64,000 nucleotides of DNA from Leptasterias polaris (Eukaryota; Echinodermata; Asteroidea; Forcipulatida; Asteriidae), in the NCBI GenBank assembly GCA_037783415.1, contig JAZGTN010000038.1, forward strand, positions 1,116,001 to 1,180,000, given 5' to 3'. The position numbers and the translations under genes were made by a program. Under the pieces are notes generated by a model. That model had not been told where the DNA came from, did no database searches, and saw only the letters and a program-made list of their open reading frames with translations. Below, piece after piece: positions 1-64,000 of this stretch (its first letter is position 1; every line of letters starts with the position of its first letter).

Positions 1-3000
1 ACTGTACTCTTTATCCTGTACGAGGCTCTTAGCTCAGTCTCCCTGGGCTACGAGGAAAGTCTTGATTAGAGGCTGGGTTATTCGGAACACCCTGGGGGCA
101 CGAGCGAGGATTCATGTTATGAGAGGACGGGATTGAACTCACCGACGACTGGCTTGTTTGCTCGCCTCGTTTGTGCTGCTTATTTGGACAGAAAATATAA
201 AAGGGGAAAAGAGTGCATGTCATGTACAATGAGTATACTTCAATGTACAACAACCATGAAATTGGTTCCTTTTTGGGGACTACTGTGACGTTCAGCCTAC
301 TGTTATGGTGTCTTATTGAGCAAGGCCTATCATGCATATATATATATATATCTGAATCAGTAGATGCAACTAATTACTTATTTAGATTAAAGGAAGTGTT
401 TGTTATTGGTTTAGGTAGGAAACAATTCAATTTTATCTGCCAGTTTTCACAAAACAAAACCAACCTGTTCAAATGTTATTAAGACATATGAAAGTCTCGT
501 TTTGTGAAAACATAGTCCGTGTTTTGTGTTGTTGTCAGTTGTTTTGTGCACGTTCGTGTTCGTGCTTAATCGTGTTTGATGTTGGAGGTTTTTGTTTCAT
601 ATTGTTGATTTCACGGGTAAATAATAAAAACAATTACAAAATAGACTCAACAACAGAAAACATCGCCGGAAAAGGGGGGGGGGGAAACAAACAATGTTTT
701 TTAAAATAAAAGTTACTGGGTTTAAAAATAAGATTCTAACTCAGATTGTGCGTCAGTTTGACTCATTGTGGAGTAATTTTGACACAGATTCCGGGTCATA
801 CTGACCTATTACTGACCCAAAACGGGTCAGGCCCCACGGGACCCGGAATTCGGGTCAATTCTTACCCGGCAGTTATTAGAGTGAATTATCCTTTTAGATA
901 ACAACAAAGTAATTTGAAGTTACAAATTATAGACATCCTCCCGATGCTACAATTTATGACACAACGTTAGCGTTAAATTCTAGTATTTTTTCAAAGAACT
1001 AATTTATCCAGTGCAATATTTAAGATCGAGCGAGACAAACTCAACAAGCTGTTTTTTCAGTCTCTCTTTTAATTAGAAATACTTAGTCATGCCACAAATT
1101 ATTTCGACTACGAAATTAATCCGGAAGTGTGATGACAAAGTATACTAATCAGTACTGAAAGTATATCCCGATTGTTCATAAATAATGTATGCCTGAAAAG
1201 GGACTGGGCATAAACTATTAGCACAAACCTTGAAATTTAAATAATTTTTTTATTTTTAAACCGTAAATGGAAATTAAAATGTGCGATGCTTTCTTGCTAT
1301 GCAAGTCAATGCTTTAGGATGGCCAAAAACAGTGGGATTACAGCAAGTATCGTAATCAGTTATCAATCTATCGGACACGAGCGCTGCCTGTAAAAGACAT
1401 TATACAAAAATTTAACTACTTGATCAATTTAAAGGAAGTATTTCAAGCATGTTGACATGTTTTGTGACAGCAACATTTCGCAATCCTTAATGATTTTGTG
1501 ATCCTTACGAGGCCCAGAGCCTAACCAACTGCAATGGAAACTTAGACTATTATTCCTTGTAACTTTCATGATGCAATCTAAACAATCGCTGTATTCAACG
1601 TTGGTGATTGAATTACTTCATTTCAATTCTACGACAGATAGGTGATGGAATTGTGCCTTTGATGGCATAACATTTTACAAACAGTCGAAGTATATGTCAT
1701 AAGAAAGACATTAGCTTTAGATCCACCACATTATTGTTCTATTGAAGAAGTAGGTATATAGTATTACCAGCAATGACAGCCATTTCGAAAAATTTATAGA
1801 TTGCTTGTTATAATTATTTCTACCTACATTTCTCGATTGCCATAATTAGTCAAAAATCTTTCTTATGAAATGATCTGACTATTTTCCATATTTTAAACGC
1901 ACTTTCCCCAAAAATATTTCACCAACCTGCCCCACTCTTCAATTCAACTTAAATTGATTTTTATTCAATTCTTCATGATCAACGTGAGAATTGCTCACAA
2001 AACTGTTCTGCTCCTTACAAATAAACAAAATAAACCAATGTTCAAGACCATATAGAAGCACTAATGAAATATTTTTCTTTTATTTTAACAGTAAGAAAAT
2101 AAAGTACACGTACAATTTTTGTGTGAATTTAAAATTGTATGAATGCTTTTGTGCAAGCACTTTGTACGTACACAACATTATGTAATGCCTTCAAAAATCT
2201 TATCTGCTTCCATGATAGTAACATTTGGCATCATTTGTCACAACTGTCTACATTCTGAGGACCAATTTATAATCAGTAAATGGACTTTCCGTCGTCGCAA
2301 TGAGTACTTGAATAATTAATGTCAGCCACTAATGCTTTTGGCTTTATTTTGTCCGAGCATTAACGTACTTCAAACCTTGTTTGTTTCAAATTTTGTTTCA
2401 TGGCTTGTATTGTTTAATTACCGGAAATTTCCACAAGGCAAGTTTCCACTCGCTGGGGCCAGGATGTTGTTTGCTTGAAGCGCTATAAATAAATGTATGC
2501 ATCTACACTCATCACCTGTGGTTATAATGTTTCTCATTCTAGAAAACTGATTTTTCAGAATTGTTCCTGATCTAAGGATCTCTAGTTCCGGATGTTTCAT
2601 AGATCTCTCCCTGTATCGTCGCTCAATTGTCCCGAGGGAGATCAAGATGACACCAAAGGAGCTTTAATTTACAGACTCTCTACCCTAACATAATCTCTAG
2701 ACATTTCCAAAACCATGGTTCAGAGCTGATAACTCTTCCTGATTATGCAGAAAGCTCCCTGAAAATAAACCAATATTTTTATGTTCTGATGAGCAAATTT
2801 GAAAATGTCCCTTAATATGGTAAAACTTGTCCCTAATAAGTTGAACGTAACTCTAGATACCACCCTGATTGGTGTATCATAACCCCCCTGATTGCAATAT
2901 GCAAATGTTGGCAGCTCTTCAAGGTTAAAACATACTTGTTCAGCAATGCTTATATGACTGCCTTAGTCATTTACATGTCTTCGTTGTGCTCTTCACTACA

Positions 3001-3116
3001 TTTTGAAAACGGACACAACAAATTCAACTTATTTCGTTCCAGAGGTCTTCATTCTTCATACCATGGGGGCCCAGCATTTTTAATAATCTAACTTTGTTTT
3101 CTTTGTATCTTGACAG
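1..3116. other. non-coding flank or upstream intron of the pseudokinase gene
   Basis: No convincing exon is visible on either strand. The short open frames have no family resemblance and no matching splice signals. The stretch is AT-rich, with a short TA run near 335-350, a G run at 669-678 and one GGGTCA-family repeat at about 700-887. The kinase N-lobe and HRD region expected upstream of the exon at 3117 were not found here, so those exons probably lie before position 1. Confidence 0.5.
700..887. repeat. GGGTCA-palindrome dispersed repeat, copy 1
   Basis: This AT-rich surround is broken by alternating GGGTCA/TGACCC-type half sites separated by 10-20 bp, ending in a GGGACCCGGAATTCGGGTCA-like palindromic block and CCCGGCAGTTATTAGAGTG. 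Similar units recur at 3555-3660, 3700-3945, 7262-7345, 8815-9010, 19185-19340, 26505-26690, 27655-27755, 52465-52590, 58290-58395 and 58660-58795. The inverted half sites suggest a non-autonomous DNA element; no transposase is present. Confidence 0.65.
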
Positions 3117-3290
3117 ACCATGGCAATAAAGGTTGTCATCGCCAACTTCTCCAGGGCCACGGACCTGACTCGTAAGCCATCATCAGCCCATGACAGCAAA
3201 GAGCAGCCTCCGCAGAGAGATAGCATCATCAGTAACGCATCCGGTATCGCCGTCACCAACGTGCCCGGATCCGCCGTCTACCAAGAAACG
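3117..3290 (+). CDS. pseudokinase-like protein, exon with DFG-equivalent NFS
   Basis: This 58-codon exon is phase 0 at both ends, with acceptor TTGACAG and donor GTATGA. Near its start it encodes KVVIANFSRATDL, which aligns with the kinase subdomain VII pattern VKIADFGLARDL. The catalytic DFG is therefore NFS, and the metal-binding Asp is replaced by Asn. The rest (GSAVYQET at the end) falls where the activation segment would be and is Ser/Asn-rich. It joins in phase to the exon at 5086. The catalytic loop is not in the window, so the call of an inactive kinase rests on this motif and on the C-lobe fragments downstream. PEAK-type pseudokinases also carry an altered DFG, but membership of that family is not demonstrated. 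Confidence 0.6.
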
Positions 3291-3554
3291 GTATGATGCA
3301 TAGGACTTTTAAAGGCCAAGCAATAATTGAAGCAATCAAGTACTTCACATACTCTTATACCCAAGGCTTCGTTCGGAATCAAATGTCTTGTTTTATGGGT
3401 ATTTCTTTACAAAGAAAATACATGCACGAATGTTTAAGCACCTTCGTAACCCATTTATTGGTGAATGTTAAAGCGCACTGTGGTGCAGCCGCCTTGCCAA
3501 AAACCCTTTCTATGAAAGCGAATGCACTGAGTTATTTTACATGTATTTCACGAT

Positions 3555-3945
3555 ACACACACCGAACCAACAACTTTGCAGTCTCAAATCTCCCGGGTCC
3601 CGTTGGGCCTGATCCCATTTTTGGGTCAGTATGGCCCGGAATCTGTGCGAGAAATGGATCGAACCAACATTACCAGACTTGTTGTAAGGTGCAAAAGACC
3701 CTTCAGCCGTACACTAACAACTCTCGAGTCAGAATTGATCCGGATTCCTGATCCCATTGTGCCCGACCCATTGCTAGGATAGGTTGACCCCAAAAATTGT
3801 TACGAAATGGAATTTAAACTCAGTTTGACCCCCTTCTTGGTCATTGTGAAACAGATTTCTGGTCAGTTTAACCCAGAAATGAGTCAGTCCCCACGGGATC
3901 CGTAATCCGGGTCAAGTCAGACCCGGGAGTTTTTTTAGTGTGTAA
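3555..3945. repeat. GGGTCA-palindrome dispersed repeat, two adjoining copies
   Basis: A first partial unit at about 3580-3660 has TCCCGGGTCCC and GGGTCAGTATGGCCCGG. A fuller unit at 3707-3945 opens with ACACTAACAACTCTCGAGTC and closes with GACCCGGGAGTTTTTTTAGTG. The ends form an imperfect inverted repeat, giving a consensus end close to CACTAAAAACTTCCGGGTCA. Confidence 0.65.
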
Positions 3946-3980
3946 AATATATCAATATTCCAACCCATTTGACCACTACC

Positions 3981-4209
3981 CAATAGACCCTTCCCATGAA
4001 ATATTTAAATTACACATCGCGCGTGCGCACTAACATTTTGGTCGGCAAAAATGATTGAACATGACGCCTTTTTGTATGGGGCTGATGGTCGCGTGACGCA
4101 GACGCTTTTGTGCCTCTGCATAGTGCACATCTCTTTGACGTTTGCCAACCAATGGTGTTTGTACGCATGCGTGAATGTAATTAGCATATTTCATGGGAAG
4201 GGTCTATTG
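3981..4209. mobile_element. MITE with perfect 22-bp terminal inverted repeats
   Basis: The element begins CAATAGACCCTTCCCATGAA and ends with the exact reverse complement, TTCATGGGAAGGGTCTATTG; the match covers 22 bp. The 229-bp interior has no coding capacity. Perfect ends and the lack of an ORF indicate a non-autonomous DNA transposon that inserted relatively recently into the pseudokinase intron. Confidence 0.8.
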
Positions 4210-4289
4210 CCTTAGAGGTATGAAAACAAGCTACTTTCCCTGGCCTTCAAGTAATGTATCCAGTGACATTGGACCGTTTTTTGGTTTTT

Positions 4290-4655
4290 TTGCTTCTAAG
4301 TAAGTGCCAGTTCAAAACGGAAAGTACTTGACTAGAACATTCTTTAATTCACCAACAACTACCTCAATCGAAAGTTCAATAGCAAATAACTCTAAGTGCT
4401 TCAAAGTCCCACGGTGCAACACCAACCAATTTAAGTACTCATTCGTCAGTAGAACAATAATTGACTGGAACCACTTGGAAGAAAACGTCATTCAAGCTGA
4501 GTCAGTTGACTCCTTCAAATCCCTCCTTAGTCGCAGTCCTCTCTCTCACTAAACATCCACGTACACCCCTCCCTCTCCCGTTGCGTTTATGCCAATTTTG
4601 GTTTCTGCAACGTACAGATACAGATACAGATACAGATACAGATACAGAGATACTT
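4290..4655 (+). mobile_element. LINE 3' remnant with (ACAGAT)n tail
   Basis: The open frame at 4304-4552 encodes a peptide with SRTIIDWNHLEENVIQAES and SFKSLLSRS. This is the C-terminal signature seen after the reverse transcriptase of many metazoan non-LTR elements. It is followed by short non-coding sequence and a run of ACAGAT units (about 4613-4650), typical of a LINE 3' tail. Only the last fragment of the element remains, so it is inactive. Confidence 0.65.
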
Positions 4656-4780
4656 GAGGTCCTAAACAGACTTTAGTCAAGCACCCTTTATAGTTTCCTG
4701 GATAGTCAATCAGTAATGGATGTGGCTATGCCAGGGGAAGTACTCAATCAACCATAATACCTTAATTCGATCGTTGTGCA

Positions 4781-5020
4781 CACTGTAAAAACTGGAGTGT
4801 TAAACTTGTTACCATGGGTGTTATCAAATATAGATACCCCAAATATATATATATATATAAATAAATAATTGAATAAATAAAAAAACAACAATAAAAACAC
4901 TAACTTCTGCCAAAACAATTACATTTGTGTAGAACACCCTGTGATGTTAATTTTGATTCTCTCTTCGGTATATGTAATTGACAGCACCCATGGTGTAAAT
5001 TTGACACCCATAGTGAGTGT
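4781..5020. mobile_element. GTGTTA-type MITE, copy 1
   Basis: The left end (CACTGTAAAAACTGGAGTGT) and right end (TTGACACCCATAGTGAGTG) are imperfect inverted repeats, each followed inward by a CCATGGGTGTT / CACCCATGG block. Two more copies lie at 11841-12596 (interrupted) and 24891-25118. The centre holds an AT microsatellite (4841-4870). Confidence 0.65.
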
Positions 5021-5085
5021 CAGGATGAAATAGATAAATGGTAATGAAAGGTTGTATGAAAACATGTTTTGTCTTTTCTATTCAG

Positions 5086-7242
5086 CAGAAACCAGAGCGA
5101 GAAATACCAGTGAAGGTGTTGTATGCAGGGGACGTGCGCTCATTTGCACTACTCTTGCTTGAAATGATCGCCTGGTTGAAAATGATCCGAGTGCCGGAGG
5201 ACGGGCAAATGGCCGGTAGCTCCAAGTCATGGACTCTAGACCGCAGCCTTAAACGGCTGACCCGGGGCTGGACCCTGGCTCCGTCCAACCGGGAGGCTTG
5301 GACAGACGACGAAGATGCCCATATTACCGCCAACAGGAATCTCAGTGGTTCTGTGGACTCGTGTGGAAGCAGCACGGATGATATGCTTTCAGACAATGGA
5401 CCAATCATACATTGCTGGGAGAACGCAGTGGCAGATATAAGAGAGAAATGCCGGTGTCACTCTGTCGAGGAGTTCCACTCCTCCTCTTCTCCGGCCGATC
5501 ACCCGTCATGGGAGGAGATTGGAACATTCCCCATGAGGACCAAACGACACAAGCATTATCCCACCGAAGAATTCTCAAGTGAGAAGACCATACAGAGTCA
5601 ACAAAGAGCTGGGAGCAAATACTCAAAATCAGATTCGTCAAGTGGGAGCTCGCAAAAAGAACTGACCAATGGGTCTGCCGCGAAGGAGGAAGCCAAGAGA
5701 AGCCTGGCCAAGATGACTGAAGACGGCAGTTGTTGCATCGTCAACCCGTACTTTGACATGATGGCATCTGATGACGAACTGACACCTAAGGACAGTTTAC
5801 CATACACTCCAAAACTGCACCAACAAAATGCAACAGTACATACACCCCCTAATAGGATTGTGACTGGGTCCGAGAAGATCAAACCAGATCCTACTCCAAA
5901 GAACGGGAGAAAGAATTTGAACAATTTTTATTCCATTGATGAAACAAACTGTTCAAAACGAGGTAGTTTATGTAGCTTAGACAGCGGCATTTCGTCACAC
6001 CAAAGTTCCATGCGTAGCAGCAACAGTGATCAGACAAACTCCAGAAAGGAAGACGTTCTGTTGCCAGGTTTTAAACCAAAGTCCCACAATCTGATGATGA
6101 AACGGCAACGGATGCACCAAGCAGATATGCATGGTACCTTTGAAGCCTTCCCAGAGAACGAGGACGATGGTGTCTTCGTCCCCGTCAAGGGCGAGACACA
6201 CCCGGGGACAGGGCAAAATGTGGAGACGTGGATTGAGAACCACACTGTGTCAAACGGTCATTACAAAAATAATATCATGGTAGAAAGGATCAAGCCGAGG
6301 CTTCCACAAACTCTTGAAGAAACTGAACTTCCCATTCCAGAAAAAGATACACTAGGTGCATTAAATAAACTCCAAAATGGTGACTTGAATGAGTCAGTCG
6401 ATAATGATAACAAAATAACAGAATCTCTGGCCAATTCATCAATAAACGGTGACGTTGTAAACGGTGAAAAGTGCAATGGTAAATCTAAAGTAACTGTTGC
6501 ACGATCTGCAAGCTCACTCTCGCAGTTTTATGTGAGGAAGCGCGCTCCACGTCCGCACAATATCACCATCGTCCCTGGCAGCACAGCTACTCTTCCTGTG
6601 AGCATGCAGAGACGGAGCATTCATGCACCGGACAGTCCCAGACTGCTGGACATGGGGCGAGGAAGGCCAAGCTCCTGCCACGGTCAGGTAGCATGTAATA
6701 AAAGTAACTCATTAGACGGTAAAGATTCTGCCTTTCGTAAGTGTTGTGTTCACAGCCAGTGCCCGTCTGAGGGTCAAGCATGCCCATCTAATGGCAATGG
6801 CACCTTGCATCGGCAATCCCGAAGTCTTGAAGACCAATGCGATTGCAACTCATCCAGTGGTGACGCCAGGACTGGTCCGGGGATTCAGACCAACAACGAT
6901 TCTTCCCACTGCATTCCAGCTTCAATTCGGAAGCTCCACCGTCAAGACGCCATCTTAGAGTCGATCAGTGAATCCTCACGCATCAACCACACATCGAGAA
7001 GCTTCGAAGATCAACTCCAGCCGAAGAGGCAGAGCGTTCGCAAGAAGGTGGCAGGCTCCAAGAGGACCCCTACATCGGGGATAACCCAGCAACATGTGAA
7101 CTTTTGTCAGGAACTGCAAGCCTTGTTACCGTGCCTACCGAAGGTAGTTCTTGGTTTCTGGTGGAAGCAGCAGGGATGTGGTCAGGCAGTTCTTCAGTGG
7201 ATTGACTCCATCAAGGACTATGACGGGTGTCTCTATAACCAG
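5086..7242 (+). CDS. pseudokinase-like protein, large exon with Ser-rich insert in the C-lobe
   Basis: This 719-codon exon is phase 0 at both ends; its acceptor is TTCTATTCAG, and CAGCAG allows a 3-nt alternative start at 5089. The first 28 residues include DVRSFALLLLEMIAW, which matches kinase helix F (DVWSFGVLLWEI) and keeps its Asp. After that comes a long, polar, low-complexity stretch of about 600 residues without predicted structure, rich in Ser, Asn and Asp. It contains several basic-Ser motifs such as RRSIHAPDSP, RQSRSLEDQ, HTSRSFEDQ and RQSVRKK, which could be basophilic kinase or 14-3-3 sites. The last 65 residues (LPCLPKVVLGFWWKQQG, VLQWIDSIKDYDG) lead into a C-lobe end completed by the next exon. 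The insert therefore lies between subdomains IX and XI, an unusual place. Function unknown; a scaffold role would be inference. Confidence 0.7.
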
Positions 7243-7670
7243 GTATTAACTTTATACTACACACTAAATACTTCCGGGTCAGAGTTGACCGGGATCTGTG
7301 TTCTCTGTTCAACTTTGACCTGGAAGTTTTATTTTTTTTCGTAAACCAGAAGTTGTTTAAGTGTTTAGATTTAAAAGGACACTTGATCCTGTTCAGAGTT
7401 GTGTGATATGATACTTATCAAGTGGGTGATATTCACTTTTAAATGAGAACTTTTTGATTAATTGCCTGTTTTCAGGAGTGTTCATTGATAATGATATTTG
7501 TTTGTGCATTTAAAAAAGTATTATATTGTATAGTATGGTACTAGAACACAATTGTATAGTACATATAATAACACTCTGCAGTTCGCTCATTTGAATGAAA
7601 GAAAGATTGAGACAAGTAAATGAAATAATTAACCAGGTTTGTTTTCCCTTCTTCTTCTTTTTCCAAACAG
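7243..7670 (+). other. intron with a GGGTCA repeat fragment at its 5' end
   Basis: The intron runs from donor GTATTA to acceptor TTCCAAACAG. A GGGTCA-family fragment lies at 7262-7345. The open frame of the preceding exon happens to run 34 codons into the intron, so an intron-retained isoform would end at 7342. Confidence 0.6.
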
Positions 7671-7772
7671 TTAATCAACATCATGGAGTCTTGTTGGTCT
7701 AAAGAGCCCGCCCTCAACTCCTCGGAGGTTCATCTTATGTTGGACAATTGCCTCACCGAAGTAGCTCTCTGA
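7671..7772 (+). CDS. pseudokinase-like protein, final coding exon
   Basis: This 34-codon exon (33 aa and TGA) enters in phase 0 after a clear polypyrimidine acceptor. It encodes LINIMESCWSKEPALNSSEV followed by HLMLDNCL. This fits the kinase subdomain XI pattern 'L...M..CW...P..RP.F..I...L', but the usual Arg is missing (ALNSS in place of the RP-containing motif). The protein ends a few residues after the kinase fold, so the kinase-like domain is C-terminal. The downstream 3' UTR end was not located. Confidence 0.7.
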   Translation, partial: LINIMESCWSKEPALNSSEVHLMLDNCLTEVAL

Positions 7773-9578
7773 GTAGACTGGTCCCCTGTCTCTATCCGCA
7801 CGGATGAAGACAGGCACTGGTCTTACAGGCCCAATGATTTCATTGGATATTATGATTTAATTGGATAAACGTGTAGTGACGTAAGATTGCCATGTGTTAA
7901 GATTGGTCCTAGTTGATCGGTCATCCGCATGCAGCGTGTGCATATGTTTACATCATGTAAGGTTGTTGGATGTACATGTAGGTACATTGACTTCGAATCT
8001 CCGTGTGAAATGAATGCAAGGTCAAAGGTTCATCTGGCAACATCCGGTCAGGCTGGTATATTATGGCGTTATTCACGAGCCTCGAAGTGTGACATCAGAT
8101 GTTCAGGCTACTTTCTGAGTAGTAGGCAGAATTAGGTTTTCTTTTTTAAATGAAACAATCTTTGGTAAGTTGACTCGAGGTCACGTTTACTGAGCTGAAA
8201 TTTTATGACAGTCGGAACAATGGACGTAGTTTCATTGGATTATTAATACGTATCGAAGAATTGAATGTACATACTATGTTATCGTCTGTACATTGTATGG
8301 ATTAACATTGCTGCTATAAATGCAATTCACAACATTCGACCATAATTGAGTGAATCACAAATAATACCGTAAATGAATTAATGCATCACATATAATGCAC
8401 TACTCAAGAAATGTGAGACAAATATTTCACTTCAGTCAAGGAAGTTGTAGACTTTTATTCGAGACACCAATACGAGTGAGCGATTACTATTAGCCCCATC
8501 ATGACTCGATGCGCATGACCGGCACGCAAAAGCAACGTCGGTAACCATCATAGAGTGCTGATTTTGAAGCAATGTGGTACACACTTATAAAACCTGGCAT
8601 AGCTACATGTAAACTTCAACACGGCGCACATATTGGCAGCTTGTGTTATTGTTTAACATACTCGGTTTCACAAGATGCATAAGGTTATAATTTTAAGATG
8701 GCGCTTGTGGTGGCCCGTGTGAGTTAAAAGATACAAATGAGTGACTACTCTACCCGTTATAGGTGTTTTATGCGTAGTGTATTGCTTTGACGTTTTGAAT
8801 CATCATCGTCTACAAACTCCTGAGCAGGACTCCGGGTCTTTTTGGACCCGAAATATGTGTCAAAATGACTCAGAAATGGGTCATACTGACGCAAAATTTG
8901 AAATACATTATTTATTTTTTTAATCAGTGTCTGGATCAGCCTAACCCATAATTCGGTCAGGCTTTGGCTGAGACCCTGGTCAATTCTGACCCGGAAGTGT
9001 TTTAAGTGTAAGATTTTGTGCAGAGGAAAAAGTAGATAGGCCCTATATATATATATATTTATTTTTTTCGGAGAAAGATGCGATGCAATTTTAAGTTAAA
9101 TTGTCAAACATTATTTCTCGCCTGTTACTCTCAATTGTTTTCCTAGCGTAAAACATACAACTGATGACAGAGTAATGAAAAGATAAGCTGGAAATGTTGA
9201 ACTTCATTATTTGTTTGTGTTTCCCCTGCTAGAAAAAAACATGTTTTTACGAGACGACTTTAACAAAAAATACAGAATGGCACTTCACAGAGGTTGATGT
9301 GTTTGCTGGCCAGGGGATTGTAGTCTTTGTCTTAAGGCTGTTGCCCAATCAAAATAAATGACTCAAGCTTCTATAGGGGTTACGTTTACCTGCTTTTGGC
9401 TTTGTTATAGCTCCATAGTGTCCTGACTGCCGATGGCCAACGGTAATGACATCTCGGATTATCATAATTACATGGGCACAGCTTTGGGTACATGTTTCGT
9501 TATGTTGCAATAAAAACAGAGCAGCACAGAGTTAACTGAGTATTGCCTTGTCAACCAAAGCTATTGAATGTATAAGGT
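7773..9578. other. 3' UTR and intergenic DNA
   Basis: No exon is recognised. A GGGTCA-family copy lies at 8815-9010. A stretch at about 8500-8700 shares blocks with 41255-41430 (for example TTGAAGCAATG-GGTACACA and ACTCGGTTTC), marking another dispersed repeat. A short string, TATATATATATTTATTTTTTTCGG, at about 9045-9070 recurs at about 16170-16194. Confidence 0.4.
8815..9010. repeat. GGGTCA-palindrome dispersed repeat
   Basis: The copy has CCGGGTCTTTTTGGACCCG, GGGTCATACTGACGC and, at the right end, CAATTCTGACCCGGAAGTGT. Its centre is AT-rich and degenerate. Confidence 0.6.
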
Positions 9579-10149
9579 TTAAAAGCACTAAACACGTTTT
9601 GTAATTGTCAAAGACCAGTATTCTCACTTGGTGTATCCCAACATTATGCATAAAATAACAAGCCTGTGAAACAATTGCTGCTCGATATGGGGCAGAGGGA
9701 GGCCCCCCCTCTATTGTGTCTTCATTGTGTTCTGGGAATCTCAGGAATTCTTTTGAGAATTTTAGGGGGGGTGCTTCTGTATACAAGAGGGAAGAGTGTG
9801 TTAGGGTTAGGGTTAGTTTGGGGGGGCCTCCCTCTGCCCCATATCGGGCATGGTATACTGTGAAAATTTGGGCTCAATTGGTCACTGAAGTTGCAAGAAA
9901 ATGATGAAAGAAAAAACACCCTTGTTGTACAAATTAGTGTGCTTTCAGATAGGAATAAAAGGCTTCTGGCTAGAAGTCTTTTATTATTTTAGTGAGAAAT
10001 TACCTCTTTCTCAAAAACTACGTTACTTCAGAGGGAGTCGTTTCTCACACTGTTTTATACTATCAACAGCTCTCCGTTGCTCGTTACCAAGTAAGTTTTT
10101 ATGCTAATATATATTTTGAGTAATTACCAAACGTGTACAGTGCCTTTAA
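9579..10149 (+). mobile_element. TTAA-flanked piggyBac-like MITE carrying a nested insertion
   Basis: TTAA lies at both ends (9579-9582 and 10146-10149), followed inward by the imperfect inverted ends AAGCACTAAACACG and GTACAGTGCC. Related copies are at 30231-30605 and 41777-42151 (both opposite orientation, about 375 bp). Those copies lack the segment at about 9669-9858 that is inserted here. An internal palindrome, AAGGCTTCTGGCTAGAAGTCTT, sits near 9960. No transposase is encoded. Confidence 0.75.
9669..9858. mobile_element. second MITE nested inside the TTAA MITE
   Basis: The insert is flanked by GTGAAA on both sides, where the undisturbed family reads GTGAAAATTTGGGCTC. Its arms CGATATGGGGCAGAGGGAGG and CCTCCCTCTGCCCCATATCG are exact inverted repeats next to C and G runs. 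Three TTAGGG-like units (about 9799-9817) lie in the interior. A decayed relative is at about 51180-51255. Confidence 0.7.
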
Positions 10150-11840
10150 GCGTAATTTCATTGGCTGCTTGGTTTGGATTCCAAAACGCAAAACATAAGG
10201 TTATAATGTTGATTATTAAAATTGTAAACAAAAACAGAGACAGACTCTGCTATATAGGGTTGAAACGTCAGGCCATTTCTTGCGTGTATTTAGGTCATTT
10301 CGGTTTGTAAGCAATTTGCAACAGCTAACGCGTTTTCTCAAAGATAAAAAACTGCAAGCATTTTGGGATGGGGGGTTGAGGTAGTGACAGAAAAACTGAA
10401 AAACTGAGAGTCTCGGTATAAAATTGTCATGTAAAGCTCTGTCAGTTTCGAACTGTTCTGCGTTGTAAACCCTCTCATCTGTTTTGCCATTCATTGATTC
10501 TCTTAAGGGAAAGGTTAGATTTTGATTTGGTATGTTCGGCATGTTAGACGGCAGAATGTGCAATTTGTTTAGATCCAACAATGCTGTGTACTTTAGAGGT
10601 AGGATATAAACTAATGTGAGATAAAATAATTTAAGTCCGAATTAGGTACGTCAGGATAATTCAATATCCGTTGTTCAATACTCAAAGCAGATTCCGTATT
10701 GACAATAGCCTCGATCCATGCTAACATGTGTAAAGCGCAAAAGGGAACCAGTGAAACTATAGCAAAAAGGCTTAGGAGGGCAATGGAAATGTTGGATACC
10801 ATGCCGATGGTTGACTAGACTTCCAAACGAGTCGTTCGCGTGAATACGTCACTGCGCATGTACGTTGCTAGTCAGTGGTCAATCACGGGTCGACTAAATG
10901 TGCACACTCGAACTTGCTCCTTATAAGATGACTCTCATCAGTTTGTAACCGAACAAATTTAACAGAAGATGGAATTGAGATATCAACGGGCTTGTTGCGT
11001 GACCCCACACAGAAATGGGAGTGTGTTTCCCGGTTTAGGGACACTTGGAGTTTACCCGTCGTAAAATTGTTTTTTTGTTTTTACTCTGTATAATCAAAAT
11101 GCTTACTCGCATTCACAGGTTTAATATTTCATTTCACTTCGTTTATTAATTCTGGCTGAGAAGCCAAGAACTCAATTGGAGATAATACAAAAAGGAAAGT
11201 TTCGGTTGTATAGGTGGGACTTCTCCAACAGTTATGGTAGGCCCTACTGTTAATAATAATAATAACTAGTTCTTATAATTAAAGCGCAATTTACAATAAC
11301 GTATCAATTGCGCTTTACATTAGTGCCCTGGTCATTGGGCCAATAACATTCCTTTAATCTTTCTCAGCTCCCTGGGGAGTATAAAGTCCTGGGCTGCCGT
11401 GGCACTCAGAATGCTTTTTCAACCACAATATCAACCTCTATACCCTCGCAGGTAACCAAGTATACCCATGAGTGAAGAGAAGCAATTATATCAAAAAGTG
11501 TCTTGCTTTTGATTAAATACACTTATCGTATTGTGCTTTTTCTCTATTTTATTCCACTTTTTCAGATTGTTCGACTGACCCAAATTAAGAATGAATGTAA
11601 TTATAGTTTACGTGAATCATAAATTATAAATTATTGTAAAGAGTTGATTAGACTATTGTAACTATTGTTGAAAAAGGTGTACAGAGAGATGTAAAAATGT
11701 CAGAAGAATATTTTGTAAGACATTGATTGAACAATCATTATACATTTCGTAATAATAATATGTATATTTACAAGAAAAAGATCAACAAAATATGAGAGTA
11801 GTAATCATAGTGTTCATTTATATTCAATTTTATGATATTC
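10150..11840. other. intergenic, no gene recognised
   Basis: Only weak signals are seen. The string GACTCTGCTATATAGGGTTGAAACGTCAGGCC at 10243-10276 resembles one at 50046-50074. A TAATAATAATAA run next to AAAGCGCAATTT-type sequence at 11250-11330 looks like the reversed 3' end of a LINE or SINE. The rest is AT-rich with no exon-like open frames. Confidence 0.4.
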
Positions 11841-12596
11841 TGCAGAAATTGGGGTGTTAACTTGACACGTTGGATGTTGTGACATATAAACCCTTTTCAC
11901 ATTATCGACTTTCGATCCGTGTCGAAACTTATCCGGATCGGGTCCGTGTTGGCTCGGTAAAATCTCAACACGGATACAAACTGCCTCGCTTTCACACATA
12001 GCTCTGAACGAAATCTGCATTTGGGTTACACGTGTAACTTTCGATCCGGACATTGTGCGACCGTATACACGAATCGAAATGGGATGCGTCGCGACGCAGC
12101 GTGGCACATCGGGGCGCACCGTGGAGCGTTGTGACGCTTTGCGGCGACTTTTCTTTACGTTCTCATCTACAACAGCGTGCGGATGGCGCCCCTGCACCCT
12201 CAACACGGATCGAAAATGAGCCCGGAGGTTTTCACACTACGGCTTTTGACACGTGTTGGAATTTTCGACACGGATCGAGAATTCCCAACCCACCTCCCGA
12301 GCAGGGTTGGTTTCGACACGGGTCGAGCGCTCGATCCGGATCGACACCGTGTTGAAAAGTTGTAGTGTGAAAAGGTCAGTCCCCATTACACGGATCGTAT
12401 CCGTGTCCAACACGGAGATTTCTTGTAGTGTGAAAAGGCCTTTAGATACCGAAAAAATGAATATAATTTTGCACCATACGGTGTTAAAATAACACTAATT
12501 TCTGCAAAAACAATTGCAGTTAATTTTGATTCTCTCTTCGGTATCTATATGTAACAACACCCATGGTGTCAATTTTAACACCCAAGTTTGTGCAGT
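11841..12596. mobile_element. GTGTTA-type MITE, copy 2, split by another element
   Basis: The left part (TGCAGAAATTGGGGTGTTAA to GTTGTGACATA) and right part (GATACCGAA to CACCCAAGTTTGTGCAGTG) match the ends of the copies at 4781 and 24891. They are separated by the foldback element at 11887-12442. Confidence 0.65.
11887..12442. mobile_element. foldback element built of CGATCCGTGT half sites
   Basis: The ends read TAAACCCTTTTCACA and TGTGAAAAGGCCTTTA, an imperfect inverted repeat flanked by TA on each side. Inside, CGATCCGTG / CACGGATCG half sites recur in both orientations, together with CCGTGTTGG / CCAACACGG. The interior is GC-rich compared with its surroundings. Open frames here overlap in several frames and look like by-products of the repeat. 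Confidence 0.65.
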
Positions 12597-13016
12597 GTAC
12601 CCCTAAAGGATCTTGCATTCCAATAAACGGCTTATCGTGCATCATAATCAAACGTTATATCAGCATATACCAGCAAATAAGGCGGCTTGAATACAATTAC
12701 CTACATTTTGCTTTTTGTTCTGTACACTGTATACTGCAAAAAACAGGGGTGTTTTATACTGGTCGCTGCTTACAGTCAGAGTCCTGTTCTGTACTTTGTA
12801 TTAAATCATTATTCATTATCTCATAACCGAAGACTGGTTTATTTGTTTAAATGCATGTTTGACATTATTCACTGCATTTTGTTGTATAATGATTGCAATA
12901 TAAAGCATCGGTATAATTATTGGGTAAAACATCATACAACGTTAAAAATGTTACAACTAGTCCAAAATAAATATTTGCTGCCCGAAGTCGAGAAAAATCA
13001 TTTGAAGAACAATCCA

Positions 13017-13385
13017 TTAAGGTCAGGGGAAACTTTTGGTACTTGTCAAAGACAAGTATTCTCACTTGGTGTATCCCAACATAATGCATAAAAATCACAA
13101 ACCTGTGAAAATTTGGACTCACTTGGCCAATGAAGTTGCAAGAATGTAACGAAGGAAAGAAAAACTCGCTGCATAGAATTGTATGCTTTTAGATACCCGA
13201 GAAAGGCTCTATGCCTTCAGCCTTTCTCGGATTCAAATTTTTGTGGTGAAATTTACCCCTTTCTTTAAAAACTACACTACTTCAAAGGGAGTTGTTTCTC
13301 ACAAATTTGTAAAACTATTAACAGCTCTTCAGTGCTCCTTACCAAGGTCACTAACTTGCAGAGTAATTACCACAAGTATACCCTG
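13017..13385 (+). mobile_element. diverged copy of the TTAA MITE family
   Basis: It shares CTTGTCAAAGACAAGTATTC, TCACTTGGTGTATCCCAACA and AACAGCTCT blocks with 9579-10149 in the same orientation. The central palindrome here is different (CCGAGAAAGGCTCTATGCC / GGCTTTCTCGG type, about 13197-13230). TTAA is present at the left end only. Confidence 0.65.
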
Positions 13386-14725
13386 GTTTCAAAATGCAAC
13401 TTATGAGAGTAGTCTTGTCTGGCGAACTCTGACTCGCTACCCACAGCATACTTTATTGAACATTAAACACTCAGTAACCTGGTGGCTTTTTGAAGAATCA
13501 GTGTGTTTATAATAGCCGACTAATGGCTTGTTGGGGCTAATAAACAACGAGAATAATGTTCAAATGTTTACTTTTTCTGTCTCAATTACTTTAAAAGGTA
13601 CAATTTCTAACTTAATTTGCAGCCGTCACAGACTGGCGGCCGTCGTGCAAAAGAAAGTTTTGGGACTACTGCACTTTATACACAGTTATACATGTTTAAT
13701 TCGAAATAACATTTTGACCTGCGGATGTAGACAAAAATAATAAACGGTGTGGCAACACTCAAAAGCAACATAATGATTATAATTGAATCTTTTTATATAC
13801 AAATAAGTACTGCTAGCTAAACAAATAGCCTATTCATGAACTATTAAAAAAATAATTAATTTGAAACGATTTGAAAGGATTACAATGATAGGTGAAAGAG
13901 GTAAGTAAGGACAAATTGTCGAACAAAGCTTCGCCTGATAATTTGAATGTCAAGTCAAATGACAGAATTATTAAACCCCAAAAGTAACTTGCTGAATAAA
14001 CTTAACGGTTGTTAACGTTTTAGAGGGAATGTGTACAGCTTCTGCTGCATGGTCTCGACAGAGGGCGCCTTACGCCCCCACTTTAACTCAGAACGATCGA
14101 TCGAAAATGTATTAAGTAAACGTGTGTTTAGCCTTAGGCGTGCGGAGGACCTCTATCCCTTTTTCGGGAACTCAAAAATAAAGGGGGAAAAAACAATAGG
14201 AATAGGGGTCACAGAAAGGGTTAGAGTTTGGGTTAAGGCGTATAAATAAATTAAAGTTTGGTAGATTTTCGGTTGTTGTTGTTTGGGCTGTTTTTTGTTT
14301 TTTGTGTTGTTTTGTCTTATCTCTTGTGTTTATTTGTGTTTGGAAGATGCTTAATTACTACTCTCTTAAACTTTTACTGACATTGAACGCAGAACATTTT
14401 TCATCCATTTAATATCCTTAAAACTCAATCAAATAATGTCATCGGTACAAATGGTGCACAGACAAAATGAGTATACACCCTACCCTCCAATTGTTTGTTT
14501 TCGAGAAATACTTTATTAGGGGTCGCAAGAGGGCACTGTCAATTTTGCGTTAATAAAAAGGAAGACAATAATTTTAAAAGAAACTATTTCGATTGAGTAA
14601 TTGACATTCTTTATGTTGTTTTTCCTAAAGCGTTGGTAACGTGGGAATTATTGTGGGTACGTAGGAAACGACTTGGGTACGAAATGGACCGACAACTATG
14701 TACACGACACGCATCATTTTCAATA
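13386..14725. other. intergenic, nothing recognised
   Basis: The DNA is AT-rich, with short open frames lacking any family signature. GT-rich low-complexity sequence lies at about 14265-14340. Confidence 0.4.
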
Positions 14726-15066
14726 TTAAAGGGTGTGTACAACATTGGTAAGAATGAAAATTATAAATGTTCACAGATTTTCACATAACTTACATGGTAT
14801 AAAGATGGTCATGGTGGAAAACTTCACTTGAAATGCCATAGTTTTTAGGAAATAAAATAATAGTCTTTATCCTGCAGGATAAATTCCGATGTTTGAAAAG
14901 AAGTTAAAACACATAAGGGGGTTTTTCACTGTTTTCTCGTGACTCCGAAGTCCGATTTAGCTTAAACTTTCACAGGTTTGTTATTTCTTGTAGGTCCTAT
15001 ATGTTGGTTCACATCAAGTGTTGATACAGGTCTTTGGCAATTACCAATGTTGTACACACCCTTTAA
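14726..15066. mobile_element. TTAA-flanked MITE with 20-bp perfect terminal repeats
   Basis: TTAA at 14726-14729 is followed by AGGGTGTGTACAACATTGGT, and the right end reads ACCAATGTTGTACACACCCT before TTAA at 15063-15066. An internal block, ACTTTCACAGGTTTGTTATTT, is shared with the larger TTAA family. A small palindrome, TTTATCCTGCAGGATAAA, lies near 14867. There is no coding capacity. Confidence 0.8.
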
Positions 15067-15600
15067 GGATCATGAGTCATTGACATAAAATTGATAGTTA
15101 TAACAATGCAGAAAATAGGGCATTACATATTTTTATTAATATTTGTTTAAGTACAATTTCCATGTTTACTCATTCTGTATTTGGCTTAACCGCAGCGTGT
15201 CATTTCCTCATCACTTTCTCTAAACTACAAAAGAATTGTGCCGGTGTAGGCCGTTGTGACTCTCAGGGACGCCAACCGTATAATTATGCACAATTACCCG
15301 ACCAGCAGTACATACTTCATGCAAATTACACACTACCCTGTCTTTGTGCACTCTACACACGCGTTGATTTTATACACGACTGTTTTCCGTACATAATCAC
15401 GGTACTATCAGCCTACGAACAGGCCAGTTAACACCGTTGTTTCTGCTGGTCCAGAGAGAACACACAGAAGAAATATAATATCCAGCCAAACTACAGAAGC
15501 TGTACTGTATTAAAAATCGAGAGTATCTTTTGCTGATCAAAACCAAGTGCAAAATTCTATTTTCTTCGAGAGGAGGGGCAGGCCTACACCTAACATCACC

Positions 15601-15711
15601 ATGCCTGATATATCGCTACCAAAGGTGAAAAGGCCAAGTAAATGCAAGCTGTGTTTCCTCCGATGCTTCGCTTGTTGCTGCCCGTGCATGAAGCCACGTC
15701 TTCCAGGCCAG
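15601..15711 (+). CDS. small cysteine-rich protein, first coding exon
   Basis: The ATG at 15601 lies in a good context (ATCACCATGC) and is preceded by a plausible 5' UTR. The 37 codons encode a basic start (SLPKVKRPSK) and then CKLCFLRCFACCCPC, ending PRLPGQ at a consensus donor, GTAAGC (phase 0). Eight of the 37 residues are Cys, alternating with Phe/Leu. This suggests multiple S-palmitoylation and membrane association, or metal binding. An upstream in-frame ATG at 15547 would add 18 residues. No family was recognised. Confidence is moderate because the gene is short, but the downstream exon continues the Lys/Cys theme. Confidence 0.5.
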
Positions 15712-18580
15712 GTAAGCGTTTGGGTACTGGTAAAACCATGCTGTCGTTATCTGACCGCCATTAATACACACAGCAAGGTCATTTTACATTTTCATTTCTA
15801 TTAGTAATAGGAAAACAAGTTTGGAAAAGGTGTCCTCCCAGATGATACTGTAAGATGATTCTGTCTAGTTTGTAGCTCCATGGCTTAACACCGTTTAATA
15901 AAAATGTGCCACACGCTGTGTACACATTCCCCAACAGTATGCAAGCGTGGAAGCAGATATACATTCAGTTATCATTGTGAAATGGCAATACGAAAATTGG
16001 GTTTGGTCGGAATTTACATGCGGTTGTTTGCTTTGTGTAAAAGATCACAAACAAAACCTGCTCTAAACTGCTCAATCTTTTGTATTCGTAAAGGCCAATC
16101 GATCGTGTGCCAACTGATGTTTAGAAAACATATGTGGCAGGTTTTTTATTTATGTTTTATCATATAGGCCTATATATATATATTTATTTTTTTCGGGGGG
16201 CCGGGGTTCCTTCCACGGAGCATTGGCTTGGTTATTGAAATAGTTACAAGAAAACCATTCAAACTCATTATGTTAAAGAGCGAACGTGTCCACAGTACGT
16301 CCCCTACTTATGCTATAAAATATTTGTTTATAAGGAATTGAATATGCGGCAAAAGCAATTGGGTTACGTCATGCACGGATTACTTTCTATATAGCTACAA
16401 AACAAATAATGTCATTGCATGGGTGTACACTACTAGTTATGTATACTTGCATTAAATGTTTGTTTTCACTGGATCAGCAATACCTAACAGTAAATAACAG
16501 TTTGACCTCACCGATTAATAATTGCAGCTTACTGAACGACTAGACCATTGATATATTATGCAGGCTCACAAGGTTCACATCCGAGTTTGAATATCTTTTC
16601 AAATGTTATCATTTTCATTTTTATTTCGGTTTTCTTTTGAGCGTTTCCGTTTCCTGTGAGATACTACGTTGGTTGACGATAAAAATTGTAACCTTGAATT
16701 GTAGCTCAACCTGGTGCCCTGTTGCAACTGAGAATTGTTGATCCGTGGGGGTGAATATTATTGCATGAGGAATGTCAGACAATTTAGTTCTCGAAATTAT
16801 ATCACAATTCGATTCACAAGTTGGATATTTATTTAAAACTGGTAAAGCATTTGTAGCTCTTGTTTTTAAATGCCCAATGCAAGATATTAACAACTGTTGA
16901 AACTATTTCCTAATATTTGCTTGTCGTACACGACCCTGTGATCAATGAGGAGTTCCTTCCTGTGTAGTTCAAGGCCCTCGACTCTTGATTTCATTTGTAA
17001 ATCATTTATGTTTTCCATAACCACCCACAAAAAGAGGAAACTACACAAAGTGTGTGGAACCCAACTTTTGTTTCGTTATGACCGTGTTGTTGGTTCTGAG
17101 GCCCCACGTTTTACGTCCTGTGTAGGCGGTAATTGCTGTTTGTGTTGGTTCTGGTCGGTTGGAGACCAATGGAGCAACGAATCGTGAACTCGGCAAACAA
17201 TTGGTTCAAATTTAGTATCAATCTAAAATTGTATATTGTCAACATTTACAGACCCGCATTGCATTTTTGAGTTATTTGATACTATATGTGAACGATCACA
17301 GTATATAAGCTAGAATCCAACCTTCAAGTCTAGGTATACATGATTGTTATCAGTTTCAGTTATAAATGTTATCAAAACGTATAGTTTGGAGCCTATAAAT
17401 AAAATCTTTAAGATTCAACCACCTACAAATACGTATACATGTAGTTGAGCAAATACATATAGTTGAGCGTCAGAAAGTAGATGTTAGTCTGTCTCCATTA
17501 GGTTTTAACATACCCAACTACTCGTACAAGCTGAGGGGACCCATGGCAAACTAACTAAGAGGGGTTAAACAAAAATACAGTCGTGAATCTAAACGTCATG
17601 AATCAAGACTAGTATTTCGGTTTCAATAGACCACTGTACTATGATGACCTCTGTACTTATAAAGCGTTGTAACTTGTTGGTACTGCTACTCCGGGTGCAC
17701 CACTTTACATTTCAATTAAGCTTCCCTTGGCAACAATACTAATTGATAAATATTCAAAAATGTAAAGAAGTCTCACAGCTAAACTTCTCTTTTCTTTTCA
17801 ACTTGTGGTAGGTCTGCATAGTTTGGCTTTTGAGCAAGGCCCATAAAAGAAAGAAGAAAAAACAGAAACAAAAACTGAACAGCTAAAATGGCCAGACTCC
17901 ATCTATTGACCCTTCACCTTTTAGCAAAATGGGGCTATTTTTCCAAATGCTCCAGGTTGAAGGTCAACACCCCCAGGGGCACAATACTAGACCACTTTCA
18001 ACAATCAATAAAACTAAAAGCCACGACCCTTAAACCTTTGATATACCGAAAAACAAATATAGGTTCACATTTTATTTATGAGGCTCCCGCGCTCGAGTTT
18101 CTCTATTAGTGTGGTGCACCCCTCCGAAAGTTGAGCAGACACACAATGGTTTCCCAATCGACTGTAAAGTGGTAAAAACAAACTGTGGCGTCATCAGTAC
18201 TAATGTCTACTACAGATTGTGCCTATGGGCTTGCGAACAAAATAATGTGGGGCCAATACGACAAATCGAAAGCCTAACGAAAGTACAGCAGAGAGGGTAC
18301 TCCAGAAAGTGTACTCCAGCAGATCAGGCAAAAAGTTGAGAAGACATTAAAGGTTCTTCAACCCCCCCCCCCCCAACAAAAAATAATAATAAATAATTAA
18401 AAAAATGTAAAAATTAATTAATTATAGTAATTATTTATTAGACTTGATTATATTTCTTCATATGGGAAAGTTTCCGACAGTTACTGTTGTGAAACCATTT
18501 TTGTAAAATTTATTGTTATCACAGCGTCGAGAATGTTTTCATTTAATTAACTTATGTTTCAATTTATCTTCTCTTTTCAG
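15712..18580 (+). other. intron of the cysteine-rich gene
   Basis: No further exon is convincing. It holds an AT-rich repeat near 16165-16195 and a C13 run at about 18362-18374. The open frame at 16621-16893 (minus) resembles no family that could be named. Confidence 0.45.
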
Positions 18581-18643
18581 AAAAAGAAGTGTTGCTGTTG
18601 TTGACCGAATTCCTGGAGACAGTTTGAAAGAGAGATGGAGAAA
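18581..18643 (+). CDS. cysteine-rich protein, cassette exon ending in Lys3-Cys4-stop
   Basis: This 63-nt exon lies between a strong acceptor (TCTCTTTTCAG) and donor GTGAGT. In the phase given by the exon at 15601 it reads KKKCCCC and then TGA at 18602-18604, giving a 44-aa protein. The exon length is divisible by three, so skipping it joins the first exon in frame to 19491. The C-terminal poly-Lys/poly-Cys resembles a lipidated membrane anchor, but this is inference. In another frame the exon is open throughout. Confidence 0.45.
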
Positions 18644-19184
18644 GTGAGTTATTTGGATTGATTAGGTTTTATCAGGACCCATTTAATCATTTTAAAACTA
18701 TCATGCCTTTATAAGTTTTTATCACTGGAATAATAATGACAATGCGATAGAAACAAACAACTATTTACAATATGAGAATATCTTTGCAATATAATGGTAC
18801 ACTATTCGGTATTATCGTGAATTAACTGGAACTTCACTATAATTCGAAACCACAACTTTTCTGTGTATATTTGGTTTGCGGTAACACCATGCGTATTATC
18901 TACTTGTAGGTAGATTTTGTTCTTTGAGCACTTGTATTGCTATTATTCTACTGCCGCGGAGTAGATTATTCGGAATTCGGGAGACTTCTCGCAACTTTTC
19001 TGTTGTATATTCTTAAATATAAAGTAACTACACTTTCAGGGCATTGCTGTGTGGATAAACCTTTACACAACAATGCATTTTCATGAGTTGATTACCTTCT
19101 GCGTGGTCCCACGCTACCTCCATGTAGTCATTCATTGCCGTTGAATAACAAGATGTGTACACCCTTTATTTCACCTGGGAAGAA

Positions 19185-19340
19185 ACTTGTTATAAATTGG
19201 ATTTTAACTCGGATTCAGCGTCAGTTTGACCCATTCCAGGGTCACTTTGATGCAGATTCCGGGGCACACTGACTCAAAGGGGGTTCAAGCCTCACGGGAC
19301 TCGGAATCCTGCTCAATCCTTACCTGTTAATTTATTTTTA
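19185..19340. repeat. GGGTCA-palindrome dispersed repeat
   Basis: Contains CAGTTTGACCCATTCCAGGG and ACTCGGAATCCTGCTCAATC-type half sites matching the family at 700-887. Confidence 0.55.
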
Positions 19341-19490
19341 TTTGTTGTTAGTACAAAGAAAAGTTTGGGATAATTTGTAGTAATATTCAACAGCTATTTT
19401 GATATGTGTTCCACCCACCAAAAAGGCAATGGTCTCTGACTCTTAAAAGTTTGACCAAAAAAAAACCCTGTTTTCTTTCCCTCCTTATAG

Positions 19491-19685
19491 CAAGAGAGAG
19501 TGTGTGCACAGGGAGATACATTCACCATTGATAATGACATCGATAATGAGCCAGGTGCATGCCTCACAGAAATCCATCACAGTTTGTGGCCTACGACCCC
19601 GCCCCCTCCAAACGTGTCGTCAGACTCCATCCTCTCTGTCAAATCCTGGCAAGTGTATACATACATCCACTCCCAAAATGTTTAA
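19491..19685 (+). CDS. candidate last exon of the longer cysteine-rich isoform
   Basis: The acceptor CCCTCCTTATAG is strong. In phase 0 the exon reads QERVCAQGDTFTIDNDID, then a Pro-rich part (WPTTPPPPNVSSDS) and SILSVKSWQ, and stops at 19683-19685. A GTGTAT donor is possible at 19653. Joined to the exon at 15601 without the cassette exon it would give about 102 aa, basic and Cys-rich at the N-terminus and acidic/polar at the C-terminus. A second frame is also open here, so the reading frame is not certain. Confidence 0.4.
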   Translation, partial: QERVCAQGDTFTIDNDIDNEPGACLTEIHHSLWPTTPPPPNVSSDSILSVKSWQVYTYIHSQNV

Positions 19686-21311
19686 CTGTAACAGAGTCGT
19701 GTTAATATAATGGGAAAACGTAAATTCATTACCAACATAATTACAAGCTTTTAAATATGACCCGTTTTCTTTTTAACGACCTATGTTAACATGTATAACA
19801 GATAAGTTTTTAACATTTGTGTACAAACTTGAAATAATGTTTATTAATTAAGAATATACACATCCGTATTTTAAACAGATATTTTAGGATGCAGCTGCCC
19901 CTTTGCACGTTACAAAGAGCAACATTATAAAGACAAATTGATTTATAACAATCATAGTTTTGGGATACTCGGTAAAATCCACTCGTCCAGTGTTGTGTGT
20001 TTTGCAAGATTTATAATGGCCTCACAAAATGACCCTAGAAGGGTCTTTCTCATAGGCTTTTATCGTAAAGTTAAACAAACAACATATCCACAGGAAAACA
20101 ACTATTATAACTTTTATATATACATTTGAGGTACATGAATTTGTTTATTGTTTTAAATATTTATGATGCAGGTCCCAAAAGGGAAACCAGGTCATACTAA
20201 TTTGTCTCACCCCGAGTAAAAGTAAACCAATAAACTTACTTCGGTAATACAATTCAGATTTTTTTTTAGAAGGGCGTTATCTATGCTTGTTTAAACAACC
20301 CTTCATTTGTGCCCCTAAAGGCTACTATGTACACTTGCTATACATAATCTTCTGCGAAAGTGGCAAACGACTATAGATCTTCGGGGAGAAATACTGCCAG
20401 ACATATTCGTGTAACCAACATGACTTACTGAGACTATTTCAAGAAGTCAACATAAAACCTCAGTTTCAATATTAAGTCATCTTCAACCTCGTTCCCAGTG
20501 GTGTACGATCTTGACGCGCCAACCCCCCCCCCCCCCTCCCCAGAATGCCTTGCTCAATCGTAACGAGAGGCTAGTGACGAGAGATACCGATCCAGCCCGC
20601 TGCCAATGGGAGCGAGGTTGAGTCCACTTTAGTTGAGACAGTAGGTCAAATTGGTGAGATAAATCATATCGCTATCTGTGTAAGTTGTATGGCACTCTCG
20701 ATGCTCCTTATTAATGTTCAACACGTACAGATTTATTATTGTTATTATTAATCTGGTTTGTTAAAAACACTGCACTAGTAGCCAAATGTTAAATTGAGAC
20801 AATGCATACATCAAGAAAAGACAGAAAACTTACATAGGCTTACTACCCAGCGAAAAACCTAAACATTAAGGGTTACAAAATACAAATATCGGTAAAACGT
20901 CGATACAAAAAGTTAAAAAGCAGCACTGTTGGCATTTAAAATGTTGCCTAAAATAGGGAATTCCGACTATTTTTTTAAACACGGTTATAGTCTTACACCT
21001 AACTTGAGAAAATGTCTCCGTATGTCTGAGTTGATATTGCACATTGGAATTTCTTGGTTGTGGTAACCAGTCCCTTAATGAGCGACAGGCTTTTAATGAG
21101 GTGGTGAAATTTAAGCATAATTTCCTTCTATGATCTTGAAAGATTACAAGCTTTATGAAACCTTGGGTTCAGCTTTGGACCTGCTTGCAGCCCGTATGTC
21201 GAATGCATCCATTTTCAAGTATTATGTAGCCTCTGTAGGTGTGATTTTTAAAAGGGCATATGCGAGAGTTAAAATTATCGGTGAATGACGGCGTTCGTGA
21301 AGCGCTACTAT
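19686..21311. other. intergenic between the cysteine-rich gene and gene A
   Basis: No gene recognised. A C15 run lies at 20522-20536. The convergent genes end on either side of this stretch. Confidence 0.45.
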
Positions 21312-21530
21312 GGCCAAGTTCGCGCAAAGACTATCATTGACCATAGTTGGACTACGCTAGTCGACTATTTGGAACCAGCCTACGGGGCATGGTAGCATCG
21401 CTGGTTATAGTCGCCGGTAGCGTTGACATGACATGACTAGAGTCGTTCGCACTACAACTTCTGTGCGCATGCTCTACGTACGTCGCTAAACAACCACTAG
21501 TTAACCAATGGAAATTGCGCGAACTTGGCC
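21312..21530. mobile_element. MITE abutting the gene A stop codon
   Basis: Perfect 16-bp inverted ends, GGCCAAGTTCGCGCAA (21312-21327) and its complement (21515-21530), enclose about 190 bp of GC-richer sequence with further internal symmetry. TA is found just outside the right end and one base away from the left end. The gene A stop codon (minus strand TAG, 21530-21532) is made of the flanking TA plus the first base of the element. Confidence 0.75.
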
Positions 21531-21781
21531 TAGGTTGCAGTCAGCTCTAAGGACAGGTCCACATCGTTGGTGTGGATGTACCGCTCAGCTCCTTGTCTCT
21601 CGTCACGTGGAGGTATGTCCTCTTCCGGGGAGTACCCGCAAATGAGGCCACAGCACCACATTCCACAGTTGCAGCCGCGGACCCTCAAGGTGCCATTGGT
21701 GTCCTTATTCGCCACGGTGTGTCCGTTCGGACTAGCGTCGTTGACCGTGGGACCCTTGAGCTGTTTCAACTGCTCTTGGAG
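21530..21781 (-). CDS. gene A exon 20: coiled-coil end and Cys-rich C-terminus
   Basis: 83 codons plus TAG. LQEQLKQLKG completes the coiled coil. GCNCGMWCCGLICGYSP has six Cys and is a candidate palmitoylation site, shared with gene B. YIHTNDVDLSLEL is the conserved acidic end. The stop codon is shared with the edge of the MITE at 21312-21530. Confidence 0.88.
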   Translation of the reverse strand, partial: LQEQLKQLKGPTVNDASPNGHTVANKDTNGTLRVRGCNCGMWCCGLICGYSPEEDIPPRDERQGAERYIHTNDVDLSLELTAT

Positions 21782-24700
21782 CTGTATTGAACAAAGGTTG
21801 AAATATTGTGTATTTAAAATACAATGCATAAGCAAGTATTCGTAGACGGTACACAATTCCATAGTTCTCAGACTCTTATTCAGGTTGGCTTGGTGATATG
21901 ATCCCGTCTTTCACCTCCGTGGACCCCCGTTCGGATCTCGCTTTGGACCAGAACATTGCATGGTAATTGTGTGCCGAGTTCCTACCTGATTACGTGGTTT
22001 TTCCCTAACCATGTTTAGGTTTTCACTCATATATCTAAAATCATATATTTCTTTAACACACTTTCTTCTGACATTTTCTCCACAGGTGACGAGGACATTT
22101 TGGGGGACAACTTTGTCATTTATAACAGAAAATTACTATCAATATACTATGCATAATATTAATAATCAGGTGACAACTTACCAATTCGATTTTCACTTTC
22201 AGTTTTAAGTTTTCCTGAACCATTGCTCTATTACCGTCTGGCGTACTAGCACTAATCGTCGAAACTCTGCCTAAATCTTGCAAATTGGGGTCTTCCTGGG
22301 ATGTTCTGTGCACGGCCAGCACCTGTCAACACACAAAACAAAAACTGTCCAAATTGTGCCCACAAAATATGTAAGATGTCAAATAATAAGCCACAAGGGA
22401 AACTGACTGTGTAAATCTTAAGTGATTAGAGGTTGAACAAAGAAAAACTTACTAGAGCGGGATTTGAACCAACGACCTCCTGAAACGTGCCGGCGCTGTA
22501 CAAACTGAGCTATATCTAGTACTATGTTGTCGGTCTCCCTATGTGTTTTTAAATATAATTATTTGTTCCTGTAAAATTGTCTTTGTTCAACTCCAAATGA
22601 AAATAAATAAGACAAAATATTGCTATTTGAGTACCGTGTTTCATACAGTCAACGTGTACAGTGGTGAATTTCCATTTGTGTAGAATCATTGAGAGTTTTT
22701 TGTTAAGGGTTGTTGTTTGAAATCAAAAAATCATCAAAACGTTGTGTAATATGCGAGAAATGTTCGAGAAAGAAATGTCAAATGTCACAGTATACGCTGT
22801 TTAGACATTACGAGACATTGTTGAATTACAAGCTGACTGGCTCTCTGTTTATGCAAATGGAAGGCGTGAGTCATGTGTCATGTGTAATCGACCGACATAC
22901 AAAAACTGTTACCTTGGGTAAGAAGACGATGAGTATTGTGAGTGTAGTACAGAACATGGAGATACAGGAGTTGAATATGAAGAGTGTCTCAGGGTCTTGA
23001 CCCAAGACTAGGTTGACAGCAAGACCCACGATGCATAATATGACCACGTTGTAGACGCTTATACCAATCAGCTTGCTGTCATTTAAAAGTGGGATTGTAA
23101 CCTGATAGACACAAACAAAATCTAAATAATTATTTTGGTGCGTCAGATTGTTAAACATTGTTGTTATAGGGCCTTGTCACACGAGGCAACTATTACAGGC
23201 ACATTCGAGGCAACCAAACACAGTGCAATCTACAGGGCCACTTTAGTAGCACTTGAGTAATTTTTTAATAGTTTCTTACGATATCAAGTTTGGTTGTTGT
23301 TTTTTTCTTTCGTTTTTTTTATTTGACAGAACCATTAGCCTAAGCTATGGTGGTATTTGTTATTGAACGTTAGAGATAAAAATTTACAAAATTAGCCGTT
23401 GTAAACCAAATGAGATATGAGACAGTTGTATAAGCATTTAACTCCTGTAAAATGACAAAGCAAAGACTAATGAACAAACCTGCCGTGTTTCCCAAGCTAA
23501 GAATGCACCGAATGCCAGTAAGAGTCCCTTGAACGAAGTGAGGGCAGCAAACCAAGAGAAGTAGTAATCGCTGGTGCAAAACTCGATATACGGTACAAGT
23601 ATCTGACTGCTGTTCTTGGGGTTCGTCTAGAAAACAAAAAAGATAACAATAATATCGAAAAGATCAAATGAAAACTGATTTAAGATCCTGCTAAAAGGAT
23701 AGTGTTATCAATTGCGGAAATTGTGTCAAGTAAATTTGGCAAATTAATTCTTGTCATTACCATTTCTGGAAGAAATGTCCGTTCCTGTCGCCAGGGAAAG
23801 AGGATTTGCCACGGTACCAAAATGGCGACATCAACCAGCAACAAAAACGCTACAATGGCATAGAGTTGTCGATCCTGTACGACCTGATAAAAGTTGTAAA
23901 ACAAAAACGGTTACCAAAACAATAAAGATCGCTACAAAATTAATTTATACAACAGAGAAAGTTCTCAAGCATATCGATGACTTTATTTTGTGGTTTTCCA
24001 TTGTTAATAATAGCGCCGTCCGCATTGACATGAGTTCTAGGTTTGTCAAACAACCCGGATCCTTGCTGTTAATTTCTTCGGTTCGAACAAACCCCAACAT
24101 ATTTTATCATTTTTCATTTGTTTATTCACTATTGTGGTGATGGGCCGCTTATGTGTCAGCTTCGATGGATGATATCAATGTCATGTTCGGATGACCTCTA
24201 ACACGAGGGTCAACACAAACTAATAACAGTTTCTTTCGTGGCTTTTGAAAAACTTTAGACAAGTGGAATCGGCCATAGAGGCTGGAGCATACGGAACACT
24301 GGTGTATAGGTTTTACGGAACGCTGGTGTATAGGTTTTACGGAACGCTGGTGTGCCTACGGAACGCTTAATCCGACCAGCACTCTTTCGGCAAATGGTAG
24401 TGTGTGACGATTGTCCTGAAGATTTCTGATACTGAACCGCCGTGTTAAGCCCAGTTATGCAATTGGTTCACAATGCTCACGAATGGATGAATGTAAACTT
24501 TCACTTTATTACTAATTTATTATCACTTCAATATTTTATTTATATTACATTTTGTTTCAATATTGACGCTGTAAATCGATAACTTACTACTCGTTTTGGC
24601 TTTTTCATGGCCACAACTTTATGCACTCGCCACGTCTTACTGAACATTGCTCCAAACGCTAAGACGAAACCGATGGAAAGCAACCACACTCTCACCTGTT

Positions 24701-27700
24701 GGAATATTAATTAGAAATAGAATATTGATGTGTAATTTTGTTTCATTTTGTATGGACACTTCAAGTTAAGCTTTCTTTCAGAAGAAGTTGATGGCTCTCA
24801 TTTCATTCTCTGAACATTTGCCTCCGTCTTGCAAAAGAGAACACAACTAAATGTACCCGTTTTGTAAACAATACCTTTTACCTCAACCTCGTACAGCAAA
24901 AATTGGGGTGTTAAAATTGAAACCATGGATGTTGTCACACATATAGAAACCGAAGAGTGAATCATCATTTACGCCATGGAAGTTAAAATAACACTAATCT
25001 CTGCCAAATTGACGTTACTTTGACACCAACCCTTTGGTATAATTTTTGATTCTCTCTTGGGTATCTGTATGTGACAACGTCCTTGATGTCAGTTTTATTA
25101 CCCCAGTTTTTGCATTGCAGATTTTATTGAAAGATGGGTTACTTTTAGCCATTTATTTGATCTGGTCCCCTGTGACCCCTTTTTCAAGTCAATTCCGACT
25201 TCGGGGGTTTTTTTTATAAGAGGGAATAAGTGTTTATTTTTACATTTTTGATATTAATACCTACATTGCAAAATAAAATGAAGTATTCAACATCCACTAG
25301 ATTCATGTCGATGCCGTAGACAACAACAGAAGCGTAGACCAAGGAGGTCCCTATCAAGATGATGTTGTTCAAGTTGGGGCTCGACATTCGTACAATCCTG
25401 AAACAACAATTATGAAACTCTGAGGAGTCATGAGCTAAAAGTACACCGTGTTTTAATTCCGAATAGAGGATCCAACTGGATTCAGTATAATAGACCTTTC
25501 CATTGTTGACAAACAAAGTGCGCCGGTTGGTATGGACGGCCGAATGTTAGCAAAACATTAAATCGTTCAATCGTGTTAACAAATGTTGTGACCAAATTCA
25601 ACATTTTCTGTAAAGATTCATGAACTGAAATATGTTCCATGATTGGTTGATTTTTTTCCCAACAAATTCAACACTATTTTTGAATATTTTGTGTAACATT
25701 GCTACAAACTATCTGTTTTTGATTTGCAGTGATGGCTTTCCATAGTTTTCCAACCTCGGTTGGCAAAAACTCGGGCTGCGACGTTGCAAAAAAAGGTATA
25801 ATGTCGTAGATGCGGTATACCATATTAAAGGTTCTGGGATACATTTCTCGGGCTACACCTTGTGGACTGCACGGTAGTTGTGTATGCATTAATTTATGCA
25901 TCAATCGGAACTACCCTTTTGTGAATAAGCTTGGTAACTGATCCATAAGAAAAAAAATACTTATCTGGAAAGTTTAACAATTGAGAAAGAAGAAAACATT
26001 GATTGATCAGTCTTTTGTTCAAACAATTGTAACTTGTTGGCACCCTACTTTACGGGTTGTCCAAAGATGTCATTTATGGGACTGTATGCAATCGTTATTT
26101 CGATCGGAAACTTTAGGTTATAAGCAAAAGCCTATGGAGATTCTAATTTTCGATTTTGTTCTCTCTAAGTTTTCTTGAAAATAATTTGTCAGCCTCGAAT
26201 ACTAGATAAACTTGCGAGTGACTAGAAATAAAATTGGGAAAATTTGTCATTATTCGGCATGTTACATGTTTCGGCAACAGTGCCATTAGTTTCCATACCT
26301 GAGTTTGCGATATCGCACGTTGAAGGCAATAAAGAAAAGTGACAGCAAAAGTCCAACCCCGGCCACTGAGCTAAAAACAACGAAGACAATCCGGTGTATA
26401 CCCATGTACACCTCAATTCTTGTCTGAATGAAGACGAGTGTCCTATCAAGGGGTACTTCGCCATCTGTAAAATAAATTGGGCCAACATTTTTTTTAATTT
26501 CTCTGAAAAATCCCGGGTCAGAATTGACCCGGATTCCGGAATTCGATTTAGGTTGACCCGGAAAGTGGTTTACGAATGGGATTTAAGCTCGGATTCTGCG
26601 TTAGCTTGACCAAATTCTGGGTCATTTTGACACGGATTCAGGTCAGACTGACCCAAAAAGGGTCAACTAACCCGGAAGTTGTTACGGTGTTGGCGGGATA
26701 GATAATGATCATTTGAATTCAATATTTTTTTTAGATTGGATTTACGGTAAATGTATTTGAAACTGAAAGATGGAATTACTGGAAGTTTGTTTTTCAATAC
26801 ACCATAAGTGTGTCGTTTAATTTAAAATTGTCAGAGATTTGATTTATGGTAAATGTAATTAAAACTAAAAGATGGAATTACTAGAAGTTTATTCTTCAAG
26901 AAACCATAAGTGTATCGTTTAAGTTAAAATTGTTGATACTGACAGAGTGACCTACCATGCCATAACAAGTCCATATCCATCGTCAATACGTCAGTTGCCG
27001 TGTCAAAAAGACCAACTTGAACTTCTGCATAATCTGGTTGAAGTAACAAAATCAATTATTGTTATAGTTGTTTTTTAAACACAGGTACAGCAATCTCGTA
27101 CATGCAAACTTAACTCCGAGGATTTTCACAATATTAAAGAACTTTACAATATTTAAAACTATGTTTTCTGTTCCAGACCGTTAAGTAGCGTCATCGATTT
27201 TTGAATGCGAGTTTAACTCCCTTCCGAGTAGCCTGTGGATGTTCTACTCGCGGAAAGAAAAAAAAACCTAAAAGATCTTTGATGCATTTATTCCATCAAT
27301 TAATCAACATAGCCGATAACGTTTTACGGTCAAACATTTAGATCGAAACCAAAATCTCCCAATTTCTACTCACAAGCGTCAACTTTGCACACAAACGGTA
27401 GAGGCATACTGCAATTAACGGGTTCGATCATCCAGCCATTCTCATTCAAATTCAACACTGAACATGCGTCGCCTTTCAAAAGGACGTTGGTCTCTTTACC
27501 TATTAGCCTGAAATCAAAGTATGGTCTGTTAAGAATGTTGTTGCTCTGTATTATTAATCATTCATTTAATTGACTTGAATTAAGTAATGGTGTCTTGCAT
27601 AATTGTATTATTATAAATGAATAACTCACATTTTACACTATACAGAGACAATGCAGAGCTAAACTCCGGTGTCAGAATTGACCCGGAATACGGGTCAACT

Positions 27701-30700
27701 TGGGCATGACCCATTTCTGGGTCAGTATGACCCGGATTCTGTGTCTCATTAGATTGTATGTTTGCATCTATCGGGTGTGTTTGTCTAAATACCATAATAA
27801 TTCAAACTAAACACTAAAGAAAAAAGCTAACAGCCCCCCCCCCCCCCCATGTTTACGACGTGGGTAAATTTTTGATGTTATGACCCTTCTAACTGTGCCT
27901 GCAATTCCAAAATCCAGTCTCCTTGGCTCCTCTAGGAAAAACCTTAGAATGTCACGAGATATGACTTGTTTTAAACATACCATTCAGTTATATTATATTT
28001 CAAGTCTCTCAATGTGTCTACGAGAACATCTTTTTGCGACGGACTGCTGACCACCGCCAACTGACTCTTGTGTTCTTCTCTGCAGTATGTGGCCGCTTCC
28101 TCGCCGGTTTGTGGGAGTTTCACGAACTGATAGCACGAACCGTTGCTCAGCACCCACGTAAACGGACAAGCAACTACCAATCAAAAGAAGAGACAATAAT
28201 GTAGTTTATTTCCAATTATGACAACTTACAGAATGGGTTTTTATTTTTGCAAGTTGTAAAACTCCCCACAAGAGTTCCTTGCAATATCCCAAAGGTTTTA
28301 TTTTATTTTGCATCGGGTGTTTTTTTCTTAAAACTTTACTAAACCAAATGTTACTCTTCATCAAACAAACTTAACACTCTATGGTAGTTTACTTTATTGA
28401 GCTCATTAAACTGTGCCTACAATTATTCTGTATCAATTATTAAAAAAATATAGTGATGAAATGAATTAATTGACTTATAATTATGTTTATCTTGTTGAAC
28501 GAGCTGGACGGGAGTCTCCACTTGGAACTCCTTTCAAAGTCGCCGCATATTCAAAAATATCGAAATCAGACCCCCCCCCCCCCCCCCCCCCCCACCCCCG
28601 TTTTCAGGCATAGAGTAGCCCTCTTTATTGATGCAGTCATAATTACAGGCCCCCTCTTGTCACAGTCTGAGTTTGTAGCTGCCGTTTTTATGCTTAAAAT
28701 ATGTGTACTGATTGGATGTCAAACTGGCATATGTTCGATGGATAAAGTGGCAAACTTGTTTTCTTTGCGAGTGAGTCTGCGTGATGGCGCCCTCTTTTGA
28801 ATCAACCTCCTTCGGCCCATGTTAATTTCTCATATGGGGGGACAGTCTCTCCGAGGGACAGATTGACCTAGGACACCGGAAGTTACGAGTGTTGGTCCCT
28901 GTCTAAATGTTGGTGCCGTACGCGCGGCAAACAGTTTATCAGTTCTTACCTCTCATTTGTTCGATCTTAGTGACTGCAATGCGATCAGCCCCTTTGAAAC
29001 TTACTGGGCCCTGTGGAAGAAAAGGTTGGCACTTTTGAAATCGGAAACTTTCGTTTGTATAATAAAAGTTACGTTTAAACACTTTTATAGTTGCACCTGT
29101 GATGAATGACTAATTGATGGTTGATTTTCAGATTTGGTATGATTTTCAAGTCTTTGGTATGATCCAGCCATTTTGAGTTTATATCCCATACTGTGTCCAA
29201 AGCGAGGCTAGAAGAGCAAAGGGCGAAAAGGGGAACAATTATTGTGGATAAGACAAACTCTTTCATGTTGTGTTGCTAAATGTTAAATTTCTTAGGCGCA
29301 GATCAAGGAGATGGGTCCATTGGTTCTAAGCCCCCCTTCCCAACATCACTTCCCTATACACCTTTTTCTCTTTGTCGTGTATGTTTAGTATAAGCAATCC
29401 ACCTTTGGATGCAATCTTTTGTTTTGTTGGTTGCTGTTACTGCTCTTGCTGCTCAGCTGTTGTTGTTTTTGAGTGTATTTTAGTTGGTTAGTTTTTTACC
29501 CCCAGTGAAGTAGTATTTCTGATGATTTTATTGTTCCATCTCAAACACAATTCATTGTTAAAATCTCACCGATGTCCCATAAAAGTCTGTCTCGGCGATT
29601 ACATCGAAAAAGAGTTGGCTCATTTCTTCGTCCTCGTAGGTGAAGTCCTCCAGTCTACGGAAGCTTCCGTCGCTAAAACGCTTCGTCTTCAGTACCTACA
29701 ACAATAATTGTAGAATTAACCCTGATGAAGGCATGTGCCATTAATAATGAAACATTTTGTTCATTTCGCCAGTTTCTTAAAAGTAGAAATACCCGGGGGA
29801 GCTTAAGTCATTGGTGTTCTAGACTGGACAATTCCACATAACCAGAGCTGCGTATTGAGAGAGTCCCGACATGGAGAGACCGGTTTTCTTTGGTCAAGTA
29901 GTTACTGGACGCAATGTTGGGGTCAAAACGCAGCACAACCCAATGTGCAGTCTAGTCAGGCACCCTGTGAGCGCAAATGCATTTGTTTTCACCGAAAATG
30001 GCTTCTTGTTGCAAGTTGTTGCAACTCTCTCAATACATAGCTCTGCACACATCTAAGAGGGGGAACGTTACAGAGTTGTGTATGTCAATTTTTCGGGCGG
30101 AACAATGTTTTGCAGTCATATTTTTTAGTGCACTATTTCTTCAAATACAGACCTGCCCCGGTCGAACCCTCTGATAAGTGGAGCGGCTGGAGCCCCATCA
30201 TGCTCTTGTCACTAGTTAAAACATAATTACTTAAAGGCACTGGACACTATTGGTAATTACTCAAAATAATTGTTAGCATAAAAAGTTACTTGGTAACGAG
30301 CAATGGAGAGCTGTTGATAGTATAAAACATTGTGAGAAACGACTCCCTCTGAAGTAACGTAGTTTTTGAGAAAAGGGTAATTTCTCACTCAAATAATAAA
30401 AGATTTCAGCGAAGCCTTTTATTATTGCCATCTGAAAGCACACAAATTTGTGCAACAAGGGCGTTTTTTCTTTCATTATTTTCTTGCAACTCGATGACCA
30501 ATTCAGCCCAAACTTTCACAGGTTTGTTATTTTATGCATATGTTGGGATACACTAAGTGAGAATACTGGTCTTTGACAATTACCAAAGGTGTCCAGTGCC
30601 TTTAAACAAAGACAAATAAGGCTCAAATCGTTTGATACAATAGCCGGGCATGTGAAGAAGGCACTTAGATGCACAAAATAATGGGAAATGCACAGCAACC

Positions 30701-33700
30701 ATTTTAAACATATATTGGATGGTGTGTTGGTAAATATTAGAATCTTCGAGCGTTTGGATAAAGTATGGGGCTTACACGCCTACGTGAGAGTTTTTAAATG
30801 AAACAAGTGGGATTTGGAGATACAATCTATTGGAGATACAATCTAGTGCCAATACAAACTAAGGTCTCATACTTCAAAACGTAGCTCCACAAACCTTTCA
30901 GGATAAATTATAATAATGTACGAATGCCATGAGCGTCACCGAGTTACGGATTTGAGAGATATATAAGAAACCACTATTATATTATTATAATTTCGTTTTA
31001 TCACAGCATGCAAAAGAAAGGTCCCATTTTCATTTGTGCCGGTAACTCCTTGAGTCGGGCTACGTCCCGTAACCTTTGATCCCAAGGGTCTTACTCAGTG
31101 ATGTTTGCAGTGATATTTATTATTTTTTATTTAATATTGACTTTTTTTGTTTTGCGGGAGACATGTGCTTCACAATGTATTTTGTAAGCACATTGAAATA
31201 TTCTGAACACCTCAATAATTCCCTGCTCCAATTGCTTACCTCTGCAGACTTGTTTAATGCAAGTCCTATAGCCCACACTGCATCATACCCAAACGATTCC
31301 TGTCCGCTGTACGTGTGGTTTTGGTTCTCAGGAAGAATTAGTCGTCTCTGTATCTCGACATCAAAGTCAAATGGTGTCTACAGAGAGATATAAACACCAT
31401 CTCGTCAGTATTTAATATACATATGAAAAAGGAACTGTGCCCACAGTCGTTTCTGCTTCACTAACAGTCTGATTGACCACAACGACACATTCATGGGCTT
31501 TCGCTACAGAGCCTTTAATGGTATAATTTCAATCGATTGAAATTGAAATCATTTTGTTTTCTCGAAATAGAATTTCGATGGTATTGCAATGGTATTTCGA
31601 GACAGCATGATATGAGTATTGTCCATGGTAGGCTCTGTAGCTTGCCACAGTTCAATTTCAAATATAGCGTCGTGCTGTGCGTTAACAACTTACAATTCCT
31701 GACACAGTGTCGGCATCTTGCCGTCCAAATACAGCACATTCTGTAGCGATGTACAGTGTGTCTTCAATTGCTTTCTTGATCTCCTCAGTCGTACACCTTG
31801 TGATGCTGTCGTCTTTGATGGTCCACCAGTGACTGGAATACCATCCAGGGATGAGCCAGACGTAACCTAGCCCGGTCATATTCTGCCGCCAAGCCTGAAA
31901 CACACGAGGAAATTTTTCAGGAACATGGCACAGTGACATCACATTGCATATCTGCACTGTAATCACATAGTATTTTGCAGGCAACTATGTCTTTCTGACC
32001 AGTGACTATTGTGAGCGGACAAGTGTGTATGATGTGGTTAAGACATTGGAAATATTTAAATTAATCAGCTGACAAAGTGCCTCTTTGCCGGGTTTTATAG
32101 AGAAAGGAAAGTGACCAATTCTATTTTGTTTTGTAGATAGAACCCTCATGTGAGTGGGGGTAAAAAAGGAAAAGTCTCTTACCTCACATTAAAATAGTGT
32201 AAATTGCCATTTTATTCAATACCCTTCAAGTGCAAACATTTGTCAACATCCACATCATCTGTTGACGTCATTCTGAGACGGAAATGTTTTGGTTTCAGTC
32301 CTGACTTTGAATAAAGTTTAACCAAAACAGCCTTGAATGTGACATGACTGTCGAAAAATTCCTCCTTGGAATGTAAAGATCCGTTAGTTGTTGAATTACA
32401 TTGACGTCATGTTTCAAATTTTGCTCCGTAAAAGTCAGTTATGAACTTTAAACATCCCTGTACAAAAGTGTAGTGACCCATTTTTCAGAACGATGTCATC
32501 AGATGTTTTTGATGTTGGCAATTTTTGCACTGGAAGGGTATAAATTGAAATAGCAGTTTACACCATGTTCATGTGGGGTTAGAGACTTGTATTTTTCCCC
32601 CGCTCACATAAGGACTCTATCTATTGGAAAATGATTGAGTACATCACAAAATTGCAATGTTCACTTCTCTTCTTAGTTAAAGAGTTGTAGGTATCACTCT
32701 CATAAAATCGTATGTTACTGCTCGAACAAAACTCACATACCTCACAAAAAACCTTTCGTGCCTTATCCTCGTACATGTTCACCAAAATTATGCGGGCGTC
32801 CAAATGCTTGATAACAAAACACAAAGATAGTTAGACACAAACAGGTTTATTTTTACGATTTATCTTGATGTCATTGTCTATTTCTTTGACCCTTGGAGAT
32901 TTCAAGGTAAATTTGGGGTCGAACAAAGACAAAATCTGTGTTCAACCCAAAATTAAAATCTCCGGTCAATAAGTCTATGTTCAACCCAAATATAAAATTT
33001 AATTACCATATCAGTTTCCCAATGTGGTTTATTACTTGGGGTTTCAAAATGAAGTTGTTGGAAACTCCAAGTCTTACGTCAAAAGAAATGTTTTTCAACA
33101 AAAACAAACATTCATAAAAAAAAAAATGAAAAACCCATGGGAAAAGCTCATTAGACTTCAAGAACCCCCAAAATGGTTCAGATATTTTGTAGGTTTGAAG
33201 TAGTGTTTTGCATCCTCCTTATGGAAAGCGCTTTGTATCCTTTTCGGAAAAGGCCCTTTATAAATACGGTTATTATTATTATTATTAAAATATGTGAAGC
33301 CCGGGTTCAATCAACTATCAGAGTTTCCACCGTATGGAGGGTTTTCCCACATCTAAAACTGATCATCAGTTCACAATTCTCGTGGACCTGACTCGTTTTC
33401 ACAATATTCTGTGTTTAAGCAGCTTTGTGAAATTGAGCCCAGTTCTTTATTACAAAATTATGCGCCTCAATAGGTCTGCAAAACCTTGATTGTTAATTAG
33501 GTTCCTTTTTTTAAGCGTATGATCACCACTGAATGAAGAATTCTATGATTGTGTGGCCTCGACCCTTTAATTGGATGGATGATAAAGCAGTGATTACGAC
33601 GGTGTAAGGGTAAAAAAACGAACTATATTCTTTATCCCCGATGCAGAAATGTTCATCTATTTAAAAAAGCCATAATATATATATTTTGAAATATTGAAGT

Positions 33701-36700
33701 ATTTTTGTGCATTAGGGAATTTGGGAACGCGGGAGAACAAAGCAATCTAGCATTACTATACTCTACCTTGAGATTGGCAATTTGGTTTGTCGGATCCTCA
33801 TCAAACGACTCCGACGAGATCAAAGTGATGTTTTCAGTCTTCAGGAGGTTGACCATGTCATCGATGGTCTGCAGTAAGATAATACAATTAAAGAAAAATC
33901 CGGTGGAATGATAACATGACATTAACAAGGGCATTAGATGTAGATGTTTTTACACTGCACAACCCTGACATTTATCTCTAACAGCTATGTTCTATATGTT
34001 TAATGTTTTTGATGGCTGTCTGTTTCTTAAATTGTAGCATCAGGAGATCAACCTATAAATCAACCTGAGCTAGATAGCTCAATTGGTAGAGCGCCGGCAC
34101 GTTAATAAGGGCGAAGTCGTTGGTTCAAATCCAGTTCTATTAAATTTGTCTTTTGTCAACCCAAAATCATTTAAATTTACCCAGTGTGGGTTTTTATTTC
34201 AACCTGATTTCAAAACAGTTTTTACTTTTCATTGTTTCACCTATACTTCATTATTTCCCTTACCAGTGAGAAGAGATCCTCATTTTCATGAATCGTAGCT
34301 ACTCTTTTCCAGCCGAAATCTCTGATAATATGCATCCGGGCTCGATTCAGTAAGGTATCAGGCATGTAGGTGCGGTAGAATTTCGGAAACACCATGCGGT
34401 TTGACAAAGCCGGTGATCCGGCCGAATAGGAGAGCTTGGTAACAAAATGAAAACATGATTAGTTCAGACAGTATTTTGGGCTGTATGGCAGAATGCTGTT
34501 GAGAAGGAAATATTGCATAGTATATGTTATTATATACCGCATTTATAGATGCAACGTATACTGTACCAAACCCCCAAATTTTACATTTACGTCCTATATT
34601 GATAAATATTAGACGCGTGAGACGCTTTCGATGTTAAAATTGCACTTGTTATATAAGTGCCTTACGTAATGATAGCGTTCCTTTGTACTATTTATTGATA
34701 AAATAAGTTACGATTTAGAATGAAATATCAATTGACAAGGGTCTATGTGTGAGGTATAACATCAATTTGAACTTTAATGTATATTTGTACATTCGTTTGT
34801 TCATTGTTTGTTTGTTATTTTTTGTTGTTTGTTTGTTTTTTTGTTTTTGTTTAAATTATTGTATTATTATTATTATCATTAATGATGTTATTGTTTATGT
34901 TTTATTTATTTATTTTTTACCGTGATGAGATTCCAGTAGAATGACGTTTGGGCCACAGCCTGCGATGTAGTAGAACAAGCTGGACCAATCAGCATCAACT
35001 TCTGAGGAGGCTCGTGTATCTGCTCGAAGAGGTGTCTGGTACCCAGTCCCGCATTACACTGAAACACAATACCAAGGATGCACGTGCAATAACATCATTA
35101 CAGACCAGCGACACGAAAATAAACTGCTTATTTATTTATTTGTCAATATTAAGTACACTAATTGACTTAATGTTTTATGAAACAAAAACAAAAAATAGCT
35201 AATGCAAACTGCTTCCCAACCAAAATATGGTACAAAAACAAAAAATAATTGTTAATGACCTCATTTTCCAACCCCAGCAGATATAGTTTTTATTTGAAAT
35301 TATATCAGATCGGGGCTGAAACACTTGTGGTTATAGACATATTTTTTAATACAAAATATAAATTCGAAAACGAATAAAAAAAAAAAAAAACATGGCGTGA
35401 CAACTCGACCCCGTCCTCAGAAAAACCTTGTCCGGAGAATACTTTGATTCTTGGGAGACAAATCTCCATTTGGGCAGACTTCTCACTATTTTTTTCTCAG
35501 CCTGGAATAAATTAATGAAGCCATCTTGGATTGAGACTTTAACTCAACAAATTCAATCCATTCACTCATTTGATGGGGATTAGTGTGGAATGGCACCTTA
35601 CATAAGATCGTCACTGTTATGCAAATATAGAGTTTTGCGCTGTTTTCAAAGTACTTATTGTGGCAAATCCTTCAAGGCATTCAGATTTGGCTATTGTGGA
35701 CTGCAGAGCGGCATGGTCGGCTTTGACGTGGAGTTGTAATGGACGTCATGGTGGGGTTTATTTTCTGATGAGCATCTTGTAAATTAATCAACCATGGACA
35801 ATCATGTGCATTCAAAAATATGTCGACAGTAACTGTTACACTGATCAATTTTGTGATATTCTTTATGTAAGGCTTGGCTAAGATTTGAAGCACTATAAAC
35901 CCTGTGCGTTTTTGTCACTGGCCTCGCAGTTGAAAACTGCAGTGTATTCAAACAAAATTCACTGTTGAGGTCTTTAATATCGCGAATTCCACGAGTTCTC
36001 TAGTTCCGACTTTATACTTTAAAAGCAAATCTGAACTTCAGTGTTGCAAGTTGCTGGAATCATCGTAGACTGCAGTGTAAAACTTCATCACCAAAGCAGA
36101 AAATGTCATTCGAATGACGTCTTGTTAAGGTAAGGTTTTGATCATAACCTATGATTATTTAACCACTGTGATACACTTCCCCCTTTGAACTTTAACCCTT
36201 CGTGTCACCATAAAAAAAATCACACCGTGACAGTATTGCAGACATTTTGAGTGACAGTTTGATATTAGCGTGTAATACATTTTTTTGAAAACAAAGTCAC
36301 TTTAAAATCGCCCAAACCATTAGATTAGATATAGACCCTTGTGGCTAAAACAAATGAATTATAGCTAAATTTCCTTTGAAATTAGCCAATATTTGTCTCT
36401 ATAATTATAGTTTATACAAAATAGTTCATTTCACCTTGTAGTGGTAATTAGGTAAAAGGCTAAGTAATTACTGTACAATTCCTAGAGGAAAACCAGGAGA
36501 GCTGGTCCTTGGTGGATTTTTTTCCCCAGTGAAAAACAACCCCGAGGGTAACAAAACAGTTGGCATGCTTTTTGGCTGGGTGTAGTTAGGGAACACGGAA
36601 TTGTTTTAATTTCAAAAATAATGGCGGAGTACTGACTTTTTAATTAAAAACTGTTACTCAATAAGTCCACCATGGCATCATGGAAGGTTCTGTCGTATTT

Positions 36701-37062
36701 ATGTATTTTGGGTTGTCTTTTTATAGACGGGAACATATGGAATGACTGAGGCAGCTGTACCGGTGGACCAAGACTGGGAATGACTTGAGGTAGAACCAGC
36801 AGCCAGCAGCAAGCTCCCGTCCAGCCACGCTTCAAGATACATTGATGGGACTGTTTCCTGAGTTGCGGGACTGTTACCTGAGTTGCAAGACTGAGGAAAC
36901 ATCTTTGAGCTGACGGGTCTCAAGAGACTGTGACCGGATGGGAGTTGAAAATCTATGGATATGTGGTATATGTGGACCTACATTGGAGGTCACCAAAGGA
37001 CCAAGGTAAGGAAAACTCTGCCGTATCCGACCTCCACTTTTTAAATTCGATTATTTGATTCA

Positions 37063-37095
<33 letters not shown>

Positions 37096-39600
37096 CTTTT
37101 TTAACTTATTTATTTATTTATTGTTATTATTATTACATATTTATTAATATTTGTTCTTATGAATATATGTTTTATATGTTATTTATTTAATCATTTGTTT
37201 TTTATTTAATTGTGCTGCAATGTATTACAAAGTTCACGTTTTTTCATTTGTATTTTTTCTGGAAAGAACCAGCGATTAAAAATACTGCAGTTGACAATCC
37301 TTTAAAATAAATAGTAAAATTATTAATGATAATAAATAAAAACATAATAGAAGAAAATACGAAAAAGTGGAGGTCGGAAGGCAAGTTGGCCTTAAAGATG
37401 AAGACTAGAGTGTGAAGACTGCGAATGGTAAGAAAATATCTAACCCCTTTCTCTTGCAGAGGCCCTAGCCCCCTATTAAGCCATCCTCCCCCTCCCAACA
37501 ATTTTCGGTGATCTTGTTGATGTTGTTCTTGCTTATGTAGATTACAAGGTGACGTCACACTGTCTTGGCATTTCTTGGTTTGCATATTGGTCGAAGCCAA
37601 TGATGCTTTCAAATTAGGAGACTAGTCTTACTGGAAAATGTTGTCAGGCTGATACTTCAGTTATCATGTTTATTTATAATTGTCATGATGTAGTATGTCA
37701 AACAGCGTGTTTTGGGGTGGTTTTTTTAAAGTACAAAATCTAACTCAAACTTCATTCATAATAATTTTCAATAGGCCTAAACCTTCTAAAAAGATGATAA
37801 ATTTATTGGAGCCAATAATTAAATAAATACCAGAATAAATAAATATACTAAAACAAAACCAAATGAACCCGCCGTTTTCCCTTTCGCTGATGTACGTCAT
37901 TCAATTACGGTCCTAACACAAACCTTGATAGTATGCAAATCGATGATGTTATTTTGAATGAAAATGCAGGTATTGTGTTGACGTGACCAGCCTCGTTAAA
38001 TATGGTGTCATTTGACGAGGTTTACGCTGTGATTATACCATTTTGTGACCAGTAGAGGTCAGTTTCATAGAGCTACTTAAAACATAAAAGGTAGTTAAAC
38101 ATGCTCAATACCAGGATAAGGTTACCAGCCAAAATAACATTCCACATGTATCAGTTATGACTGGTATCCGGCTTCTTTTTGCTCAGCAGAGAATTTCTAA
38201 GTAAAGCAGTTCTATGAAATTGAGCCATGTTCCCTTGACATAGATCGTAACAATAGGCAAAATATTATATTCCGATTCGTTTATTTATTTATTATTTTTT
38301 TTTATTTTGGTATACAAAATTATGTTTTGATTTTGGGTTGAACAAGGAAAAATTGACTAGAGCGGGATTTGAACCAATGACCTCCGGATTGACGTGCCGG
38401 CGCTCTACCAACTGAGCTATCTAGCCCTATGATGGCGGTCTCCCTATTTTGTCAATATCCTTGTTCGGTGGCTTTGCTGGCAAAGTAATCTGTTGACTGT
38501 TTAAAGGAAATTTAATACATTTTGGTTTTCTTTCTTTTTTCTCATCGTCTAAATCAATTGGACCCTTTGAACAAATACCTCTATAAACATTTAAACCGTG
38601 AGATTAGCATCAAGTTCAGTGGTCAGGTTGTTGTCAAAAATAAAGGGCGGGGGAGGGGGTTCTTTGCATGTCCAAGTTCAAATTATTATTTCTAATGTGA
38701 CAATCAAATACAATCAAATCCAGGGTGACTTTGATGGGTCTTCAGTTGCAAGCCCGAATACCCAAAATTGAGGCACTGCAACGATGAAACGGCTCATCAA
38801 CTTGTGTTTGGAAAACAATTATAGTCAAACTAGATTTCATGTCATGCGTTGAGCGATTTCGTTGAGCAACTGAAACTGTTGGTTACTGGACAATCAATCA
38901 GCTCTTCTCCCAACAGTCTAACCTGCTCCATATTGTATTTTCATCGTACTTTACGTATAACGTTTAATATAGTAACTAGTTGAACAAACGTTAATGTAAC
39001 ATTGTTTCAACGTTAACTTGTTAACGTCGATTAAACATGTACTCGATAAGTAAATTAAAACTGAATCAACGTTTACGCATAACGTTGAAGTAAAGTTAAG
39101 GGCGAACGTTAATACAGCGTTGTTTCAACGTTCATCTGCGCATATACATCTATGTAGCCAGCAAAAGAAATGTATTAACATTTTACTTTATTAAACAATA
39201 TTTTTTAGATTCTAATTAATATTACCTTAGTATTTGCCCAAACCATACGAAGCTCGTAATCTGACAGTACATCCGGACGTGCGTTGATGTCCTCAAGTGC
39301 CATATTGACGCTCACGAGACTTCCGCTTGCATCAAATGCACTACCTGCTAAAGAAAAAAATCCACCTACATACAATGGGATCTTTCCAGTGGTCGCAATT
39401 CCTTGCGGCTGGGTCTCATCTTCTCCGCCTGTCTGTTGTGGCAAAGATGTCGTCTCGATTGTCTGAGAAAAGACTGGCTCCACACAGTAGCAAATTAAGA
39501 AGTAAGAAATTATGACACTCCAAAAGATACAGTACCAAATAGCCATCTTTTGAATCAAGCTAGTTGCCGTGTTTAAGCTGTCGCCAAAAGTAAATTTCAC
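21530..39600 (-). CDS. gene A: GABA-B-type class C GPCR with an inserted C-type-lectin-like domain (20 exons)
   Basis: The gene is read on the minus strand from 39600 to 21530 in 20 exons listed separately; all junctions are GT-AG and the phases sum to a 1012-codon open frame plus stop. The order is: signal peptide and N-terminal linker (residues 1-75), Venus-flytrap domain (about 76-595), compact CTLD embedded within it (462-564), seven-transmembrane domain (about 605-880), coiled coil (about 915-940) and a Cys-rich C-terminus. The 7TM motifs (MSSPNLNNIILIGTS, FGAMFSKTWRVH, ALAWET-like FLAWETRQ, LNDSKLIGISVYNVV) match the GABBR2 subunit more closely than GABBR1. GABBR2 is the G-protein-coupling partner that does not itself bind GABA. 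The ligand here is therefore open. A tandem paralogue (gene B) lies upstream. An alternative start at Met19 (39546) gives a better signal peptide. Confidence 0.9.
22182..22322 (-). CDS. gene A exon 19: cytoplasmic tail and coiled-coil start
   Basis: 47 codons, phase 0-0. VLAVHRTSQEDPNL then NRAMVQENLKLKVKIEL, which matches the GABBR2 coiled-coil start ('L.SEN..LRMKITEL'). Confidence 0.85.
22430..22590 (-). repeat. tRNA-derived SINE fragment
   Basis: Read on the minus strand, TAGCTCAGTTTGTACAGCGC and GGTTCAAATCCCGCTCTAGT are tRNA A- and B-box regions with acceptor-like end, followed by the family-specific AAGTTTTTCTTTGTTCAACC. Other copies lie at 34067-34140, 38331-38460 and 42626-42685. The head is too diverged to be a functional tRNA. 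Confidence 0.7.
22913..23101 (-). CDS. gene A exon 18: TM6 and TM7
   Basis: 63 codons, phase 0-0. VTIPLLNDSKLIGISVYNVV, then TM6 ILCIVGLAVNLVLGQDPE and TM7 ending LIVFLPK. A 143-bp run (22917-23059) is identical to gene B 44794-44936, while the first 22 nt of the exon differ at seven positions. Confidence 0.93.
23480..23626 (-). CDS. gene A exon 17: extracellular loop 2 and TM5
   Basis: 49 codons, phase 0-0. VPYIEFCTSDYYFSWFAALT carries the loop 2 Cys. FKGLLLAFGAFLAWETRQ is the GABA-B TM5 end. Confidence 0.92.
23761..23883 (-). CDS. gene A exon 16: TM4
   Basis: 41 codons, phase 0-0. VVQDRQLYAIVAFLLLVDVA and WQILFPWRQE correspond to GABBR2 'KDQKLLVIVGGMLLIDLCI...WQAVDPLRR'. Confidence 0.9.
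24288..24366. repeat. short tandem repeat of about 24 bp
   Basis: Two exact units of GGTGTATAGGTTTTACGGAA CGCT lie between half units (ACGGAACACT and CTACGGAACGC) in the gene A intron between exons 15 and 16. Confidence 0.7.
24591..24695 (-). CDS. gene A exon 15: TM3 and intracellular loop 2
   Basis: 35 codons, phase 0-0. VRVWLLSIGFVLAFGAMFSK continues to TWRVHKVVAMKKPKR. FGAMFSKTWRVH is the invariant class C GABA-B signature. Most of this exon is nearly identical to gene B 50507-50614. Confidence 0.92.
24891..25118. mobile_element. GTGTTA-type MITE, copy 3
   Basis: The left end GCAAAAATTGGGGTGTTAAA and the right end CCCCAGTTTTTGCATTGC are inverted. The internal TTTTGATTCTCTCTTGGGTA matches copies at 4781 and 11841. 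It lies in the gene A intron between exons 14 and 15. Confidence 0.65.
25265..25397 (-). CDS. gene A exon 14: TM2
   Basis: 133 nt, phase 2 to phase 0. IVRMSSPNLNNIILIGTSLV is the hallmark GABA-B TM2 start, followed by the extracellular GIDMNLVD and the first-loop Cys in LFCN. Confidence 0.92.
26299..26464 (-). CDS. gene A exon 13: linker and TM1
   Basis: 166 nt, phase 1 to phase 2. GEVPLDRTLVFIQTRIEV is the linker. TM1 is IVFVVFSSVAGVGLLLSLFF, followed by FNVRYRKLR, the GABA-B 'FNI.NR.' intracellular loop 1. Confidence 0.9.
26505..26690. repeat. GGGTCA-palindrome dispersed repeat
   Basis: A well-preserved copy: CCCGGGTCAGAATTGACCCG at the left, several TGACC/GGGTCA sites, and GGGTCAACTAACCCGGAAGT at the right. 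It is within the gene A intron between exons 12 and 13. Confidence 0.7.
26733..26936. repeat. tandem duplication of about 103 bp
   Basis: Two adjacent units share GATTTATGGTAAATGTA-like starts, AAAGATGGAATTACT(G/A)GAAG and ACCATAAGTGT(G/A)TCGTTTAA. Divergence between units is modest. The duplication lies immediately upstream (in plus coordinates) of gene A exon 12. Confidence 0.75.
26956..27033 (-). CDS. gene A exon 12: VFT resumes after the CTLD
   Basis: 78 nt, phase 1 to phase 1. Taking the acceptor CTTCAACCAG gives YAEVQVGLFDTATDVL and MDMDLLWHG. The nearer AG (ATGCAG) would create a stop with exon 11, so the upstream acceptor is preferred. This matches the GABBR2 'SREVKVGEYNAVADTL' strand. 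Confidence 0.82.
27374..27507 (-). CDS. gene A exon 11: CTLD second half
   Basis: 134 nt, from phase 2 to phase 1. LIGKETNVLLKGDACSVLNL and NGWMIEPVNCSMPLPFVCK supply Cys539, Cys556 and Cys564, which complete a six-Cys long-form CTLD (with 462, 473 and 490). The long loop with EPN/QPD and WND calcium ligands is absent, so calcium-dependent sugar binding is not expected. Confidence 0.9.
27655..27755. repeat. GGGTCA-palindrome dispersed repeat fragment
   Basis: GTCAGAATTGACCCGGAATA and TTTCTGGGTCAGTATGACCC match the family; it lies in the intron between the two gene A CTLD exons. Confidence 0.65.
27834..27848. repeat. C15 homopolymer (G15 in the gene A transcript)
   Basis: This run sits in the intron just downstream of gene A exon 10. 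A longer run lies upstream of the same exon at 28571-28599. Confidence 0.85.
27981..28173 (-). CDS. gene A exon 10: CTLD first half
   Basis: 193 nt, from phase 1 to phase 2. It encodes CPFTWVLSNGSCYQF (N-terminal hairpin Cys pair), EEAATYC (helix 1 Cys), SQLAVVSSPSQKD and LRDLKYNITEW. These are the C-type lectin landmarks 'C..W....G.CY.F', 'A...C', 'LA.V.S..E' and the 'W' before helix 2. Possible N-glycosylation sites are NGS and NIT. Poly-G runs (in the sense strand) lie in both flanking introns. Confidence 0.9.
28571..28599. repeat. C23-A-C5 homopolymer (G-run in the gene A transcript)
   Basis: It lies in the intron between gene A exons 9 and 10. Read length may vary because homopolymers of this size are prone to sequencing error. 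Confidence 0.85.
28950..29010 (-). CDS. gene A exon 9: VFT strand before the CTLD
   Basis: 61 nt, enters phase 0 and ends with one extra base (phase 1). GPVSFKGADRIAVTKIEQMR corresponds to the GABBR2 strand 'RMGTIKFTQFQ'. The next receptor sequence resumes only in exon 12, after the two CTLD exons. Confidence 0.85.
29570..29695 (-). CDS. gene A exon 8: VFT
   Basis: 42 codons, phase 0-0. RRLEDFTYEDEEMSQLFFDV leads to FYGTS, matching the GABA-B 'F.GVSG' approach to the last strands of the VFT. Confidence 0.88.
30145..30790. repeat. dispersed repeat interrupted by a TTAA MITE
   Basis: The outer parts (TACAGACCTGCCCCGGTCGA, CCTCTGATAAGTGG, then ATAGCCGGGCATGTGAAGAA and ATATTGGATGGTGTG) match 63715-63960, which lacks the central MITE. 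Confidence 0.7.
30231..30605 (-). mobile_element. TTAA-flanked piggyBac-like MITE
   Basis: TTAA at both ends, with AGGCACTGGACAC and its inverse GTGTCCAGTGCCT inside. It interrupts a dispersed repeat that continues at 30606 and is uninterrupted at 63715-63960, where a single TTAA is present. It lies in the gene A intron between exons 7 and 8. Confidence 0.85.
31240..31377 (-). CDS. gene A exon 7: VFT
   Basis: 46 codons, phase 0-0. FGYDAVWAIGLALNKSAE aligns with the GABA-B 'AYDAIWALALALNKT' helix. Confidence 0.9.
31694..31894 (-). CDS. gene A exon 6: VFT ligand-cleft strand
   Basis: 67 codons, phase 0-0. YVWLIPGWYSSHWWTI is the conserved 'WxIPGWYxxxWW' segment. The Tyr in GWY occupies the position that stacks on the ligand in GABBR1 and is kept here. 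The exon ends in VFGRQDADTVSGI. Confidence 0.9.
32741..32806 (-). CDS. gene A exon 5: VFT lobe 2 (DARII)
   Basis: 22 codons, phase 0-0. HLDARIILVNMYEDKARKVF matches '[20 protein letters not shown]' of GABA-B receptors. The exon of the same size in gene B is at 63345-63410. Confidence 0.88.
33225..33290 (+). repeat. LINE/SINE 3'-end fragment with (TTA)n
   Basis: GAAAGCGCTTTGTATCC, CCCTTTATAAATACGG and a TTATTATTATTATTA tail resemble the 3' ends of CR1/L2-type elements widespread in aquatic animals. It lies in the gene A intron between exons 4 and 5. Confidence 0.55.
33767..33868 (-). CDS. gene A exon 4: VFT lobe 2
   Basis: 34 codons, phase 0-0, acceptor CTTACTGCAG. It encodes TIDDMVNLLKTENITLISSE and ends PTNQIANLK, the lobe 2 strand-helix preceding the 'DARII' exon. 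Confidence 0.85.
34067..34140 (+). repeat. tRNA-derived SINE head
   Basis: GAGCTAGATAGCTCAATTGG TAGAGCGCC and GTTGGTTCAAATCC are A- and B-box-like. The family-specific GTCAACCCAAAATCATTT follows at 34156. It lies within 130 bp of gene A exon 3. Confidence 0.7.
34264..34434 (-). CDS. gene A exon 3: VFT lobe 1 to lobe 2
   Basis: 57 codons, phase 0-0. LSYSAGSPALSNR followed by VFPKFYRT and DFGWKRVATIHE is diagnostic of the GABA-B family ('LSY.SSSPALSNR ... WGWKKIATI'). Confidence 0.9.
34921..35058 (-). CDS. gene A exon 2: VFT lobe 1
   Basis: 46 codons, phase 0-0. CNAGLGTRHLFEQIHEPP and LMLIGPACSTTSQAVAQ match the conserved 'CDPG...LIGPGCS' region of GABA-B receptors that precedes the ligand cleft. 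Confidence 0.88.
35059..39225 (-). other. gene A intron 1 (4.2 kb)
   Basis: It contains a tRNA-derived SINE (38331-38460), a poly-T tract (about 37065-37096) and AT-rich low complexity. A segment at about 36726-37001 (plus strand) is bounded by TTTTTATAG and GTAAGG and could be an exon of an unannotated transcript, but it has no long frame. No CDS exon is needed here because exons 1 and 2 join directly in family alignment. Confidence 0.5.
38331..38460 (-). repeat. tRNA-derived SINE, best-preserved head
   Basis: On the minus strand GATAGCTCAGTTGGTAGAGC GCC and GGTTCAAATCCCGC are close to a complete tRNA A/B-box head of about 73 nt. The body TCAATTTTTCCTTGTTCAAC follows, and GGAGACCGCCATCATAGGG precedes it. 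It is probably a SINE and not an active tRNA because the same flanks recur at other copies. Confidence 0.75.
39226..39600 (-). CDS. gene A exon 1: signal peptide and start of VFT
   Basis: 125 codons, donor GTAATA, phase 0. Met19 (codon at 39546) begins IWYCIFWSVIISYFLICYC, a hydrophobic signal sequence. A polar linker rich in Thr/Gln/Glu follows, then PLYVGGFFSLAG and NMALEDINARPDVLSDYELR, the first strand and helix of the GABA-B VFT. The promoter was not identified. Confidence 0.85.
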
Positions 39601-41776
39601 ATTGTTTAACCTGCTCTCGATCAGACAATTGTATATACCTATTCTAGAAGTACATCATGTCCAAAGCTTGTCAAACCGATAAGTATGTTGGTATGAGGAA
39701 TCTACTGGTATACCAGCTTTGTTGCTGTCCGTAGCTACTCTTTCAAGTGATGCACGCAATACATGGATAATTTAAAGGTGCATCGCTATGTAGTCTTTTA
39801 TAGATTTCAAGGCTTCTCGAACCCACGGAAACTAAGCCAGCATTAATTGCAAATTGAAAATTTGATTTTATTGCTAAATTTGAAGTTACTTCCCAAATTG
39901 TTTTGTGAACTTTAAAGGTGTCTTGCCTAAACGCTATTTAAAGGAATCAAACGCCATAAATATCAGTTCGCAGTACATGGGTCAAAAGGAATACCTTTAA
40001 AACAATAAAAAAAAAAACAGTAAAACAATGGATTTCTTTACGATGTTTTTCTTATATACGTTCTTGTTGTTTTGGGTTTTGGAGGTCAACATATAAATGT
40101 TTAGACGTTGTTTATTGGGCTGATAAATATTTGTTCAATTCGGCTGTTTCGAAAGGGCTGTGACCTTTATTTTCAGCATTTTTTTAATTTTTTTTTTAAA
40201 ACTTAGGCCTACGTGAAACTTACCTGTTTTCATCAACTTGAACTTGACTGCTTGTTTAAAAGTAATCTGAAGATTTGTTTTTACTTAGCGCCACCATACG
40301 TCCAGTAAACTGAACGTACGGTGGCGCTATGACCAAAACTAAAAGTTAGACCAAGACCAATAGTGTACCATGCACGTTGGTGAAATCATATCTAATGGTA
40401 TTGCTGGAAAGCCAGTTAGTTACTTGTTAACATGGTATGCATAACTCAATTTTCAAAATTTCCAAGACATTCCTCAATTCGATAGAGCGGGTCACAATTT
40501 TTTAATTAAGTGGCAATAATTTAATAGTTTAATAATTTAATCAGCCGTGACTGATGGCCACAGCTTTTTTTTCAAAACCTCATTGGAGGTAACAAATCAG
40601 ATAAAAACGTAGCTATAAGCTTTATAGTGGTGTGTAATGTTTCCCCCCTAAAAATAGAGTGTAAAGGGGGACTATATATACCCCTCTAATCTGATTTTTA
40701 GGCGTATAATATAGTTAAAAGTGAATGTAATTGTTATTGTCAGCCCTGCGTCAAAAATCGAGACGATCGCGGTAGGCACTTTGTTTTTGTTTGTTTAATA
40801 ACATAAGAACCGTTCGGTCAAATCCGGTCATACTTCATGTAATCCTCTATTCGAACCCCCCCCCCCCCCCGCCCCTTTGAGATAGTGTAGTCACACACAG
40901 GGTTGAATTCACTAGCAGTTCACCATGACCCTTTGAAGTTTGCCGACGGCAGTCCCCATTGACATGTCCACACACAAAACACGTACGATGTACACACCCA
41001 TTGAAACACGTGCAGATTTTTCGCATGTTTTGTACACGGACCTTGAATTTTATTTATAGATAAGGTCTGCAGCCAACTTAATGTAATATATCTATCATCA
41101 GGCTACTACAAAACATTTCTAGCATGGGAATTACCATGGTATCACCACCAAAATACTTAATTGCCATCTAATTAAAAGTGCCTTCCGAGGCGAAAGTCAC
41201 CAGAGAGCGATTTAATGGGACCCTTGGGACCCAGGGTTAAACAACCTTATGCAACACCGACAACCGTCATGGCGCGCTGATGTTTGAAGCAATGCGGTAC
41301 ACAACTTTAAAAACATGACATTGTTAATATCAACTACAGAATGGCATCCATCTGGGCAGTTTTGATTTTTATGTTTAAACTGTACTCGGTTTCCCAAAAT
41401 GCATTGTGGTGTTTCTAAGGTTGGTGCTTTTGAATATCGGCATTTGCATTTACACAACTAGTTTAGTTAGATCCACTTCACTTTTAAAATATTTAAGAGA
41501 CTCAAAACCTTTTGAGATCAGGCACAAGTTAGTTTACGGTGACAGGTGAACTTGCTTTATTCTCCTAAACTTATATATTTTTTTGAAAAACACTAGAGTT
41601 ATAGTTATACCCTTCCGTCTCCAAAACAAACACCAATGCACGAGTGATAATTTCGAACAGATCCACTTCACACTTGGGGCTCTATGAGTGTGAGCTGAAT
41701 ATGAACTTTTCTGACCCTAGAGAACCCAAATTACCACAGTTGAAAGATCAAAGACCTAGAGTTAAACAATAAACCA
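39601..41776. other. intergenic, upstream of gene A
   Basis: No gene recognised. It has a short palindrome AGCGCCACCATACG / CGTACGGTGGCGCT (40289-40328), a block at 40395-40500 that recurs at 53005-53103 (ATGGTATTGCTGGAAAGCCA, ACATTCCTCAATTCGA), a C14 run at about 40857-40870, and a stretch near 41255-41430 similar to 8500-8700. The gene A promoter should lie here, but no element can be named. Confidence 0.45.
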
Positions 41777-42151
41777 TTAAAGGCACTGTACACGTTTGGT
41801 AATTACTCAAAATATAATTAGCGTAAAAACTTACTTGGTAACGAGCAACGGAGAGCTGTTGATAGTATAAAACATTGTGAGAAACGACTCCCTCTGAAGT
41901 AACGTAGTTTTTGAGAAAGAGGTAATTTCTCACTAAAATAATAAAAGACTTCTGGCCAGAAGCCTTTTATTCCTATCTGAAAGCACACTAATTTGTACAA
42001 CAAGGGTGTTTTTTCTTTCATCATTTTCTTGCAACTTCAATAACCAATTGAGCCCAAATTTTCACAGGCTTGTTATTTTATGGATATGTTGGGATACACC
42101 AAGTGAGAATACTGGTCTTTGACAATTACAAAACGTGTTCAGTGCCTTTAA
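41777..42151 (-). mobile_element. TTAA-flanked piggyBac-like MITE
   Basis: TTAA at 41777-41780 and 42148-42151 with AGGCACTGTACACG inside the left end. It is 375 bp, in the same orientation as 30231-30605 and opposite to 9579-10149, with high similarity to both. Confidence 0.85.
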
Positions 42152-42625
42152 GTCAAATTTCCTGAAAACTGTGATTTTCAGAGATTAATCAGGGTCTCCG
42201 GAGGCTCTGCGCATTGATTCTGATATCTCTTATACAATGTAATGCACACTTGTTGTTTAAGTTTTTTTAAACATTTTTATTGACACATAATCATTGTCTA
42301 CCACAAGTGTCTAAAAAATAAAGTTTAAAGTGCAGTCAAAATTTCAATAAATATCATCAACAGAAATAATATAAGATAACAAACCAATACTCACAAATCG
42401 AATAGAGAAAACGCATAAATATTTACGAATGTTACTTATAGTTATTTAAATATAATTTTAGACTGCTATCACAAAAGCTAATGATAACTAAACAATCATT
42501 AAACAACCTAGAAAGAGTTGAGATTTGGGGAGTTGTGTGTGAGTATCTCGATCAGACCTCTACATTGTGGACTAAACCTGAAGATAGGTTGCTGGGGAGC
42601 ATAATGTTTGAATCTTTTAGAATCT

Positions 42626-42685
42626 GATTTTGGGTTGAACAGAGAAAAATTGACAAGAGCGGGATTTGAACCAACGACATCCGGT
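42626..42685 (-). repeat. truncated tRNA-derived SINE
   Basis: TTTTGGGTTGAACAGAGAAA AATTGAC, then AGAGCGGGATTTGAACCAAC (minus-strand B box). It breaks off after the B-box region. Confidence 0.65.
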
Positions 42686-42820
42686 TTAGTTCTTTTAGAA
42701 TCTGTAACAATTTAGCATAAGCATTATTAACCAAGTAATTTCTCTAGAATCCAAATAAGAACAAAAGCCGTAGGCTCCCACACCTCAATATAGCCCAAAC
42801 CTTGTACATAAAGGCGTGGC

Positions 42821-43163
42821 GTGTCGTGGCCGAGCGGTCTAGGTCACCGGACCTAAGCTCTGGTGTTTTCAGCAGCAGAGTGTGGGTTCGATACCCGGTC
42901 ATGACACTTAACCATAATTGCTTCGAAAAAGTTGGGAAGGTAGTGCATTCTGCTCTACCAGACAGATACCCATGCCTACCTTAAGGACTGTGAAGGGGGT
43001 AACCCTGTTTCAGCCCCAGGAGTAGGAGGCAGCGTGACACCCCTGGTGTCAATTGATTTGGGTCGATAGCCCAAATCAGTTATGTGTAGCCCTCACCTTG
43101 AGTGGCCGTCCGTGGCCTTGTGAGTTGGGCGATATTTCATATAAAAAAATAAAATAAATAAAT
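42821..43163 (+). repeat. SINE with a class II tRNA-like head
   Basis: The 87-nt head (42821-42907) starts GTGTCGTGGCCGAGCGGTC and ends GGTTCGATACCCGGTCATGA CAC. Its ends pair (GTGTCGT with ATGACAC, one G-T pair) and the long variable arm is of the Ser/Leu type. The body runs on without a gap and ends in an A-rich AAATAAAATAAATAAATG tail, so a SINE is favoured over a functional tRNA. Confidence 0.75.
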
Positions 43164-43535
43164 GTTACCTAAGTGTATATAGCTTCATTATTGTACTACA
43201 CGTTGGGATAAATTTTGGTAAAAGGTTGGAGCTACAAAAAGGAACAAGGTCCGGTTTGGTTGGAAAAGTTGACTTGTGTCCAAAATGCAAGGCACTTCAT
43301 TACGTATAGAAATTTACTTTTACACGGTGACCATTCATGGTTTCTCGATTCGTGCGGACACAGAAGTCATTTAAAGTAAAATCTCTAGATTTTGTGCAAG
43401 AAAATCCTTTGTCTAACATTTTACAAATGTGTCTTATTGTAAAGTTCCTCTTGATTCATGAGAGTATGATTGCACAAATATGCAGTTTTTTTGTGACGCT
43501 GTGAATGGTTTTTGACCAAGGCATTGGTGAAGTAT

Positions 43536-43769
43536 CTATGGGGTGGTTGTAGCTTCCAAAGACAAGTCGACATCATTAGTGTGGACGTAGTTGTCAATGT
43601 CATTCTCGTCAGTGGATTTTGGAGACATGGCGTCGTTTGGTGAGCACCCACACATGATTCCACAGCACCACACACCGCAGTTATAACCGTTGAGCTTCAG
43701 TCGACCGTCCCTTGGTGTGGCTTGATTGGTTGATTTGTCGCTGATTGACTCCTTCAGCTGTTTCTGAAG
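43536..43769 (-). CDS. gene B exon equivalent to A20: Cys-rich C-terminus
   Basis: 77 codons plus TAG. LQKQLKES coiled coil, then YNCGVWCCGIMCGCSP (six Cys, aligned with gene A) and YVHTNDVDLSLEATTTP. Confidence 0.87.
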   Translation of the reverse strand, partial: LQKQLKESISDKSTNQATPRDGRLKLNGYNCGVWCCGIMCGCSPNDAMSPKSTDENDIDNYVHTNDVDLSLEATTTP

Positions 43770-46700
43770 CTATGGGTTAACGAGACAATACTTTTCAATA
43801 ACTGAAAATTATTACTAGGTCAACAGTGTTCTTTAACAACAAAAAACTCCTTTGGTCTCAACATGGAAACCATAAGGCACACCCAAGCCGAACAGGAGGG
43901 GTTTTGAGTCCTGGCAATGGAGAAGGAAAGCGCGCAAACAGTTAGACAATCAATCGTATAATTGAGTTGCCAAACCACCGGTTCTTATCAGAACCAGCAC
44001 TACTCAAAAGAGATTTCTGCACATAATGTCACTGCAAACCTCAAGTGGTGTATACTCCCACCATGCTAAGTTTCAAATCCTACTAACTTTTTTAGGTGCC
44101 AACCCAACACTCTTTGCTCATCGCGCCGTACAATAAACTTTCAAAATATTGGTTGGTTTTAGGTAAGGTTTTGAAGATGGCTACTGAGGGAGAGTGTTTG
44201 AGGGAGAGTGTTTTATATTCTCCAGAAAATGACTCCACATAGTATAGGTGCTGCGATAGACAAGGCAGGATCCCAAACAGTGCTTGCTCATTGGGTTTGG
44301 GAGGATCTCTGGCCGGAGCAACGAGTCCGCTCACCAGTTGTTTCTTATGAACGAGACGAACGTTGTGATTGGATATGACCCAATCTTCCTGATTTGCAGC
44401 ACCTTGCCTTGATGACTTTATTCACCCCAGAACTTAGAATGGTTTCATGAAAGTTATTCCTCCGGTTTTGTTTTTGATTTGTTTCCTTCTTCTTAATGTA
44501 TTTATTTTATTTGTTATTTGTTCTCACCTCAGCAATGCTTTGTTTCATGCGACGATATTCCCTGATCATTTCGTTGTTGCTCTCTGTTGATACCTGAGAG
44601 ACTGCTAGCTTGGACTCGGTGATTGAATCTTCACCTGGTTTCTTGCAAACAGCAAAGACCTGCGTTGGTATAAAAAGACAAAATCAGAAGACCGCCAACT
44701 ATCAACTACAGCTGTGGTCGAACCAATCGGACTTGTATGGATAGTTACTGTCAACCACCCTCAAACCATGTTATATTGATTGTAGTTACCTTCGGTAAGA
44801 AGACGATGAGTATTGTGAGTGTAGTACAGAACATGGAGATACAGGAGTTGAATATGAAGAGTGTCTCAGGGTCTTGACCCAAGACTAGGTTGACAGCAAG
44901 ACCCACGATGCATAATATGACCACGTTGTAGACGCTCATACCAATCAGTTTGCTGTCATTCAAAGCGGGTATGGTTACCTGATTTATAACAAAGATATAC
45001 ATTCTAAATCTCCAATAAATTGCACGTAAATCAATGGACGCTGCGCTCCCCTATAATATTGAAGCCCGGACGTAAATGTAGTCTCAACCTTGTGCCCAAT
45101 CGTAACTCAAACCTTATACCTAAATGTAGCTCCAGAATTGTTCCTAAGTGTAGAGTGGACTTCAATCTAGCCCAAACTTATAACTAGGCTAGCCAAACAA
45201 TTATACCTTAAAGTAGTTATAGCCTTGTTCCTTCATGTAGCCACAGCGTTGCACGTAAATGTATAAGCGATTTAACTGTAGCTCCAACCCTGAACATTCT
45301 TGAATTCGAACCCTTGTACCAAAGTGTAGCCCGACTTCATGCCTTAATGTAGTCCTATTGTAGCTCTCTTTATAATAGTAGACCCGGGATTAATCAACAA
45401 ACAATTGGGCTGGGGCTACATTTCGGTCTTGGGTTAAATGGGCCACATTTACAATGATTAAATGATTCAAAATATATACATATATATATCACTTAATAAA
45501 AGCTCTTCTTCGCCTCGCAACATGAGTCTAAAAAACAAACCTATATTGTTTTTAAGCAAGCTCAAAACAAAACTGCGTCTAGGCCTACTTGCAGTTTTAC
45601 TGCCTAGATGTCATAGATTATGATTTTGTGTGGCTATGCGACCATTCAATTCAATAAAACATTTATTTCCGTACTCACAATAAGAACAGACAGAATCATG
45701 TGGACACATTTACAGTAGTTCAATGGAAGCAATAGATCGATCCATTAAGCCCCGCCTCCTTACGAGTTGACCAATCACAGCCGCGAAACCCGATCACCAA
45801 ACTGCTCAAATGGTGATCAGATTTCGCGGTTGTGATTGGTCAATGAGAAATGGGCGTGGCTTAATGGATCGGTGTATTAGTAAACTTTACCAATGAAAAT
45901 TTTACTGCAAACATGTAACCATTTAGGCTGTGAGTAAGAGGCTGTTCAGATAAGCCGAGGCCTGTGGGGAACAGTCCTTACATTAAATGTAACTTGGAGT
46001 AAAAGGAACTCTTGCCAAGCTCAACTTTTAGTAAATGAGTACACAACCTCTTAGTTTATGTTGAGTGAGAGGGAGGAAGGAAGCGGGCGGGGAGAAGGGG
46101 AACCAAACCTGACGTGTCTCCCAAGCCAAAAAGGCGCCAAATATCAGCAAAAGTCCCTTGAATGAGTAGAGAGCGATGCTCCAGTATAAAAAGTGATCAC
46201 CAGTGCAGAACTTTACAAAGGGAACCAGTATCTCTGCTGCTTGTTCCTGTTGTTAAAAAAGTACATAATCTTAAATGGAGTGGGTTTTTTCCGTTTTCCT
46301 AGCTGTGATAATATTCTATTCATTCTATTCATGGTTTATTAAAAATCCGAATTTGTTGCCAGAGGCAAAATTGCAACGAATTGTACATACAAACATTATT
46401 AAAAATTATAAATATTATAAATACTATCTACAAACTGAATAGTTAGAATATACAACAATGTAGAATTTGCATTTCTCCTTCCTTTCCCTTTTTTCTCTTT
46501 TAAATGTGAAAAAGGAAAAAATGAACTAGTACATTACAATAAAAACCAAGAAACTACAAATCAATCTCATTGAGCAGCTTGATTATGGATTGCAGTATAA
46601 TAAAAATATTTACCAATAAAAACAAAAGATTACTTTATTCCGAATTCTCATTGAGCAATTGAATTAGGTAAGGGATTGCACTATGTTTGTGCCTGTTGGT

Positions 46701-49700
46701 CTTGCACACTATCTGAGTGAATCTATTCTTGTTACGAAGATCATATTTTACCTCTTCAAATCTCTGCTTAGGTAGCCAGTCTTTAAAGGACTTGGATTTA
46801 GACAAGTCAATAGCAAATTTAGTGCACATGGTTTTTCGACGTTCTTTTAGGGGAGTTAGTTTAGTGTCTTTAAGTGCGTTTTCGTACGTAGAGTATGAAG
46901 ACCCTAGAATAATTCTAAGCGCTCTTTTTTGAACTCTTTCCAAATTTTCAACCTGCTTGATAGTTAACCCAGCATTCCAGACAGGAACAGCGTACTCAAG
47001 AAGTGATCGTTCATAACATTTATAAATTGTAATCAGGTCTGCTGTAGGGAGATTAAACTTTTTCAACATCTTTATCATGTAATGTTTACAATTTGCTCTA
47101 CTTATAAGATGTGAGATGTGGGCGTTCCATTTTAAATCAGAACTAATCTGAACACCAAGGATTTTTACACGATCCACCGTTTCAAGTTGTTGTGAACATA
47201 TCTCAAGTGGGCTTTTCACCAATGGATTTTTCATAAAACAAATGTCCATAGCCACACATTTTTTCGGATTAAGTTTCATGTTATTTTGAACAGTCCATTC
47301 AGTAAATTCATCTAGTGTTCTTTGTATGTTCCTATTGTCTCCTCCAATGCAGTTTTCAATTAATGTGACATCATCTACGTATTTGAGACTAGTTACTTTT
47401 TCAGGGGGTTCTTGGATGGCATCATTGATTTGTGCTAGAAAGCAAAGTGGTCCAAGTTTGGTTCCCTGTGGGACACCACCTTGGAGAAATCTATACTCTG
47501 AAGTAACATTTTTATAGCGGACACATTGTAATCTCTGGCTCAAAAAGCTACACACCCATGGAATAACACATGGTCTAGCACCTAGTTGGAGTAACTTAGT
47601 AATCACAATGTTATGGTCAATTAGATCGAAAGCTTTACTAAAATCAGTCACAACAATAGTACTCTGGCTCTTCGGGGTATCAGCATGATTGTACAAATTT
47701 TCCATTAACTTAATTAAATAATGAGATGTAGAAACACCTTTACGATTTCCAAATTGATTAGGATCCAAGTTGGCCTCTATATCACTCAGAATCCATCTGG
47801 TCATGAAAGTTTCTGCTAATTTGGCAAAATGGTCTGTGAGTGATACAGGTCGTAGGCGGTTCCATACTGGTCGTTTCGACTTGGGTATCGGGACCACCAC
47901 AGCTTGCTTCCACTGACTAGGTACAATCCCTTGGTGGTAAGATGTGTTAAGGATGTCGGTAAGAGGTGTAGCAAGTTCAGGTGAAAATTCTCGAATAATA
48001 CGAGCAGGAAGCCCGTCAGGACCTCCAGCTTTACTACATCTTTTCAACTGATTGTAGACATCCCATTCATGAATGGCCGGACAGGGTGCTGGAGCAGGAA
48101 GGTATGCTGGGAGGGCTGTCATGTCTAGAGGTGGAATATCCTTTGCTATTGATGAAAAATGATTGTTAATACTGTCAGCAACGTCTTTGTCATTTTCTGG
48201 ATTAACCCCTGGCGGTGGAGTAATTGTGGGATTTGAGGTGGTACCAGTGGTCATAATGCGAATTTCTCTATACCAGGCTGCTGGGTTTGAGGCTTTTACT
48301 TTCTGCACCCTGTCATGGTAGTGGCTTTTCTTTGCCTTTGCAATTAGTCTGATGATTTTGTTTCTGAGCGCTTTCCAACGTTGATCACCTTTCCTAAACA
48401 ACACTTGGCGTTTTTTTATCAGAGCTTTTATCTCCGAGGTCATCCATGGCTTATCTTTTAAATGCAGCTTCACGAGGCGTTGAGGGAAGTAGTATTCAAC
48501 AGCCTTATTCAATGTGTGATACAGAATATCACACTTGGCTTGAACATGAGTAGCTTTCTGCATGTCCTCCCATTTGTGCTGAACAATCCATTGACCAAAC
48601 GAAATCAGTCCAGAGTCTTTGATTGGCCTAACGTGGCGGGATTGGACCACATTTGGTGTGTGTAGTAGTGCTGGCTTGGGGGTCCACAGCACAACATTGT
48701 GGTCACTTCGACCAAGTGGTGGTAGTATATTTGGGGTTTTGAAATTCCCAGATATATTTGTTATTATCTTATCCAAGATGGCACCTTGTCTAGTTGGTTG
48801 ATCTACTACTTGTTCAAATTCACCGACTGCGACTTGTGTGATGTCAAGGTGATTCATGTCCCCAGCTATGACAATTCCTGCATCTGGATATTCAGTGGTA
48901 ATTAAATCAATAGATTTCTGCAAATGGTCAATAAGAGAGTCTGCATGAGGATCCCCGGGTGGTGAGTACACCGCTGCATAGTAAAGTTTAGAGATTTTCC
49001 GTGGAAGATAGTTCGGTCGTGTATGTACCCAGATAATCTCCAAGTTTTCTGGGGTACTAATTTCCATAGGTTGTGGATGTAGTGAGTCCCTTATGTACAG
49101 TGCTACTCCTCCATGAGGACGGTCAAGGCGGGGCCTTGAAAACAGAGCGAATCCTTCAACTTGGACATGTTCTTCTGGGGTATTAGTTTTAAACCAGGTT
49201 TCCGAGATACAGGCAACATCTATTTGCTCACTAAGTACTGTAGATCTGAATTCATCCATTTTATTATTAAGTGAGCATGGGTTACAAACGAGTAGCTTAG
49301 GTAGTGCCCTTTTTTGACAGGTACTTGCATTTGGTTGATCACCCCCACTACTGTTTCCATGACTGTTACTGATAACGTTAATTACTTTTAAGCATCTGTT
49401 ACGCACACTACACATGGCATTACCATTGGTACCAGGAACAAACATTCGGTGAGAAATTGTGACATTGATTTTGCGCTGTTTATGTCTTCCAGCACGACAT
49501 CCTCGAGAAGTTCTAGATGCACATATGCCTAGTTCGTTCAGTCTTTGCCACAATGATGGTTCAAGAGGGTTTATAAAGGTAGTTGTACAAGGAATAGTAT
49601 CACATGTCATACGACGTCCAATATTCAGCAACAGCCTGGTCGAGTACCTGAGAGCCCCCATTTTAAAATGGTGCCACACAGTGTCAAGGCACCAGTCGAT

Positions 49701-52700
49701 TCCAAACGTGGCAAAGCAGGATTAGAAAAGCCAAATTTGCACGTTCAAGTTCTGTAGTTTCACTCAAATTATTAGGTCCAAACTTACAGTTGTGTGTCCT
49801 TGGTGTCCTAAGTGTTGCTCCGGTGAAGAATAACAAACATTTACAATCAGCAATAATCATAAAACACAAGGAAACATTCACAAACTCTGGACTGTAAATT
49901 ATTTAGTGTGCAGCCATCAAGTGCTTGTATCTAATTTATCCGCATGACATATATTTATATCATAATCATCCAAATTAAGTAAAACTTATTTATGCTAATT
50001 GGTTTATGAAAGTGTTTTGTATTTTATAATAGCCTTCGAGAAAGACTCTGCTAGGGTCGAAACGTCAGGCCACTAACAAATTGTTGTATTTTATAATATT
50101 TACAGTTAATTACGTTTACATGCACCTTTTCTGGGAGAAATAACATTTCTTCTCGCCACGAGAAAATGAGCTGCCACGACAATAAAATGGCGACATCAAT
50201 AAGAAACAAAATGGCTACCATAGCTAGGAGCTGTCGGTCCTGCACCACCTTCAAGGAAATAAAAATGATGTCAATTGTTATAGTTCAGTTATTCTGCTCT
50301 GTCGCAGGTCCGTTACACAATATTGGTAAACAAGAGTTGTCATTTTTAACAAGTAACTTCGCAACACCATGTTTTACTTCAAGTTTTGTAATCTCACAAA
50401 AAAAATACCAAGATTTTAGAAAAGGATCGAGGTTATAATTATACTCGATGTCTTATGCTGTATAGTGATAGACTTTTTGGGGCAGCAGGCTATTCTTTTT
50501 ACTCACTATTCTTTTAGGAGTCTTAAAAGCTACAACTTTATGCACTCGCCACGTCTTACTGAACATTGCTCCAAACGCTAGGACGAAACCGACGGAAAGC
50601 AACCACACTCTCACCTGTTGAATAAAGGGTGCAAAAGGAAACCGTCAGCCAATTATTCCCTCAGAACTTCTTTGAAACTCTAGTGTCAAACTGGAGGACT
50701 CAAATACCTATTTGGCTTTTGGAACGGCAATGTCTTGTGCCAGATATTGATAATAAGTTTTAAAGATAATGCTCGTGCTCTAAAACAGTGAAACAAAAAC
50801 AGCCAACAGAAAAGTAAATGCCTCGACATGATGTGTGTTTGAGAGAGCTTTTTGAAAGCTTGAATTGTTTGAATGGGACAGTCGGTGTTCAAGGTGTTCA
50901 ATGTGTTCAAAGTGGGAGCATGGTGGTTATAGACGATGTGACCTCTGACGTCATTTGAAAATCATAACATGATGCGCGCGCATGTCGCCGGGCAAAACCT
51001 TTGTGTACTTGACAGCCAGCTAGAAAGTACACGCAATATTACCATGACTACGCGTCTTTTTGCCCGGCGGAACATGACTTGGACAACAGACTTGTCAACA
51101 GAGGGCGGCTTGAATGTAAACAGAGGTCACATCGTCTATACTCCACTCTTTGAATCACAGGAATTCTTTAGAGGATAATAGTGTGTTAAAGTATTGGAAC
51201 ATTAGGGGGGGGGGGTTACCCTCTGCCCCCATATTAGACGTGGTATATATGTGTCAAGGAAGATGGTTCCATAGACGTTGTGCAAATTGCATGAATGAAC
51301 TGCACGAGAACGATTTAATTTCTTGAAGAAGATGTTAACTGCCAAATCAAACAGTACTGAATAATTTTATCAATGTTGTCAGAAGTGTTAGCAGGGGCTT
51401 TCCCATTTAGAGATTTGAAAACCAACAACATCACCGTTATAATTGATTATGTATGAAGTAGGAACCAATGCTGACCTGATGTATGAATGTTTCATACCTA
51501 GTTAAAGGAAGGGTCATAAATTGCTTTCTGTCACCGTAATGCTGATTTATTTGCAAAATTATAAAGAAAGAAACAATAAAAGCCAGATGTGTAAGTTTCA
51601 GCTGCGGGTGCTTGTTGAAAAAACAGCAAATTATTTCCACAAGAACGTCGAAAAGGGTTGACAGCGGGTTCCAACGGCATCTCTGGCTGCAGCATATGCG
51701 AACGGACACCAACCCTCAGAAATGTGAGAAACGATTCATGCGTGTATCGTTTATCAGATTCAATAGATCGATCCATTAAGCCCCGCCTCCTTACGAGTTG
51801 ACCAATCACAGCCGCGAAACCCGATCAAAATTAGTGCAAAGACCACCAAACGGCTCAAATGGTGATCAGATTTCGCGGTTGTGATTGGTCAATGAGAAAT
51901 GGGCGTGGCTTAATGGATCGGTGTATTGTGTTGGAGTGAAAAAGTATCCGGACCATTATTACTTCGAAAGAAATCTTTTCTCAAAATAGTACACACTATC
52001 AACAGTGATTCTTACCAAAGTACGTTTTATGGTCATTGTTGTTTTGAGCATTTACCAATCTCTGGGCCTAACTTTAAAGTGATAACGACGGCAGTATGTA
52101 TTGTGTAAGCTTTGGAAGCGTGGACTCTCATGAAAAACTTAAATGGGCCGGTACCCGTTTGGACCTTTGGTATTCATTAATAAACAAAATTAAAGTAATA
52201 ATTATACTAACATGGCATAAAAAGAGCAAATGTTTAGCATCCACCAGATTCCTGTCGATACCGTGAATGATAACAGAAGCGTAGACCAAGGAGGTTCCTA
52301 TCAAGATGATGTTATTCAAGTTAGGGCTCGACATCCGTACAATCCTGAAACAAATTACATCAATATCCATCATGGTTATTTAAAACTCGATTCAATTTGG
52401 ATGTACGTAAAAAAGAAAAAGAAAGAAAAAAGGGGTGCACAGAAAATCATTGTTTGTGCATGCTAAAAACTTTCGGGTCAGAATTGACACAAATTCCGGG
52501 TTTCTTTGAGCTTGACCCATTTCTGGGTCAGTATGACCCAGGATTGTGTCAGAATGACACAGAAATGGGTCAAACTGACGCATAATCCGAGTATATAAAG
52601 CAAGTCATCAGATGAGTTCATACGAGCAACATTGTGTTGGTCCCGCTCTATCAAAATAAGGAATGTCTCGGAAATCACGTTTACGTGTATTTCGCCATAC

Positions 52701-55700
52701 ACAAGTTGTTGACAATCGAAAATCAAGAAAAAACACTACAAAAAACGATTCTGCGATTTCAGTGGTATTAGGTTAAACAAAACTTGATCTTTCTTGTTGT
52801 GGTCTGACCTTTAATTAAAAAGATGAATAAATCCACAAAAAATACGTTTTCTTGAGCCTGTTTGTACGCATAGCTACAGTAGCTAGCTGTTGTTAGTAAT
52901 GATTATCTAAATAAACACGTCGTAAAAGATGGAAGTGGCCTTGTCTTGTAGTCTTTCTTCATTGCCCGATAACTTCGGACTGGAATAAGCTACGGAAATA
53001 ATAATGGTATTGCTGGAAAGCCAGTGAGTTACTTGTTAACATGGTATGCATATCTCAATTTTAAAAATGTCCGAGACATTCCTCAATTCGACAGAGCAAG
53101 TCACTTGTTATCTGCATCAAAGAAAGGTTTTAGTTTTGAAGTACAAGCAAGAAATAATCCGTAGGACCGGATCGCACTTAACGAGTACAAAAAGCCTAGC
53201 ATTTTGTCAAAGCTTCTCCCAGTGTCGAGTGAAAAACAATTATTTAAAGGGACTGTATACGTTTGGTAATCACTCTTAAAATTAATGGCAATAAAAACCA
53301 ATTGGTTAGAAGCCTATAGCAGCTTTTGATAGTACAACGCATGTTGAGAAACATTTCATTTTGAAGTTTTGTGGTTATGTAATTATATATTAGTTTTGAT
53401 GCCCCAAAATTTGAATCTGAGAAACGTTTCTGTCAGAAACGCTTCTCAGATTGTATATTCCAATTATGGATTATTCTTCCTACGTGGACATATTCGCTCC
53501 GGAATTTCGACGATATCTAAAAAACGCGACCACCTTTTGAAATGAAATTTTCACAGGTTAGTTTTATTGTATATATCTACATTTATATAGGATTGAAATA
53601 ATCGAACGGTTCCAAAAACCAAAGGTATACTTTGCCTTTAAAGACAAGCTTTTCAGACGTCTTGACAGTTATTAAGGGAGTTGGTTTTGGAAAAAGTAAT
53701 TATGCATATACGTCGTGCATGAAACTTACCTCAAGGAACGATACTTTAAATTAAAGACTAAAAAGGCAACAGACAGTAAAATTCCCATCCCTGCCAAGGC
53801 ACAGAAGCAGATAAACGTTTCTAAGTTGATTCCGACGTACACATCTACTCTGTTTTTAACGATAACAGGTGTCCAATCCAACGGCACTACGCCACCTGCG
53901 AACAGATCATTAGACAAAACTTTCTTTTTAAATGCTTACTTGGCGTGAAAAACACTGAGATGGGACGAGTAATTAGCCGTTGGTTTATTTCGAAGAAAGA
54001 GTGGTTAATTGGGCATTTTAATTACCGACTGTTGAGCAATGAGAGATGATTTTGAGCAGGCGCCAAGACCTACTTTATATAACCCATCGTTCTCAACAAT
54101 TTACAATGGGCTTTTGTTCCTGACGAATGACCAATTTTGCATCTGGGGAAATTATTTGGCAAACTATTTTCCCCTATAAAAACCCTGCATGTTATCAATG
54201 TTATTAAATGTAAAACAGTCTATATTTATAACAAAGGCAATTTGACTTACCTGGCCAGGAAAGGTCTGTGTCCATAACTAGTATGTCATTAGCCGTGTCA
54301 TAGTTACCAACAATAACTTCTAAATATTCTTGAGAAAAGACAAACGAAACAATCATTAAATAACATTCATGTTTGAAAGATTCACGGTTAATAGCAGGCA
54401 GGGGTGGCCCAGCGGCTCTCCGGCCCCCATCAGCCCTCTCCTCCGAATGCCTCCGACTTCGTACTTTTCTTATTTCTCGGAGTGTGCTCTCCGCACCCAG
54501 GCAGGGGTGGCCCAGCGGCTCTGGACCCCGGCACAGCCTCGCTGCTCTTGCACGCTCGGTCCTTGTTTTACCGGGGCCCTGTCTGCACTGCCGCCTCGTG
54601 GGTGTGGGAGCGCCTCCGGCCCCCATCAGGCCAGCTAAATATCTTATTCAATTAAAGATTAACAAAAGACAATCAGAAATGTTTATTCCTAAACTTGTTT
54701 AAAAGGCAAGATTGGTTTACAGTTTCTTTAACAAACTGCGTAACAGTTTCTTCCTGGCTACTTATTGTGTTCAACTATAATATCTAGCATCAAATCGTTC
54801 TTTTAAAAATTGGTGATTTCCTCAATCAAATTGGATAATATTTTGATTCAACGAAAACGATCAAGGAAAACAACAAACTGTACTAAAGATTTTAAAATGA
54901 CAAACTGCGCGCACAACGGAACAGTATATATGTACCCTAAAGTATATGAAACCAAAACTTTATCCCCAAAAAAGAATTAGGCCTACACCAAATCATGAAA
55001 CAGAGCACAAAAGGAACCCCCAAACACAGAATGTGGGTGAATTTTAAAAAGAATTGTGGAATTGAGTGTTCAGCAGCTTTCCAATATTATTTAACATTTG
55101 GGTAAAAGAGTTTTAAGTTAAATGTTAGATATTTGTTTATTAAACTTTTATTCATTTCAATTATAACTGCAATTTTATTAGTGTAAAAACAGTTTTGGGG
55201 ATTTCATTCTCGCTTAGAAAATCTTACCTGCTGCATCTTGGCAAATGAATGGAAGCGGTGTACTGCAGTTAGTCTCCACGAGGTCCCACTCGCCATCAAC
55301 CAATCTCAATGCAGAGCACAAGTTACTCAAGTTACTTCCCGTCATATGGACAAGCCTAAAGAAGTACAATGTCTGATTTCAAACTTTGAGTATTATGTGT
55401 TGAAATCTCGTCCCGCGTGATTCTAAAGAAATTATGTTTAAAATAGTGACTCACACACAAACAATTTGAATGAATGGTCGATTCACTGATATTGTAACAT
55501 GGAAACCATCGAGTATAAACCTCTTGCATAATTATGACGTCACTTGCCAAACAGCGCCCTCACTGATATGATTGACTGAGAGTTGTGCGCAGCTGCGTAC
55601 ACGTGTACACGTTTCTTTTTGACCTCAGTAATGCCGACCAACGCAATAGGTCAATCAAATAATGTTCTTCGAGTGCCTCAAAGCTCTACTTTGTGGAAGA

Positions 55701-58700
55701 TTTGTCTTTTGTTGATACAAGGCGAGTACCCTCGTGGTAATACATATATTGATATGTTAATACAGCGTAATTAATACCATGTCACTCAACTGATGCCTAA
55801 TTATTTATTTTCATTTTTTTTAGGAGAACATTTCTTTTTTTATAAGGAGTACAGTAAAATACTACAAAATAATGGGGAACTGTTACATAAAAATCTGTGT
55901 GTAAATTCTCCCTTACCACTTCGTTTGATTAGACTTGGATTCCCTCAGGGTTTCCGTGAGGAAATCACGATGGGATGGACTGCTGACTGCCGCCAGCTCG
56001 CTCGCGTCATTTTCACTACAGTGTATTGCCGCTTCGTCACCGGTAGTTGGGAGGTCAACAAACAGATAACACGCATCGTTGTACTGCACCCAGTGTGGCC
56101 AACAACCAACTTTTACGTTTTAGAAAAGAAAGAAAAACATATCCATTAGTTTTACCATTCTCACACTTTGGTCGTCACCCTCTAACGTTTTTACAAATGC
56201 TACGTTAAACACAGCGAGCTCAAGTTTGCAAACAAATATAAAAATGGCTCTTGAAATTATTAAGTGTTTTTTTGTGTTTTTTGTGTGTGTGTTTGTGGTT
56301 TTTTTTTTTTTTTTTGGTTTGTTTTCCTTGTTCAACTAAATAGCTATGCTCTGTGCGTTCCTCTATCAGAATCGTTTATGGTTTTTAATTTAACAATCGT
56401 TATTATCAAACTCGAGTGGGTCAACTGCGCGATACCGAGAGGTAGGCCGTACCTTGCACCTAAACAGAGGCCTAATTATAACCAAAATCTTGTAGACCGG
56501 GTATCATTATTTTAGGTACAGAGTTTATTTTTTGGGCACGGACTGCAGTTGGATCTCTGGCTACACAACTAGGACTTGGCTATATTTAGTTATCGGATAA
56601 CACTAAGGTCACGTGCTATGTTTAGGACCTTGGTTATATTTAGTTATCGGATAACACTAAGGTCATGTGCTATGTTTAGGACTTTGGTTACATTCAGTTA
56701 TCGGATAACACTAAAGGTCACGTGCTATGTTTAGGACCTTGGTTATATTCAGTTATCGGATAACACTAAGGCTACGTGCTATGTTTAGGACCTTGGTTGT
56801 TATCGATAACACTAAGGTCACGTGCTATGTTTAGGACCTTGGTTATATTTAGTTATCGGATAACACTAAGGTCACGTGCTATAATAGGACCTTGGGTATA
56901 TTTAGTTATCGGATAACACTAAAGGTCACGTGCTATGTTTAGGACCTTGATTATATTCAGTTATCGGATAACACTAAAGGTCACGTGCTATGTTTAGGAC
57001 CTTGGTTGTTATCAGTTATCGGATAACACTAAAGGTCACGTGCTATGTTTAGGACCTTGGTTATATTCAGTTATCGGATAACACTAAGGCTACGTGCTAT
57101 GTTTAGGACCTTGGTTGTTATCGATAACACTAAGGTCACGTGCTATGTTTAGGACCTTGGTTATATTTAGTTATCGGATAACACTAAGGTCACGTGCTAT
57201 AATAGGACCTTGGGTATATTTAGTTATCGGATAACACTAAAGGTCACGTGCTATGTTTAGGACCTTGATTATATTCAGTTATCGGATAACACTAAAGGTC
57301 ACGTGCTATGTTTAGGACCTTGATTATATTCAGTTATCGGATAACACTAAAGGTCACGTGCTATGTTTAGGACCTTGGTTATATTTAGTTATCGGATAAC
57401 ACTAAAGGTCACGTGCTATGTTTAGGACCTGGGTTACATTCAGTTAATGTGTAAGGTCTTGGGCTATATTTAGAGCCTTCGCTACATTTAGTTATCAGGT
57501 AACACTAAGGTATTGAGCTACAATTAGGGGCCGCACAGTCGACACAGTAAAAGTACAATACCTTTGTGTTATTTAAATCACTATAAAGCACCCACTTAAC
57601 TCACTCAGAAAGATCACTTCATAACAGCCAACACTCAGCAATCAAGAATAGTCAACAATGGAAATGACTTGATATTATTGGTTCACGTGCATCGCCGATG
57701 CAATGTCGCAATCATCAGTGAACAATATTCTTAAAGAAAGGCTGAATATGACAACATTGAATCGGTTCACCAGTTATAAAAAGTTCACTCACTTTGAGTT
57801 ATGAATTTGATGCATAAAATGAATATAGCATCACAGTGGATCATCTCTAAGGTGTGGATTTATAAAATGACTCCCATCATATCGTAGGTTTTCCACCAAT
57901 CTCAAAATCAGCTGCTCAACGGAAAACAACTTTCCTCTCTCGAGATGGATAAAATAAAATATGAGAAATACATTTTGCATATTCTGTAAACACTTTCTTA
58001 GTATTACAGGAAATTGCAAAAGAACACGTTGATAACATCCGGCTCGAATCCAATCGTGTATCCTTCAATCTCACCTGCTCCACTGGGAATGCTTCTGTGT
58101 TATTGCCTGTTTAGTAGCGTGAACGATGCACTCTGAATTATTTGTTTTATTATTTTGTTCTTCTTATTATAAATGAGGAAACCTGTATATAAAGTAAGGG
58201 TGCCTGATAATATGTGAACAAGAAACACAGTGGTTAACCTCTACTTTGTTTTTGGTTCTTTTACGTGCACTAACAGTTCATATCTCATTTTCTAACCACC
58301 ATCAGGCTCAGCCTGACCCAAAAATGAGTCAGGTTTCCTAGGATCTGGAATCCGGGTCATTTGTGACCCGGATGTTTCTGGAGTGTATCATGACAGACAG
58401 AAACGTATACAAAAGGGCTGTATGCCAAACCAAAATGACAGTTAAACAACAGAGTGTTGGCCTACTCTATAGACCTTATGCATAATGACGTCATTTGAGT
58501 AGGGCGCCCTCGCCTAGAGGTCAAAAGGAAGATGTTCATTGGTCAGTCCTGTGCGCCACGCGTACAAATCAGCACGTTTCCTTTGTTTCATCATCAGTTT
58601 ACCTCAAAGATGGCGGCTTGGTGACGTCAATGCATAAGGTCTATTGCTTGAATTTCTTAGCTAGGATTCTTCGTCAATTTGACCCATTTCTGGGCCATTC

Positions 58701-61700
58701 TGACACCACTTCCGGGTCACACTTAACCGTTCAGGTCAGGCCCCCTGGGACCCGGAACTGGGTCGATTCTGATCCGATATTGTTTAGGTTTTTATAGGTT
58801 TGCTTTCAAGTCCTTCATCCTGATCCATGCCAGTTTGCTTATCAGAGTAACAGGGGTGTGGGAGACGCAGTGACTCTTTACCTTCATAAACTGTACAGTC
58901 ATTTAGACGTTCCTAAGTCGTTTGTGAGATCAGTTTTTATTGACTTCAGCAGTGCCTTTAATACCATTGTCCCGCACATTTTAATCGATAAATTACTGAA
59001 ATTGAATGTTACTCCTCAACTCGCATTGATTATTCACAATTTTCTTATCGATAGACCGCAGAGAGTTAAGTGCAATAATTTGGTTTCAACCTTCAAGTCT
59101 CTTAGTCTAGGTGCACCTCAAGGGTGTGTTATGTCACCTGTTCTATTTTCATTGTACACTAGTGATTTTGATATTGGGAGCACCAAATGTAGTATTATCA
59201 AGTATGCTGATGACACGGTCATCAGCGGTTACATAACCAACGATGACTCTCTTGGGTACACCAATGCTGTTCAAAGGTTTGTTGAGTGGTGCGATCTCCA
59301 CCACCTAGTCCTCAATGTAAATAAAACCAAAGAGATGATTTATGATTTTCGCCGTTCAGCCCCAAATCAGGAACCCTTAGCTGTTCACAACCACGCTATA
59401 CAGCAGGTTACGGAGTATAAATACCTGGGTACGGTCATCGACAACAAACTAAAATGGAGCAGCAACACTCAAATGCTGTGTGGTAAAGCAAACCAACGGC
59501 TCTATTTCCTCAGAAAATTAAAAGAGTTTAAGGTAGATAACCGTATCTTGGTTCTTTTTTATCGATCTTTGATTCAAAGCATTCTTAGTTTTAGTTTCAT
59601 CAGTAATTTTGGGAATCTCTCAAAAGAAAATTTTCATAAACTGGAAAGACCTAGGAAGATCGCTCAGCGCATAATTCGTAAAGACCTCCCCTCAATAAGT
59701 TCTCTCTATGACAAACAGGTTCTGTTAAAAGTTCATAAGATAATGCATGACCCCTCACACCCTTTGCACAATTGTTTTTTATTCAATAGATCAGGTATCC
59801 GTCTCCATGTCCCACGTACCTCCCATTGTCGCTCCAGACAATCATTTGTTCCCAACGCCATTCATACTTTTAATGCTACTGCTCATAGGGGCATTAACTT
59901 ATAATGTGTTTTTGCCTCCCTTTGCCCACTGAGCTTGCTTAACCCCAGATCTTCTGTACCTTTTATCCTCCTGATGTGATGTATCCTTTATTTGTTTATG
60001 GTAGTTTTTTTATGATGCAGTTTTTGATGTTCACTGTATTTGCCCGTGCATGTTGTATTTTCGTATTTTAATGCTAGTTTTTTACTGTTCGTTGTACTCC
60101 ACGCCTACATATTATAATATTGTATATTGCATATTTAATGTTTAGTTTTTACCCATTTTCCAGTGGAAATCGAATTTCTATATTTTTTAATGTGGACAAT
60201 AAATGCTATCTATCTATCTATCTATCTATTAGCCGTGATATACCCAGTGCCGAAACTAGGATAAAATGTTAGGGGCACAAGGGAGTGCACAATTTTTTCT
60301 AGGGGCACTTCTGGTCAAGTGCCCGCTTGCTTTTTTTTTAAACAACCCCTTTTGGCAATTTTGTTATGCGTTTACTATTTTTTTAAGATAATCTGACGTG
60401 AGGATTAATAAAAGCATCCCGCGTTTAAATGGAAAAATAGTTTTTAAGACATTGAAAATACAAAATTAAACGGTATAATGGTAACATTTAACTCTGGTAA
60501 TTTGCAATCTCAATAGTCCGGATTTCAAATGACGAAGCACCCAGGGGGCACGGAAAAAATTGGGGGGGGGGGGCACGTTCCCCCACCCCCTTTTAGTTAC
60601 GCCACTCGTTATACCGGATTGTAATAGATGAAAGTCCTTTTTTTTATTTACCTCTTAGTTGTTCAATCTGCGTAACAGAAATACGGTCAGCTCCAAGAAA
60701 GCTTACTGGTCCCTAAAAGTAAGAAGAATTACAGGAAAGTTTAATGATTTTTCGCATTTTTTTTCAAAAAAAGGATGTCGTTTTGGGTTTTGTTTTTTAT
60801 GGTATAGCAAGTATAAAGCTAAATTTGTTTTCCGCCCATAGTTTTGGAATTGAAATCAAACCGATTGCCAATCCATTTAAAAAAGTGTATTAGTTCCTAC
60901 CGATGCACCGTAGAAGTTGGTTTTGTCAAGAGCATCAAAAAACAGTTGGCTCATTTCCTTGTCGTCGTAAGTGAAATCGTCCAATCTCCTTGTACTTCCA
61001 TCTTGAAACCTTGTCGTCTTAAGAATCTGGGGAGCAGAGAAGAAAGGAGTTTAACACAACTACCACAGCAATGTACTAAGATTCTTAAAGGAATTACACA
61101 AATGTGTGCCCTAAATGTATCCGAAGATCTAAATATAGCCCAGCACAAAATGAGCTCCTTCATTTTACCTAAATGTAGACCCAAAACTGCAGCCCTAGCA
61201 TTGTACTAAATGTATTGCCACATCATCGTACTGTTATTGTAAACTCAAACCAAGCACCTAAATGTAGCCTCAACATTCCACCCTCTGTGTTGTCCCAATT
61301 TATTAACCAGATAGCCCAAAAGTTGTAGCTAAACGCAGCTCCATTACTGTACCTAAGCATAGCCAGATTTTGGTCGGGGCTAAAATTAGGTCTCGGTCTA
61401 AATTCAGGATGTGTAACTATTCTTTAATTGATTTTTTCTACTACCGAATGACACCGCTGTTTTCAAAAAGAAAACAAAGTTGTGTGGTTTTCTTGACTTG
61501 GACAGTATGTCTGACTGAAATATTTCGCCTTGAAAAATTGGCCATGCGCAGAAATCAACCATTGAGTTTTCGATGTTTACCGACTACTTATATATTACTT
61601 TGCTTTTTAGTTCATTGAGTTGCCTAATTCAACAACAAAAAGATAGCCACTTTAGTTTGCTCGACTCAAGAATTTCTGAGTATCTCTTCAGGCGGGTTGA

Positions 61701-63410
61701 ACTTTCAACACAATGAAATAACAACACACTAATATTGATCTCTGTTTATACTTTACATTGAGTGGCTATGCTAAATTTCGAACAATTTCCCATGGGGCCT
61801 ACATCTGCCTAAATAAACCTTCCGGGAAAGACGTCGTGACCTTGCAGACTTTAGAAATTGATGAAAGCACACCATGGTGATCTTTCTTCTTCTTTTTATT
61901 ATTATTATTATATTTTTTTTTTATTCTGCACTCGGAAAATACAAACTCACATCAGCAGACCGGTTGAGAGCGAGTGCGATGGCCCAAGCTGCGTCATAGC
62001 CGTATGTTGCTATCCCATTATACGTGTAGTTCTCATACCGTGGAAGAGACAATCGGTGCCGAAGCTCATCGTCAAACTCCGGCGGCGTCTGCGGACATTT
62101 TCACAGAAATAAAATATATAAACAAATAAAAAAATCTTATTAGACATCAAGGCACACAAAGCACGTCTTGTTTTATATTTTATAAAAATAATTGTAAAAA
62201 AGCAAACAAATAAATAAATAAATAAACGGATTTGTAGCTTGATGGTGACCAAGCAGTTAGGAGCACTTTTAAGGTCGTGGCACTTGTGTCCTCAAGAAAT
62301 ATACTTTTTCCATAATTGCTCTGTCCTTCGGATGGGACAGTAAGCCGTAGGTCCCGTGTACAAAGGACTTGTACAGTACGTAAAAGAACCAAGAACACTT
62401 ATCGCAGGAGAGTATAATTATGAGTTAATCCTGGAGCTTCTGATTCACATAGCAACACCCTTGTTTACAGGTTTCCACAGGCTTGCGAGATATACCGTGA
62501 TTAGGTACAATTATGTGGTATCCTAGGTTTCATTACCAACAATAAAAAATTTCAATTTTTTCAATTATCTTTGCAGCATTTAAGTATTTTCCACCTTTGG
62601 AACCGGATTCGAAGCAATTATCTCATATAGACAATAACTTCTAATACTTTTAAGGTGATGATCAAAGTTTAATTTAACACAATCCTAGAATAGGTCTAGC
62701 ATACTGAAACGAAACTATGATTTAATGGAGGAGGTTTTTTAATTTCAATTACATTTATTTCATCAATTAAATTGAGCGGGAAAAACAAATTTTTAACATA
62801 CAATTCCAGCAACCGTTTTTGCGTTGTCTTTCCCGAAGACAACGCTCTCAGTAGCTATGTAGAATGAGCCCTCCACTGCCTTAACGATCTCCGCGTGGGT
62901 GCACTTTCCCGCCCACTCGTCATCGAAAGTCCACCAACGATAACTCCACCAGCCAATTACGAACCACACGTAACCGGGACCAGTCAATCCCTGCTTCCAG
63001 GCCTGGTAAACGGGGGATTATTTATTTATTTGTTAAGAAGAAAAATGTAAAAAACAAAAATATTTAAAGGGAAAATATAATTAGCTGTTGCAAACTGCTA
63101 ACCAACCATGGTATAATTAGAATTTTTTTTAATGGCCTGACGTTTTGGCTTAACAAAAGAAGTCAAGTGGAAAGAAATTAAAAGAGAGAGAGGCAGGAAG
63201 CGCACAGCTTTAACAAAAATAACAGTACATTTTTAGGGGGGGGGGGGGGCCGAGAAAGGGAATTAACCTGACAAATAATAAATTGTGATTTGAATGATTT
63301 CGAGGACTATTTAAGTCAAGTGAAGTGCCGTATATAAAGCTTACCTCACAGAAAACGCGTCTTGCTTTGCTTTCGTAGGTGTTGCTTATAATTACTCGTG
63401 CATCCAGAAG
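43536..63410 (-). CDS. gene B: paralogous GABA-B-type receptor with CTLD, 5' end outside the window (16 exons)
   Basis: The gene is read on the minus strand. Sixteen exons total 2214 nt (737 aa plus stop) in a continuous frame. They correspond to gene A exons 5-20 with identical phases; lengths differ only in exons 11, 15, 17, 19 and 20. The first four exons (signal peptide and VFT lobe 1) must lie beyond 64000. The domain order is the same: VFT with an embedded CTLD, 7TM, coiled coil and Cys-rich tail. The VFT cleft strand reads GWWSYRWW where gene A has GWYSSHWW. Gene B is bigger because its introns hold two LINEs, a minisatellite and several MITEs. It ends about 3.9 kb upstream of gene A in the same orientation, a head-to-tail tandem duplicate. 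Confidence 0.88.
44528..44659 (-). CDS. gene B exon equivalent to A19: tail and coiled-coil start
   Basis: 44 codons, phase 0-0. VFAVCKKPGEDSITESK and MIREYRRMKQSIAE. It is much more diverged from gene A than the neighbouring TM6-TM7 exon. Confidence 0.85.
44790..44978 (-). CDS. gene B exon equivalent to A18: TM6-TM7
   Basis: 63 codons, phase 0-0. VTIPALNDSKLIGMSVYNVV to LIVFLPK. The stretch 44794-44936 is base-for-base identical to gene A 22917-23059. Confidence 0.93.
45059..45440. repeat. decayed minisatellite, CCTAAATGTAGCTCCAACC-type units
   Basis: Irregular units of about 25-30 bp repeat AATGTAG(C/T)(C/T)C with intervening CCTTGTACC-like blocks. A second array with the same motif is at 61125-61400. 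Both lie in gene B introns and both end with a TTTCGGTCTTGG / ATTAGGTCTCGG-like string. Confidence 0.6.
45730..45878. mobile_element. foldback MITE with CCAAT-box arms, copy 1
   Basis: The arms contain CGATCCATTAAGCC / GGCTTAATGGATCG, GACCAATCACAGCCGCGAAA / TTTCGCGGTTGTGATTGGTC and GATCACC / GGTGATC; nearly the whole element is an inverted repeat. A second copy is at 51761-51928. Confidence 0.8.
46109..46246 (-). CDS. gene B exon equivalent to A17: ECL2 and TM5
   Basis: 46 codons, phase 0-0. LVPFVKFCTGDHFLYWS then FKGLLLIFGAFLAWETRQ. Confidence 0.9.
46312..50090 (-). mobile_element. non-LTR retrotransposon with apparently intact ORF (CR1/L2-like)
   Basis: The element lies in a gene B intron, in the same orientation as the gene. 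The coding part is 46635-49679. The 3' side ends near an (ATTCT/ATTC)n stretch at about 46312-46332. The 5' side reaches about 50090, where the minus strand starts with a GGCCTGACGTTTCGACCCTA GCAGAG string also seen at 10243-10276 and partly at 63131-63150. Exact ends and target duplication were not determined. Confidence 0.75.
46635..49679 (-). CDS. retrotransposon ORF: endonuclease plus reverse transcriptase
   Basis: 1014 codons without a stop. An AP-endonuclease-like domain (about residues 125-345) shows LLVCNPCSLNNK, ACISETWF, IVIAGDMNHLD and GRSDHNVVLW. A reverse transcriptase (about 540-830) shows RLRPVSLTDHFAKLAE, TDFSKAFDLIDH, GGVPQGTKLGPLCF and the catalytic YVDD. The C-terminal EYAVPVWNAGLT and VQKRALRIILG are typical of the CR1/L2 group. 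The first 100 residues are Cys/Arg-rich and unassigned, so the true start is uncertain. The uninterrupted frame suggests a young or active copy. Confidence 0.88.
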   Translation of the reverse strand: MWHHFKMGALRYSTRLLLNIGRRMTCDTIPCTTTFINPLEPSLWQRLNELGICASRTSRGCRAGRHKQRKINVTISHRMFVPGTNGNAMCSVRNRCLKVINVISNSHGNSSGGDQPNASTCQKRALPKLLVCNPCSLNNKMDEFRSTVLSEQIDVACISETWFKTNTPEEHVQVEGFALFSRPRLDRPHGGVALYIRDSLHPQPMEISTPENLEIIWVHTRPNYLPRKISKLYYAAVYSPPGDPHADSLIDHLQKSIDLITTEYPDAGIVIAGDMNHLDITQVAVGEFEQVVDQPTRQGAILDKIITNISGNFKTPNILPPLGRSDHNVVLWTPKPALLHTPNVVQSRHVRPIKDSGLISFGQWIVQHKWEDMQKATHVQAKCDILYHTLNKAVEYYFPQRLVKLHLKDKPWMTSEIKALIKKRQVLFRKGDQRWKALRNKIIRLIAKAKKSHYHDRVQKVKASNPAAWYREIRIMTTGTTSNPTITPPPGVNPENDKDVADSINNHFSSIAKDIPPLDMTALPAYLPAPAPCPAIHEWDVYNQLKRCSKAGGPDGLPARIIREFSPELATPLTDILNTSYHQGIVPSQWKQAVVVPIPKSKRPVWNRLRPVSLTDHFAKLAETFMTRWILSDIEANLDPNQFGNRKGVSTSHYLIKLMENLYNHADTPKSQSTIVVTDFSKAFDLIDHNIVITKLLQLGARPCVIPWVCSFLSQRLQCVRYKNVTSEYRFLQGGVPQGTKLGPLCFLAQINDAIQEPPEKVTSLKYVDDVTLIENCIGGDNRNIQRTLDEFTEWTVQNNMKLNPKKCVAMDICFMKNPLVKSPLEICSQQLETVDRVKILGVQISSDLKWNAHISHLISRANCKHYMIKMLKKFNLPTADLITIYKCYERSLLEYAVPVWNAGLTIKQVENLERVQKRALRIILGSSYSTYENALKDTKLTPLKERRKTMCTKFAIDLSKSKSFKDWLPKQRFEEVKYDLRNKNRFTQIVCKTNRHKHSAIPYLIQLLNENSE
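50126..50248 (-). CDS. gene B exon equivalent to A16: TM4
   Basis: 41 codons, phase 0-0. VVQDRQLLAMVAILFLIDVA and WQLIFSWREE. The intron that follows holds the intact LINE. Confidence 0.9.
50507..50614 (-). CDS. gene B exon equivalent to A15: TM3
   Basis: 36 codons, phase 0-0, donor GTGAGT. VRVWLLSVGFVLAFGAMFSK TWRVHKVV is shared, followed by the gene-B-specific AFKTPKRI. Confidence 0.9.
50928..51140. mobile_element. MITE with TATAGACGATGTGACCTCTG ends
   Basis: 20-bp inverted ends (50928-50947 and 51121-51140) enclose about 170 bp with further inner symmetry (GCCGGGCAAAA / TTTTTGCCCGGC). It lies in a gene B intron; no coding capacity. Confidence 0.8.
51180..51255. repeat. fragment related to the nested MITE at 9669-9858
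   Basis: A G12 run followed by TTACCCTCTGCCCCCATATT and ACGTGGTATAT resembles the right arm of 9669-9858. Confidence 0.5.
51761..51928. mobile_element. foldback MITE with CCAAT-box arms, copy 2
   Basis: Almost identical to 45730-45878, apart from about 19 extra bases in the loop region (AAATTAGTGCAAAGACC). Two near-identical copies within 6 kb of the same gene suggest recent mobility. Confidence 0.82.
52212..52344 (-). CDS. gene B exon equivalent to A14: TM2
   Basis: 133 nt, phase 2 to 0. IVRMSSPNLNNIILIGTSLV is identical in protein to gene A over this stretch, then GIDRNLVDAKHLLFLCH. Confidence 0.9.
52465..52590. repeat. GGGTCA-palindrome dispersed repeat
   Basis: CTTTCGGGTCAGAATTGACA at the left, TTCTGGGTCAGTATGACCC centrally, and several TGACAC/GGGTCA sites. 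It lies in a gene B intron. Confidence 0.65.
53005..53103 (+). repeat. dispersed repeat, partner of 40395-40500
   Basis: ATGGTATTGCTGGAAAGCCA, GTTACTTGTTAACATGGTAT and ACATTCCTCAATTCGA are shared with 40395-40500 in the same orientation. Confidence 0.7.
53244..53641 (-). mobile_element. TTAA-flanked MITE with strong central hairpin
   Basis: TTAA at both ends with AGGGACTGTATACGTTTGGT and ACCAAAGGTATACTTTGCCT as imperfect inverted ends. A central hairpin is ATCTGAGAAACGTTTC / AGAAACGCTTCTCAGAT (about 53415-53452). A further subfamily of the TTAA group. Confidence 0.78.
53730..53895 (-). CDS. gene B exon equivalent to A13: linker and TM1
   Basis: 166 nt, phase 1 to 2. VVPLDWTPVIVKNRVDV linker, then TM1 ICFCALAGMGILLSVAFLVF and NLKYRSLR. 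Confidence 0.88.
54251..54328 (-). CDS. gene B exon equivalent to A12: VFT resumes
   Basis: 78 nt, phase 1-1, acceptor CTTTTCTCAAG. EYLEVIVGNYDTANDILVMD aligns with gene A EVQVGLFDTATDVL and GABBR2 'VKVGEYN'. Confidence 0.85.
54395..54630. repeat. GC-rich segment with internal duplications
   Basis: GCAGGGGTGGCCCAGCGGCT occurs twice (near 54397 and 54503), and CTCCGGCCCCCATCAG twice (near 54419 and 54615). TGGCCCAGCGG fits a tRNA A box, but no B box was found. This GC-rich block is unlike the AT-rich intron around it, which suggests an inserted repeat; the open frames in it are frame shadows of each other. Confidence 0.55.
55228..55355 (-). CDS. gene B exon equivalent to A11: CTLD second half
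   Basis: 128 nt (6 nt shorter than gene A), phase 2 to phase 1. NLCSALRLVDGEWDLVETNC and STPLPFICQ give the last three Cys. The typical CTLD 'dG.W' motif is clearer here (DGEW). Confidence 0.88.
55917..56109 (-). CDS. gene B exon equivalent to A10: CTLD first half
   Basis: 193 nt, same phases as in gene A. CWPHWVQYNDACYLF, EAAIHC and ASELAAVSSPSHRDF are C-type lectin landmarks; it ends in the split Trp codon of QTKW. Confidence 0.88.
56571..57520. repeat. minisatellite, about 54-bp units with CACGTG, 16-17 copies
   Basis: Each unit reads approximately TTAGGACCTTGGTTATATTT, then AGTTATCGGATAACACTAAG, then GTCACGTGCTATG. Variants include a shortened GTTGTTATCGATAAC unit and a CTATAATAGG unit. 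A block starting at 56743 is repeated from 57061, so a 318-bp higher-order duplication is present. The last units (57440-57520) are degenerate. It lies in the gene B intron just before the first CTLD exon. Confidence 0.9.
58290..58395. repeat. GGGTCA-palindrome repeat fragment
   Basis: CAGCCTGACCCAAAAATGAG and GAATCCGGGTCATTTGTGAC close to a GGAGTG end. Confidence 0.6.
58470..58643. mobile_element. MITE with TGACGTCA in its terminal repeats
   Basis: Left end TAGACCTTATGCATAATGAC GTCA and right end TGACGTCAATGCATAAGGTC TA are inverted repeats (about 24 bp with one indel-like difference). Each end carries a consensus CRE palindrome. A partial relative may lie at about 55525-55620. Confidence 0.78.
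58660..58795. repeat. GGGTCA-palindrome repeat
   Basis: TTTGACCCATTTCTGGGCCA, CCGGGTCACACTTAACC and CGGAACTGGGTCGATTCTGA. It abuts the 5' edge of the truncated LINE. Confidence 0.6.
58797..60234 (+). mobile_element. 5'-truncated non-LTR retrotransposon with (CTAT)n tail
   Basis: Opposite in orientation to gene B and inside its 4.5-kb intron. The element starts abruptly within the reverse transcriptase (DPCQFAYQSNRGVGDAV, 58822-58872), runs through the end of the ORF at 59904, a 3' UTR, and ends in ATAAATG followed by repeated CTAT units (about 60206-60230). 5' truncation is typical of target-primed reverse transcription. Confidence 0.82.
58858..59904 (+). CDS. partial reverse transcriptase of a truncated LINE
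   Basis: 348 codons; the frame extends upstream to about 58797 and has no real start. FIDFSSAFNTIVPHIL, GAPQGCVMSPVLFSLYTSDF and the catalytic YADD are intact, followed by LNVNKTKEMIYDFR and EYKYLGTVIDNKLKW, which are the thumb-region motifs of CR1/Rex-type LINEs. The N-terminal endonuclease is missing, so it cannot move by itself. Confidence 0.85.
   Translation: MGDAVTLYLHKLYSHLDVPKSFVRSVFIDFSSAFNTIVPHILIDKLLKLNVTPQLALIIHNFLIDRPQRVKCNNLVSTFKSLSLGAPQGCVMSPVLFSLYTSDFDIGSTKCSIIKYADDTVISGYITNDDSLGYTNAVQRFVEWCDLHHLVLNVNKTKEMIYDFRRSAPNQEPLAVHNHAIQQVTEYKYLGTVIDNKLKWSSNTQMLCGKANQRLYFLRKLKEFKVDNRILVLFYRSLIQSILSFSFISNFGNLSKENFHKLERPRKIAQRIIRKDLPSISSLYDKQVLLKVHKIMHDPSHPLHNCFLFNRSGIRLHVPRTSHCRSRQSFVPNAIHTFNATAHRGINL
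60240..60610. repeat. dispersed repeat of the GGGGGCAC type
   Basis: TAGGGGCACAAGGGAGTGCA, GGTCAAGTGCCCGC, CCAGGGGGCACGG and a G10 run followed by GCACGTTCCCCCACCCCC, ending TTTAGTTACGCCACTCG. No coding. Probably part of an unclassified repeat next to the LINE tail. Confidence 0.45.
60652..60712 (-). CDS. gene B exon equivalent to A9: VFT strand before the CTLD
   Basis: 61 nt, phase 0 to phase 1. GPVSFLGADRISVTQIEQLR. The next intron (4.5 kb) holds the second LINE and the minisatellite. Confidence 0.85.
60901..61026 (-). CDS. gene B exon equivalent to A8: VFT
   Basis: 42 codons, phase 0-0. RRLDDFTYDDKEMSQLFFDA then FYGAS. Confidence 0.87.
61125..61400. repeat. decayed minisatellite, partner of 45059-45440
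   Basis: CCTAAATGTAG(A/C)C units alternate with CTGTACCTAAGCATAGCC-like blocks in a gene B intron. Confidence 0.55.
61951..62088 (-). CDS. gene B exon equivalent to A7: VFT
   Basis: 46 codons, phase 0-0. YGYDAAWAIALALNRSAD matches the GABA-B 'YDAIWALALALN' helix. Confidence 0.88.
62802..63002 (-). CDS. gene B exon equivalent to A6: VFT cleft strand
   Basis: 67 codons, phase 0-0. YVWFVIGWWSYRWWTF replaces the GWY Tyr of gene A with Trp. It ends VVFGKDNAKTVAGI. Confidence 0.88.
63345..63410 (-). CDS. gene B exon equivalent to A5: VFT
   Basis: 22 codons, phase 0-0. LLDARVIISNTYESKARRVF with CE at the end matches 'DARII...EARKVFCE'. First gene B exon visible. Confidence 0.85.
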
Positions 63411-63714
63411 CTGTGAAATAATTCGCACAAGCGAAAGTATTTAATTGTGATTACTAGATGTCAAAATGCTAAGTTAGTAGAGAACTATACATGTTGGACG
63501 TGGACGCAGAAATTGGGGAGGAGAGCCTCGCAGAGCACTGCGGGAGTCTTAGCGTCTGGGCTGTTCCTTGATATCTTAGATTGGACCAATCCTGATAAGC
63601 AAGAGGGGGTCAGGTCCCATAATTGAGTGATTTATTTTTATTTTTATTTTCATTTATTGAGTGTAGAAACCATTTTTGGAGTCTTTTGATTTAGTGCAAT
63701 ATCCCATGTCAAAT

Positions 63715-63960
63715 ACAGACCTACCCAGTTCAAATCCCCTGATAAGTGGTTCTATCTGTTTTTGTCACTAATTAAAACATACTTATTTAAACAAAGAAAA
63801 TTAAGGCTAATATCATCTTAGGCAATAGCTGGGCGTGTAAGAAAGTCACCTAGATGTAAAATAATATTTGGAAATGCAAAAAAAATTGTAAAATGTATAT
63901 TGGATGGTGCATAGGCAAATATTTGAACCCTCTAGCGTTGGGATACAGTCTAGGGATGCC
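63715..63960. repeat. dispersed repeat, uninterrupted copy
   Basis: Matches the two outer parts of 30145-30790 but has a single TTAA (in TATTTAAAC, about 63785) where that copy has the TTAA MITE. Confidence 0.7.
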
Positions 63961-64000
63961 ACGCCCTTAAGATAAACCCAATAATGTTTTAATGAATTAT

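Follow-up and report, generated by a model that had tools for sequence, protein, structure and literature searches.

Four GABA-B-like receptor genes of Leptasterias polaris (genes A to D) are very probably, as judged from their sequences, genes that encode a C-type-lectin-like domain (CTLD) inside the ligand-binding VFT domain. The overall best explanation, to which a probability of about 0.55 is assigned, is an old gain by exon shuffling in orphan receptors, in which the CTLD would face a protein and modulate the VFT. Two of the genes lie in the window, which is the whole stretch of 64,000 nucleotides that was analysed (Table 1); exons 2-4 of gene B, and probably also its exon 1, are located past the window end. 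Gene C is the third tandem gene and gene D lies on a different contig, and both contain the cassette.

Table 1. Positions of genes A and B and of the exons flanking and encoding the CTLD, numbered from the first nucleotide of the window.
Feature	Position	Strand	Basis
Gene A, GABA-B-like class C GPCR of 995 aa encoded in 20 exons	21530..39546	-	Splice model and Pfam
Gene A exon 9, final VFT segment ahead of the cassette (GPVSFKGADRIAVTKIEQMR), phase 1 end	28950..29010	-	Splice model, GABA-B1 alignment
Gene A exon 10, CTLD N-terminal half (Cys 1-3), phases 1 to 2	27981..28173	-	Splice model, Pfam
Gene A exon 11, CTLD C-terminal half (Cys 4-6), phases 2 to 1	27374..27507	-	Splice model, Pfam
Gene A exon 12, VFT restarts (YAEVQVGLFDT), phase 1 in	26956..27033	-	Splice model, GABA-B1 alignment
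Gene B, tandem paralogue; the window covers its exons 5-20	43536..63410	-	Splice model
Gene B exon 9, phase 1 end	60652..60712	-	Splice model
Gene B exon 10, CTLD N-terminal half, phases 1 to 2	55917..56109	-	Splice model, Pfam
Gene B exon 11, CTLD C-terminal half, phases 2 to 1	55228..55355	-	Splice model, Pfam
Gene B exon 12, VFT restarts, phase 1 in	54251..54328	-	Splice model

All introns of the gene A model (19/19) are of the GT-AG type and the reading frame is open throughout, the junctions being predicted from the sequence. Exons 10 and 11 form a phase 1-1 cassette within the VFT, and when exon 9 is joined to exon 12 the frame is kept and the alignment with GABA-B1 is gapless at that junction. 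The initial annotation had placed a six-Cys CTLD, encoded by exons 10 and 11 at the same coordinates, between two VFT segments; these segments are contiguous in the GABA-B1 alignment, and the isolated domain scores over the Lectin_C cut-off. The six cysteines (residues 444, 455, 472, 521, 538 and 546 in this model) are those named earlier, where the numbers are uniformly 18 higher owing only to a different gene model. A domain search of the spliced protein agrees with this composition, as Pfam identifies ANF_receptor (2.4e-52) and 7tm_3 (7.2e-53), and Lectin_C via the isolated domain, while none of the 7 families listed for this protein (E up to 1) is the Cys-rich linker NCD3G, 7tm_2 or GAIN.

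When scored as isolated domains, the CTLDs of A, B, C and D match Lectin_C with 25.9 (1.7e-5), 24.8, 35.5 and 26.7 bits, respectively, where the curated cut-off is 22.6 bits; the whole gene A protein reaches 17.5 bits, which is under this cut-off. The six cysteines of the long-form CTLD are invariant in all four genes, their disulphide pairing being putative. The cassette site and the phases 1-2-1 are identical in A, B, C and D, and no stops are present (sequences, exon lengths and frames in the case of C and D). The predicted gene structures show a two-exon cassette of phase 1-1, flanked by VFT exons 9 and 12, in A to D, which have retained it through gene duplication. A chance CTLD-like match was rejected, since the domain recurs in the four genes at the same site and with the same phases.

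Among the GABA-B-like loci examined, twelve with exon 9 were found, of which four (A to D) contain the CTLD exons, a 4/4 result that holds by construction as the CTLD profiles were built from these genes, and the other eight gave no sense-strand match to those profiles. Each of the eight loci comes from a different contig, and at least 26 contigs had matches, with contigs C38 and C45 excluded. Seven of them have a phase-1 donor right after exon 9 (GC in one case), and the remaining one continues with no intron. The exon 9 and exon 12 profiles were partly built from C102, C206, C3 and C57, which leaves only C39, C7, C4 and C65 as independent loci. An exon 12 was recognised at five of the eight loci (C102, C206 and C3, and by motif C7 and C4) and not at C39, C65 and C57, while a phase-1 acceptor was seen by eye in C206 and C3, the only two checked. 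An ancestral gain of the cassette by exon shuffling is likely, in which it would have been brought into an older phase-1 intron. Tree support for the monophyly of A to D is weak (64/73; 62% of bootstrap trees). A pattern scan of viral contigs gave 8 matches and 0 relatives. Antisense matches to the exon-10 profile occur in C7 (best 0.022) and once in the window (0.99), and are taken as noise.

The VFT of gene A is closer to GABA-B1 (298.7 bits) than to GABA-B2 (225.6 bits), whereas its 7TM is closer to GABA-B2 (240.8 versus 187.3 bits), which also provides the best 7TM matches among PDB sequences; the GABBR2-type label of the initial annotation is thus too simple for this receptor. The GABA-B1 and GABA-B2 chains used in these comparisons are presumably human. 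In having a VFT and 7tm_3 with no match to a Cys-rich linker domain, and in aligning across both regions, these receptors are similar to metazoan GABBR1 and GABBR2, from which A to D differ by the CTLD inside the VFT, and gene A by joining a GB1-like VFT and a GB2-like 7TM in one chain. The GABA pocket differs as well. Gene A keeps four (Ser136, Tyr256, Trp284 and Glu360) of the seven GABA contacts of GB1 given in PMC12499500, while the second Ser is replaced by Gly159, the His by Tyr176, and the first Trp is missing from the aligned site. Gene B keeps 3/7, plus a Trp one residue off the first-Trp site, gene C 3/6 seen and gene D 2/5 seen; in B, C and D, Ala takes the place of the contact Glu.

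As regards the CTLD itself, the pN/pS values are 0.54 (0.38-0.76) for A-B, 0.46 (0.35-0.64) for A-D and 0.41 (0.29-0.55) for B-D, and because they are below 1 they point to purifying selection on the domain between these three genes. It diverges faster than the VFT (0.54 versus 0.30 for A-B), which is also compatible with relaxed constraint. None of the motifs EPN, QPD and WND is found in the CTLDs of A and B, nor, by eye, in those of C and D, and the Trp-to-Cys4 spacing is 15 residues in A and 13 in B, the long loop being short in both. These features make classical calcium-dependent sugar binding appear unlikely, and the lack of the motifs makes the glycan-facing sensor raised earlier less likely. 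Sugar binding via another site is conceivable.

A role of the CTLD as a protein-facing modulator is put forward tentatively, at somewhat less than even odds when taken by itself. The domain would fold independently and project from the VFT. The cassette site is located in what we take to be the lower lobe (LB2), following the type-I periplasmic-binding-protein fold. This lobe rearranges when GABA-B receptors activate (PMC12499500). The partner would be a protein bound without calcium, be it a ligand that is soluble or displayed on the cell surface, or an adjacent receptor subunit. The bound CTLD would bias LB2 movement, so that a second cue would either evoke a response of the receptor or gate it. 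Skipping of exons 10 and 11 would give an ordinary receptor in frame, so that splicing may switch the module. The acceptors of these exons tend to be weaker than the others of the same genes (8 versus 35, one-sided p 0.013), with that of gene C exon 10 among the strong ones, and the two exons could often be skipped. CTLD-dependent activation is described in PMC7728438 for another membrane complex, polycystin, where the domain is required; polycystin-1 is, however, an 11-TM channel-complex protein and not a class C GPCR. It is conceivable, but rather doubtful, that the genes form a lineage-specific clade of coincidence detectors, which would combine in one gene a GB1-like VFT with an altered GABA pocket, a GB2-like 7TM and a CTLD on the moving VFT lobe, sensing a small ligand in the cleft together with a protein on the CTLD, and having the second input turned off by exon skipping.

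Alternatively, the CTLD may be a structural or dimerisation module, which would pack on the partner protomer, the stalk or the receptor's own extracellular loops and determine the basal activity or the choice of partner, no external ligand being involved. This is possible, though unlikely: it agrees with the motif absence and shortened long loop in A and B, with the tandem arrangement of A, B and C, which could pair, and with the dimeric nature of GABA-B receptors, whose VFT C-termini approach upon activation (PMC12499500), whereas the faster divergence of the CTLD is less expected of a fixed intramolecular interface. An innate-immune or chemosensory use, in which the receptor would be a pattern-recognition GPCR whose CTLD recognises glycans or proteins from microbes or the environment, is improbable, as the classical sugar-binding motifs are missing and no receptor feature indicates immunity as such, even though the genome is rich in CTLD genes (150 of 150 scored candidates matched), placozoan CTLD-bearing adhesion GPCRs have been interpreted in this way (PMC6321704) and a Dictyostelium class C GPCR binds LPS through its VFT (PMC5969738). 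Weak acceptors and the abundance of CTLD genes would suit exons 10-11 being a separate nested lectin gene, a candidate that was rejected, or relics skipped from the mature mRNA, yet either is very improbable, as the position, frame and phases of the cassette are conserved across four genes, in which it is free of stops, and pN/pS is below 1 in A-B, A-D and B-D.

The domain shares with long-form CTLDs (NKG2D, snaclecs and C-type lectins) the six-Cys pattern, a WIGL-like segment and sequence matches, but differs in the much shorter long loop of A and B and in the calcium and sugar motifs, which were not found. The sushi domains of GABBR1a are also extra extracellular modules on a GABA-B receptor, which are N-terminal, unlike the CTLD inside the VFT of A to D. 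CTLDs are likewise present in the ectodomains of GPCRs from Trichoplax (28 genes) and amphioxus (one gene), as described in PMC6321704 and PMC2246102; these receptors belong to the secretin/adhesion family and carry the domain in the N-terminal ectodomain, in contrast to its position inside the ligand-binding fold of class C receptors A to D. No GABA-B-type receptor with a CTLD in the VFT was found described in the literature consulted, including passages of PMC5442662, PMC13228809 and PMC6307864.

The animal very probably has a small GABA-B-type family with a CTLD spliced into the ligand-binding domain, which suggests receptors with a second, putative sensor. To our knowledge, variation among class C receptors lies mainly in the VFT pocket, in the Cys-rich linker or in modules at the N-terminus. 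A whole domain inserted in the VFT at an intron position common to CTLD-less relatives would show how an allosteric receptor can acquire a new input and still function, and forms with and without the cassette, both in frame, are open to testing. Provided that the receptors are functional, they also mark a position in the GABA-B VFT where ~110 inserted residues may be tolerated.

Gene A is predicted to be a GABA-B-like class C GPCR with a C-type-lectin-like domain (CTLD) inserted in its Venus flytrap (VFT) ligand domain. All 19 introns of its splice model are GT-AG, and the single open frame of 995 amino acids matches the Pfam families ANF_receptor (2.4e-52) and 7tm_3 (7.2e-53). Exons 10 and 11 encode a six-cysteine domain (Cys 444, 455, 472, 521, 538 and 546), which scores 25.9 bits (1.7e-5) against Lectin_C as an isolated domain, above the Pfam cut-off of 22.6 bits, but only 17.5 bits, below this cut-off, within the whole protein. 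PDB sequence searches with this CTLD alone or with an A-B profile retrieved other CTLDs, for example those of NKG2D, snaclecs and lymphocyte antigen 75.

The phases are 1 at the end of exon 9, 1 to 2 across exon 10, 2 to 1 across exon 11 and 1 at the start of exon 12, and a direct join of exons 9 and 12 keeps the frame. As aligned with GABA-B1, the VFT without the CTLD is ungapped across the junction (IEQMR-DYAEVQVG / IEQLQ-GGSYKKIG), so that in ordinary GABA-B receptors the two flanking segments adjoin each other; in a type-I periplasmic-binding-protein fold, both would be strands of the lower lobe (LB2).

Coordinates of genes, exons and other features (window positions unless another frame is named)
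Feature	Position	Strand	Remark
Gene A	39546..21530	minus	predicted splice model, 20 exons
Gene A exon 10	28173..27981	minus	N-terminal CTLD exon of cassette
Gene A exon 11	27507..27374	minus	second CTLD exon of cassette
Gene B CTLD exons	56109..55917, 55355..55228	minus	tandem paralogue
Gene C CTLD exons	115854..115653, 114859..114690 (window frame)		third tandem gene, beyond window
Gene D CTLD	contig C45, exon 10 3161954-3162140, exon 11 3165026-3165174		genome search
A/B cytoplasmic tails	21530-21781, 43536-43769
A/B exon 18 pair	22908-23106 vs 44785-44983
A/B exon 15 pair	24610-24706 vs 50529-50624
A/B exon 14 pair	25291-25406 vs 52238-52353
Reverse-transcriptase ORF + endonuclease	46635-49721	minus	gene B intron 16
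Reverse-transcriptase ORF	58798-59904	plus	gene B intron 9
Tandem array	~56580-57500		gene B intron 9, by eye
Open frame, 768 residues	5038-7344	plus	no Pfam match at 0.01
Possible small Cys-rich gene	~15601-15711, 18581-18604	plus	by eye
Dispersed repeat, ~375 bases	30231-30605, 41777-42151		copies 90% identical

BLAST of gene A against the remaining window identified gene B, a tandem paralogue with the exon order and phases of A, its own CTLD exons and all six cysteines. The window occupies positions 1116001-1180000 of contig C38; exons 2-4 of gene B were found in its genomic surroundings, and exon 1 probably also lies outside it, across a 28-kb intron. The isolated CTLDs of A and B and of two further cassette genes, C and D, all exceed the Lectin_C cut-off (4/4), with C highest at 35.5 bits. 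Gene B has a reverse-transcriptase ORF in intron 16 and another in intron 9, the latter intron also containing a long tandem array with a unit of ~50-60 bases. Elsewhere in the window, a possible tiny two-exon gene would encode MPDISLPKVKRPSKCKLCFLRCFACCCPCMKPRLPGQ, then KKKCCCC and a stop.

The CTLD pN/pS values (A-B 0.54, A-D 0.46, B-D 0.41; A-C and D-C 0.65, with synonymous sites saturated) all have 95% bootstrap ranges below 1, yet exceed those of the A-B VFT part (0.30, synonymous sites saturated) and 7TM region (0.31, a value affected by likely gene conversion); the CTLD is therefore constrained, but less than the remaining receptor. Exons 18, 15 and 14 of A and B share 90-96% DNA identity (exon 18 dS 0.18), the other exons being far more diverged, and gene conversion of these 7TM exons is likely.

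Eight further GABA-B-like loci, one per contig, were sampled from 8 of at least 26 other contigs with matches. Exon 9 was located in all eight, and none (0/8) matched an exon-10 or exon-11 profile on the sense strand; the 4/4 matches of A-D follow from the profiles having been built from these genes. A phase-1 donor directly follows exon 9 in 7/8 loci (GC in that on contig C3), while the locus on contig C102 has one continuous exon and no intron there. Exon 12 was recognised in five, its phase-1 acceptor being seen by eye on contigs C206 and C3. On the simplest reading, the phase-1 intron would be old and a 1-1 CTLD cassette would have entered it in an ancestor common to A-D. A single origin of the cassette genes is weakly supported by a 9-row tree compatible with it (one label change; support 64/73; 62% of bootstrap trees). 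In fish antifreeze-type CTLD genes, introns are described before the first Cys and after WIGL (PMC514892), close to where exon 10 starts and where exons 10 and 11 meet in the present genes. An exon 9-18 query of gene A gave matches on at least 28 contigs of the genome (95 scored of 299 candidates), and a large expansion of GABA-B-like receptors is suggested.

The gene A VFT without the CTLD is closest to GABA-B1 (298.7 bits; GABA-B2 225.6), while its 7TM region and tail are closest to GABA-B2 (240.8; GABA-B1 187.3), the matched chains being, we assume, human. The same split is seen with the Drosophila chains 9jr0 and 9jqx (VFT 280.5 vs 226.8; 7TM 207.0 vs 257.7) and in gene B (VFT part 128.6 vs 101.2; 7TM 165.0 vs 237.0). 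The tails of A and B share a Cys-rich stretch (CNCGMWCCGLICG / CGVWCCGIMCG) and HTNDVDLSLE. Seven residues of GB1 are listed as GABA contacts in PMC12499500; gene A retains four of them (Ser, Tyr, the LB2 Trp and Glu), with the second Ser replaced by Gly, His by Tyr and the first Trp absent from the aligned site. Gene B retains Ser, Tyr and the LB2 Trp, with Glu replaced by Ala and a Trp displaced by one residue from the first-Trp site; C retains 3 of 6 sites seen and D 2 of 5, both with Glu replaced by Ala and His by Tyr. Because of these changes, plain GABA would be an unlikely natural ligand of B, C and D, and an uncertain one of A.

The authors of a 2019 paper knew of GPCRs with ectodomains made up of CTLDs from placozoans alone, where they belong to the secretin/adhesion family (PMC6321704), apart from one mixed amphioxus case (PMC6321704, PMC2246102). 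A 2025 survey depicts GABA-B receptors with only the VFT (PMC12716839). Among the matches listed from open-licence papers, none was recognised as describing a class C GPCR with a CTLD; such proteins may have been annotated automatically in protein databases.

The distance between the Trp of the WIGL-like segment and Cys4 is 15 residues in A and 13 in B. The best Lectin_C stretches cover profile positions 4-43 in A (residues 23-65) and 67-106 in B (residues 61-104), and the long loop, ~23 profile positions, thus has almost no counterpart in either; C and D have a longer stretch at this region. None of EPN, QPD and WND occurs in the CTLDs of A and B or, as read by eye, of C and D. Classical Ca-dependent sugar binding appears unlikely from these sequences, and protein binding is common among CTLDs of such type. 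Among 33 acceptors ordered from the weakest, those of exons 10 and 11 take places 13, 2 and 6, 1 in A and B (exact p 0.0038); with C and D added the effect is weaker (8 vs 35, one-sided p 0.013), exon 10 of C being among the strong. This is a hint, and no more, that inclusion of exons 10-11 may be regulated.

Three roles of the CTLD may be considered. A protein-facing modulator is the most likely, at a probability of about 0.4; a structural or pairing module comes second, as a tentative alternative, and a microbial or environmental sensor third, as a rather improbable one. As to mechanism, GABA-B activation is described in PMC12499500 as rearranging LB2 and bringing the VFT C-termini nearer to each other, and a CTLD sited on LB2 could promote or hinder this.
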